Assembly: GCA_008933995.1 (NCBI GenBank)
Contig: WARS01000036.1
Location: 5,990,419 to 6,054,418, forward strand
Source of the DNA: Datnioides undecimradiatus
Lineage: Eukaryota > Chordata > Actinopteri > Lobotiformes > Datnioididae
DNA length: 64,000 nt
Direction: 5' to 3'
Part shown: in pieces, positions 1-64,000 of the stretch
Numbering within the stretch: the first letter of the stretch is position 1
Layout: every line of letters begins with the position of its first letter
Notes under the pieces: generated by a model
Database searches by the model: none
Told to the model about the DNA's origin: nothing
Seen by the model: only the letters and a program-made list of their open reading frames with translations
Translations under genes and position numbers: made by a program

Positions 1-272
1 GACTTGAAATCAAATGATTTCCTGCCAAAATACCTTCACAGAGAGACAAAACTCACCAGGAAACACACAATGTGAAAATACCTAAGAGGCCATTAGAGGG
101 AAAAAAGGAAGATTGTTGGTGTCGTGACAGGACTTCTGTGATTAACCCCTTAAGTCTTAGACCAAGATTTAGACTTATTTTAAAGACCCTGAAAGTGATG
201 TCTTGACTTTTAAGGGCTTCTCTATATCAGGCTTTGTTGTGCCTCATTTAGTCATTTATATTTCATTCTTAG

Positions 273-3168
<2,896 letters not shown>

Positions 3169-5413
3169 CCTCCACCCCGGATGATGAGAGATACAAATGC
3201 AGAGGCTGCTCCTCACTTTAGGAGTGATTTCATCAGTCCAAGTCTGCTCCATGTTCCTTCACTGACGGGCGGTTACACCATCGGATCTTTAGATCGTCGC
3301 CATCGCTGTCAAATCTGTTATTCATCTCATTCCAGACTAGAACCAGTGAGTCCGTCAGCGAGCTGTACAAACCAAGAATACAAGGCTGGGCTGACAGGTA
3401 GCAGCGCCCTCATACTGTCCACTTACAGTAGCTGTTTGCCACAGTGCCTGTCTGCCTGTTCATCTACACACAGTGTGTAAAAGCCAGAGCTAAAATGCAT
3501 CGATAAGCATATTATTGCCTAATCAAGTCCTCGTTTCTCTTAACTTGAAAGATTCTTGCCAGTCGCCTGATATTACTTTATTTTTTTATTATTCTGTTTA
3601 ATTGACCAAGTGACTTCTTTTGTGTTTGCACTCATTTTGAAACATTTTGAATATGGTTTTTGTTCCTCTTTACTAGAAGACCGTATCCTAGTTTGGATGT
3701 GCCATCTGGACTTGTGGTTTTCAGGTTGAGGTATGAGGCTGTTTGCACTTGTTTTATACTGACTTCAAGTACTTTGACAACTAGACGCTGACACTTCAAG
3801 AACATTGATTCAAGCAGTTAATTAGTCTGTTTAGGTCAAACTCCAGTCAGCAAGTATTAGTCTTGGTGACTGTTGAAGGATGACCAAACGAGGGGGACTC
3901 AGGTTACAGGAGTGCTTCAGACCAGAGTGAGTTTCAGTCTTAAACTGTTACAGAGGTGAAACTGATCATGAGCTAAATCTGTGGATTCCATAGGTTGGAA
4001 AGTATTATTCAGTGCAGCTACAACTCCATAAACAAGCTTCGCACCTAACATCTCAGTTGTTAAGTGGTAGTTACAGTTACCAGCTGAAACAAATGTACGG
4101 AGCTATAAAAGGTCAGTTTACAGTGAGGTCATGTGGCCTTAGAGAAGCCTAACTTGACCCTGGACACCTTTTTAGCCACATGACTAATCTGCTGTATGTT
4201 GAAAACAATATTTTACAGTATTAATATTTCTGACATTGTTTAGTGAAATCTGCACTACTGCTGTGAGTATTTTGAGGAAAATATTTGGTCATTTCTATGC
4301 AGGATGTTTCTATTTCAAATCCAGAAATTATGTCTGTTGATTGCTTGAGTATTATGATGTGCCAGTTAAATTGGTGACCTTCCATGCAAATGAATAAAAA
4401 GAAACTCTGGACTCTTGTGTTTTCAGTCAAGTATTTTTGAGTATTAAAACATATATTGCAACCTAAGATGGAGGCTTTTAGCTTCAGACACAAGAAATAA
4501 AACAATTAAACTGGTAAAATGTTAAAAAATGTATTTCCAAAAAGACATCAAGACATGAATTCCTCTTTGAGTTATGATGTACATTCAACTGTAAACTGCA
4601 GCTTTTTGTGCTGAGATACTGATTTCACAAGTTCACTGTCAGTAAGAGTAATGCACCAAAATGCTGCCCCAGACCAACTTAGCAACGTAAAAGCTTTCAA
4701 ACAACAAAATGCAGAGGAGTTGATGTAAATACTTGATAGTTTGAGTAACAGATGTATGAAGCCATCACCAATACGGGTCAAAGCTCTGACAACACAGTGA
4801 GGTAAGTGTTGCTGGAAGGACTTGCCTTTGAGACTGAAACCCCGACACAAACATTCACCGAGTCAAAAATATAAAATACATGACTTGCTGTGTGTCTACA
4901 ATAAAATATCTTGCATTTAAAATATAAAAAAAAATATATAATGGTACATAACATGTCAGCACAACACATTAAAAAAGAAGAACCATTCAGTAGAAAAATA
5001 GTCCCTGAAAAATTCAACAATGTCAACATCGAATGCATACCTGATTCTTTTAAAGGGTTGGCCATGGAACATATTTAAGACAAATTCTCCCAAATCACAT
5101 CCTTCCTCATGCTCTGTACTGATTTTGCAATTAACTCTTCGACCTTTTTATGTTGGAATAAAAAGATTTAAACCTGTTTTCTGACTGCATCATGATTACT
5201 GATTGAACTCTGAACTCAGTGATTGAGAACTATAAATGATTTGCATTTCCACAACCAGCCCTATCCACATTTCTTAAACATTAAGACACAATAATAAAAT
5301 ATAAAAACATGACATGAAATGTTAAAAAGTCAGTGTGAGTCATTTGGAACACAAAACAACTGTAAGAAGAGAAGAGACACTTTACTTTACACACTGATGT
5401 TCTGCTGGTGGAC
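3169..5413 (+). other. Probable rcbtb1 3' UTR and convergent intergenic gap
   Basis: After the rcbtb1 stop there is no further coding exon until the phf11 stop codon on the other strand. AATAAA hexamers on the + strand sit at 4392-4397, 4495-4500 and 5157-5162, any of which could end rcbtb1 transcripts. I found no convincing AATAAA for phf11 on the - strand here. The two genes are convergent with only 2.2 kb between stops, so their 3' UTRs may overlap. Confidence 0.55.
4392..4397 (+). terminator. Candidate poly(A) signal for rcbtb1
   Basis: AATAAA lies 1.2 kb after the rcbtb1 stop, and a second AATAAA follows at 4495-4500. The paired hexamers make this the likeliest cleavage region, but 5157-5162 cannot be excluded. 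Confidence 0.4.
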
Positions 5414-8400
5414 TCATCTCAGCAGTGAGACGACGTCCTTCATAGCTGCCGCTGCCTTTTGCAGCTCCATCTGTTTCCTTTGTAACTCTGTAAAAAACAA
5501 AAATACACTGTTTGAGATCCACAAATTCAACGTGGATATATTTCTCACCATCAGAATTAAATAGATTTCTCAACAACTAAGTTCATTATATTAAAAACTA
5601 AAGCTGTACTCTATAGAAATCTAAAATGTGAAGTTTAATATTAAATGTATTTTTGTCTTAAGTATCTATCTATGAATATATATGTATATCTATCTATATA
5701 TATATATGTATATATACACACACATATATACATATAATGTTTTTTGTATCTTCCCCCCTAAGACATCAATGATGACATTATCTTTCCCCTTTTAAAAGCA
5801 GAAGGCTAAAACTACTTATCTCGTGACCTCGAAGAACAACTCAATTTGATAGTTGTCCAATTTTAGGGTTATATTGACTGAGGTGCGTCGTCTGTCAGGC
5901 TTTGAAATAATGATTTCCACTCTCCTGAGTAGTTAGGCACACAGCTAAGAGTGTACTTCACCTTTCTGCTGCTTGGCAACAAGCTCCTCCAATTTCCCAG
6001 AGGCCTTCATTACTGTTAGTGCAAGATCATAATCTGCAGAGATGAGAAGAGTTTAAAACAAATAAGGATCGGACAGAGACGCTGTCACAGTAAGCTGTGA
6101 GGGTCTTGTATCTTCTCTCACCCTCCCGACTGGCCTGGTCTGACTGAATTCTGCTGGCAATGTTGTTCATCTCATCAATGAAATCAGCAAAGATGGCCTG
6201 TGTGCATCCTGCTGCGTTGCATCTTTTCCAGAAGCTGCTGGAGTTGAGGAGGGGCTCTAGGTCTTGGTGTTGGTGTTGGACAGAGGGTCCAGCGGTGTGT
6301 TGACGAGGACTGGACCCTGAGAGAGAGAGACCACCTTATATCACATCACTTTCTAAACATGTAATGCACAACTCTGACCATACACATCACTTATTATATT
6401 GATATTGTAGATATTATGTTTCATAACATTGTGACATGGCTCAATTGTTTTCCTGGTTTTAAAGGCTGCATTAGAGTAAAGAGTGTGATTTTCTGAAATC
6501 ACCAGACCCTTCCTGTGTTCTACTATTTGCCATTACCCACTTAGTCATAATATCCAATATCAAATCAAATCTTAAACGCTATAGTGCATGACTTTGACCA
6601 ATAGATAAATGTCCATGCAAGACTTATTTATTATTTTCTGACACACTCTAAAAGGTTCACTCATCTGACTGCTTGAAACAACCTGTTCAGCTGCAGTAAA
6701 CTTTACCTTCACCACAGCCCTTCACCACATCCATCCCCTTCCTCAGAATCACAGTGGGCCGAGTGGTTGATGCAGCCAGACAAGCCGTCAGTGCAGCACT
6801 TTTTGGGGAAGGTGGCTGAGGCTCAGCGCTGCTCCCCGCAGGAGGCAGCACTTTCTCTGACTCAGCATCCTGAGAGGAAATAGAAACCTGTCAGATGAGT
6901 TAATGCTGTGCTGTTCAGGAAACCACGCGTTACCTTTGACTGCCAGAGAAAAACACCAAAACTACTCTAAAGATGAGAATTTACAGCTGTTAAAGAGAAA
7001 ACAAACAATCACTGAAGGTGACACGCACGTTTGTGTCCACAGTAATGATGCAATATGGAACAACTCACTGTTTCATCTCTATCTTTACTTCCACCTCTGC
7101 TCTCCTTCTCCTGTTGATTTCCTACAGCAGACAGGAGTTTGTAAATCATCGGTATCATATATCTTGGTTACATCCTCTACACACACTGGCTGTGTTGTGA
7201 CGGCCTACCTGACGTGGGCCCAGTGGGACCCTCAGTGTCTTTGCTGTGAATGGAGAAAATGATGTTTTGCTGTTACTTCTACATAGAACACAACCAAGAA
7301 ACTGCACATTTTAATCCAGCCCCACAGCTGCGTCAGAAGAACTACAGCTCAGTTTTAATGGTCACTGTCAATGTGTCTGAGAGGTGATGATTCACTGTGT
7401 GTTTGCTTGGGGCTATAGTTTGTGGTGGTGTATAGATTGCATTTTAATGTAACAGTGTAAGATGCGGGACTGCAGCTATGATAATTTGCACTTCAATAAC
7501 TGTCTGCAACTTTTCAGCAAAACAGATTAGTCTTTTTTCTATAGTGTTAAAAATGTCAAATTAGGAGATTAGGACACTGTTTATCTAACCAAGAGTGCAA
7601 ATCATCAAACTTTCTTGATTAAATGAAATGAATATTTTGGGGGGGAAATAACAAATTGTTAAATCAGCTGATTGTTTTATTATTAGCAGCGGGTTTTTAT
7701 ATACTGTAGATATAAAAAACAAACTGAAAAACACTTACTGTAAATATTTATTGCAGCGCTATCTATTAAATTGCTTAACAATACAACATTTCCTTTTCTG
7801 AGTTCCCACACTGTATAATGTAAATGTAAATGTAAAATAAGTGCGTGCTGCTCTGGACTGAGAGAGAGCTCATTGAGCGGGCTTAGGTTGTGCCCTCCTC
7901 TGGCAATAACCAATGGAATAAATGGATACAGAGTATCTGGTTCACACAAAGGCTGTACAAGAGGGAAACTCACCTGTTCAACTGCAGCACAATCAAGAGG
8001 GAAACAGATGAAAGAAAGGGAAAAGACAGATCTGATTATTGAACAAGTTCAGCCTCTGATGATGATGATGATGATGTCTCAGAGGAATAATCAAAAATGA
8101 AGACTTACTAGGGACTCTGAGTTGCCACTTCCATCTAAATCAGACTCTAAAGGGGCAAATACTGCCAGGTCGGCATCAGGTTCATTCGCTTTTATTGTAG
8201 ACAAAGGAAAATCAAATAAACTCGGATGTATTTGCAAAGCTCACATAGGTCACATCCTCACGTATATTTTAAATGTCATTGTAAGTGAAAGTTAACCTGA
8301 ATCATCGTCATCGCTTAAGATCCTGTTCCTGCCTGCAGATTTACGTTTGGATGACGTCTCTTCCAGTCTGTGACAAAGGACAGAGGGCAGGCGTCATGAA

Positions 8401-10083
8401 AACTGTCAGGCTAAGACTTTTTAAACAGTTTACAGAAAGAGAAAAATGAATAGGGCTGATGGAAACAGCAGATCATAAAGGGCTTCACTATGTGCTGTGA
8501 ACCTACTTTCTTAGATACTGGTAAATCTACTACGCAGCTTTATAAACCATGTCATGTTTATATCTGAGCAATTCATTCACCTGAAAATGTGTATGCATGT
8601 ACCACAGAGTATTCACTGTACTCATGGTGATGTTATGTGGAGGCCGGGGTAATGAAATGTTTTTGGTGCTAAGCCATACGGACCGTAAAGTTACAATGAA
8701 ATGCTACCAGTGCAAAATATCACATACTTACTTGTCATTGAAACTCAACCGCCTCTGTTTCAAAAACAAAAGCAGAATGATTAAAATCACTGATTCTCTG
8801 AAAGAAGACAAACAAATTTAATGACTCATGAACGTCATTTGTACCTTGGAACGTAAATGTCTCCTACTGCTCGATGAACAGGATGAGTCACTGCCGCACA
8901 CAGACCGTTCAGCTGCTGTAGAATCACCTGTCAGGAAGAAGAAAGAGTTGTAATCTGTAACACTAAGGTCGGAGGTAAACTTGCTGTTTAACCAGGCGTT
9001 TGGACAGACAACCTGCTGTGCTGTGAATGTACTTGTTACTGGATGATACCACGACAGGACATACCACAGACACAATGACACCCAGGTTAGTATTTGTGAC
9101 AGTGGCTGATATGTTTCTCTCGTTCTACCAGGGCAAGTCATCTGCATCATCCCCAAACTGCCCCAACTCTACTCTTCCCCCTGCACATGTTCCCAAAGTA
9201 TGGAGTAAAGTTCTGAGGGCATGCACACCCGACGCTACAAACAATCATGGGATACTTGAGGCTGCAACCATGCACACACCAACATGTAGTTGTGTATCTC
9301 CAGCATTAGAAGAAAAACGAGTTAAAACAGAAAACACATTCGCTTTGACATAAGACTTACCACTGGTGTCCCCCTTATGTGATGGTGGTGCATGTTTGTC
9401 ACAATACATTCTAAAAACACAACAATTACAACATGAGCTGATACTGCACAGCAAATAGGAAGACAGAGGTAATTAGAAATGGACTATGGAAGATGTTTGC
9501 AAAAATAGGAATATACTTACAGAAATATGCTATTAGACAAAGTCTCTAAGCTGATGTTTCCTTCTGTCTTCTCACAAACAAGGCAATATACCTCATCAAA
9601 ATAAACAAACATGGATATCGTTACACACTGAGTAGGGGATCAGAGTCAGGGAAGATCCCTGTGTCTTTGGAGTCTTCAGCCCTGCACCACTTCACTCAAC
9701 TTTTAATGTCTGGGCCACATTAAATGAAAGGGCTATTGAAGAAGTACTTATGTATGTAAACCCCAATGAAAAAAATAATAACCTGATCCAATTAACAAGC
9801 GTCGTCTCTGTATCCAAGCCCTAATACAGCTTACAGACTTTCATCATGTTTTAATTACCATGAACACGGCCACTGTGGATACATTCTCCCCGTACACCAT
9901 CCAGCTGCCGTAAAAGACTCACAGGGGCACTTCCACACGCATTTTGAAACTAGGTCTCTGTTTTAAACTCTGTTTCCATACAGTGTTCTACAGTTAACTA
10001 CTTACTGTATGTATATGTGTATATGTGTGTATGTGTATATATATACATATATATATACACATACACGATGTATATGTATGTAG

Positions 10084-10121
<38 letters not shown>

Positions 10122-12835
10122 CTTAAATGCAATGTTTGTTGCATGCATTATTCTACAGTAAATATGTAAACTGACCTCTGACCTATTTAAAAAGCTGTTG
10201 TGTTTTGAGGAGGTAAGCAAGTTACTCCCAGTTGGGTTTTTGTGTCTTTAGTGGAGAGCTGTGTGTACTGTAGTGTGTAGTGTAAAAAGCATTTTATCAA
10301 ATTGAAAACTGAAAAGCTGTGAATTAGCTTCCAGTTCCTCAGACATGTGGTTCTGCTCTTCTAATAAAAGACTAGTTTCAGGAATAGCGTGACAGGTAAA
10401 CGTTTTGTGTAATAAAATAATCCACCTCTGAAAATAGTTCCCTTCAGTGCCCAGGTGATTTAGAAAAGGAGTCTTTTTTCAGTTTGCAGTTTTCAGTGAG
10501 TTGCCTTAAGTCTCTGGAGCACATAGCTCCATCAGTCAAACCTTAGAGGGTCCAGCTTTGCTCGGGTTTTCAGACGTTTGAGCCTTTGTGAGGGAAGAGG
10601 CACATCCATTCACAGAACTGTTGTTTTCTGGAAGTGAAAAAGAATAATTTAACATATAATATGTTACACATTGAAAAAAATGACAGGCAGAAAGCAGGGC
10701 ATAACTTCTCATATCCCCACTTACCATTTTGAGGGTGTTTGGAGCAGTACAGCCTGAAGAATGAAGACACAATCAGGCTTTAGATTACACTTTTACGGTA
10801 GAATACAGTTTTAGAAAACCATTTTGTAGGATAACAGACAAACAGTTATATTACACTCACCCATAACTTCCATTGTCTGCATCCTCAATGATCATAGCTC
10901 CTGCTTCGACAGCACATGGGTAGTGGTAGGTCCGTTTACAGCGCCCGATTTCACACCCAGCAGTGGCACCTTTTTTCTTACATTGGCTACATATCTGATA
11001 CAAACAAAGAGATTATGTAGAGGAGAAGAGAGTTGTCCAGCAGGAGCTGTGCTGTGAGAAGTATGGTTACATCATGCCTTTTATCTGTGGTTAGCATGTT
11101 AGCTGGATCTGTGTTGTGGAAAATACCCACATGCCGGGCTGATTAATCCTAGGTTGAGGCACAAGCAGGATCTTTGTTGTAGGGCGTACAGCTATCTATG
11201 CTGTTTTATCTGTGGCCAGCTTACCAATAAGCAGTGGTATAATATTTGATAGCAATTAGTGAGCTTGGGCAGCGACTACAGACTTCTCTGTAGTCAGCAC
11301 ATCAGTGGGCAGGTGCAAGAAGGCCAGTCCATGGGCCGAGTGCCAGCACCACTATCTGGGTGCTTTGTGCAAGGACAGCAGGGGGGTGGGTCCAAACTCC
11401 ATTATGAGTCTTCACAGGATGGATGTACCATGTGAGGAAAAGGGTCGCTAGGAGGCATCACTATCTTCAGAGTATGGTACAAAGGCGGGCAAAACATACT
11501 ACTTATGAAAATGATCTACTCTACTGTATCAAACTCTACTCTACTGTATCTCTACTGTATCAAACTCTACTCTACAGTATCTCTACTGTATCAAACTCTG
11601 ACCGTCTCCAGTGTTTCATTGAACATCGTTGAGACTCCAAGTATTTTTTGAAAGACCTTTGAATATGTTGGTGTAAGAAGCCCAGCGTCATATCACACCT
11701 GACCAGACCTGTTCTTCAATTTTTTACACAATTAACACAACTAAAAATGGCTTACAGACTAAAGTTTATGGATTAAATTATCACATATCTGAAAATATCA
11801 ATAATGTTTACCAGTCTGCTTCCACGTTTCACCTCATTCACCACATCCTCCACAGAGAAACCAAACAGATCATCAAACCTCGGAGAATCCCGGCAATAGA
11901 TACCAGAGGAAAATAACTGTAAAACAAAGACAAAACATGAGTGACGACAAAATGTGAGCACTGTGATTCAAAGACACACGTTCATGCATCTGACTGTAAA
12001 GCAGGAATAAGCACTGGTTGTAACTGAAAGCCTTTTGAACATCTACACAACCAAAGCGTTAATAAAAGTGGATAATACCATACAACAGGATACAACAGGA
12101 CTCTATCTACCAAATTAGCAAACTTAAGTTAAGTTAACAAAGATGTGTATTATCTTCTAGATGTGAACTCCGAGGCTGCAGTAATTAAGGCCAGTAAATG
12201 AGCTGGGGAATGACTTTTACTTGTAGTGGTGTATTTTGCTTAATTTTATATTAATAAAGGATCAGAAAGCTTCTTTTAACACAAATACACAAAAGGATGC
12301 ACACCTCCAAACTGTAACCAAACAGTAACTGTACTGTAACTTCAAACAGTATTTGAGTCACATTACTTGGTTAAACTGTCGATAATTAAATGAAATGAAT
12401 CCCTATCAGAAACTTTCTTCAAAGGCCAATCCTGCCCGTATACAAATCTGTGCCTTTATTATTATCATCATCGCATTCTTTATGGACTCGTTATTAAACG
12501 TTAAGCTCCACACTTTGCATATTTGTCAAAGTTATGTTTCTACTGGAGTTTCTGTTCTCGTATTTCCTCTATGTTTGTTTCAGAGGATGTAAAACAGTAT
12601 CATCGATCATTTTCCGCTTCCGCGGAAACAGCTGGGGACAGTATTTCACCTAATACCATCGCTAACTCGCTTTAGCCGTCATTAGCTGCCTAATAAACCA
12701 GCCATGTTCACAGTGAGTACTGACCAGACAGTTCTGATGTGCCGTGACTTCACCTTTAGCCGATAATGGTCCGGTTACCTTCGTCTCGCCGGACCGTTGA
12801 CAAAGTACGCAAGCCTTTTTGTGGCCGTGGCCCAT
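5414..12835 (-). CDS. phf11: PHD finger protein 11, complete
   Basis: The ATG is at 12833-12835. Exons on the - strand are 12779-12835, 11812-11916, 10861-10994, then either 9361-9410 or 10725-10753, then 8845-8927, 8732-8754, 8297-8367, 8109-8188, 6707-6869, 6122-6316, 5962-6033 and 5414-5487 (stop 5414-5416). With the 50-nt exon the total is 1107 nt (368 aa); with the 29-nt exon it is 1086 nt (361 aa). The N-terminus is an extended PHD finger: KKACVLCQRSGETK, then IYCRDSPRFDDLFGFSVEDV, then ICSQCKKKGATAGCEIGRCK, then a closing YCxxKH. The C-terminus (CTQAIFADFIDEMNNIASRI, then QKELQRKQMELQK) looks helical. Mammalian PHF11 is a nuclear protein of about 330 aa linked to lymphocyte gene regulation; the role here is inferred from family. 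Confidence 0.92.
5655..5735. repeat. TA/CTAT-rich simple repeat
   Basis: Mixed CTAT, TATA and ACAC units in the last phf11 intron. Confidence 0.85.
8732..8754 (-). CDS. phf11: phf11 23-nt microexon
   Basis: This tiny exon (gaaacag|...|gtaagta) encodes RRLSFND plus two bases of Lys, completed by the first base of exon 8297-8367. It bridges ...RRHLRSK and K-LEETSSKRKSAGR. Skipping it breaks the frame. RRLSF is a basophilic-kinase-like site (RRxS) in a Ser/Arg-rich linker. Confidence 0.75.
9361..9410 (-). CDS. phf11: phf11 alternative exon B finishing the zinc finger (50 nt)
   Basis: The exon is flanked by tttttag| and |gtaagtc. Entering after the GG of the core exon, it encodes G-MYCDKHAPPSHKGDTS and leaves one base G, which joins exon 8845-8927 in frame. 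YCDKH is equivalent to YCSKH of exon A. Both lengths (29 and 50) leave remainder 2 on division by 3, so using both exons together breaks the frame. Confidence 0.75.
10006..10121. repeat. Compound TA/TG microsatellite in phf11 intron
   Basis: GTATAT and TATACA blocks are followed by a TG run (about 10086-10112) and TATATA. It lies between the two alternative zinc-finger exons of phf11 (10725-10753 and 9361-9410). Confidence 0.9.
10536..10627 (-). CDS. phf11: phf11 candidate alternative last exon
   Basis: A good acceptor (ttcacttccag) precedes a frame that continues exon A exactly: E-NNSSVNGCASSLTKAQTSE, then NPSKAGPSKV-stop at 10536-10538. The result would be a short protein that ends just after the ePHD and lacks the helical C-terminus. 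A GT follows AAG before the stop (aag|gtttga), but splicing there exits in phase 0 and fits no later exon. I saw no clear poly(A) signal on the - strand below it, so this is a candidate only. Confidence 0.45.
10725..10753 (-). CDS. phf11: phf11 alternative exon A finishing the zinc finger (29 nt)
   Basis: The exon is flanked by ttcttcag| and |gtaagtg. Starting with one base after the GG of the core exon, it encodes G-LYCSKHPQN and leaves one base G. YCSKH supplies the last Cys and His of the ePHD. The leftover G joins GT of exon 8845-8927 to make Gly (then DSTAAERS). It has the same entry and exit phase as exon 9361-9410. See findings. Confidence 0.75.
10861..10994 (-). other. phf11: phf11 ePHD core exon
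   Basis: The acceptor is at tatcag|ATATGT and the donor at TATGG|gtgagtg. The exon encodes ICSQCKKKGATAGCEIGRCK, then RTYHYPCAVEAGAMIIEDAD and NGSY. It supplies the CxxC, CxxxxC and HxxC zinc ligands of the extended PHD finger but lacks the last CxxxH pair. It ends with two bases (GG) of a Gly codon, so the next exon must start with one base. Confidence 0.92.
11519..11600. repeat. 31-bp minisatellite, 2.6 copies
   Basis: The unit begins ctctactgtatcaaactcta and continues ctctactgtat. The second copy differs by one base (acagtat for actgtat) and a third partial copy follows. It lies in the phf11 intron between exons 11812-11916 and 10861-10994. Confidence 0.85.
12618..12627. promoter_or_regulatory. 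Palindrome TTCCGCGGAA in phf11 intron 1
   Basis: A perfect 10-bp palindrome lies 150 bp inside intron 1, in a stretch that also contains a TTTCCGCTTCC motif with ETS-like GGAA cores on the reverse strand. This could belong to the promoter-proximal region of phf11. No function is shown. Confidence 0.3.
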
Positions 12836-12960
12836 TTCCATCGGCTAAGCGGCAAAGAAATGCCACAATACAGCGTCTAATTATGCAGCAGGAGTGATAA
12901 ACACAGCTCATACAACACCAGGTCACATCAAAGCTCGCGTACTATACTCTTCCGCTAGCG
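12836..12960 (-). promoter_or_regulatory. Presumed phf11 5' UTR and promoter
   Basis: The sequence directly upstream of the phf11 ATG holds several CpGs and a cttccgctagcgcc segment at about 12948-12961. No TATA box at a convincing distance was recognised. The call rests mainly on position. Confidence 0.35.
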
Positions 12961-13850
12961 CCATACGTTTACTCCTCTGCCCAGTCTTTGGGTTGTTGGT
13001 TGCCAGGTTCCATCAAAAATCCCACAGTTTAGTTCAAACCCATAAAAACAAAGTTTGTTTGTGAGAACCAAACTTGTGTCTTGAAAATGTGATCCGCTTT
13101 GTATTCGTTTATTATATTTTACCCACATCATAATTACGACTTTAAGCTGGATTGTGGAAATCCTGAGGTTATATTTGTGATTATATCTTACTAGGCTATT
13201 TATTATAAATCTGTTGCCAGTGGTTAAATACTAACTTTATTTTCTATATAATTTGTTTTGCTCCAAAACAGTCAAAACAAAAACACATTTCTGTTTATTT
13301 GATAATTTCCTGTATTTCCTATCATAGAAGGTTTTATGAGAGGATCTGCTGACTAAAGTCAGCACTTAATTTATTCTGTTGCTGTGATTTGTGGCTTTAT
13401 AGACAAGTTTTCTGGCCATATTCTGCTTTGATGGTTTGGCTAGAGACAAAGAAATCGTGGATTTTTAACAAACTTGGCAACCCAGCTGAACAGTTTCACT
13501 TTCATTTCTGGCAAGGAACCGCAGTGGTTTATCCCGAGGTCTCGTCTGTCTGTATGCGTAATATCTGTACATACTAATGCTCCACGTGTTTAAGGAAGCC
13601 ATAATTAACCTCAGCCTTAGAAAAACGTATTAGCACTTAACTGTAAGGAGCGATATTGAGACAAGATGTAAGATGTACCCTTCAGTGCAATTAGGTATCA
13701 AGCTTTCATGTATCGACACACACAAAAGTAGAGACAGTGACTGAATTATCACAATTCCTTTATGTAAAAAAAAAAAAAAAAATCAGACAGGTCACAAAGT
13801 AGTGACATCACCTTACTTAATGTACAATATAGCATCTCAAATAACAAATA
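12961..13850. other. Intergenic gap between phf11 start and mcf2l 3' end
   Basis: I see no coding exon here. The stretch is AT-rich and includes an A run at 13766-13782. Confidence 0.6.
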
Positions 13851-13856
13851 TTTAAT
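13851..13856 (-). terminator. Candidate mcf2l poly(A) signal (ATTAAA)
   Basis: On the - strand this reads ATTAAA, 0.94 kb beyond the mcf2l stop, followed by a T/G-rich stretch ending in a long T run (13782-13766). No AATAAA was seen nearer. It is tentative, since further AATAAA hexamers exist beyond it (for example 13370-13375). Confidence 0.35.
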
Positions 13857-14794
13857 GACACAGATAATGACAATATCTACATTCAGAACATGATCCCTTT
13901 AAGGGGTATAAGTTAGCGCAATACAGTGATCTTTGATTATTCACATGGAGAAACATTTTTTTAAACTGTAGCGTACATGAGAGCCCAACAAGTTTGACCC
14001 TGAGGTCATCAGAGACCCCAAAAGACAAAAGCTCACAAACAGAGTCTGGGCCGCTGGTGGCGTACAGGTTTCTAATGACAAGCTGACACCAGGGAGACAA
14101 ATGACAGACAGGAAGAGAGTAAAATGAGTATGAAAAGTTCATTTAAAACGTGACTAGATAATTGTGAGATTTTTCTGTTTTTGAAATAAATACATGTAGA
14201 GGGAAAACAGCAGAGGAGAGAGAGTGATTAGACAGCAAACATTCATTCCAGCTTAACAAGCTGTGCACAGTTATCTCTCTCCCTCTTGCATTTACAGTAA
14301 CGGTGGCATTATAAACTCCCAGGTGAATTAGTGCAGATGAACACAATGACGGCTGTCACCCCGCATGTGATCACTGATCTTTGTCACTTTTAATGTGAAC
14401 ACAAATAGATGCATTAACTGAGATCAGTCCTGCTGGCCCATTCATACATCTATTACATAATAATCACAGGGATCCTCTTTTCTCCTTAAAAATATACATA
14501 CAGGTGTGTGACTAGAAGAAGATCACTTTACTATATTGTGAAATGTCCGCCTGTGATGTATTCGTAGATCCAGTATCTTCACTGTACAATTGCACCACAA
14601 TCAAATCTCTAACGTGCATTCATACGACATATTGTCTCAAAAACTGGTGCATGATTTTAAAAACTGAAAAAATACAGCTTTTTGTGGAAAACCGACAAAA
14701 TTACAATGAGTACCGATGTTGGCAATACAGCACAGAGCCACATGATGCTAGCATTCGCAAGGGCAGTTTGGTGATGAAGGAAGTGCTGAGGAAT
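13857..14794 (-). other. Probable mcf2l 3' UTR
   Basis: This is noncoding sequence after the mcf2l stop, up to the candidate ATTAAA signal. Nothing else was recognised in it. Confidence 0.45.
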
Positions 14795-15300
14795 TCAGGG
14801 TTTGATGTCAGAGAAGCTTGTGTAGGTCTCACTGCAGCTGGATGACGTGCTGAGGTTTCCAGAGCCGCTGCCTTCTGTAAGAAACACACACACGTATTGA
14901 AGATTTCAGGATTTCATTGTACTCAGGAAGTCAGCGTGCCTAAGTGTGCTCACACACTTTATTTGGGATAGATTGTTTGAATACCTGAGCTGGTGAGAGA
15001 CTGGCAAGACTTGGACTTTCCAATGAGTGTGATTAGATTTGAAGCTGGGATCCAGCCCTCCTTAGAAGTGCTCAGATTACGCACAAACCTGCATTACCCC
15101 ACACACAGACACACAAATACTATTATAACAGTGCTGCCGTGATATATTTTTTATTTTTAACAAATAGCAGTAAGGATGTTTTCTCACCACTGGCCGTCAT
15201 CCCCCTCCTTAACCAGCTGCACCATGTCTCCACTCTTCACTGCGAGCTCCTGAGCGCCGCCCTTGTCATAGTCGGCCATCACTGTATATTTGCCAGCACA
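14795..15300 (-). other. mcf2l: mcf2l SH3 domain and C-terminus exons
   Basis: Exons 15188-15300 and 14985-15088 encode the SH3 fold (GKYTVMADYDKGGAQELAVK, GDMVQLVKEGDDGQW, GWIPASNLITLIG), with the ALYDY-like, GDDGQW and P-x-x-N/S-x-L elements in order. Exon 14795-14874 adds a Ser/Thr-rich tail ending SETYTSFSDIKP. The SH3 separates MCF2L from MCF2. Confidence 0.92.
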
Positions 15301-18300
15301 CTGTTCAAAGGTGAGAAATGGGAAACAAAATATACCAAATGAGAAAAGAATTTAAACAAGTCAACACAAATCAAGAGTTTCATGTGATGAACTGTGCTGA
15401 TGGATATGTTCGTATTAAATGTAGGTGATATAACTGTGTCTGTAATGTGGGTGGGGGTCGTTTGGGACAATAAACCCATAGACAGTAACATCCCAACTTT
15501 GCAGATATCCTCAGCACTATGAAATAGTGTCTTGGAGTCCATCGTTTTGGTTCAGTCTCCTCCTTTAACTAAGTCTCCATTCAGGGTTGTTAAAGGTTCC
15601 TTTCCTCATCAGGACACGTGCCCATTAAGGTCCCCGCACTCTCACTGAGTATGAGAGTAGAATTGGTATAAAAGGACAAGTATGACCACTGTGTGTTCAG
15701 TCTTCTTGAAGTGGCACCAGGGCTCATTTGTTGTGTGCACTGCTATGTTCGCAATAAATCTCTGCTCTGACTCTGCTCATCATTAAGGACTCCAATTGCT
15801 TAACCTGAAGACTTCATCCAGATACTTAGTATCTGTTTGACTCACCAGCTTCTTGCCATGGTCATCCTCTTGGTCAGAGTTAAGAGGATCCTCAGCACTG
15901 GAATAACCCTCATGCTCCTCCGAGGCATCCAGTGACAGGGAGGCCTTGTTCCAGCCTGAGGGGAAGTGGGAGACGCATATGTTTAGTTTACAGCAACATT
16001 CATTTTCAGCTGCTGTCAAACATGTGCGGGACCTCCTGTAGTGAGAGATTGTGAAATTGTGAAAGAGTGAGAGGAAGAACCATAAAAAAAGCTCTTTTAA
16101 ACAGAGAAGGAAATACAGCTAATCTCAGACATCCCAGCATAACAAAATTAGTTCCACAGCTACTACCAAAAAACTAAGACTGGTGAGACGGGCATGCACC
16201 TCTGTGTTTTAAACAGTGAAAGGAAATGTGGCAGGCAAAAGGTCCTCCCTACCAGAGTGTGTTTCTTAGATTTGCACTAGGCCTAAAAGGAACGTGGAGA
16301 CATGGGACGGCAAAAGCAAAAACTTAGAAAGACAAAAGGTTTGTAGTAGTGAGACAGTGGGCTCAACACGTGGCCAGCTTGAGCCGGCTGGTGCCACTGT
16401 ACCTCTCCACTTTGTCTGTAAGAGACTAGAGGTGCTGAACCACCTGGCCCTGCTCAGGTGGAGGGGGGGAGGACCTGCATCTGAAGGACAGGAGTCAACA
16501 GTCACTCACCCTGCAGCAGCTACACAGCCAATGAAACTCATCATCATCACTGTTGGAGACCGAGCCTGTGCCCAGGCATCATGGATGATCAACTACCAAG
16601 ACAGGGAGAGTATGCAGGTAACGCTGAACGGACAACTACCTTTGAAGCCGAATGGCGTGGGGTCGCTCTGGCGTTTCGTCTTGTGATCGGGGCTTGTGGG
16701 AGATCCTGCCATCAAGCAAGAAAAAGGGGATTGAGGTTGGTTGTTGAGGCAAGAAAGCAACCACTACACTACAGACGATAAAACGGGGACAAATTGACAA
16801 AGGTCAATAGGTAAACAGCAAATGTTCAGGTCTGACTAGGACAGGGTAAACTAACAATTGGATCAGAAAGGCTGATGAGAGACAAGTCATACATAGGCCC
16901 AACACGAACTATAATAAGATGTTTTGATGCTTTTTGAATGGAAGAGGCTACCACTAAGACAACACAGGCTGTTTCCCCAGAAGCCATTTTGATGACATGC
17001 CACAGTGGGAAAAGCACAGGAGCAAATACTCAAACTAATGTTGACTGAATGCAGTTTTAAGGTGCTGTTGTTGTGCATCACCGTGTAATTATTATTATTG
17101 TTATTATTATTATAAACAGCTGTGTTTTTTCCCACATTGTGCTGGGTCGGATAAAACCAGGGTCTAGAGCTGTGTGATACCTGGTGACAGGAGGATGGTC
17201 ATGGGTAATGTGAAACTTTTATCATCAGTGGTTGAGGGGTCTGTGGAGGGAAGCATGCAGTGTTTGACCTACTGACCATACATTTCTGAATGCATTGCTT
17301 CTTTCTTTATTTGGACACTTGGTTTAGGAATAGCTCAACCTTATGCATATTAGTAGAGTTATATAAGAAGGTCAATATTGATCTTACATCTGTCCAGTAG
17401 AAATGAAGCCAGCTGCAGATTATCTTAGCTTAGCATGAACACTGGAAACAGCTAGCTCTGCTCCCTCCCTACCAGCACCACTAAAGCCACATGCTAACAC
17501 AATAAAACTGGTTTATTTAACCAAGAACAGGAACTTCTTGACTTTTGTCATCATTGTGCATGAGACATGAGAGTGGTATCTAACACTAACTCTTAGCAAG
17601 ATGGAAAATAAGCATATTTCCAAAGTTTTCAGTGATTTAATCGCCTCAAAACTTTGACTTCAACTAACTGGAAATACCCTTTTTCATTTCACAAATGCAG
17701 AGGAAGATGTGATATGATTGATATACAAATGACAATGGCCCGCTGTTACCTTTCTGAGCTTTGAGGTTACTGAAGCCCTGTAAAGTAAAGCGCTTTTTAG
17801 CCACAGCAGCTCTGTCTGAGGTAGGGCTTGTCACAGCCTCATCTGACACAGAGGAAAAGCAGGAAGACGGGACAGACAAAAGAAGGAAGGTAAGTTAAGT
17901 CTCAAGGAAGACGAGGAATAAACAGGGAAGAAGTTAAATGATTCAGTGGAAGAGACTGAATTTGGGTTAACTGTCAAATTAGATGACTCTTTGTCTCTGT
18001 ACTCACCTTTTCCTGTTGGCTTTGGTGAGGAAGAGGAGTTGACATCAGGGCTGCAGGGCTCAGCTTTCTTCTCCTCTCCCTTTTTAAAGCTCTTCTGACC
18101 GGACTTGAATGGACTATGGGTGGACAGAAGTGGCTTAAAGCGTCAAAAGCCTCTGGATACATTCCTTATATTTCTCACAGATTCATTTGTAAATGCAATC
18201 AAATTAAATTGAATTAATGCTGGAGACCTACCTGAGACTTACTGCTCCACTGGGAACAGGCGGGAACTGGAAAACTGGCTCTGGTGCCCTCTGCTGGCTG

Positions 18301-21300
18301 GCTTCTGAAACACAGACAACGACCACTTAAATCATTACATTTTCCTTAGCAATGATTACAGATAATATATCTGTGTTCAGTGCCTGGGGAAAAACAACAA
18401 AATGAAAATGTTTTTAGCGAACGTCTTCTCTGTACCTCTGCACGCTTCCAGCTGGGTTGTCAAAACCTTCCTGATCTCATTTACCCAAGTGGTTTTTACT
18501 TCAGCTGTTGGAGCCTGAAAGTGTTAGACATGGATGACAAAGTTCAGTGTGTACTGTATAACCTAAAGGTAGACCTACACAAGCATCAAAACCGTACAAA
18601 GACAGTATTTAATGGACAATGTGTTAGTCCATCTCGGAATAGGCTGCTTATACCAATATCAAAAGTACTTATTTTAGCAGGATGTCATTCATAAAAAAAA
18701 CCCCCAAACAAACAAACAAAACAACCCGAAAACTTTCGATTGATGAAAATAAATCCCAAACCACAGTGGGTCTATAAAACAATGACGGCTATTAGACCTG
18801 TGGGTGTAATATCTATGAAAGATTTCTGCAATAAACCATTATGGAACTTAAATTTGAACTGAACCACTTCATTTTCAAGAATATTTTAATTAATTTTGAC
18901 GGAATTCATCAACTAGTGTGCCAAAGTTGTGCAAAAATACTTATTTATGAACATGGCATAATGTGCCACAGTATATACGCCTACTTTTCAAACTAAGAAC
19001 AGCTCCTCCTGTGAGGAGGTCCTCTGTGGCATGTTGCCCCTCTTTCACGCACACCTCTGTAAGTTTCACAGCAGAGACAGAGAACAGATGAACAGCTGGC
19101 TGTACAACGTGAGGACGATTATTCTGTTTCTCCAGTGTCCAAGCAATGTTTTTGTGCTGTTGGAGGTAATAGGTACTTTGTGACATCCTGGAAATCCGTG
19201 CATTGATCAAGGTAAAAGGAACGAGGATCATACAGCATAGCTGCCTTCACCTCTGTTTGCTCCATTTCTAATTTGATATTTGTTTCCAATAGAAACTATT
19301 CTCACATTGAACAGATTTACTTTGATGTAGATACAAATTAAAATACTGTTATTTTAGGTATTGAGCAGACTATTCCTTTTTATGTGTTACCATACCTGAA
19401 CAATATACACCTCTTCCCTGGAGTTGCACCAAATTTCAAACTTCTTGTTGTCTCCCTTTGCGTTCTCAGTAATGCCGACAGCACTCATCTGTTTAAAAGG
19501 CAGTGAGGTAAAAATGCAAAACATTATATAAATGATACATTGTAACATTATACAAATTCTCTGCATTGCAACACTATCGGTGCTCACACTCAGAGAATGT
19601 TTGAAGCTGTATGAGGGAGCTTTCTCGTAGCCCTCTCCATTCTCCTCCCTCCTCTTGCAGAAGAGCAGGGCCTTCTCGTGGAGGAAGAGGTGCCTCTGCA
19701 TGGGCTTGAAACGGGCCAGATCCTTCACCTTGGCATGACCTTTCTTGTGTTCTGTCCACACGCTGAATGACCCCTGCATCAGCAGCTTCCCGAGTTCGCT
19801 TAGATTACCCTGAGAAAGAAGAAATGCTGATAAAAAGCTGCCTCCTGGCCCTACTGCACATGTTCTAAAACACTGTTTAGAAGTCTTAATTTAATATCCA
19901 TACAACTCAATTTCATTTTTAATTTAATGTATCTGTGTTCTGTCTTGTTTGTGCTCTGTGCCAGTGTTCATCTGCAGTGTCTGAATGCAGTCCAGTGAGT
20001 CCTCTGAATGTTGACTGATCCTTTTATTCAAAGGCACAGTATATAATATATTACATATTTTGGTTTTGTATTAGTGACCTACACAAAGTATTGTTTCTCC
20101 AGTTTAATGTCTCACCTCATATCCTGTAATGGCAATGAGGTGCATGGAGTCATTGACAGCCTTGAGGATGCCTAAAATGGCGGTTAGTGCCTCCTGCAGG
20201 TCATTGGCCCCTTCACAGCTCTTACTGTACTTGAGCATTTCCTGTAGTCAGAAACATGCAGCTCATAGCAAAGGATGAAAAACAGAATTTCAACTGAAAA
20301 CACAGATGGACTATCTAGTTGATTTATGGCCAGCAGAGAGTATTGCACCTTCAGTAGCAGCTGGTATTTGGTAATCCTCTGAACAGGCTTCAGCAGATAG
20401 GAATCCAAGCCCAGCTTATGCTCCAGCTTTTTCTGACACTCCTGATGGAGGGGAAAAAAGAACATAACATATAACATACAAATAATATAGAATAATAACA
20501 CAGGAGAGAATATTTACTTAAAAACTTGAATGTGCTGACTGCCTGCTCACCTGGAAGAAGGCGCAGTCCGAGCACTGCCTCCACAGGCTCTCGGAGCGAG
20601 GCTTGTTGTGACAGTACTTCTCGTAGATCTGCAGGTCTGTCATCTAGAGTGGGAAACCATTTGCGTTCAAGGGAACTCTTCATCAGCACATTTGCGCCTG
20701 AAAAATCTCACAGTTCACTCACCCTCTCTAGAAAACACCTTCCAACCAACTCTGGGCAGTCGGTGTACTGCTCCAACTCCCTTAGAAACGTCCTGAAAAT
20801 GACAGAATCAGGTTATTGATGAGAGAGAAAAAGCTGATAAAGGATGAGAGAAAAAAATAATTGAATTAAATATGTTTAAAAATAAAAAATTACAAGCAGC
20901 ATGCAGTGGCTGTAAGTTGCAATGCATTTCCTACACCTACAGCTAATAAAACACCTGCACCAGTGAGAGTAACAACACTAGACTATGCACTGATATCATC
21001 AATCACAGGCAGATGGCGCTCCTTCACCTCCTGTGGAAGTGGTAGATTTCCGGCATGTTGCCAAACAGCACCTCCTTTTTGTTCTGCAAAGGAGCAGGCA
21101 TGAGGTGAAACATTGCCGGGTTATCCATCTCAGAGGCGTATCCCTGTAAACGCACAGAAACAAAAACATAAAATTCTGCGTGTGATGGACAGACAGGAAT
21201 AAGCACATGGAGCGCGTGGAGTGAATGAGCACCTGCAACACGCAGAGCAGCTCCTCCACGTAGGCTCTCTCTGTTTCCAGCAGCTCGTTCATAACATGCC

Positions 21301-24300
21301 TGCAGCCAGACAGAGAAAAGAGATAAGAAGAAAGATCAAATGAAGGGTTTAGGGCACAAAATGTCATAAAAAAGCACAGATGCACAGCTCCAAAGGTAAT
21401 GAGATAACTGTTTTCTCACAGCCCATCTGCTGTGTAATTTGATTACAGATGAAAGAGCAATGGTCGACCCCTCACCTCCTGAGCACCGCCAGGTTCTCCT
21501 CCTCCTCTGATAGAGAGGCATGTCTGCTGTTACTGTCTCCGTTCTGCAGCTGGCCATTTCCCTGGAAAAACAACAACAACATCAGATCCGAATGACAAGT
21601 GACAAAATACAAACTTTTCTGAACGATGTGACAGACAATGCGAAGTTTTCACTCACTTTCTCACAGTTGTTCCCAGAGTCTGTGTCTGAGCTGTGTTTCT
21701 CCTGCTGTGCTCTGTGTGCTGTGATGGAGGAGGAGCAAAAAGAGAATACATGGAAAATGGAAACACCAAGCTTGTTAGCTTTTTATGAAAATGTATATTT
21801 TGGTTAAATCTCTAGTCTGATTGATTCTGACACTTTCTATGTGTTTTTACCTTAAATAATGCTGCGCACACTTTGATATTTTGCTCATTTTTGGAAACAA
21901 ATACTTTTAATATTTAATATTTAATATTTTAATATTTAATGATATTGCTTTCTGAATGAATGAAAAGGACACTTATAGGGTTAATATTCTCAAGATTAAA
22001 AAACAATGTACATCTGAAATTGCGGGTATTACACAGAGGAAAGACTAATATGTGAAGTATTTAATAATAAAATAGATGCTAAAATTACATTATAATATTG
22101 CATATTAATTGTATTATTACAAGGATTTCTCGAATCTAATTTAACAATAGCCAAGTTTAGTTTTTTAATTTTTTTATATATCCAACTATATCAAACTTTT
22201 TTTTTTTTTTACTGTGGGCACTTTTCACACTCCTACTTAGATACTGGAAATAGACTGTAATTAATAATGAATCATGAATACGACCATAAAAATCATAAGG
22301 CACTGACCAAACATTGCCCCGAGTGTGTATATTATGGATACGTAAAAGTCACTTACATATCTAAATTCACAAGTATCTCCAAACTTAGAGTTTCTGGGTC
22401 TGCAATGAACGTTTCTGAAATGTGGTGTTCAAAGATATTTGACATGAAAGGTACAGTATTATCCATCCACTGCATCAGGAGCTCAAGTGCTGTGGAGGCT
22501 AAATGTAGAGTCTGGTAATGTACCTTTAAGGGTTGTACATAATGTGAGTAACATTAATGTTGTGCAAAGAGTGAAGAGCATAAGAGCCTCTAGAAGAGTC
22601 TGAATAGGCTCTGCATTGTGTGAAATAATTGGTTCAGGGTGTGGATGTGTGGAGACTGACCAGGTGAGCTGAGCGGGGATTTGATGAAGGCTTCAGGTCT
22701 TGGGGCTACAGGCTGCACCGGCCTCGTCTGTTTGGCCGCTAGCTTCTTCAGGCTGACCCTCCTCTTGTCAAACATCTCCTGCATGGACGTCTGCTTCTGA
22801 AACACCTTCTCTACTTGGTCCTGATGAGCAGGAGGTGAAATAATAATGAAAAAATGATGTCATTAAATCAAATAACTGCACGTTTTTTGAAAAATGTGAT
22901 GAACGTGCAACATATTTATTCTTTGGTTGGTAGTTTTACCCTGAACTGCTGGTTGAGCACTGCCTCATATTCTTTCCAGATGGTACTGAGGTCTGTTAGT
23001 TGGTTCTGGCCCGCGTTGTCCAGGTAACGCTCCAGCTCCTGCAGGGCTAACTCCGCCCCCTCATGTGATTGACACTTGTCTACCGGTTGTGACGCCAGCA
23101 GGTATATACCATCATCAACCCATTTAGAAGCCTGCGGAGGACAGAAGAGGAACAAGAATCAGTAAAAATCAAACAAGACAAGAGAACAACACTGGGAGTG
23201 TGTATGTGTGTGTCATCTTACCTGCTCTAAACAGTGGTGCAGCTCCATGGCTTTGCAGAGGTGGTCCTTCTTGGCCCTCAGGTTGCTGCTCACATTCTCA
23301 CTGATCACTCTGAGTTCGCTGCATTTGGGCTGGATGGAGTCCTCCGCATAATGAGAGTTCTGGATCAGTTCATCACCCTCACGAGCCAATGATGAGGCTC
23401 TGTCCAGCACCTCCTGTGGACCAGAGTGGAGTGACAGTCATTTACTCTAAAAGTCTTCCTTCAAACCATTAATTTCCCAGATAAGTCATAAAACCCACTT
23501 GGCATAAATTTGCATAACTTCTGAATTCACTATCCAATTGGAATGAAATATATGTCATTTTGCACCTGTCAGTTCTGAGAGTTCCTGCAAAGTTGAATGC
23601 GTTTTGCCCATAGGTGGTGCTACATAGTGACCTGAATAAGCCATACTGTGTAATATGACTTTTTGTTTTTATTTCCCCTTGTACAAAAATTCCCAGAAAG
23701 GATTTGAGTATTAGCCTGAAATCACCACCACCATCATTCATCACTGTGATTGAAAACTGTATTTGCTGCAGCTCTGGATCATATTATTAATAAAATGAAA
23801 ATATTTTATAGATTTGGCCTTGGAAATCACATTATTTTGTAATACCGACTCACTGGCTCACTGCAGTCAGTTTAATCCCACTTACACAACATTGCCAAGC
23901 ACATGATTTATGTAAAATAAAACTTAAATGTAATTTTGATATTTTTCAATTTGAAATAATATTATTACAAGCTAAATGTTAATCAATTTTTCTACCAGGA
24001 CTGTCAGACTGACTATTGACTAACTGTGCTGTGCTGTAAAACAGTCCTCCATAACTGTATGTAACAGGTTTTCATTTTGCCCACATAATAAAAATATGCA
24101 TGTATTCATGCTGTGGTTTGACAAGGTTTTAATTGTGAAGTGTTGAGTATTACTTACACTGACTTTCTCCTCATAGCTGGTGAGCTCACGGAAGATATGG
24201 TCAGCGTGGGCCGGGCTGATCCCCACCTCTGAGAAGGTCACAAGTTTCTCAGACACCTGATCCAGCAGAGCTCTCACCTGCAGCAGACAGACCACAGTCA

Positions 24301-27300
24301 GTTCAAGTTTAAAAGGGGAAGTCTAGTACAGACAGTTTCACCTGAGCTAACAGGCTCAGCTCACCTCTCTGTAGTTGTGCTCAAAGTTCCTCAGCTGGAG
24401 ACACTGCTCCAGTTTGGTCTGATGTCTGAACCAGAACTCATCGAAAGCCCTTTCTGTCTCATCCAGCTGAGACAGCAATCTGAATGAGGAGCAGAGGAAA
24501 AGATGGGGACAGCAAGAGACAGAGATGGATTGTTCAAATAGAGGCAGTTGAGTAGCTCAAAAGCAGTGGGAGGAGAAATGAACAGAGTAGAACATGCAGC
24601 AGGGATGCTGACTGAGATATCTGGGTGTTTTGTTCTGCCTTTGTGCATGTTATATAGAAGTAATGCCTGCTGACATGGGACTCAGTGCCTTCAGTGTTGC
24701 TTAAAATACCATTCTGACTGACCTCAAAGCACACTGCCTTGCCAAATATTATTCCAAATACACTGATGGCAGAGTTATGACAGCTGGGACCTCACCTGCC
24801 AAGTCTGCTGGCATTAATCTTGGTTACATGGTCCAATCAGAGTAAACTGTGAGGCTGTGAGTATCTTACGTGTATATGTGTGTGTTTTAAATGTCCAGTT
24901 ATTAAAAGGTTAAAGGTAGAAGATAACTATACCATAATCTCATTGTTTACATAGTTAAATTCTAACTAATACACATAAAAATGACCAGAACAAAGAAAGT
25001 ATGTTTTTAAAATATTAATAAAAATGTGTTAAAAAGATATTAAATATATTTTTTAATTTTATTTATTTTACATATAAAATTGATAATTGTAAAGCATCAT
25101 TCACATGAGAAAGTGTATGTGCATTATTTCAGTGTTGATGTTACGTGCTGATGATGGCTGGAACCTGAGCTTTGTCTGAGAAATTACAAAACCAGGTGTG
25201 TTGATCATCTGAAACAGTAAAGTTTCTGTCTGTTGACATTAATGAGCTATTTTCTCACTACAGAATTCATAGACAGGGGCTGGTCTTTAGTCGCCACCCT
25301 GCATCTGTATCACCTGTACTGCTTCTAACCTTTGCACTGTTGCCAGGTTCTCCAGTTCATCCTGGTTCATATTGTGGTCGGGGTCTCTCACAACCGGCTC
25401 ATTGATGCTCTCCAGCAGCCTGCTGCCCTGACCCAGAGCCACCAGCAGATCCTCCTACAGACAGAGGGTGATATCCAAATACATAAATAATATACACAGC
25501 AAACATATTGTGCATAGAGACTGTGTGTTTGTGAATGGGTTTACCTTCATTTTATCCTTCTTGTTGGTGTGTGTGCTCAGCAGGATGGTTGTGGCCTGGA
25601 TTTCATTTGGGAGTTCAGTTTCAGCCAGTTCAGTCCCAAACAACTGCAGGGTCTGAGCTGTTTTCTTTACCATCAGTGCAAACCCCTCAATAGCCTGATG
25701 CACGCAAGACACAACGATGACTGTCAGTGATCCTGCTCGCTCTTTTTAATAGCCACATATTTTACTGAAGCTGCGCTGTTTTGATTTGACTAACTAAAAT
25801 ACATTTTTAATGGAGAGATTCATTCCACAAATACATAATTTATACATGTACATATTTCACTGTATTTATTTAGGTATCTTGCTCATGAAGCATGGTGTAA
25901 TGGCGATGTGGGACAGTGTTACATTACTGAACTCTGAGGTTGTGTATACAGGGTACATACAGTGCGGTGAGAGATCCACTTCTCATGGCAGTACTCCAGA
26001 GTTCCCCCGAGTTCCTGAGTCAGCTGGGTTCGGTCAATGTAAGAGTGCAGCTCAGTTATTGAGCTCAACATGATCACCTGGAAACAGAAACACCTGAAAC
26101 TATTACATTCACAGTACTTGATAAAAATCATACTAACTCTGCTTTTAAGTTATCTGACACTGCGTCTTTAGAGGTGAGAGTAACTGTACGCACCGGCACC
26201 TTCATCTTGAACTCATCCTTGTTGAACTTGAAGAGGATGTCAGAGAGTGTGCGCTGCAGGAGGGCGGTAGGTCTCAGAACCAGAACCAGCTGGAGGTTCC
26301 CTGGGAAGGAGCCCTGAAACCAAAGAGTAGATGGAGACAGTCAGTTGTGCAAAAGAGCAGCCACCCTCCACCATCCTCCACCCTGAGTCAATTAAACATC
26401 ACACTTGAACAGTACACATTCTGTTCTTTCTGCTCACAGCCCGCACTATATATTACTCCTCCCTTTGTCCGTCCCTCTGCGTCCCATGTGAAAACTCCCT
26501 GAAACACATTCAAGCATGTGCATGGAGGGTGCAGTGTGCAAGAGAATGGGAAAGACGTGGGGGATGCAGGGCACCGTCCTGTGGCAGGGACATTAATCTT
26601 CACATCCTCTGAGGCGCTTCTGCATGAATAATGAGGAAGAAAGAGTAAACGCTAACTCATACATGTGTGCATACACACGTGTTCAGGATTTCCTTTACGC
26701 AGCTGGCATCATTGAGACTTTAAAACATATGGTTTTGAAGTATTTGTTAAAACAGTATGTACAGCCATACTCAGCATAAAGCAGGTTTTTTTTGCTTTCA
26801 GAACGTCCATGAACATCCTGATATTTACTGTATTACATATGTAGCTACCACATACTGAGCCCTGCCAATAAAGCCGATAAAATGCCAATTAAAATGTCAT
26901 GATTGACACCAGCTTGACGGAGTAAGTACTGCTGTGAAAGCAGTTGGGTGATGGTTGAGGGTGGACACTGATCTCCCCTCCTGAGGCAATACATTTGTTA
27001 ATGCAACTTTAATTAGCTAATGACCTAAACGGCTGGTTCGCTGGATTGGCTCGCCTTCCCGAGTGAGTTAAGGAATGCTGGTCTAAGCAGAAATGACAAT
27101 GTATACATCGTTAATAGAAACCACGTGGGACCAGCACTGTTAATGGGATTAATGAATCAATTCAGAGTTTGTCCTTGCTGACCTGCCAAAACCAGGACGA
27201 GCACTGCAGAAATGGTTGCTCACCATCTGGAGAAATGAAAGTTATTGTGGGACATACTGCTGTTACTTATAACATGTTAGTGGGTGCTACTATAAAACAA

Positions 27301-27899
27301 AGAGCTGTTATAGTCTGTGTATTTATGGTTAGTGGGTTGGAACATGTACAGCAGTCTCAAAATGAGTATGAAGGACAAGAGTCTATATTATCGTCAATAA
27401 AACTATTAAAAACACATATTTAAGCTGCAATGTTACATAGGCTGGCCTGCTGCCATACGTCTTCCTCGCTCACACACCACATTTGCAGCTGAATATAGCC
27501 CTTGACCGACACACTCCATAAAAGATTTGAGTATACGAGTAATGGTTGCTAAAGTGCCAAGCTGTTTTTAGAATTCATTTAGACTTTTTTTTTTTTTAAA
27601 AAAGATGAAAATATTTATTCATGACCAAACAACTACATCTTTAGCAAGAATGATTGCGGTTTAGGGCCACAAAGAGAATTGAGAAGTCAGAACGTACTGA
27701 GAGATGCACTGAGGCTTTGTTGGTTTTGGCCTTTGTTGACAGAGCAACTCTATGGAATATATCCAGCCTTAACCTTTAAATGTATATCACGGGTTCTACG
27801 CATTCAACCGTGGTGCTTGGATCCGTGGTCGCTAGCAGTCATGGTCATGGTCTACTTGTTCTTTGTTCTTTGTCAATGGTCGGCTGAGAGATAAAAGTA

Positions 27900-27942
<43 letters not shown>

Positions 27943-30900
27943 GAACACAGGAGTGTGCACACACACAATGCCTCAAAGAAGAGCCAGATAAATGACAAGC
28001 GAGGACGTATGCTTTAGGGACTGACGGGAACTCTGCAGACTTAATTAGGACCAGTCTATAAAACACACTTTCTGTCTGTCATCAGATCCAACTCAGCCAT
28101 GCACGGCAACAGGGAGCCTTCCTTAAAACACCCTAGCCCCTTCCTCGTATATACATGTAAGTGTGCACAGTACACAGAAAAGACACAACAAAAAGACAAA
28201 GGAAATCATTTGACAGAGTAAACATTCAATATCCTTGCTTTCTCTCTCTCACACACACACACACACGTGTCCTTACACTTGTACACAATGAGTGAATAAC
28301 CTGGCTGTGTGAATACATCGCGGCGTAATGTAAACATGAACTAGTCTCCGCTACAAATATACAGCAGCAGCTTGTAAAGAGTCAGCTTTCATCATCATCC
28401 ATTTAGCAGCCTGTCTGAATCACCCCAAACAGAACATTATTGCAGGGATGAGTGAATGCCCCCTATTACCAGCCTGTCAGCCTGTAAAAGTCCCCCTTGT
28501 GGGATTAATAAAGCTTGATTTAATTTGAAATGAGCGATGTGGTCGCCCATGTCCCTCGAGACCACGGGTGGTGATATTCATCTCTCATTCTCTCTTTCAG
28601 ATATTTGTCTTTTCGTATATCCATCTGTGCGTTGGGTTGCCGCCTTCAGCGTTCATGATGGCGTGAGGATCTGTCCTAACCAAAACTATTTCATGTACAG
28701 ATTAAGTTACATTTTTAGACTCTATAGGTGCCCGAAATATACAACAATAAACAATGTATGTATTGCACTGGCAGACAGTCATGCTTTTTAACTGCTCATT
28801 GCTTTAGCCCATACAAGCAATATCCTGAGAAATTACGTGATGGGGGTGAGTCTCCCCCATGCCCATGTGTAATATCAACCCACTACACAAAACATGACAC
28901 ACAGACAAGCATTTCAGTTCCTGGAAGAGAAGACTGGAACAAGTGAAACAATAGGGAAAAGAGCAGAAGTCCTCTTTGCTTTAACCATTGCATTCCCAAC
29001 ATAGAGGACATTACAAGTAGCAGCTCTCTGGCTCAATTAAATTACGTGTGGAAAAGAATGGACAGTTTATACAACAGTTTCTTTTCCTGCAAGAGCTGGA
29101 AACTACTGATGACACTGCAAAATATAAACAATGAGTAGGCTTGCAGGCTTCCCCCAGCTGGAGCACCCTTAAAGTAGGCTATATTTTAGCTGTGCACTTA
29201 TCAAACAGACTCAGTGCGTTAATCCTGTTTTGTGCGAGGTGATAGAAGTGAGACATTTAAATGAATGAGTGAACAAAAGAAAAATCATCTCCTTCTGTCT
29301 TTTTTTTTGGGCAAATTTGTCCCTGTAGCTATGGAAACACATGGCAGGCTGTGATGGTGATGGGAGAGAGTTCAAGGATGGGGCTGGCTGATATTAACCC
29401 CAACCCCCTCCTTATCTTTCTCTGAGATTGGCAGTGATATTAGTGTGGTAGCTGTGACAGAGAAAGGGGTGCTGATAAACCATGACCAGTGTCTCTCAAA
29501 GCACAGACAGCACAGACAGATAGTAACTGCATGGTCACACGTACATACACATACGCAAACTTACTGCGATGCGAAGCAGAGTCCCCTTGACGGCCGCCCA
29601 TCGGTCCTGCCTACGATCAATGACCAGGATGAAACCCACGTCCGTTGAAGACACACTGGAACACACAGAGAGGACAGTGCAAATTAAACACCTGTCTATT
29701 ATATCCAGATGGATGACTTGACTTTACAGTGCGGTGGATGATAAGAGATCAACTTTTACCTCACAGGGAGAAAAAATACACCGTATAATCACACACTACA
29801 GGGGTGTGTGGAAAGAAAAGTCTCTACAGCAACATAATGACTCCTAATAGACATTTTAAAGGCCAGAAAAGTATTTGGAAAATAGGAAACAACAACAAAA
29901 TGCAGTTTTCCTTCGCCCTGTGCTCAGTGAAAGAGTGGAAAAGATAATATGCATTCAAAGCTCGTTGTTTTGTTGCTCGTTATCTTCTTAGACAGCTGCT
30001 GCAGTCTGTGAAAGGAGATCCTCTGAAGCACCTCCAGATTTCTTGGCCATCAGCCTCCAGCCCCCCACTTCTCTCCCTTGGCCCCCCTTCCACTGCTGTC
30101 CTCTCGGGTCCCAGGAGAGAGGTGGGCTTTATGGTTCACACACCACTGACAATCAATGGCAACTGCACGTGCAGCTCACTGGTGAGCTCCCCTGTTCATA
30201 CTTCTGTGCATACTTCTGTGCTGCTGCAGCATAGATGCATGTACGTAGGAACGTATATCCAATAAATCAAGTATTTTCCTTCATGTCCACTACTCTGCAA
30301 CAAAACAAAAGCGGTCCTTGGGTCAATAAAAGCAAAATAAAAACACAGGAGAGGAGGATGTGTCTCCGATCCCAGCCTGCTGTGCTGTTTAAAGGAGATG
30401 GAGCCAAATGTTTCAGTCCATCACAGCATCCAGACACCCCCACACACACACACACACTTCTCTGCACTGCATGTATTGGCCATCCAATGAGACACTGGGA
30501 GCTGCAGAGTCACAGCCCTATCACAGGAGAGCTGCAGAGTGATAAGCAGGACAAGTAACCAGTCAGCAGATCTTTACAGATGTTGGGGGAGGGGACGCAC
30601 AGATAGAGGATGCTGTTGTAGGCATGGGGGCTTCATTTATGAGCAAAATACAGAATGTTTATCCATGTCTGCCTCTCACTGTAACATTTACATCCACAGA
30701 CGCACTTCTCTTCCCTTTTTTCTCCACTTTCCCTCCCCTTTCATCTTTTTCCTATTCTTTTCCTCCATCATACCCACTTCTTACCTCCGTACTCAATCAT
30801 CTACATAGACTCTCAGAGACACTCAGGCTTTCAAAGCATAAACTGCTTTACATCTGAGCTGCAGCGGAGGAGGAGGAGGAGGAGGAGGAGGAGGAGAATG

Positions 30901-33841
30901 GGACAAGAGCTTTCCTGCCTCTAAGACATTTACGGCTGCTGAGATGAGAGGATGGTTTATGGTGCTGGGAGAAGAAAACCAGAAGAAGATGATGCTGAGT
31001 GTTGTGTGTGTCAGGTGACTAACTATTATATGTTTTCGTGAATGTATATATATGTATATTAAAAAAAACCCCAATAATATTGTTTTCATATCTGTTATCT
31101 GTTCTGTCTGTTTTAATTTTGTTGGGACTTAATGTATAAAAATGCAAATAATGCTCAAATGCACCATACACTATATACAAACAAATAAACATCATAGTCA
31201 TCATTGCGAGATTCTGTAGTCATATTACGGTAAACGCAAACAAAAATCATAAATGGGCACATGGATGTTGTAAAGCATATTTTTTATGTAGTTATCATAA
31301 ACTGTTAACAAACACAGTCTCACATATAAAATCTAATTTAAATATTTATAGAAGTTGCCTGGCGATGTTGCTGCACATGCACGAGTGTTCCAATAATAAT
31401 TGGATTTCCTGGGACAAAGTGTGAAGCTGTGAGTTGTGAAAAAGCTCTTCCTAATGGATATGCAGAGATGAGGGAAATTTGCTGCATGAATGCATATGCA
31501 GACATAGCAACACACACGCTGCTGCACCTCCCCCTCCTCTGTTGTACTGAACAGAGCAGAGAACGTGTCTGCTTGAATATAAGGGCACTGGTATATTAAA
31601 TTAAAAACAGTCACAGTTTTGATTCTGGGACATTAGTGCCGACTGTATCTCTTTAACGTGGCTTTAATAAAAAAATATTACAGTTAATAAATAATAACAA
31701 GCATGCACATATCCAGTTTGATTTGATTATTCATTAGAAATGAAGTCTGCCTTTATTAATGATCAAAAGTATTAGTTCTGAACCAGCAGCAGATGCTGAA
31801 GGTCAAAATATGGTTGCAGGATATTTGGCCCTTGGAGTGTGTCCTGTTGGGGGTGTCGGTCCCTCAGGTAGCTCAAACCATCTGCCTCTGTATTTGCCAC
31901 AGCTCGAGGCCCTGACAATGACTGGCGACCTCAACAGTCAGACCATGAAGGAGATAAATTTAGACAAACACAGTGGATCCAAAGGATTTTGACCTTTTAA
32001 CCTCATTGCCTACACGTTGAACAGAAACACACTTTACGCAAGAGAATTTTGAAAAGTCAAATGCTGACTAAAGTAAAAATGTCTTGTGAATGAACGTCTG
32101 CTGAACCAGAGCGGACTTGCTGATTAATCCGATTAACGTTTTAATGTTTTGGTTTAAAAGCAAGTGACATTTTTTCTAAACGCCTACATACACAAGCACA
32201 TGCGCCTTCATGTAGACACATGCCCGTGTGAACAGGTGTTCATGTGAATTTATCACACACTTCCTTCAGAGCACTGCTCAGCTGTCTATATGCATTATTC
32301 AGTTAGAAACAGCCAGTTTCTATTCTTATGCACTTAGCCGGTCTAGGCACGCTGAAGAAAGGGTGGGACAGCCTGAGGGAGAGCTACATCATGAAAAAGC
32401 AAGACTAAATTGTTAGGAAAATACCAAAAAACAACAAATGCTTGAGAAATGAGACTGGTGATAGTTCTGTTGAGGAATTACTGGAGAAAAGGATGGTTTC
32501 ATACATCTCCCTCCCCCATGTGGTTTCATGTGGTGGATCCATGTGAACAACAACTGTCTGCAGAAGACTGATAAAGCCCGGGTTATTAATTTGACATCTC
32601 AGTAATAGAGGAATCACAACACTCTGTTCTTACAGATATCTATTTACACAGCCTGTCTCATCCACAGTGCAGGTCCTCTGCCACCAATGTCTTCATGCAG
32701 TGACTTAGTGTTTGAGTTTCCACTGCCACCTACTGGCAGACTGTGTACACAAGGTGTGAGTGAGGCACTTTCACAAACGTCATTTTCATCTCAGTTGCCT
32801 GTGTCACTTCATGACATCTACCTATACTCAATTAATATCTTTGGATCATGGAGGAAAGCCATAGAACATGCAGACTGCACATAGAAATGTTTTAACATGG
32901 AGGATGTTAAAAATTAAGTTTTGATGAACAAGAATTGAAGACAGGAAAAGGAGGTAGTGGAAAGAATCAAGAGAAAACAGGGTGGTAGGGTTAGGGTTAA
33001 ATAATCTCAGTTTTGTTGTGTGTATGTTTGTATGTGTGGTATTCAGTTTGTAAGGGACTTTACCTGGGTACACTTGTCAGGTAGGTCAGCACGTTGTGGA
33101 ACTCTCTGTCAGTGATCTCACCGAACGCTGGGAATTCTGGGAACACGATGATGGGGCTGCCATTATCTCCTCTTCCTCCTAGAAAACAAAAACAAATATT
33201 TGTTTGATGATTGCCGTAGTAATTAAGTAAGGTATTTACATATGTTAATCAGCATAGAAAATCAGTATAACACTCAAAATATGGGTCAGTCTAATATATG
33301 AGGCAAAGATGAAACCATTTAAAGCAATAATAGTGGTCTTGCTGTCTGTCAGTCAGTCTGACAAGGATAATCTCCTCTCATGTACAGTCAGAGTACAGGA
33401 AAGGAAAGCTAAGGAAGAAGCTGTGAACACAGGGGGGCGCTGATGTTGAAGCTGTTCTTGTGATGACAGGAGGGTGTGCAGGGAAAAAAACTGCTGTATG
33501 TCTAACATAACAAATGCTATAGCCTAATAACTCTGTATATTAAAACACACAGCAATAAACAGGGAAAAAAAGAAAGAATAAGGCTCCTAATCAGCTGTTT
33601 TAACAATTAATATGAAAATCACTGAAAAGGTGACATAGGTGGCATCATTCCACATTTTCAGACAAGAGTTTAGTTTTCAATTATATTCATATTCTTCATT
33701 AATTGACAAAATAAAAATGAAAGAGGATGTCAGGAGAAAAAACACAACAACAAAGAGGTGAGACACATCACGTCTGCAATGTTTGTACACAATGAAAGAT
33801 GTTGACACCAGCCAACACATTCAGTCACACCTCTTACAAAG

Positions 33842-33877
<36 letters not shown>

Positions 33878-36800
33878 TGTTTGGAACAGCTGCTCTGTCA
33901 GCGCATGTGACTGGAATATCAATCTGTCTGCCTTTTCTTCTCTCATCGCTATAGCAACAGCAAGTGCATGGTCATGGTTTCAACGTCTGCTTAGATCTTT
34001 GTCTGCAAAATGGTTCCCGACTCAGCAGCAGCCACAAGGTCACCTCTGACACACAGAGCGGACAGCTCTTACAGTACTGTAGGGATGGATATAATATGTA
34101 TCACAGGAATTCTATTTAAATGAAGCCTCCAACAGTGAAACACAGTGAACACTTGTGGAGACGAAAACATGATTATTATTATCATAATCTGGACATGCAG
34201 AGGCATTAGGTGATACACAAATTAGGCAACACCAAAACCAGACGACCAGTGAAGAGGAAGAAAGGAGGTGACATTTGAATAGCAAATCATAACTGCCAAC
34301 AGTTCACATTAACTGTGCTAGGGTTGAAGAAAGGAGAGGCTATTAGTGGTAAGCTAATGAGGAAATTAACTGGCAGACAGCAGATGTATTCAGACAAAAA
34401 TGCCTGTCAAAATGAAAATATAGGTAGAAAATCATGATGAAGTGGCAGGTAGGGACCAGAGGCTGGTGTATCACAGTCACAGACACTATCCTGTGCTTTC
34501 AAACAGAGTCTGGTGGGTCAAAGTAACAGTTAAGAGCAATATTTGCTTTTTATCTGTCTGTCTTTTTATAAGTCTGACTGTGTTCTGTTGTCACAGGGGA
34601 AATCGGACAGAATGAGCACATCATTAACACACTGGGAAATATGTATTGATGTAATTTATAGATCAGTGTCTTTCTGGATCAAAAAAATAGTATTTTACTT
34701 TATTTTTTGTATAATGAAATGAAAATAAACCTTAGATGACAGAGAGAGAAAGACTAAGAAATTAAGTGACAGGCAGTAGATGAGGCAATATTGCCAAGTA
34801 AAAGAAAGTACAAAGGCAGATCGTCATAGACCCAGACTGACACAAACACTGAGAAAGATGTAGAAGTGTCACCTGAAAGGAAGGCAAACTGCCTCTTGAG
34901 GTCAGGGGTGATGTCTGCAGCACGGAGGGGACTGCTGTCCAGCTGCATGATCTCATCTGGAGAAAAAAGACAGCAATGCAAATATTAATGACATCAGAGC
35001 TGAACATGTATAGTAGAAAGGGAGAATGAAGTCCATGTCTCATTTATTATCAAGCAATGTTTATACAACTGGTTTCATGTGACTCTTTTCATGCATAACC
35101 AACAAATGAAGGCAATATAAAGAGCTGCTTTGGGTTAAATACTATATGGAGGATTTAGCCTGTTGTGTTCCAGCAGCACCATTTCTAGTACATTAAGGTT
35201 GGTAATGATCCCTGGACCACTGGAGATTTGCTGTTAGATCCTCACAGATCTGTTCTGTTGTAGATAACCTACAGTATTGATAAATTAACAGTCTTATAGG
35301 TCCCCTCAGTCCACCCTCATAAGGATTAGAATAATCAGATTTAAGGTTAATTACCCCAGTAGGAGATGGAGATTCTGGATACTGCAGGCTGGGGGGCAGA
35401 CACTCACAGGGCATGGGGGGTATAATTGGTCTAGCCAGTGACTTTTTGGCCATGTATTTGTTTACGTGTTGGACATTGTTACAGTTACGTGAAAACAGGA
35501 AAACACAGTACATTTCCATTGTGGTCTAAGTGGTTAGATTTACTCTGACAAAATGAATGTGACAAAGCAGATTCATGTTCACCCATAAAGGTCTGATACA
35601 CAGCTGTGTCTGTCACCTGCTGGGCCTCATGAATATGCATCAAACATAAACCGTCTCTCTAAAATACACATCATATGCTCTGCTTTTTTAGAGACTTTTC
35701 AATATTGATGGAAAACGAGACACAGTCTGGTGTGAAAATGAGAACTGAGCGAAAAGCAAAACAGATCAATGCTGAAAGTTGGCAAAGTGCAGTCGTGACG
35801 CTTTGCTCTCACACACACACACACACACACTCCATGTTTACATTAGCTAAAAGGGTGCACCACTGAATTATTTTACAACGTGAATACAATTTAAGATCCA
35901 CTTCATGATCTGCTGTATCCATCCTCAGAACATAAAAACCCCCATTTGAGTCACTAACATGTATTTCAATGGACTCACCAACATAAAAACACAACACATA
36001 TTACCCCCTCTTTCTAATTGTTCTATCCCAGAAGAAAACAAGATCTATAAGGGCTGTGCTGTTTCATCTGCGTCATGTTTCACTGAACTATACAGCTGTC
36101 TGTTGTGACTTTTAAAAGTAGGCATCATAGCAAGCGTCCCATGGGAATGAGTGTGCTCCAGCTCCTGTGAGGTAAAGTCATTTTCAGTATCAATCCTTGG
36201 GGCATTTTGGTATGTAAACATTAAGATGCCTTCTATCAGGACAGCTCAGCAGCACTGCTGAAGAACCTGAAAACCAATGGTTCACTTACTGGCTGCATCT
36301 GCCAAGGTGGATGTTTAAAGGTAGGCGTATATTTTATTTCTACTTCCAGCCAAATGGGGCTCTGTGGGCGTCCATGTTATTAAAGCTACGAGACCACATA
36401 GAGACGGATCTGATAAAGTTCAGAGTCAAGGAAAAAATGAGGCACTGGGCACTTCACCTGTTGGTTATATTTCCATTTTCTGTATAAAAGCACTTCTATC
36501 CTGCAAAGATCCCCAGGGCTTGAGAGCTGTATGGAGCTGTACACTGAATAATGTTATTGCAGTTCAGTTAAAGTAGACTGGAGGTGTGAAAATTCAAATG
36601 CACAGTGATGAGGAGAAGCCAGAAAAGTCGGAAGATTTAGGAAGGGGCTGTCTCACAGTGACAGACACCGTCGTCTAAACGGGTTCTCAAACAGGCCGGT
36701 GAGTCAAAGTAACAGGAAAGAGCAATATTGACTTTTCATCTTAGCCTGACTTTGTTTGCTTTCTTTTCCTGAGTCAAATCAGACAGAACGACCACATCAT

Positions 36801-37441
36801 TAACACACTGGGTATTGTGTAGAGTAGTTCATAAGCATTTTTTAACAATAATTATTAATATAAGACCAACACTATAGATATATACTCTGACTCCCACATG
36901 TTGAGGATGGTGGAGCCTGAAGTGTCAGAAGAAATGTGTGAATTCAGTATGTAGCACTCAGAGTACTCGAGTTGCTTTCTTGTACGCTCTTGTTGCTTCA
37001 AAAGCAACAAGAAAATATCAGAAAAACACACATAGACTGCACGCCCAAAGATACATACACAATGAGAACTGTAGTGACAAGACAGAGATGAGTACACAGC
37101 ACAACTCTCTGAGTGTGGGACCATACCTGCCCTGTGACACCGGGCTGAGTAGTGACATCAGGCTCAGAGCCAGGCCAAGACAAATCCACTTAATCTGGCT
37201 TCATTCTGAGTTCATCACAAAAAATGTCCATCATTGTTGCAGATTCTGTTTCCCTCTCTATCCTGTATCCTGACTGTCTGTCTCTGTACAGGCACAGCCC
37301 CTTTACTCTGAGCCCTCCTCTGATTCCGGTTTAAACAAGCCAAGGAGGCTTGCTGTTAGTCTTTGTTTGGCAATGAGATCTGTCAGGTGACTTGGCCTGA
37401 GGGGATCACTACACTGACATTCATTGGTTGCTTGCTTTCTA

Positions 37442-37478
<37 letters not shown>

Positions 37479-40400
37479 CAAACCCAAACTGTTTGGGGAC
37501 AGGATTCACTGAAGTGTGTCGTCTTGGTCTGGCATTTTCAGTCTCCTGCGTCCTTTGAACCTTTTTTCTCTGAGACCAGCTGGTGCCATGCCTTCTGTGT
37601 CAAAACAACATCAATCAAAGGTTTCAGCCAATCAGTAAAAATCAAAGGACTTAAAGTGCAATTCTCTTCTACTTAACTGACAGTTTAACCATATGATTTT
37701 AGGTTGCTTCTGCCAGAGGCTCAGACATAGAGGTAATCAGACGACTGAATGTTTGATCCCCAAGTCTACTAGGCTGCATGTAAAACTGTTTTCGGGCAAA
37801 GATTCTTCACACAGTTTATGTTTGTGTGTATTGGTGCTTCATTTCCTCTCTGATGATATCAGTTTATAAAACTGTGATTGTGAGCGGGTGAATGCTAACA
37901 TGAATGCTGCCTGTTTATTAGATTTCCCGCATACCAGAAAAACACCTTTATGTTCCACTTTAAGTGGTATGATAATTACATTAAATCACATCGTCCAAAG
38001 TGATTTATAATAAGTGCTTTAGAATAGGATCAAAAGGCAAATGTGATTTAAAATAGAAGTAGATGCTTCCAAAACAGACAACTAGTGTGTTAAGTGTTAC
38101 AGTGACCCAAAAATGTGAGAAGCCGCAAAAGAATGGGTAAATATAGGACTCAATATTAGATTATAATAGGTTACTGCAGGGAACATAAGCAAATGATCAA
38201 ATGACCTCTAAAACTGACATTAGACTTTGAATCTAATGTTGCTGAAACCTGATTAGAAGGAAACAGCAGGAATCTTTCTGTCGCTCATAGTCAAAAAAAG
38301 ATAAGTGTCCAGGGCCTTTGAGTTAATGATATGAACTATCACTATACGAGATAAACAAATGAGCTCTTAGACAACAGACCATGGCAACATCAGAACGCCT
38401 TTGCCAAGTTGACATCACAGATGCTTCTGCTCACTGAAGCAGGTGGTTTTAAATCTTATTTGACAGCAGGAGACCTGTGAGGTTGACATAGAGATTCAGG
38501 TGCTACTCAGTGACACTCATCACTTACAGCAATCTGTTTCTTCTCCTCCACTGGAGATGCCTCTGTTTGTAATATAGCAGAGGCTGCACTAGTTCATCTA
38601 TCATAAATTAAACACCTGTCCTGTAGCTGGACAAACATTATCGATCGCTCAACCTCACGGACTCTGCCAGGCTCTGTTTTAATGTTTGTCTTTGGAAAAA
38701 TGATCCGACCTTGGAACCAAATCAGTTTTGTCTCTTTTATTTTTATGAGACCTATTGGGAACAGACCACTGCATCAGCCTTGTCCTCTATTGGCTGATTA
38801 CTATTTCTGACATCTGCACTTAACAGATATTGATTAGAGACCACAGTCTGATATCTACAGATTCTATTTAAGACACAGCTTCCTTTTCCTCTTCTCTCAA
38901 TTTAACCTCAAGCTAGGGTGTGGACACCAATATGGCTCCTTAACAGAGGTCAGGCAAGAGGAAATAAGACTAGACAAATGATAATGTGTGTGATGTTTGT
39001 AACTTGGTAAAGCAGCGCTGCCATGTCGATAATAGCCACTGACTGCCTCGGGGCCAGCCATCTGCAGAGCGCTCACAGGCGCTCACACGCTCCAGGTGGA
39101 ATCAAGTTCACACAGAAACCCCCGTCAGTTTCCACTTTCTGACCCAGCCTCACTTACTCAACCAGCCACACCTTGCCCCCAGCAACTCCCACACATATCA
39201 AATCAGAACCAGCCCCCCACCCGGGCCAGCAATGGACGCACTTTGTTTCCAGAAAGAGGCTATTCTGTTACTGAAAAATCCCCTCCTGCATGTTTTGAGT
39301 TTCAGTCCCTATTTACAGTCTCTTTTTGGTCACATTTCACTCTAACTTCCTTATTTCCTCCTACTTTCATTTCTTCCTTCTAAATGTCCACTCACTATTC
39401 AGACTGTATTAAAACCCACTCTGGCCACTAGAATAGAAGGAGATGAGCCAGTTTCAGGTATTACTGTATTTCTCACAAAAGAGGCCAGTGAAACCATTTT
39501 TTTCTCCTTGTACGGTCACTCAGAAGTAATGATATCACAAGGATTGTACAAAAAACAGAGACACGTATGTGAGAAAAAAACCAATATTAATGTTTTACTG
39601 TAACTGATGTTGTCTAAATGAAACTCTTCATACATAGGTCACATCCTCTTTACTGGAAAACAAGAATTATGGAGCTCACTGAAAATGAGGTTCAATTCAA
39701 GTTTGGTATTTTTACTCATATTTGTGTGCATTGTATTACATGATGAATTATTAGAAGATACCACAGTGTTTAATGTTTAAACTTATAAAACATAGCTCTG
39801 ACAATGGGAAAACATACATTGTGAACAAACATAACCGTGTCTCAACATTCCCAACATACACACAAGTAAATACACACATACACAGCACCTGCTGGTTGAG
39901 GCGCTAATGTTCTTTAAATGGCTTAACGATGAGGATTACTGTCCACTCACGCTCACGTTTGTGGGTGACGAGTCAAACGTTAGTGGGTCAGAGTCACACA
40001 CCTGGACAGCCTGCCACTACTGACACAGATTAAACAGGACTAGAGCTGAAGCCTGAAACTCTGCTTCATCGGACCAGACCAAAACAAAATGCGCAAGCTA
40101 TGGGACGAGCTCCTTTCTGGCTTGATCTCGATTTAGAAATAACTCCTTCACTTAAAGTTTCTTGCCTGTACGAAGCTGCTCTCTCACAAGAAACCTGAAA
40201 TTATTCTAAAAATGTTTTATTTTATGTTTTATATGTTTTATACTCTGAGTATTAAACACTTCAGAGCTGTGAGGGGGGAAGCTGGATGGACACCCACAAA
40301 CACAGAGAGATGGGGGAGGGCAACAAGTGGGGATAAGGGGCTTACAGTTGTGATGGAGGAGGAGCAACAGAGACAAAGCAAAGCAGTAAATAGGGCTCAG

Positions 40401-43400
40401 CAGTGACAGATGAGTGTATAATATCATGAAGGAGGGGTGACAGGGTTCAGATGAGGGTTAAAAAGGGCAGCGTTTGAGGTGATGGGCATGGTGAACTATT
40501 GTTCATCTTACTCATCTCTTTAACCCCATGGTAAAGAAATAGATATATGGTTTGTGTTCAACAAGAAATAACACAGTTATAGTCTGTCCTGTTCTGCCGC
40601 AGCTCATCAAAACATATTCAAAAACATAAGTGCATTGAACCTATGGCTCTGTCTAAATATGGTGCAGTAAAGCATCACTGCTGATTGTTATCACAATGTT
40701 ATGTCTACCGACACAGACACAGACACAGAGCTTCAAACTCCTCTGTGATTTACAGACTCTATGCTTTTTTCTCCTCCTAACAGACATGAGGTGAAACTTC
40801 ACAGCTAACTCGACACAACATTTCGCAACAACAACAGCAAATACAATGTTTTTCCCTGCTTCCTGACAGAAGGTGAGAGCAAAGGTACAGAGCAAGTGAA
40901 CTCAAACAGAAGAGGGCAGATAAATGATGTAGTGCTTAAATAACAGAACGTAACTGTATGGGGGGTACCTTTCCATAAAAACAACCGCTGTTAAAACAGT
41001 TTGATGAAAGACAGTGACAAGGAAAACAATCATTTTATGATAGACGCACAAACATGTGAGAGAACGTGATAAAACACCCGACACCTACCGTACAGCCAGT
41101 GACAGCTGCGAGAAAATCTGTAGTATCTTTCCACCTCCTCCAGAGAGATCCGCACAGGACCCCCACTGTCTTCTATGGGCCACAAACACACATCCAATCC
41201 TTCCTCTGACTCTTCCTCTTCAGTTTGACCATCCACCTGTACTGCTTCAGTCTTTCCATCCTCCACTGTCCCCGAATCAGCCTCCATCTCACCTTCCTGT
41301 TGAGTTTGACTCCCTCCATCTCCACCAGGACTTACTTTTCCATCTCTTTGCTCACCACCAGCAAAAATAGAATCTCCTTGTCCTGTAACCTCAAACCACT
41401 CTAACTCCTCTGTGTCTGAGCTTACGCTCACCTGTCCTGCTAAACTCGGCTCTGAGTTGGCCTCCATGCAGAAGCCGGAGTCTAGCTCAACCTCAACATC
41501 CTCCTCCATTACAAATCCTGAGTCTGCCTTCTCCTCTCCTCCCATGCTGCTGTTCAAGTCCACTTCTTGTTCACTAATCTTCTGCAACACTTGTTCCATG
41601 CAGCTTCACAAAAGTTATCATCGTAACAGTCTCCCTCTCATTCTGACTCCACCTTTCACCAGGCGCCACATTCAGTGTCTCACTCTCTGTCAGGCTGCAG
41701 GTGCTCTACAGCCCGCAGGACGTCACTCAGTAACTGTGCGGACTTCCTATTGCAACCTCGGGTTACCTTCCCTGTAGACAAAAGCTACAGTGTAGCACTC
41801 TACCCCACCCTCCCTGCTCACCCTGCTACCTTTATCCCTCCCCTAAAAGGACAATTACCTAACCCCTCCCAGTTGAATAGCAGAACCTCCAACCTGCTAA
41901 TGTATGACTTAGTCTGACCTCTAAACAGGATCCAGTTTTGACTCTGTAAGACTAGACAGAAACAAAAAGTCATGTATGCTAAGTTATGTCATGCCATGTT
42001 GTGTCACAGTGGTTATGTAGGAGCTGCAGCTCCCCGCCTTTTGCCCAGTGCTCATTTACCTACACCAACAAAACTCTTTTCCACCTTATCTCAGGAGATG
42101 TGGACCAAAAGTACAAAGCCTCCATTCTGACCAGCCCATTCAAACACTACACTGAATCCCCATTTAACTATTCACAGACTATATCCATTCAAAGCCCCTA
42201 TTCTTGGTTATACCACTCAAAAGACTCCATTCTTACAAACTCACTGAAAGACTCAATTCTAATGAGACCTCTCAAAGAAAGACACTGTTTCTTAACAGAA
42301 TGTGGCAATTTAGATTCCATTTCAGTGAGTTGTATAAGAGATATAACTCAGCCAAAACAAGCTAATAGACACCATTCTGTTTGCTAATTCAGCTATTATA
42401 CAAGTTCAGCGTGCTAAAAGGTTTAGGCAAGAGATATTGATTGTGTTAAGTGTGTTTACACGTATGCTTACATGCTGTGTGTGGGTGGAGCGTCATGTTT
42501 AACACATGTTTGCTCTATGACCAAGGGCATGCACAGGGTTATCAGTGTCATAAACCTTGAGAGATAAACAGGAGAGGCATTAAGTTGCCAAAATGTGCAG
42601 CTCAAAGTGAACAAGAGGCTCAAACAAAGGGACAGAACGGTGACCAACTCACAGTCTGAGTCTACTTTAGAGACAGTAATTCACTGTGAGCAGGTACTGC
42701 AGCACTGAGATCAACTACTGCATCAAATACACTTTCCCTCAAGCTCAGAAATCAAAAATCAATCAAAAAGCCAGAAAAAGATATTTTTAAATTAAATGAT
42801 GAAATGAGATATAGCTCATTGTAACACATAACCCTTTTATTGATATCCTTGTTTTCTCCTTGTTAAAGGCACTGCGTACTGTATATTATATATTACTACG
42901 ACTACTAATGATATAAGTGGATGTGGAGCTAGAAAGAAGTGACTACACCTCTGGGGCCCACTCTTCACCTCTGTTTACGTATAGGAGACTGAGTCGTGGA
43001 TGGCCAAGTTGTATTGTGGGTAATATAGGTTTTTAAAAAGGAAGATGTAGAAATTAAAAATAAAATTTTTATCTGCAACATCAATTATTGATCATATTTT
43101 TCAAAAAGGCCTTTATGATGGCAAGAATGTCACAATCGGTATTTGATAGGTTCTAAGTGCTAAATCTCTCAAAGGTACGTTTTCCTCACTGCCAAAGCCA
43201 ACATCATCATCATGTGATCCCTCACTGGCTTCCCACCCACAAACATTGTCCCCAAATCACAAATGCCTAAATGCAACAGAGGAGTGTTCCTCTTCAAAGA
43301 CAGACAGACAGACAATAGATGTCATACAGAGGGCACAGAAGTTTTTGCATGAATGTGTTAAAAAAAAAAGCAAGCAGTAGACAAAAACTATTCTAAAAAA

Positions 43401-46400
43401 GGTGAAAAATATACCTTTCTCCCAAATTTTCCTGCAATACCAGTGCCCACTGGCCTCAGCCTTTAAAACCAAACATCCACTAGATCAACAACATAGTTCT
43501 CCTCTTGTATGGATTCACCTCATGGCTAATGACTTCAACAGAGCTGGGACAAAATGAGAGCTTAAACAGAAACCACACAGCTGGAGGTACAGACAAACAT
43601 AGCACACAAGAACAACGCGCATTTATGTCCAATACATGTTTGCCAGCACATATGCGTATACTGCACATATATACAGACACTCCATAAGTGCCTGGCACAA
43701 CAATACATTCTGAGCAGTGACATTCATCCGGGCACAGAGCAAACATAAATATCTGAGGACAACCTTGGGAAAAAATGAGGCAGCTTCACTAAAATGAGAA
43801 AAGGTAAGGTCTTCACATGCTTTGTGTCAGCAAGCTTTAGGGAAACAGCTTACACACTCACAAAGAGACAAACTCAGCTTTTTGTAGACAGAAAAATACA
43901 CAAGCACTCTTCCCTCACACAGAGAGAAAAATACCATGTATACATCTCCTGACTCACGTGGCTTAAGAGGAACCATTGGCATCCCACTGTCCCATTGAGA
44001 AGCTCTCCTCCTGGTTCTCCTCACCATGCTTTTCTCCCTGCGTGTTAGTGAGACCTGGGAAAGTCCTTTTCTATGCAGAGGCACAAACCAAGGTCTCAAA
44101 GTGGTAACACTCTGCTTGAAAGGACACCAACTTGAAAACTCAGCAGCTTTTATCAGCAGCTCCCACTCCTTTGCACCAGCTCGTCTGCTGCTGAGGTGCT
44201 GCGTGCTGCAGTTCTCTTCATTTGCTGAAGAATCTGCTCCTGCCACGGAAAAATATCGGTGCAGCTGCAGAGATCTGTGCGTTGGAAACTGAATCGACTG
44301 TTTAGGCTGCGCAGTCACGCACTCGCACAGACACAAACTGTTATACACACAAAGACACAGAAACAGCCCAGTGGGGAGCAAGGGAAGCCCACAGGAAACA
44401 CTGTGTGAGGCTCTGGGCATGATGCCCCACAGAACTCTGGCCAGAGCTTCAATCAGAAACATAACTCACACACACACGCGCACACACACACACACACAAA
44501 CACACACACAGCATGTAGTTTTACGAACACTGGAAAGTTATACGTAAGCATGCTGAGTGCACAGAAACATTCATACCAGCACACACACTGTCTCCCTTCC
44601 TCTGTTGGTCTTACCATCCCATTCTCTCCAGGAGTTCTTGCGGCTGCCAGGGCTAAAAGGAAAAGGAGATCCAGAGATGTCCAGGTTCTGGATCAGATGA
44701 CTAAGTCGGTTCATCATCCGGTACGACGCCTCACCGCCCTCCCGCAAAAACTCATGCAGAGACATGAGTGCTGGCTGCTGGTTTCACACACTCAATCAAA
44801 CTCTGTCATCCAGAGAGACCCCTTGCTGCACCTGCAAAGCTCCGCTGCACACTCTAATAAACTCCAAAGCGCAGCTTCCAGTTGCAGGCATAGGAAGGAC
44901 CGTCTTTGTTGCAATAAGTCAGGTCACTCGAAAAAACAAGAGAAGATACTCTCAAACGCATCCTGTGAGTGTATGTCTGCACTGGCTACATATAAGCCCA
45001 GTGTCCTCTGCAGAGCCACATTGGGGACTTGATGAAAAAGCAAAGTGCAATGCTGGCAGAACAAAAAAAAAAAAAAAAAAAAAAGCTGAGTCACTGTCTG
45101 CACAAACTCTGAAAGAATCACTGGAGGTGAGAATGGGCCCAGCTCTGCTCTGCACACACACTCTCACTCTAATGTGCACTCGTACCTCCTTGCAAGTGCA
45201 ACTATTGACAGCTCAGAGTGGCATAGGTTTCTAAGGAAGGACAAGAGGGGAGGAGGGTGCTGAGGGGGGCAGGAGCAGAGGGCAGCCGCTAGAGCACAAA
45301 TCCCCTTCTGCTGCTTAGGCTAATTATATTCCTCTATTCCTCAACTAATCTGCCTTTTCTTTCCCTCTTTCTATCTTCCAAGGTTCTTCCATGTATTCAT
45401 TCCTGGTGAACCAGGAAAGAGGGCAAAAGCATAAAAACTGCAAAACTGAAATACTGCAACACTTTGTGGCGTTTGTGTGAACATAGACAACTCAGGGTGT
45501 GTTGATGCTCCATATGTTATCCGCAACCGAGGTGGAGGAGCAAACGAAGAGGGTCGTCTTTGATGGGAGAAAGAAGGAATGTTTCTGGCAGGCTTTTAAA
45601 TGTGTGTGTTTATGTGTGTCAGTGTGAGTTTGGTCTCGTTTGTGTGGTTAAAGCTGGCAAGCATAAGGCAGCTTGCAGTTTATAGGCTTAGAATAGAGAT
45701 GGGAGAGGAGCTGCACTCTCACACATACTGATGAGGAGGCTGAGACACACAACATCAGCCATCTACCCGCAACCCTCCATCTCTCTGTGATCCCCTCCTC
45801 CCCCTGTTAATCAGGTCTGATCCCTCCTATGAGGCATCTCCCACCTCTTGTATGTTTCATGCATTGTCCTTTATTGACTTTTGCTTTGTAGTCCATCACA
45901 AATCATAAAACAACAAAACTAAAGCTATGCTAGTGACTCTATCAGGTGCTCTGAGCTAAATGCTAACGTCAGCACAACAGGTTTGCTACATAAGCATATT
46001 GTTTCTCTCGACAAATATCATGATAGCAAATGAAAAACCTGGTGTTTATAAGAATTTAAGGCAAAACATTTCAAATAAGGCTTTCAAATTCCTCAGTAAC
46101 CACTTAAAATGTATAATATTTTGTTTGATAGGAACATCTCAATATATTGTCATTAACAAAGTAAAGTGAATATAATATTATCCAAGCACTTTTGCTGGCT
46201 CTGGCTACTTGCGTCTGATCACAGCTGACTACCTGCAGACTAATGGTGACCTGCTGGATCCATCTGGCTATACACCTGCTCTGCCTTCAGGGATGAACGA
46301 CACAGCTAACTTAAGCAGGCTGAATGAACCCCTGACCTCAAGCTAGCAAGGAACCTGACACCCACATTATGTTAACAATACTTCTTACATACAGTATATC

Positions 46401-49400
46401 TGATCTAGAAACCTTTCTTGTTTTGCTTTCCATCAATTAATAAATAAATAAATTAATAAAGTGAATCTTCTTCTTCTTCTAAAACAGTGCAACAGTGAGG
46501 AGACTGATCAATAACAAATGACTGAGATTGAATAGTAACCATGAACTCGTGAGACAGCTTAGCTGCCTGGAGCTCAGACGCTTTTAGAAACCTCAGCTCC
46601 TGGCTCAGCAGCAAGTACACCACTAGACAGTCTCTCGCACAATGCGGAGAGGTGTGAATACATATTAGCCATACTCAGCACATAGAAACCTCTAGCCACA
46701 ACATATAATCTGTCACTATTACTGCATGACAAATAAACAGCCCCGCAAGCATGACGGACAGCAGATGAACACAATCCTGCTGGAAAAGCTGAGACCTGTG
46801 ACTCACTGAACTGGATGTGTCCCTTTAAATCAACTAGAAGTAGGTCAACTGCCCAGTTAGAGAGTCGAAGAGAGTTTGTCTGTGATTACAGCTGCAAGTA
46901 ACAATTTTCATAACTTACTGATCTTCTGCTGTTTTTATTTATAGGTTATGAGGGTTTAACCTCCATCATATTTTAAGGGAGTGGCTGGCAATGTTTTCTT
47001 TCTTTGTCCACGCTGAAATAATACAGCAATTATCAGATCAATTGCGATGACATTTTGTGCAGATATTCATGGCTCTATGAGGATGAACCATTACCATATG
47101 ATTGGCATTTGTGGTTTTGAGTGAAATGCCTATCGAAGAGTTTGCTAGCTATGACTACACTTCAATGTTTATTGCCCATTTTTTAAATGATAGCATGCTA
47201 ACAGGGTAAACTAATACTGTGAATATGGTTAAAACCAGCAGAAAACCAGAGTTATTTATTGATATGAAATGAAAAAACAGGCTACACGTTTCAATTCAGC
47301 ACATGAGATGTGATAAGCTGCTCTGCCCACTCACTGCTGACTGACTGGCTACACTGATAGATGGCTGGAAGGGATAAAAAAAAGAAAATTGAACACGAAT
47401 AGATGTTCCTGATTTTATATCAGTTTAAGATTACTTCACATGCGGTTATGTTCACAGCAGATACAGCTGAAGACCAGCAGCTAATACAAGAGGCAAGGTG
47501 TATTACAGTTTCTTTGTCTATGGGGGAAAAGGAAGACGACAGGGGATTGTTTTCTACAATTTATAACAGAATAGCTCCTTTTCAACGCAGGAGAGGAGAG
47601 CAGTTTGTCAGATTAGACAATGCTAACTCTTGTTCATCCTCAGTTGATTTTGTTTCCCTGAATTTCTCTTTTCCTCGCTCTCTCTTCCTCTCTGCTGTCT
47701 TCTGTGATCAGTGTTAGAGTCTTTCCTCTGAGCCGAATACTGCTCTCATCCTCCTGCCACAGCACATTTCTGTCACATTTCCCTATAAACAGAGTGCTAG
47801 TGATGATTGCATTTCTGCAAATGTTTGGTATAATGTCACACACTTACTGCCTGCATGTATAAAAACAAAAACAAAGTGTCATCATTTTCATTTAATTTTG
47901 TTTTCACGTCTGGAGTCGAGAGATGCAGCTCATAATTCTCTTTCAGAGCTGTAGTTTGTTCGGTTTAATGTCTCTACCTTGGCCACAGCCACAGGCCCTC
48001 CTCATTCAAATCCACCCACTCACTACTTTCACCATCTCTGGTGCTAAGTAGGAAGATGGAGCGAGAGCCCACTCTGCTCTATTAATGACTCTAGCCTCAC
48101 CATCATAGAAAATTCAAGAATTATACAAATGTATAATCCAGTTTGTTAACTGTAAGCTCATTTCCTTGACATTCTCACTCTCTCTCTTTGACACACACCC
48201 TGCAGCTGTACATACACAGTTGCGACAGATACAGCTCAAATGAAACAAACTGCAATACAACATGACAAAATGAGCAGCTGTGGCTTCTCTAAACGAGATC
48301 AGCATCACTGACCACCAATGAAACAACATGAACACAACATGAAATGAAAAGTGTACGGTGCAAAACTGTGCTGTGTGTGCGTGTGGGTGCATTCATGCAT
48401 GTGGGAGTAGCAGTGTGCTAGCAATGGGTGGAAATAGGGAGATCTCTATAAATGGATCAAAAGAGAAGAGAAGCAATCATCACAAATATGGATCAGTCAA
48501 TCATATTAGTGGCATTAGTTTGGACAAAGGAGAAGCATTTGTCCTTCAGTCAGTTGCAATAAACGACAAGGCTGCAGGATCACGACATCACATCGACTGT
48601 CTGGAGAAGGTTTTCTCATGCCAGCTAGAAAGGACTCTAAAATAGCTTTCTTTTCCATGAGTGTGTAATGAATTTGCACTGCAGTCAGAAATGAGGGGCC
48701 TAAAATGTTTCCCTGCAGCAGCTTTGATTATTCATAGAAAATATGAAAGGCCATGAGCATACACAGTGGAGCTCTGAACAAAACACAATAACACAGAGCT
48801 GCAAGCAGAAAATCGAAGAAGTGATGTGGCTACCCGAGGTGGCAAGTCCATGTTAAATGATCAGTGGAGGGCAACAGTAGGGAATAAGACCATACATTTA
48901 CATATATAGGTCATCCTCTGATCACACAAATCCTCTAAGTGCTTAGGGTGGGGTACTGAGGAGGTACAGTATTGTATCACAGCTCGAATGATCTTGTCTA
49001 CTGTGTTTTCACATATATTGAAGACATCAATGTATAGATTACACAGCAGATTTAACATAAAATCAAAATCTGAGTGCATAACAAATCATTTCAGCTCTTG
49101 TGTCACAACACCACAGTCTACCTTTCTCCTACTGGATCAAATAATATGGGTCAATATGAAATTCTTCGCAGCAAGCATAAACTGTATAAGCAGGTCTTGT
49201 AACAAAAACACAGCTTATTGGCCAAACGCCTGTCTGGCTTGAGGCAGGAACAGCTTGAACAGCAGCACATTAAACCTGGAGTGATTTTCTGCAGAAATAA
49301 AGATTTGTAGCTCACTGAGATGATCATCCTGCATTTTACTCCACCTTTATTTGTCCTAAATTCAACCAGGCAACAAATACTATATTAGCTTTTGTCGTGA

Positions 49401-51535
49401 CTGTATACAGATGCATGTATAAACATGCATAATCCTCTGCAATCAACAATAAAATGAGCAGGGACGGTTGCTGATATTGATTGTGCTGTTGTCACTCACC
49501 TATGCTTTGGGTAACCGTCCTTAGCCTCTCCAGCAGCTCCCCCAGGGCCATCTCTTCTGTTTTCATCCACAGGATCATCCTCCAGAGGGACAGCGGAAGA
49601 CCAGCTGCCCAGCCAACAGACACTTTCACGGGAAGAAGAGACAGCTTGACTGTTTTCTCCTAAACGATGCTTCGGAGAGTGGATGATGATGAAGAGGACG
49701 GGAGAGGGGGACTGTTGCAATGGCAAGCCCAACTGAGCCCAGGATGTGACTGTCTGGCTGCTGTCTTGTGTGATACAGCGATGCTGGAGGAAAGAGATGT
49801 GGGAGAGAGGGGGTGTATGCAGCTCAGGAGTGTGGGAATGCTTATGAGAAAAGGATGCTTTCGAGGATGGCGAGGATGCTGCAGGCGAAGATGAGGGAGT
49901 GATGCTGATGAAGCTGCTACGGCTGTGACAGCCCGAGCCGCACTGACGAGTCCTCCGCAGAGGGATGCAGAGCACAAGACGCCGGCGATGGAGCTGGGGA
50001 AGAGGTGGAGCAGAAGCCAGCCTCATTCGCACATGCATGCTTCAGCCTCAGCAAACATGATGGTGCAAACCTGTGCAGATCTGGCAGACAGAGAAGGGGG
50101 AGGGGAAGGTCAGCCTTGCAGTTTCACACAAAAACAGCTGATCCGGGAGTGACACCCAGTGTGGATGTAAGGCATAACAACCTTGTCATGGAAACACACG
50201 CTGCTACCCGACATCCACCATTGGTAATGCTGCATTGCCACCATGTGATGACACCAGGTTATGACAAAAGGGTAAAATCCAGTTACATTCAATAGACTGC
50301 AATAACCTGTTCAAAAATAAATGAATGAACAAATAAACGTTTATGGCCCTTTTGGTTTCTCTTATTTTATATGTTTATATATGGGGTTTATGCTATGAAC
50401 TGAACTAACATTGCTAAACATATTGAAGTTTCACTTGTATTTATCTAATCATATATTGATACATCCATAAAAGACAGGTTCCATCTTTTTTAAGTTGCAC
50501 AATTTTACCTTGCTGTATGTAGTCTAAACGTGAAATGATTTAATTTATGATATGGTGTAATCAGTAATGGATGAGTGGCTGCAATGATTGTGACCAATCC
50601 AGTCTACGAAGGGTGCAAAGTGAGCCCTGCTTTAAGGTGCAAACAGGTAGAGCACAAACATTTTTACCTTTTATGGTAGGATGAGCAAATATAAAGGTGT
50701 TATAACATTAATAATGAAATGTGATGAATTACACCTCCGTTTAATTACAACCCTCTTTGGGATAAGTATGAATTCTCTCATGTAAAAGGTTAATGATGTT
50801 ACTGTTATTGTTGTTTTTATTGTTTTTTTACAGAGAAAGAAAAAAGCAGAAGGCAGAAAAGAAGATGTGATGTGGAAAGAGGTGAACAGAAAAACAGTAG
50901 AAGAGAGGGGAAGAATATAATGTGTAGTGTAAAACATTTAATGTGAAAGGTAAATATCATCATTTTTAATTTATTGTCAGAAAGACCTCCATCCCCTCTT
51001 TGAAAATCTCTTTGCCTCTTTGCTTTCTGAGGTATGCCAAAAAAAAAAAATCCCATTAAGAAGAAGACAAGGCTGTGTGTGAGTGAAAAGGTTTGGCACA
51101 GAGTTTCATTCACAGCAGGACTCAGTCTCAAGGTGATGACAGTTCCTCATAGCACTGGAGTCGTCATCTGCTACTGTCACTGGATTTGAATGACTTTAAA
51201 AGAACTCATCTTTCAGCGCACTCTGGTAAAAGAGCTGTGAAACCTCACGAACAAAAGATGTGAAACAATAGTATCAATGTTTTGTGCTATGTGACCCAAG
51301 CAACCTTTGATTCTTACCGTCAGGTTTTAAATACCCACATATATGAGCTGTGCTCACAATTAGATATACCTACATACGTCAATATTTTGATATCAGATCA
51401 TTTAATAAACCCTTCAAGAACAAGCTCACCTGATCCCACCTCTCTGAGAGCTTCCAGATTCATCAGACACACATACTCCTCACTCTCATCCTGCTTTTTC
51501 TTCTTCCTCAGACCGTCAAAGTTACAATCAACCAT
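14795..51535 (-). CDS. mcf2l: MCF2L/Dbs-type Rho guanine nucleotide exchange factor, complete, with several start exons
   Basis: Thirty-one common exons run from 34873-34956 down to 14795-14874 (stop 14795-14797). Five candidate first exons are listed separately. With first exon 51430-51535 the CDS is 3540 nt (1179 aa); with 41089-41599 it is 3945 nt (1314 aa). Approximate domain order in the 1179-aa form: CRAL-TRIO 45-210, spectrin-like coiled region 270-560, DH 610-800, PH 805-930, Ser/Pro linker, SH3 1082-1150. The family activates Cdc42/RhoA by nucleotide exchange, and its CRAL-TRIO domain binds phosphoinositides and restrains activity. The SH3 domain and the linked atp11a identify MCF2L rather than MCF2. 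The human protein is about 1140 aa. The gene is tandem with atp11a in the same orientation. Confidence 0.95.
15532..15795 (+). mobile_element. Possible solo-LTR-like or inverted-repeat element in mcf2l intron
   Basis: The segment is bounded by TTGGAGTCC (15532-15540) and its inverse GGACTCCAA (15787-15795). Inside, on the + strand, are TATAAAA at 15667-15673 and AATAAA at 15753-15758, only 80 nt apart, as in a compact retroviral LTR. No coding sequence, primer-binding site or target duplication was confirmed. It lies antisense to mcf2l. Confidence 0.3.
15846..18304 (-). other. mcf2l: mcf2l PH-SH3 linker exons, likely alternatively spliced
   Basis: Exons 18232-18304, 18007-18113, 17750-17842, 16640-16705 and 15846-15955. 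They encode a Pro/Ser/Lys-rich, probably disordered linker (for example KKRFTLQGFSNLKAQK, SPTSPDHKTKRQSDPTPFGF and NKASLSLDASEEHEGYSSAE). The 66-nt exon 16640-16705 enters and exits in the same phase (22 residues), so it can be skipped without a frameshift: both AQK-G-SPTSP and AQK-G-WNKAS read through. Confidence 0.85.
17365..17625. mobile_element. Teleost-type nonautonomous interspersed repeat relic
   Basis: The left end (gaaggtcaatattgatct, then tacatctgtcc) is roughly the inverse of the right end (gacatgagagtggtatc). The interior reads agcttagcatgaacactgg, aaacagctagctctg, ccagcaccactaaagc and ctggtttatttaacc. This word order matches a very common fish short interspersed element that I know by sight; the family name was not determined. 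Confidence 0.55.
18436..19809 (-). other. mcf2l: mcf2l PH domain exons
   Basis: Exons 19588-19809, 19396-19488 and 18436-18514. They encode LGKLLMQGSFSVWTEHKKGH, RFKPMQRHLFLHEKALLFCK, KKFEIWCNSREEVYIVQ and KTTWVNEIRKVLTTQLEACR. The last is the C-terminal alpha helix of the PH fold with its conserved Trp. Phases are 0, 0, 0 and 1. Confidence 0.92.
20116..21561 (-). other. mcf2l: mcf2l DH (RhoGEF) domain exons
   Basis: Exons 21476-21561, 21233-21299, 21028-21143, 20723-20792, 20551-20643, 20349-20441 and 20116-20241. Helix CR1 reads RRHVMNELLETERAYVEELL, CR3 reads LLKPVQRITKYQLLLK, and the final helix reads ILGILKAVNDSMHLIAITGY. The conserved Glu of CR1 and the Lys/Gln/Arg of CR3, which contact Rho GTPases in this family, are all present, so a catalytically active domain is expected. 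A preceding 62-nt exon at 21657-21718 encodes HRAQQEKHSSDTDSGNNCEK. Confidence 0.92.
22661..25694 (-). other. mcf2l: mcf2l spectrin-like coiled region exons
   Basis: Exons 25545-25694, 25330-25454, 24365-24479, 24158-24277, 23222-23413, 22940-23131 and 22661-22820 encode charged helical sequence, including ETERAFDEFWFRHQTKLEQC and WVDDGIYLLASQPVDKCQSH. Two adjacent exons are each exactly 192 nt (64 codons). The region ends with QKQTSMQEMFDKRRVSLKKL and KQTRPVQPVAPRPEAF, the usual linker in front of the DH domain. Confidence 0.88.
23490..23740. mobile_element. Possible degraded interspersed repeat
   Basis: The intronic block around ccataggtggtgctacatag, with a T-rich flank and no coding potential, resembles degenerate fish repeats that contain a taggtggcgct core. 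Recognition is by general resemblance only. Confidence 0.3.
27901..27939. repeat. (CA)n microsatellite
   Basis: An uninterrupted AC/CA dinucleotide run of about 19-20 units in a mcf2l intron. Confidence 0.95.
28485..28520 (+). mobile_element. Relic of a retroposon 3' tail
   Basis: The words cccccttgtgggattaataa and agcttgatttaa resemble the shared 3' end (gggattaataaag) of fish LINE-derived retroposons. Only the tail is recognisable. Confidence 0.3.
29656..33063 (-). other. mcf2l intron, 3.4 kb
   Basis: No exon is supported. It holds a GGA trinucleotide run at 30867-30896 and A/T-rich stretches. Confidence 0.7.
30867..30896. repeat. (GGA)n microsatellite
   Basis: About ten GGA/GAG units in the mcf2l intron. 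In the mRNA sense they read as a C/T-rich tract. Confidence 0.9.
33842..33868. repeat. (CA)n microsatellite
   Basis: CA run of about 13 units in the mcf2l intron between the first two common CRAL-TRIO exons. Confidence 0.9.
34435..34640 (+). repeat. Copy A of a ~200-bp duplicated intronic segment
   Basis: Shared landmarks with copy B, in the same order and spacing: tcacagtcacagacac, tcaaagtaacag, aagagcaatatt, tctgactgtg, cggacagaatgagcac and catcattaacacactggg. Similarity is clear but imperfect, so the duplication is old. Confidence 0.75.
36606..36815 (+). repeat. Copy B of a ~200-bp duplicated intronic segment
   Basis: Landmarks matching copy A: tcacagtgacagacac, tcaaagtaacag, aagagcaatatt, cctgactttg, cagacagaacgaccac and catcattaacacactggg. 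The copies are direct repeats 2.2 kb apart in mcf2l introns, on either side of the shared exon 34873-34956. Confidence 0.75.
37441..37477. repeat. (TC)n(CA)n compound microsatellite
   Basis: A TC dinucleotide run passes directly into a CA run, inside the mcf2l intron. Confidence 0.9.
41089..41599 (-). CDS. mcf2l: mcf2l alternative first exon 1e (long acidic N-terminus)
   Basis: An ATG at 41597-41599 opens 170 codons, starting MEQVLQKISEQEVDLNSSMG, that end ...VERYYRFSRSCHWLY with donor TACG|gtaggtg. The spare G plus AT gives Asp (LY-D-EIMQLDSS). The segment is strongly acidic and carries four DSG motifs (ADSGFVMEE, LDSGFCMEA, ADSGTVED, EDSGGPV). The 1314-aa isoform is the longest. It is the proximal start exon, 6.1 kb from the shared exon. 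Confidence 0.8.
41600..43957 (-). other. Region between mcf2l start exons 1e and 1d
   Basis: This contains the presumed promoter of exon 1e (first few hundred bases) and a degenerate 27-bp tandem repeat. No other gene was seen. Confidence 0.6.
42117..42290 (+). repeat. Degenerate 27-bp minisatellite
   Basis: Units such as gactccattcttacaaactc-actgaaa and gactcaattctaatgagacc-tctcaaa follow each other at 27-bp spacing, and a further copy starts at gcctccattctgacc. Since 27 is a multiple of three, the + strand reads as a 9-residue peptide repeat (DSILTNSLK, DSILMRPLK, ASILTSPFK). Confidence 0.55.
43958..44027 (-). CDS. mcf2l: mcf2l alternative first exon 1d
   Basis: An ATG at 44025-44027 opens 23 codons, MVRRTRRRASQWDSGMPMVP then LKP, ending at CCAC|gtgagtc. 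The leftover base C plus AT gives His, so the junction differs from the other forms (LKP-H-EIMQLDSS). The very basic RRTRRRAS start resembles a polybasic membrane motif or PKA site (inference). The frame stays open upstream of the ATG, so the start is chosen as the nearest Met and may be wrong. Confidence 0.5.
44467..44510. repeat. (CA)n microsatellite, interrupted
   Basis: CA run with CG and AA interruptions, between mcf2l start exons 1d and 1c. Confidence 0.9.
44615..44765 (-). CDS. mcf2l: mcf2l alternative first exon 1c
   Basis: An ATG at 44763-44765 opens 50 codons: MSLHEFLREGGEASYRMMNR, LSHLIQNLDISGSPFPFSPG and SRKNSWREWD. It ends at GATG|gtaagac with one base G, again making Asp with AT of exon 34873-34956. 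The protein would be 1194 aa. There is a candidate Ser-rich SRKNS kinase site. The upstream 45.06-45.09 kb stretch has an A22 run. Confidence 0.7.
45063..45084. repeat. A22 homopolymer
   Basis: A perfect A run upstream of mcf2l start exon 1c. It could be a retroposon tail, but no body was recognised beside it. Confidence 0.85.
47030..47165 (+). mobile_element. Teleost interspersed repeat relic
   Basis: The word order gatgacattttgtgcagata, ttcatggctctatgaggatg and catttgtggttttgagtgaa, followed by atgcctatcgaag, matches a very abundant fish repeat that I know by sight. Related words (gctaaatgctaacgtcagc) occur at 45950-45975. The copy is degraded and noncoding. Confidence 0.55.
49500..49578 (-). 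CDS. mcf2l: mcf2l alternative first exon 1b
   Basis: The frame reads MILWMKTEEMALGELLERLR then TVTQSI and ends at ATAG|gtgagtg, one base into a codon, joining AT to give Asp. The first ATG is 49576-49578 and a second in frame is 49564-49566 (MKTEEMALG); the true start is uncertain, because I saw no stop in the short stretch I read just upstream of the first ATG. The predicted amphipathic helix (ALGELLERLRTV) resembles a short N-terminal helix. The region upstream to about 50110 is comparatively GC-rich and is the likely promoter. Confidence 0.7.
49579..50110 (-). promoter_or_regulatory. Presumed promoter and 5' UTR of mcf2l exon 1b
   Basis: This is the most GC-rich, CpG-containing stretch in the mcf2l 5' region, directly upstream of exon 1b. 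One - strand frame stays open for 180 codons, but its phase at the exon 1b donor does not fit the shared exon, so I read it as UTR/promoter rather than coding. Confidence 0.45.
51430..51535 (-). CDS. mcf2l: mcf2l alternative first exon 1a (most distal)
   Basis: An ATG at 51533-51535 opens a 35-codon frame, MVDCNFDGLRKKKKQDESEE then YVCLMNLEALREVGS, ending at a TCAG|gtgagc donor with one base G. G plus AT of exon 34873-34956 makes Asp, giving VGS-D-EIMQLDSS. The lysine cluster (KKKK) could favour membranes or nuclear import (inference). It lies about 0.4 kb past the proposed atp11a poly(A) signal. Confidence 0.75.
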
Positions 51536-51950
51536 GGCTGGTACGAACGAGGAGAGAGAAGACAAAGACACACATTATATCAGTTTTATGTAAATAAAGA
51601 ATTTACATACAGAAACAGGAATTCACATGTAACTCCAACTGTCTGACGAGCAGGTGGTGACAACAAGATACACCAGCTTCACGTGGTGCAACACCAGCAG
51701 ACATTACTCAGACTTTAGTAGAAGTACTACACCTCTGTAATAAAACACACAGGGAGCTATAAACTACTTAACTACATCAAATAGACTCATTTTCTAGAGT
51801 TTTCTCCATTGGAAGGGCCCCTCAGAGGGCACTTTATTATGCTTTCTTGAACACTGGGCTAGTGTAGATGCCATTTATGCACACTTTATCTACCATAGCA
51901 GCATCTAAAAAAAACACACCTTGACATTAATAATACAAACTTAAGACAGA
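51536..51950 (-). promoter_or_regulatory. Presumed promoter of mcf2l exon 1a, squeezed behind atp11a
   Basis: Only about 0.4 kb separates the exon 1a ATG from the proposed atp11a cleavage site. No TATA box at a convincing distance was recognised. The call is positional. Confidence 0.35.
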
Positions 51951-51972
51951 AGATAAGTGTTTTCACTCTTTC

Positions 51973-51978
51973 TTTATT
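51973..51978 (-). terminator. Candidate atp11a poly(A) signal
   Basis: On the - strand this is AATAAA. It is followed about 50-60 nt downstream by a GT/T-rich element (aaggtgtgttttttttagat), which is the expected layout of a cleavage site. It implies a 3.1-kb 3' UTR after the stop at 55129. Confidence 0.45.
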
Positions 51979-54900
51979 ACAAGCAGAATGACAATACAGT
52001 GCTTTGCCCTCATTTGCTACAGACAGGCTGGCAAAAAGTCAACAGGTGAACTTTTAAAATCTTTATCCAAAAAAAAAAGTAAAATTCTGAAAACCTGTTT
52101 AGTAATACAAACAGTGCTATACTGAAGGTATGATATGGAGCGTGCTGCTCTGAGCACAGAAGTCGACATTTCAGACCTTTGCCAAGCTCAGGAATGACAG
52201 GAGGAGCACCTGCTGTTCGGCTGATGGACTTAGAAAAAGCATTTTGACATTCTGATCAGCAGTAGAAGGCTGGTGCGATAAAACCCATTGGAGACAGAGG
52301 CTGACACCTACGAGACAGTCCGTTCCTAGTCAAGTTATTTGGTCACTTTTTTTTTCTCACCCACTACAATCTTTTTAGAAAAATAACTTGTGAGGAAGAG
52401 TGAACACTTATAAACCCCAGTCGACAGACGATAGACCTTGTTTTAGGGGAAAAAACTGATCAGTTGTACAACAAAGTGCAGTGTGTAGACCTATTGGTAA
52501 ATCTCTAATAAATCATATATAATGTATAGGTTGCTCTCATTTTGGTTACAAACTTGAACGTACATTCTAACAGAGTTAAAATATAATATTCTCTCTGGGA
52601 TACAAAAGTAGCAAAAGAAATATTCAGAATGAACAACACAAAAATGACAACGTACTGGTGAAAAACTGAGCTGCGGAGGACTCGGCTAACAAACCGCGTT
52701 TGACGAATGACTACAAAGAGTTCCCCGTTGTATTACTAAAGTAAAATAGACCTTACAGCATTGTTGCGGTAGGATTGGTATGTGATGTGTAGAGTATGTC
52801 TGGATACAATATGGCAACAGCACAGTGAGGTGGGACACTGCATAACAAGCACCAAGGCTCTTATATTAATCTACTGAGGTCAGGACGTTGAGCCCCCAAG
52901 TCCAAACACTTGTGGGGCTTTTGAAAGAAAACTAAAAGAGACAAATCCAGACCTCCGGCCAAACTGATAAATCAACTGTGCCCCAGTAAAAAAAAAACCA
53001 ACAAAAACCCAAAAAAACCAAACAATAAAATACTGAACCCCTGTTACTAAATCTATAAATGTTGGCAGATGGTGATGTGTATGAAAATAAACTGTATAAA
53101 CATACAAAAACGCTTCAGAATCGGACATTCAAGACTTCCAGAGTCAGCCACTCGCTGTGCAACACGACAGATATGCTTTGGACAAAGAGGACTTCAGATG
53201 TTAGAAATGCAGAAAAGAGGTTCATCCATAATGAGCTACAATCTTCAGCTGGAGGACATGATGGACAAATCAGTTCAACATTCTATTGATTTGATTGTGA
53301 CATCGCCGATTCAAGTCTCCCTCCTACTTACAACAGAGTAAATATATTTATATTTATATTCTATATAACACCCCTTCTCACTACAATATATATCAAAAGT
53401 TTTTAAGTTACATCCATACATCAACAGTGACTGCCGTCGAGAAGTTTAGAACAATACAGAAAAACTCATGGATTGATGCAACACAGAGGAAAAAACCCCT
53501 AACAATGTGACAACATGACATTAGCATTCTTACATTAACTTTTGCATAACACGGAGCATGGCAGCAAACACGCAAGCACAATGCAACGGTGAGGAACAGC
53601 AAGTCATTTAGGACATCCACAAATAAAGACTCCACCCGTCTCAGTGCGGCTGCTGTTACCCGACACAGCCACATGGAGGCAGGAGTGTGCGTGGTGTGCT
53701 CATTGTCAGGAGAAAGAAAAGGTGATAGGGTGTCATGATCGATGACGTGTGAGAGGAAGGAGGATGAGGAAGACCCGAGAGAAGGACAGACCAGCATGCA
53801 GCGGAGAGATCTGACATGCTACACTGGCAGAAAACATGGAAAACAGGAAGAGGAATAATAGACACACTGTACCAGACGTGTATATCCTCTGAACCTCCCT
53901 GTCCACTCACAAACGTGTTTAAACTGATGTAGAAATACGATCCATGAAAAAATGTGTATCTATGAAATCTATGAATTAAGGCAGGGTGGCGAGAATACTG
54001 CACATCCCTCTTCAGATTTCCCCCGTTTCTCTCCTTCAGCTGATGGGTGTGTGTGAGTGTAAGGCTTTGTAATACACCACTTCTTTTTTTTTTTTTTTTA
54101 AATACACCTTTCTCCTTTGGCTCCTAGCCTGCTGCTGTGTAGTTACCTGTAAGGCAAAGGTGTGTCACATACAAACGTACAGTAACAGGCAAATTCATGC
54201 ATACACTCGCGCACATGCACACGCACGCATACCTAAAGGGCTGAGCTTCGACAGCTGCCCCTTACTTGGCCAGACCACGTACTGTACATAAATGTTCATG
54301 ACAAACATTTTACAAAGAAGCGAAAAGGGCACGAAAGTGAGGGAACAGGCAAGAACGTGAGACTCAAAACAAGGAGTACAAAAAGACTGTTGACGTGTTG
54401 ACGAGGGACAGTTCCATAGTGCACGAAACAATGCACTTTTGCACAATTCCCCTTTTGATCTTAGACTTTTCCAAATAAAGCCCTTTTTACACAGAAATCC
54501 TGTAATGCTGCTACTTGTTGACTTGTTGCTTTGCTTCTTTTTACCAACACTGAAGCAGTAAAATGCTGCTCCAGTGTGTGGTTTTAGAGAGCATGCTAGT
54601 TCTGTGAGTAAAACAGGCATGATGTGTAACACAATGGCATTTAGTATGAGTGAGTGTGTGTGCGGTGTCCTGCCATCTCACTCTCTTTACGCACGTCAAC
54701 TCGCTCTGTTATGACCTCTAATGCCAGCTTAAAGGTGGCGTAACAATGCCTTCCCATTCGGCAATGGGAATGAATGAAGAGGTGGAATAATGGCGCAACA
54801 TTCCCGCCTCGAACAGGCAGTGTAAAAGGGGCTTATGAGTTCCAGGTAGGAACCTTCAGACAAAGACAGGGACTACACTGAAAGAAAAAGATGATACGAA

Positions 54901-55128
54901 AGTATGAAGATGTGGCGTCAGGGCTGTAATATCTAAAGGGTTGTCCACTCAGGTGTAGCCCAGAAAATGCACATGGTGAACTCTGCATGGAGGTTGACGT
55001 GTGTGAACATGTTTGTGTTTTGCTCTAGAAAGCTTTAATCCTTGAGGTGCTGCTCTTGGTCGCACACTGTGGGGTTCTTAATGTTTCAGCCCACAGGATT
55101 CACATCATTTCAGAGTCTGCGACTGTGT
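51979..55128 (-). other. Probable long atp11a 3' UTR
   Basis: There is no coding exon between the atp11a stop and the candidate poly(A) signal, and the sequence is mostly non-repetitive, with a T run at 54083-54099. ATP11A transcripts in other vertebrates have long 3' UTRs (family knowledge). The extent is inferred. Confidence 0.45.
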
Positions 55129-55401
55129 TTATACTGACGTCTCCGGCCCCGGAGCGTAGTAGGCAAATCCTGCCCCTGAGAGTCGGAGCATGTAGGGGCT
55201 GAGAGAGCCAAAGTCTGCCCCTCCCCCTTCTGCAAAGTGGGCCAGTAGTTTCTGGGGAAGGGGGTCAGACCTACGGAGCGACAGCATCTCCACAGCGCCG
55301 AGGTGGAGGTGAGAGGAGTCCGTGCTCGTGCCTTTGCAGGATCGGCGTGAGGACAGTGGAGTTGACTCGGCCACGACACCCCGCGTCAGCTTCTCCTGTT
55401 C
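55129..55401 (-). CDS. atp11a: atp11a default last exon
   Basis: The acceptor tttccgtag| is followed by [20 protein letters not shown], a Ser/Arg-rich middle, [20 protein letters not shown] and [20 protein letters not shown], then SV-stop: 90 codons in phase 0 from exon 58430-58595. The cytosolic tails of this family carry trafficking signals that differ between splice forms (family knowledge). Confidence 0.8.
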   Translation of the reverse strand, partial: EQEKLTRGVVAESTPLSSRRSCKGTSTDSSHLHLGAVEMLSLRRSDPLPQKLLAHFAEGGGADFGSLSPYMLRLSGAGFAYYAPGPETSV

Positions 55402-58400
55402 CTACGGAAAGATGGAAGAAGCATCATCACAAGAAAATCCAAAACAGAGAAGCAGAACAGCAAATCAAAATAACTGACTGCGCAGATCAAATCAAGAAGT
55501 GGTGAATGAGAACATACACGAGAAAGCTTGATCCACAGGATCGAACAGCAGGGTTAAATTCAGAGGGTTTAATAGGTTTGTTTTAGATAATCTGATGTGG
55601 GTTTAATGTCACGCTGGGAAGAATTTCCTGCTCATGAGAAACCCTCTGAAAATTCCCATTATGACTAAGAGACATGTTAGATTAAGCATGCTTAGGAAAT
55701 AAAGACAGAATTTACACTTCCATCTTCCAACAGCAGATGTCTCCAGTATTCCTGGTAAATGATCGACACTTTGTACCTGGCTACACGGGACTACAACTTG
55801 CTGAAGCCCACAAGACAAGTGATACATAGCAATACATTGTAAGTAGTCTGGGTCAAATAAAGGCTGGATCCAATGTCTCATTTGGTTTGTATTCAGATCA
55901 AGATAATTCCCGTCCCACACGCAGTGAGATGACAGCATGCTTTGGAACCAGCACTGCAGAGTTAATTTGAGATTGTGATTTCTGAAAGTAGGTTTGACGG
56001 AAGGAAATGTCTCATGTAGACGGACTCATACAGGCCAACCCCCCCCCCAACAGCCTGCACCAGAGAACAACAGCAAGCCCCATGCAGAGCAGAGCAACAG
56101 GAAGCATCATGGCGGCAGCATTAAGAACCCGACTCCCCGTAGTTAACGCCCTCTGTGTGCTGTTACCATGGTGACCCTAGCCCAACTGAGGGGGATGGGT
56201 GCACTCTAGGGTTTGCTGAGCAGGGTGCTGTGGTTGTGTGACATCATGGAGTCATAGGTCCTAGCAGCATTTTCTCCACTGTCTCCCTCACAGGTCCTAT
56301 CAGGGTGGAGCAGGTCCCTCTCATTGCTTCCACCTTCACCCGCAGTGCCAGGAGCCACACGGCCCTCCAGGGCTCCTGCTGTCCTTACCTTCTGTGGATG
56401 ACGTTAGAGGAAAGGAGGTGATAATTGAAACTGACCTTGAGCTTTGTATTTAGATACACTCAGCTCCCAGTTTATTAAGTAAACCTGGCTACAACTAATA
56501 CAGTGTAATACAATAGCCCTGCAATTAATCATCTCCCCATGATGGAGGCGCCCTTCCAACTAAATGATCATCTTTAGCTAGATGTGGCCAATAAACTGGC
56601 AAATGGGTGCGTATCCAGCCTGTGTCTATGTTACGTTTAAGCTGACTGATGATCAAAATTGGTTGAAAGTGACTTTTTTTTGATCAGTTTTCATTCTTCT
56701 CTTTCATTTATACATCTGTAACCACTGCTGAACTGACATAATACACACTTGTACTCATCTATATAGCTAAAAAGTAGGATTGGATGGATTTGTGCACAGA
56801 GGCTTTGTTGATCTGATCACACTATGAATCTGCACACACACACACACACACACACACCTTTGATCAATTCTAAATGTAACTTCAGATCAGATCCCTGTGT
56901 GCACTCAGCTGCAGTCACCACTGATCACCAAGGACACATTTAAAAGTGATGCATGATCATCTTTGGCAAAATGAGGTTGCCGATCAAATTTAGGTTATCT
57001 GAGAGCTAATGAAAGGTCTGAAATGCATTTGTTTAATTACTCTCTTGATAAATCGTTTCGCCTACAAAACACCGGCCCGAAGGGTAGTCCTGTTGTGTCT
57101 TGTTCACACTATCCCAATGGCAAAAAGCAAAAATATTAAATTCACAAAGTATATTAAAAAATAGCAAATCTTTAAAGTAGAGAAACTGGAGCTTTGGGAT
57201 TGTTGTAACTAACTCACTGATTATTTCAGCTCTATAATTCATAATACATATGAATTGGTGTTTAAAGTGGAAGAAACTCTGCAATAAGCACTGTTCCCAC
57301 ACCTACCACATCATTAAAAAATACACAAAAAAGTGACAACATGAAATAAAACGTGTTGAGACTGCATGCAATTTGAATTTCTTAAACAGTAAATATAAAA
57401 CATGAAATACGTGATAGTAAAGTTGAATTCACAATTCGGGAAGAAGAAAATAATATATCCAGTTCTAACCTCCAAACCAAACACTGTGTCACTACTGTCA
57501 TCAAGTATTCTAGTGGTTAGTTTCACGTTAAGCAAAGTGTTGAGATGGCAATAAGTGGTTTCACTTGAACATGCCACCATGCATACAGTGATAAGGGGTT
57601 AAAAGAGAGTCACCTCCTCTTCCCGCTCCTCTCTCGTCTCTCTGGGCCAATCAGAAACTCATTCTGCTGGAGGACTGAGAAAGCATGAAGATGGTGGATG
57701 GCTCCACAGTAAGGCACGGGCGAGTGGACTGCAGTTACCCCGAAAGGGCGTGAGAGTGCAGATGGCAGAGTCACAGGCACACAGGGGCAGTGGGGAGGAA
57801 ACAGGAGGAAACAGGAGAGGAGAGGAGAGGAGAGGAGAGGAGAGACAGTATTAAAGCAGGAGGAAAAAAAGGAAAATGGAAGGAAAAGGGAGACAGGAGC
57901 AATGGAGGATGGTGTGAATTTTGATTATGGTGGTCCATTAGGGTGCAGTGAGAAGGGAGAAAAGAGAAAAAAGGAGCACAGCAGGAAGAAATCTGTCAGA
58001 CCTTTCACTCAATTTTCCATTCATGGTGAAGCTTGCTTCACGGGAAGGTGAGACTAAGCCATAAGGAACAGGAAGTCATTCTAAAACACGGCATAGCTCA
58101 AAGCTATTAGCGATCCTAATGGTCTTCTCGGATGATTAATAGAGTGGAGTACATTTGCACCCTGCTCATACGGTTTATTACAGTCAAAATATTCAGTATC
58201 AGCAAGGATTTGAGAGAAATCTATTTTCTATATCAGGTCATTTCAATTTGTGGACAGAAATGTAATACTGGAAGGGTACAGATTATGGGAAAGCATTAAT
58301 TAGTCATTGGTTAATAGTTTTAGCTAAAGCATTTAGTTAACATCATCAGTAAAATCAATCAATCAATCAATCAAAAGCCTAACTTCACAATCCAGAAATA

Positions 58401-61400
58401 TTAACTTTGGAGTTGGCGCCTGATCTTACCTGTGCACGTTCGGTGGCTGTGGGACACATGGCCCTGCAGAGGACCTTCTTGATGACATCTGGCAGCAAGC
58501 TGACCGTAATGAGCAGGATGATGCTGAGCCAGGCCGGACCACTGGACAGCATCTGCATGAACACGTAGTACATCCTCTGGTAGTTCAGGAAGGGCCTGAG
58601 CAGGGACCAGCAAAAGACAGGAAAAGGTTGATTTTTCAGTAATATCCTCATCGACATAAAGGTACAGATGCCAGAACAACACAAAGTGTATTATACCAAA
58701 TGATGCCTCCCCAGAGAAGAGAGAAAATAACGTAGAAAAGCAGTGACCCCCAGATGACAAAGTGATTGATCCAGGTCCAGTGGTGTGTGTCCAAGGCAAG
58801 CTGAAACAAACAGAATATATACATAGTAATCACACAACCAGTCAATACAGTCAATGAGTTTGCCTTTAGGTAGAGTTTACTGTTGTGCAAACCAAGCGGC
58901 CATTGTAGTCAATCATTTATGTAACATGCTAGTTAACACTGGTGCCGCAGGCTTCTCTGAGCATACGATGGGGCACACATGCAATGGGAATGAACTTGTT
59001 TGAAAAGGGGGGATTATCCAATACACTTAACAAGAGTGTTCCCCCTCCTCACGCACACATACACCCAATTTCTTTCCAAAAGACATGTGCTCACACACCT
59101 TGAGCGTTACGGTGAACACCAGAACTGTGAAAACAAGAGTCCCAAACGTCCAGTTCCCAAACATCTGAGAGGAAAGAGAAGAGGAAGATGAGGGTTAGCG
59201 GCCACAATAATCACACACTCCCATCGCCCTGCATCCACGGGCAGGTGAACATCCTATGGTTTTACAGTGCATATACGAGTACAAACAGGGAGCAAACAGA
59301 CACCAAGCATCATATCTAATGAGGTGAGGGGTGGTCTGTTTGAAGTATTCTCTGGGAGTCTCTTTTAAGCTTTGGGGCTAATTAACTCTTAGCATCTACA
59401 TTTTTCTACCTGGTGAAATCCTAGAAAGCTTTAGACGGACATCCGGAGTGAACAGATGGAATGTGAGCTGGGAGGGAGGCGGGTGGAGGGAGAGCGGGAG
59501 ATCAGGACGAAGAAACAGGGGAGTTTATGTAATAACCACAGCTGGTAGTTGGTACTACTACACCTATCTTTGCTAGAATCCCTTTATTCATTAATCCTTT
59601 TGTTTATGGCTGAGAAAAAATATTGAGAATTTCCATTTTAAACCTTTTTTCTTGTTTGTCACCAGTACACAAAGGTCGCAAAACAGTCCAGCCACCCGCT
59701 GGCTGCTACAGCAAAATAACAAACAAACAAAACACAACTAACCCCAAGAACTGCTTCCACAGATAGAGAAACATCAAACACATACACACAAACACACACA
59801 AATGCACAAATACATTAGACAGAACAACAAACAGATGTTGGATCTTAATCTATAGTACATACTAGCAATAGTCTATTTACTACCACAAGGAAACACAGGG
59901 ATAATGTGGGGGAGCGTCTAAGGTTTCTACTATGTCAGTGGAGTTGTTAGGATCAGGTACTGTGCAGGATTCAGGGCTTTACAGAGATTAGGGGAATAAT
60001 GGAGCACTGGAAAACTACACATTCAAATGAAAGTGCATGGATGATGTGAAGTGAGAAAGGATGAAACTGGATGAAACGGTCAAACTGAAAGCTTAAACGG
60101 TACGACAGGAACGAAAAAAGCGTGAAAGACAGAGCGAGGTGACAGGGAGGGAGACAGGCTTACCATCTGTGTGTTGGTGGTCATAAGCTGAGGAAGAAGA
60201 AGAGGAAGAGGAAGAGGTAGAAGAAGGAGAAAAAGAGGGGGAGCAAAATAAAGAGAGAGGAAGCAGAGAGAAGGAGGGGGAAGAAAAGAGAAAGGAATCA
60301 GGACAAAGGGTAAAATGAATTTCAGGATGTTTCAACTTAAAAAACAGGACCAAAGGCAATCAAAAACAGTTGACATGATACAAATTAACAATACAGAGAA
60401 AGATGCTATTGCGTTGTCGATATGAATGGAGGTCCAATGTTGCTGACCTACAGGGGGGCCACGGATAGAAACCTTACTGTTATAGGTCCATTCAAACAAA
60501 GAACATGACCACAAAGTCATCCATTAACACGTAACTCCTCTTTCATGAGAATCCAATGGAGATGGATGAGTGTTCGTAAGTAGAGCACCAGCACTTGTGT
60601 CCATTATTAAATTTTATGTTCCCTCAAGGACACCACACAAAGTATCGAGACTGTTCTACTTTGTTTCACAAAATGACAAAACGATCTCAACTGCCTCTGC
60701 TGACATCAGGACAGAGGCTCACCTGGCCATTGCTGGTGAAGGTGGTGTTGTCAAACAGGAAGTAGGCACCAAAGAAGAAGATAACAGCGTCAAACACCCC
60801 CAGGCATGTCCAGTAGAGGAAGACAGGCCAGCGGAGGAGGGAGTTCTTCGCTATGTCCCTAACCCAAACGGGCACATAAAAGAAAAGTTGAGCGACAGAG
60901 AAAACATTAATGACAGTTAACCCAACAAACATTTTCCTCAAACTCACCTGTACAAGGAGGGCTCCCTCTTGAGCGTCTCCATGGTAACATGCTGCTCAAC
61001 CAGGCTGTAGAGGAGGATGGGGAGTGAGGTGAAGCTGATGTTGTACAGCGTCAAATACGCAGTGTCGTACAGAGGCTGCAGAGAGACAAACATGATACAT
61101 CTGGCAATCAAAGGCACTGACATAGATGATGACATAATGTCATTTTAAAAAGTCAGTCTCATGAACAGGCTCACAAATAAATGCAGAATTACACATTTGG
61201 CAGACATAAGGCAACAAGAGCTTCCATTTAGAGCCGTGGTTCTAGCTACTTGCTGACTTCATCAGCTGCTAGATGCTGGTCAGGTAATGTGGGCTCATAA
61301 GAGTTGTACACACAGTCACTTGATCCATTGTAAACATGAAAATATGAAGAGCTTTAAAATTAAAAATCAAAAAAAGCATCAATTACTATATGAGGATGGT

Positions 61401-64000
61401 TTTATGCCTGCGAGGATATGTAATGATGTCCCTGCTACACTGTGGGCTTGCACACTGTGGGCTTGACACAGTATTAAGTACTTACCTGCTGGGAGAACCC
61501 ACAGAAGAACTGATACAGGAACTGAGGGAAGATGAAGCATACATTCTGGGGAGATTTAAGAGAGAGGGAAAAACAAAGTAAGAAAGTGATAAGCTTGTGA
61601 CAAGTACACGTGAAGAGATTTGAAGAATCTAAAAATGCTACTATCTACACATTTCTGTTTATGCAGAGATTGTGCGCTATAAGCTCACTGAGTGGGCCGC
61701 AAAGCGCTGGCCTGCCAAAAGGAAAAAATGAATCAGTTGGCAGGGCACAGCTCGCTGTGTGGAAACCGCCCACACTGATCATCGTAGCCATGAATCCAGG
61801 AGAGGATGTTGCACCAGGGATTCATGAATCCAGTAATCTGTCAGAGTAGCTGCAAAATCTGGTTCTTTGTAACTCAGTGTTTCACTGGGAATTACGATAA
61901 AGTGATTAAAATGTGTGAGCCAGTGGAGTACACAAGGCATTCGTCTCTGTACCTTGTAGAAGAAGTACTGAACAAGTTCAGCAATGCGGATGTAATAGTA
62001 GTGGCCATGAACGAGAAGCATCTTCTTCAGGTGTTTGAACTTTGGGATGGCGTAGTCACTGTTCCTCGCCGCCTGTCGACCTTCTTTACCCATGATGCCT
62101 TCAGAAAAAAAAGAGGTTGGTTACATAAACTCCGCTCAGCAATGACCATCAGGAGGTGGTTTATACCTATTTAAACATAAGTTTATTTAGACATAAGTCA
62201 AACTAATATACAGTTTATAGGTGGCCTAATACTAGCTTATCACAAATATATTATATATGCGCAAAGAAATCTAGTGCACTGTGTACATGTTATAGGCCTG
62301 TATGGCAATTTTAAAATGTTTAATATTTTGTTTTTATTGTATATTTATTATATATAACCACTCATATCCAAGTTTGCTGCTGCTGTTATATTTGATAATG
62401 TTTCCCTTCATATGGTCAGTGTCCTTCCTCAGTTCATATTTGTCACAAATAGACCACCACTTTTGAGGGATTCATGTAAACATTTGTTTACATGATTTCT
62501 TTTGTTTCAACATCAAGCATCAACGTAAGTAAAGGCTTTATGAATCAGCTCCGGCTCTAATAGAAACAGAAACTATTTTATATATTAATGGATGCTCACC
62601 AATTCCCACGTGTGCTTCCAAGATCATGCTGACATCATTGGCTCCATCGCCAATGGCGAGGGTTATGGGGTGCTCCTTGGAAGCTTTGATTAGTTTGACA
62701 ATCTGCACGAAGAAAACAACCCAATTTCAGTGATGACCACTGTTTGTTGTTGCTGAGGACTATGCCTGGAGAATATTTGCAAAATGAGGAGCACACAGTT
62801 CATCACCTGTGCTTTCTGCAGAGGTGCCATGCGACAGCAGAGCACGGCGCTACAGTTGCGACAAATCTCAAGAAAGATCTCTCTGTAGTTTCCGGGCCCG
62901 GCACCCTCCTGGTTGGGCTTCAGTACTGCAGACAGAGTGGCCCCGTCGATGATCAGACCAAAATCGAGGCAGTCTACTGACAACCTGGAAAAACATATCA
63001 CATGGAAACGGGAATTTTAAATATGTGTAATGTTGTTTTAATTAAATATGTTTTAAGTAAAAATGCCAAACATGCTTCTAGGCTTTTAAAAGTGGTGATT
63101 TGCTTTCTTTCTTTCTTTCTTTCTTGTGTTTGATTACAGTAAATTCTTTAGCTTTTTAGTCACCATGGCCTCTAAATGATTGTGGAAAAAGTGTGCAAAA
63201 GGAAAACAAAGTATCCAGAAACTAAAGAGCAGGTTAACTGACAAAGGAAATAATTATTAGCTGAAGCCCCAATAACCTGTACACACACATCTCATACCCA
63301 GAAATGGAGCGTTGTCTGAGAACAGTCCTGTTCAGTTCGAACAGAACATCATGCAGACTCTGCTCCTCTGTGCGTTTCTTGGTCAGTTCCAGGATCTGCG
63401 TGCTGCGGCGAAACAGCTTGCTGGCGTAGCAGGTAGCCGCTGCCGTCTCCATCTTGTCCCCTGTCAGGACCCAAACCTTCATCCCCGCCTTGTGCAGTGA
63501 CTCGATGGTGTCTGCGGCTTTCTCCTGGAGCCTGCGCATCAATAAGCCAATAAGTGTTTCAGCCTCCAGTGGGGAAGGTAAGAGCATCCATCAGAAGTCC
63601 AATCAATCAATTACCAACTGGTGATAACTTATCAATGCGGGACCACCCCTGTCCCTGCCCATCACCAGTTTATCTACTAGGGAGTCAAACTGTCAGGCAG
63701 CCGATCGATTGGTTAAGGAAAACTACCTCTGCAGGTCAATACTGAATTTTACCGTGTTGGAGAACAAAAACATCACTGATTTCAACAAAGTATTAAAAAA
63801 GGAAACACATAGCACAGCAGTATTAGTAGGAGGTCGTCTATCAGAGCTCAGGCTGACTCGTTTTCTGCCCTCGTGAGTCATTTGAAGACGACTTTATGCC
63901 TCATTAATCTTCCCTTCAGTCCCCCTGCTGCTGCGCTGTTTTCAAATCACCCCCCCTCCACAGGGACCAACCTGTCCTCCACTGCCGTAGCGCCTAAGAG
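55129..64000 (-). CDS. atp11a: P4-ATPase phospholipid flippase ATP11A, 3' half (5' exons outside window)
   Basis: Exons: 63972-64000 (partial, cut by the window edge), 63298-63531, 62807-62984, 62600-62702, 61953-62098, 61486-61545, 60948-61075, 60723-60858, optional 60164-60187, 59099-59164, 58697-58800, 58430-58595 and 55129-55401 (stop 55129-55131). Without the optional exon they give 540 residues. [20 protein letters not shown] is the P-domain TGDK motif, and [17 protein letters not shown] is the GDGxND hinge. After these come TM5-TM10 (for example [38 protein letters not shown]). ATP11A moves phosphatidylserine and phosphatidylethanolamine to the cytosolic leaflet with partner CDC50A/TMEM30A (family knowledge). 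The phosphorylated Asp and TM1-4 lie beyond the right edge. The tandem mcf2l and the [16 protein letters not shown] tail support ATP11A over ATP11C. Confidence 0.95.
56206..56391 (-). CDS. atp11a: atp11a candidate alternative last exon
   Basis: Entered in phase 0 after TATERAQ, at acceptor catccacag|, the frame is open for 61 codons, beginning [20 protein letters not shown] and ending [15 protein letters not shown], with a TAG at 56206-56208. A gtaagg lies 3 nt into it (AAG|gtaagg), so an alternative reading is a 3-nt microexon or no exon at all. Confidence 0.35.
   Translation of the reverse strand, partial: KVRTAGALEGRVAPGTAGEGGSNERDLLHPDRTCEGDSGENAARTYDSMMSHNHSTLLSKP
56835..56858. repeat. 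(CA)n microsatellite
   Basis: CA run of about 12 units in the last atp11a intron. Confidence 0.9.
57614..57674 (-). CDS. atp11a: atp11a candidate cassette exon giving a short C-terminus
   Basis: The 61-nt exon has acceptor gctttctcag| and donor |gtgact. Entered in phase 0 after TATERAQ it encodes SSSRMSF-stop. The stop lies only 37 nt before the exon end, so such a transcript could escape nonsense-mediated decay. Vertebrate ATP11A has a splice form with a Ser-rich ...SF end (from memory), which this resembles. Confidence 0.4.
57812..57845. repeat. (GGAGA)n pentanucleotide repeat
   Basis: Six to seven GGAGA units in a purine-rich stretch of the atp11a intron, just upstream (mRNA sense) of the candidate SSSRMSF exon. 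Confidence 0.9.
58353..58373. repeat. (ATCA)5 microsatellite
   Basis: Five ATCA units just outside the donor of atp11a exon 58430-58595, about 60 nt into the intron. Confidence 0.9.
60164..60187 (-). CDS. atp11a: atp11a candidate 24-nt cassette microexon (8 residues)
   Basis: The exon has an acceptor cttcctcag| and a donor |gtaagcc. It encodes LMTTNTQM in phase 0 and sits between exon 60723-60858 (ending TFTSNGQ) and exon 59099-59164 (starting MFGNWTFG). Both versions stay in frame. In the P4-ATPase topology this point is the exoplasmic/lumenal loop between TM7 and TM8. A polypurine tract on the + strand (60187-60260), pyrimidine-rich in the mRNA sense, supplies the splice tract. Confidence 0.6.
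62600..63531 (-). other. atp11a: atp11a P-domain exons
   Basis: Exons 63298-63531, 62807-62984 and 62600-62702 cover [20 protein letters not shown], the TGDKMETA motif, the variable [20 protein letters not shown] segment, [15 protein letters not shown] and [10 protein letters not shown]. All residues expected for Mg2+ and phosphate handling in this part are present, so the copy looks functional. Confidence 0.92.
63103..63124. repeat. (TTTC)n microsatellite
   Basis: Five to six TTTC units in the atp11a intron between exons 62807-62984 and 63298-63531. Confidence 0.9.

What the first reader, a model, noticed from the sequence alone, without database searches (positions are those of the whole stretch)
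41089..51535. Five alternative mcf2l first exons that all exit in phase 1 to one shared exon
Five separate ATG-led - strand frames (51430-51535, 49500-49578, 44615-44765, 43958-44027, 41089-41599) each end one base into a codon at a canonical donor, and each joins exon 34873-34956 in frame before EIMQLDSS. Their N-termini differ completely: lysine-rich, amphipathic helix, Ser-rich, polybasic and 170-residue acidic. Since the N-terminus lies next to the autoinhibitory CRAL-TRIO domain, this looks like a promoter array that sets membrane targeting or inhibition by tissue. Multiple MCF2L N-termini are known in mammals. This set of five in a fish is read directly here, but their expression is inferred.
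Basis: partly seen in the sequence, partly recalled or inferred. Interest (0 to 1): 0.75.

Follow-up and report, generated by a model that had tools for sequence, protein, structure and literature searches.

The report
Four, not five, mcf2l starts
This fish gene for a cell-shape regulator (mcf2l) has a set of alternative starting exons, as its mammalian relatives do; four of the five reported ones are backed by other fish, while the fifth is a decayed scrap of an unrelated gene.

Summary
But ATG + open frame + phase-1 donor alone is weak evidence: 26 such candidates on this strand of 22 kb, 16 on the other. Homology decides. Among 225 DBS-type proteins retrieved, 46 carry the 49.5 kb exon type, 61 the 44.7 kb, 4 the 44.0 kb, 104 the 41.6 kb, 10 something else and none the 51.5 kb. 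The 51.5 kb exon is instead a decayed copy of the 3' end of a liprin-beta-1 gene (76-77% DNA identity to contig C334 over two stretches; its splice sites line up with the liprin ones, its ATG has no counterpart). The closest paralogue (C486) carries a 41.6 kb-type exon and another front exon ("MALN" type, also in a trout), both with phase-1 donors, so the arrangement probably predates that duplication. Alternative front peptides before the CRAL-TRIO domain are already published for Kalirin, Trio and human MCF2L. Verdict: four alternative first coding exons of a known kind; one artefact; separate promoters, tissue use and function not shown.

The parts
49500..49578 (-). alternative first coding exon 'e49', MILWMKTEEMALGELLERLRTVTQSI, donor GTGAGT, phase 1
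   Evidence: 46 of 225 retrieved DBS proteins carry this type, out to Lepidogalaxias (P0111)
49579..49617 (-). 13 codons upstream of the e49 ATG, in frame (VGWAAGLPLSLWR); conserved leader or possible longer N-terminus
   Evidence: same or nearly same in models P0065, P0067, P0105; 28 of 28 residues identical to P0067 across the ATG; in-frame stop 28 codons upstream here
44615..44765 (-). alternative first coding exon 'e44b', MSLHEFLREGG...NSWREWD, donor GTAAGA, phase 1
   Evidence: 61 of 225 proteins, including a salmonid P0226 and a cyprinid P0199
43958..44027 (-). alternative first coding exon 'e44a', MVRRTRRRASQWDSGMPMVPLKP, donor GTGAGT, phase 1 (joins as HEIMQ)
   Evidence: P0112 Sparus, P0223 and P0225 Epinephelus fuscoguttatus, P0227 Seriola aureovittata (4 of 225) plus shorter P0212 Xiphias
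41089..41599 (-). alternative first coding exon 'e41', 170 residues, net charge -35, donor GTAGGT, phase 1
   Evidence: 104 of 225 proteins, 85 of them found by the direct search, percomorphs, Lampris, hake and salmonids
41090..41155 (-). conserved C-terminal core of e41 (VRISLEEVERYYRFSRSCHWLY)
   Evidence: in a 43-row alignment nearly invariant columns of this exon fall in the core, apart from one Leu shortly before it; present in salmonids and, with a phase-1 donor, in paralogue C486
34873..34956 (-). shared exon 2 (EIMQLDSSPLRAADITPDLKRQFAFLS), acceptor in phase 1
14959..33178 (-). remaining 27 shared coding exons of mcf2l (some boundaries and the C-terminal end approximate)
   Evidence: spliced alignment, no stop in 1072 aa; Pfam CRAL_TRIO_2, Spectrin_5, RhoGEF, PH, SH3
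51430..51535 (-). 'e51': not supported as an mcf2l exon; decayed liprin-beta-1 exon with inherited splice sites and an ATG that has no counterpart in the liprin copy
   Evidence: 76% DNA identity over 51453-51586 to C334:6359888-6360023; alignment; C334 gene matches Liprin-beta-1
51065..51232 (-). second piece of the same relic: counterpart of the last liprin-beta-1 coding exon and following sequence
   Evidence: 77% identity to C334:6360468-6360641, same order and orientation

Best explanation
The window holds a teleost mcf2l (DBS) gene with at least four alternative first coding exons (49.6, 44.8, 44.0 and 41.6 kb), each splicing in phase 1 to a shared exon 2 just before the CRAL-TRIO (Sec14) domain. 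Most likely each has its own transcription start, and each product begins with a different front peptide: short helix-forming (e49), amphipathic helix plus Ser-rich tail (e44b), short basic (e44a), or long acidic, probably disordered tail ending in an amphipathic YYRF core (e41). By analogy with Kalirin these set how the Sec14 domain meets membranes or lipids and so where the RhoGEF acts. Exon structure and conservation are shown; separate promoters and function are inferred. The 51.5 kb candidate is a liprin-beta-1 relic.
For: Frames, donors, phases; gene model and domains. Homologous first exons in named fish DBS isoform models. Some species show three types among retrieved rows: Sparus aurata e49/e44a/e41, Epinephelus fuscoguttatus e49/e44a/e41, Dicentrarchus labrax e44b/e49/e41. 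The closest paralogue C486 has a homologous exon 2, an e41-type exon and a MALN-type exon, both with phase-1 donors; 0 of 500 shuffled queries reached either score. MALN type also in Oncorhynchus clarkii P0221, which is closer to the window gene than to C486. Precedent for mechanism in PMC9823006 passages and PMC3048553 passages.
Against: No transcript data here; the fish proteins are database gene models. I saw no species with all four types among the retrieved rows. e44a rests on 4 representatives in three species plus one partial model. No CpG signal marks the starts. Helical moment of e49 is only moderate (0.42, above 88% of windows of DBS proteins). Both AlphaFold models were poor (pTM 0.34 and 0.36), so no docking of a front peptide is shown. 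10 of 225 proteins start otherwise, some at an internal Met of exon 2, so the set is not complete. In C486 no convincing e49, e44b or e44a counterpart was seen.
Confidence: 0.8

Rival explanations
1. All five are mcf2l first exons: the liprin-beta-1 relic at 51.5 kb, with its inherited acceptor and donor, has been exapted as an mcf2l exon.
For: Open frame of 35 codons, strong donor (11.7 bits) and acceptor-like site 2 bases before the ATG (8.5 bits), same strand, joins exon 2 in phase 1.
Against: 0 of 225 retrieved DBS proteins have it; its best alignment score over all of them is 40, and shuffled versions against single random members reached 43 (300 trials). Both splice sites are explained by ancestry from liprin-beta-1; the ATG has no counterpart there, and the copy has lost two blocks. 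Against this: clustering at 90% identity could hide minor isoforms.
Confidence: 0.06
2. Fewer promoters than exons: some of the four (e44b and e44a lie 587 bases apart) are used from a shared or non-coding upstream first exon, so the choice is by splicing.
For: Models that start at MQLDSS imply non-coding first exons. An acceptor-like site of 9.4 bits lies 1 base before the e49 ATG, and each of the four has a site of 6.6-9.5 bits within 400 bases upstream. CpG content is above the 90th percentile of the window in places between 54,751 and 56,000, upstream of all four.
Against: Kalirin precedent is by promoters; 13 codons before the e49 ATG are conserved in frame in other models, so an acceptor right at that ATG is unlikely. 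The strongest CpG windows of the region are elsewhere, near 12.0-13.5 kb.
Confidence: 0.25
3. The front exons are real but mostly inert: variable leaders without functional difference.
For: e41's acidic part varies in length and sequence between fish.
Against: e49 varies little between fish; the e41 core is conserved and present in a paralogue; Kalirin front peptides change lipid binding.
Confidence: 0.12

Closest known systems
Kalirin (KALRN) alternative first exons 1A-1D
   Different: A different gene; four promoters, with use in mouse brain regions measured. Sequence homology between Kalirin and mcf2l front peptides was not tested.
Human MCF2L isoforms with different front peptides
   Same: Same gene family; PMC9823006 (passages) says alternative splicing gives MCF2L front peptides of very different properties, and isoforms 4 and 9 begin with a predicted amphipathic helix, as e49 may.
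   Different: Human front peptides were not retrieved, so one-to-one homology of exons was not tested.
Teleost DBS (mcf2l) isoform models
   Same: Carry the same four front peptides at the same junction.
   Different: Other fish models add types not detected in this window (MTYTERYNVIFRDS, MALNQVSLLCHNV); a very short one (MHHRT) is too short to judge.
Liprin-beta-1 (PPFIBP1) terminal exons
   Same: Parent of the 51.5 kb candidate, splice sites included.
   Different: The C334 gene keeps its reading frame there; the window copy has lost blocks of it and its stop is out of register.

Membership tests
MCF2L/DBS RhoGEF | CRAL-TRIO, spectrin-like, RhoGEF, PH and SH3 domains in this order | tested here: met
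   on the 1072-aa spliced model
MCF2L/DBS RhoGEF | nearest database relatives are DBS proteins | tested here: met
   most of the 120 listed relatives bear the name DBS or MCF2-like; a few are only 'hypothetical' or unnamed; no tree built
Kalirin-type alternative front peptides | several first coding exons joining one exon before the CRAL-TRIO domain | tested here: met
   4 of 5 claimed exons, by homology to gene models
Kalirin-type alternative front peptides | separate promoters with tissue-specific use | not testable with these tools
   no transcript start data; CpG profile uninformative
Kalirin-type alternative front peptides | front peptide changes lipid or membrane interaction | not testable with these tools
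   only charge and helical moment computed; AlphaFold models too poor
mcf2l first exon (51430-51535) | occurs in other fish DBS proteins | tested here: not met
   0 of 225; the first search drew words from it too; 90% clustering can hide isoforms
Liprin-beta-1 3' end (51065-51586) | collinear DNA similarity to a liprin-beta gene including splice sites | tested here: met
   gene identity by PDB 3tad_C Liprin-beta-1, E 1.8e-55; the splice sites of the C334 gene are inferred from frame and consensus, not from transcripts

The most novel reading that the evidence does not exclude
The mcf2l front-peptide array is older than the duplication that gave the window gene and its C486 paralogue, and the short core V-ISLEEVE-YYRF---C--L at the end of the acidic exon is an undescribed regulatory element, kept at the same junction in both paralogues, that acts on the Sec14 domain while the acidic tail before it is free to vary.
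Probability: 0.35. Interest if true: 0.5.

Novelty: new member of a known kind. Interest (0 to 1): 0.3.

Why it matters
It suggests that the choice of N-terminus before the Sec14 domain, studied in Kalirin, is an old and conserved property of mcf2l in fish; in zebrafish, loss of Mcf2lb disturbs rosettes of the migrating lateral line (PMC10820872, abstract start and passages). It gives four named exons to disrupt one at a time. It also shows how a relic of another gene, with splice sites intact, can look like a perfect first exon by eye.

Tried and rejected
Rejected: e51 as a conserved mcf2l exon (above); e51 as kin of e49 (an apparent similarity in the consensus was dropped once liprin homology was found). 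Rejected: ATG frames with donors as sufficient evidence. Uninformative: AlphaFold of P0078 and P0146 (no fold search was made), CpG profile (87), Rfam at gathering thresholds (43, no match), tRNA scan (11, none). A weak match of a Xiphias peptide at 37202-37128 contains stops. Pfam found no family in two short P4-ATPase pieces of the neighbouring gene (67), nor in the liprin exon that corresponds to e51 or in another C334 piece (51). Papers: MCF2L with 'alternative first exon' gave 0, with 'first exon' 17 listed (13), with isoform, N-terminal and alternative promoter 1 (28), with Sec14 and isoforms 6 (77). In these listings I saw no paper about MCF2L promoters; of them I opened passages of PMC9823006, PMC6058387 (uses 'alternative promoter' for CLU) and PMC8210018 (a short human isoform) only. 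A search for alternative first exons, teleost and RhoGEF listed 10 of 69, none relevant by title. Limits: two of three protein searches used the front peptides as queries, so type counts are not frequencies; the third lists the best 120 of 3668, and clustering at 90% hides isoforms. Whether C486 is the whole-genome-duplication partner was not tested with a tree; one cyprinid (P0199) matched both genes equally.

Full report
What is in the sequence. The window comes from a 581-Mb genome in which it lies at C468:5990419-6054418; its nearest protein relatives suggest a spiny-rayed fish. Upstream on the same strand is a P4-ATPase exon (63237-63590) whose best PDB matches are ATP11C (by gene order in human, recalled, atp11a), and at the low end of the window an RCC1/BTB gene.

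How much that proves. On the minus strand between 35,000 and 57,000 there are 26 phase-1 donors of 4 bits or more behind ATG-led frames of at least 20 codons (several share one ATG), and 16 on the plus strand. Five frames with the right phase are therefore not remarkable by themselves, and agreement in phase is a condition of the selection. Relatives have to decide.

Four exons have relatives. A search with the four short exons placed before the shared protein, scoring only residues 1-134, returned 107 proteins at E<=10 of 334 candidates; a search with the 41.6 kb exon returned 85 of 771 candidates; a neutral search with an alignment of four DBS proteins listed the best 120 of 3668. Of the 225 distinct proteins in hand, classified by best local alignment of the part before GGRG, 61 carry e44b, 46 e49, 104 e41, 4 e44a, 0 e51 and 10 something else. 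One of the 225, P0016, joins e44b and e41 material in one model and is counted once, by its better score. e44b is found out to a salmonid and a cyprinid (P0226, P0199), e49 out to Lepidogalaxias (P0111), e41 to salmonids, a hake and Lampris; e44a in Sparus, Epinephelus and Seriola, with a shorter Xiphias model. The residue at the junction fits: e44a models read HEIMQ or YEIMQ, the others mostly DEIMQ. By the names some species show three of the four types; I saw none with all four.

The fifth exon is something else. The DNA of e51 and its flank has one other match reported in the genome, C334:6359888-6360023, 76% identical. None of the 24 matches of an MCF2-family RhoGEF-PH query lies on C334. 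Neighbouring C334 exons encode SAM domains and match Liprin-beta-1 in the PDB, 3tad_C, at E 1.8e-55. A second stretch, 51065-51232, matches C334:6360468-6360641 at 77% in the same order and orientation. In the alignment the acceptor and donor of e51 fall on what frame and consensus show as the splice sites of a liprin exon, its ATG faces sequence without an ATG, two blocks of the liprin exon (16 and 37 bases) are missing, and the last liprin coding exon is present with its stop out of register. The liprin exon is also kept at 73% protein identity on C471 and C472, beside SAM exons of the same kind, so liprin is the source. e51 is thus a decayed segmental copy, and its fine splice sites are inherited. 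That it was later used by mcf2l is possible but has no support here.

Age of the arrangement. The closest paralogue in this genome lies on C486. It has a counterpart of exon 2 with the same split codon (read). Upstream, at 5100368-5100439, there is a match to the end of e41 (13 of 24 residues) whose frame reaches a phase-1 GTGAGT at 5100435, and at 5105206 a frame MALNRVSQLCHDITRLWLQLKMMT that ends in phase 1 at GTAGAG (read) and matches the front peptide MALNQVSLLCHNVSNLWLKLQNRT of a cutthroat trout DBS model (P0221). That trout protein is nearer to the window gene than to C486 (843 against 750 bits). None of 500 shuffles of either query reached the observed score in the same 50 kb. The simplest reading is that several front exons existed before the two genes parted. 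No convincing e49, e44b or e44a counterpart was seen in the 50 kb of C486, and no MALN exon in this window, so the set turns over. The e41 core is also the constrained part within fish: in a 43-row alignment of mostly e41-type proteins the nearly invariant columns of this exon are V132 to L152 of P0146 plus one earlier Leu.

How it probably works. In Kalirin, four promoters give alternate first exons; exon 1C makes an amphipathic helix that lets the CRAL-TRIO domain bind phosphoinositide liposomes, with the exon 1B peptide, which is acidic, that binding is lost, and the same paper says MCF2L isoforms have front peptides of very different properties, isoforms 4 and 9 with a predicted amphipathic helix; [quoted passage not shown] Region-specific promoter use in mouse brain is in PMC3048553 (passages). 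The fish peptides differ in the same way: best 18-residue helical moments are 0.60 for e44b, 0.54 for e41 (in its core), 0.44 for e44a and 0.42 for e49, higher than 100, 99, 90 and 88% of windows in DBS proteins, against 57% for e51; net charges are 0, -35, +5 and -1. Both AlphaFold models were poor (mean pLDDT 52.7 and 48.5, pTM 0.34 and 0.36): e49 came out helical at pLDDT 38-49, the acidic part of the e41-type protein at 22-26, as disordered segments do, and the core helical at 33-51, so no contact with the Sec14 domain can be claimed.

Verdict. Four alternative first coding exons of mcf2l are supported by homology; that they have separate promoters is inferred. The kind is known. The fifth is a liprin-beta-1 relic. 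The useful additions are the removal of that false exon, the spread of the front peptides through teleosts, and the sign that the arrangement is older than the duplication of the gene.

Noticed in passing
window 51065-51586 (-) and G000:C334:6359888-6360641: Relic of the 3' end of liprin-beta-1 between the P4-ATPase gene and mcf2l, 76-77% identical in two stretches to the gene on C334, with sequence between the exons kept in part.
   Followed up: yes
L029-L033 (G000:C486:5080001-5130000), near 5100368 and 5105206: The closest mcf2l paralogue has an e41-type and a MALN-type front exon, both with phase-1 donors.
   Followed up: partly
window 49579-49617: The 13 codons before the e49 ATG are conserved in frame in three other fish models, which extend the protein upstream; a longer N-terminus, non-ATG start or conserved leader is possible.
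   Followed up: partly
window about 41293 and 41356 (-): Two internal phase-1 donors in e41 score higher (11.3 and 9.0 bits) than the used one (5.5); Siniperca models show a shortened e41 followed by other residues.
   Followed up: no
window 43827-44462 (-): The frame of e44a is open for 146 codons upstream of its ATG; no relative of that part was sought separately.
   Followed up: no
window 54751-56000: CpG content rises upstream of all front exons; possible site of a non-coding first exon, since some fish models start at an internal Met of exon 2.
   Followed up: no
G000:C471 6992055-6993489 and C472 6989238-6990673: Two contigs carry equally scoring liprin-beta exons at similar coordinates; perhaps a duplicated or haplotype contig in the assembly.
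   Followed up: no
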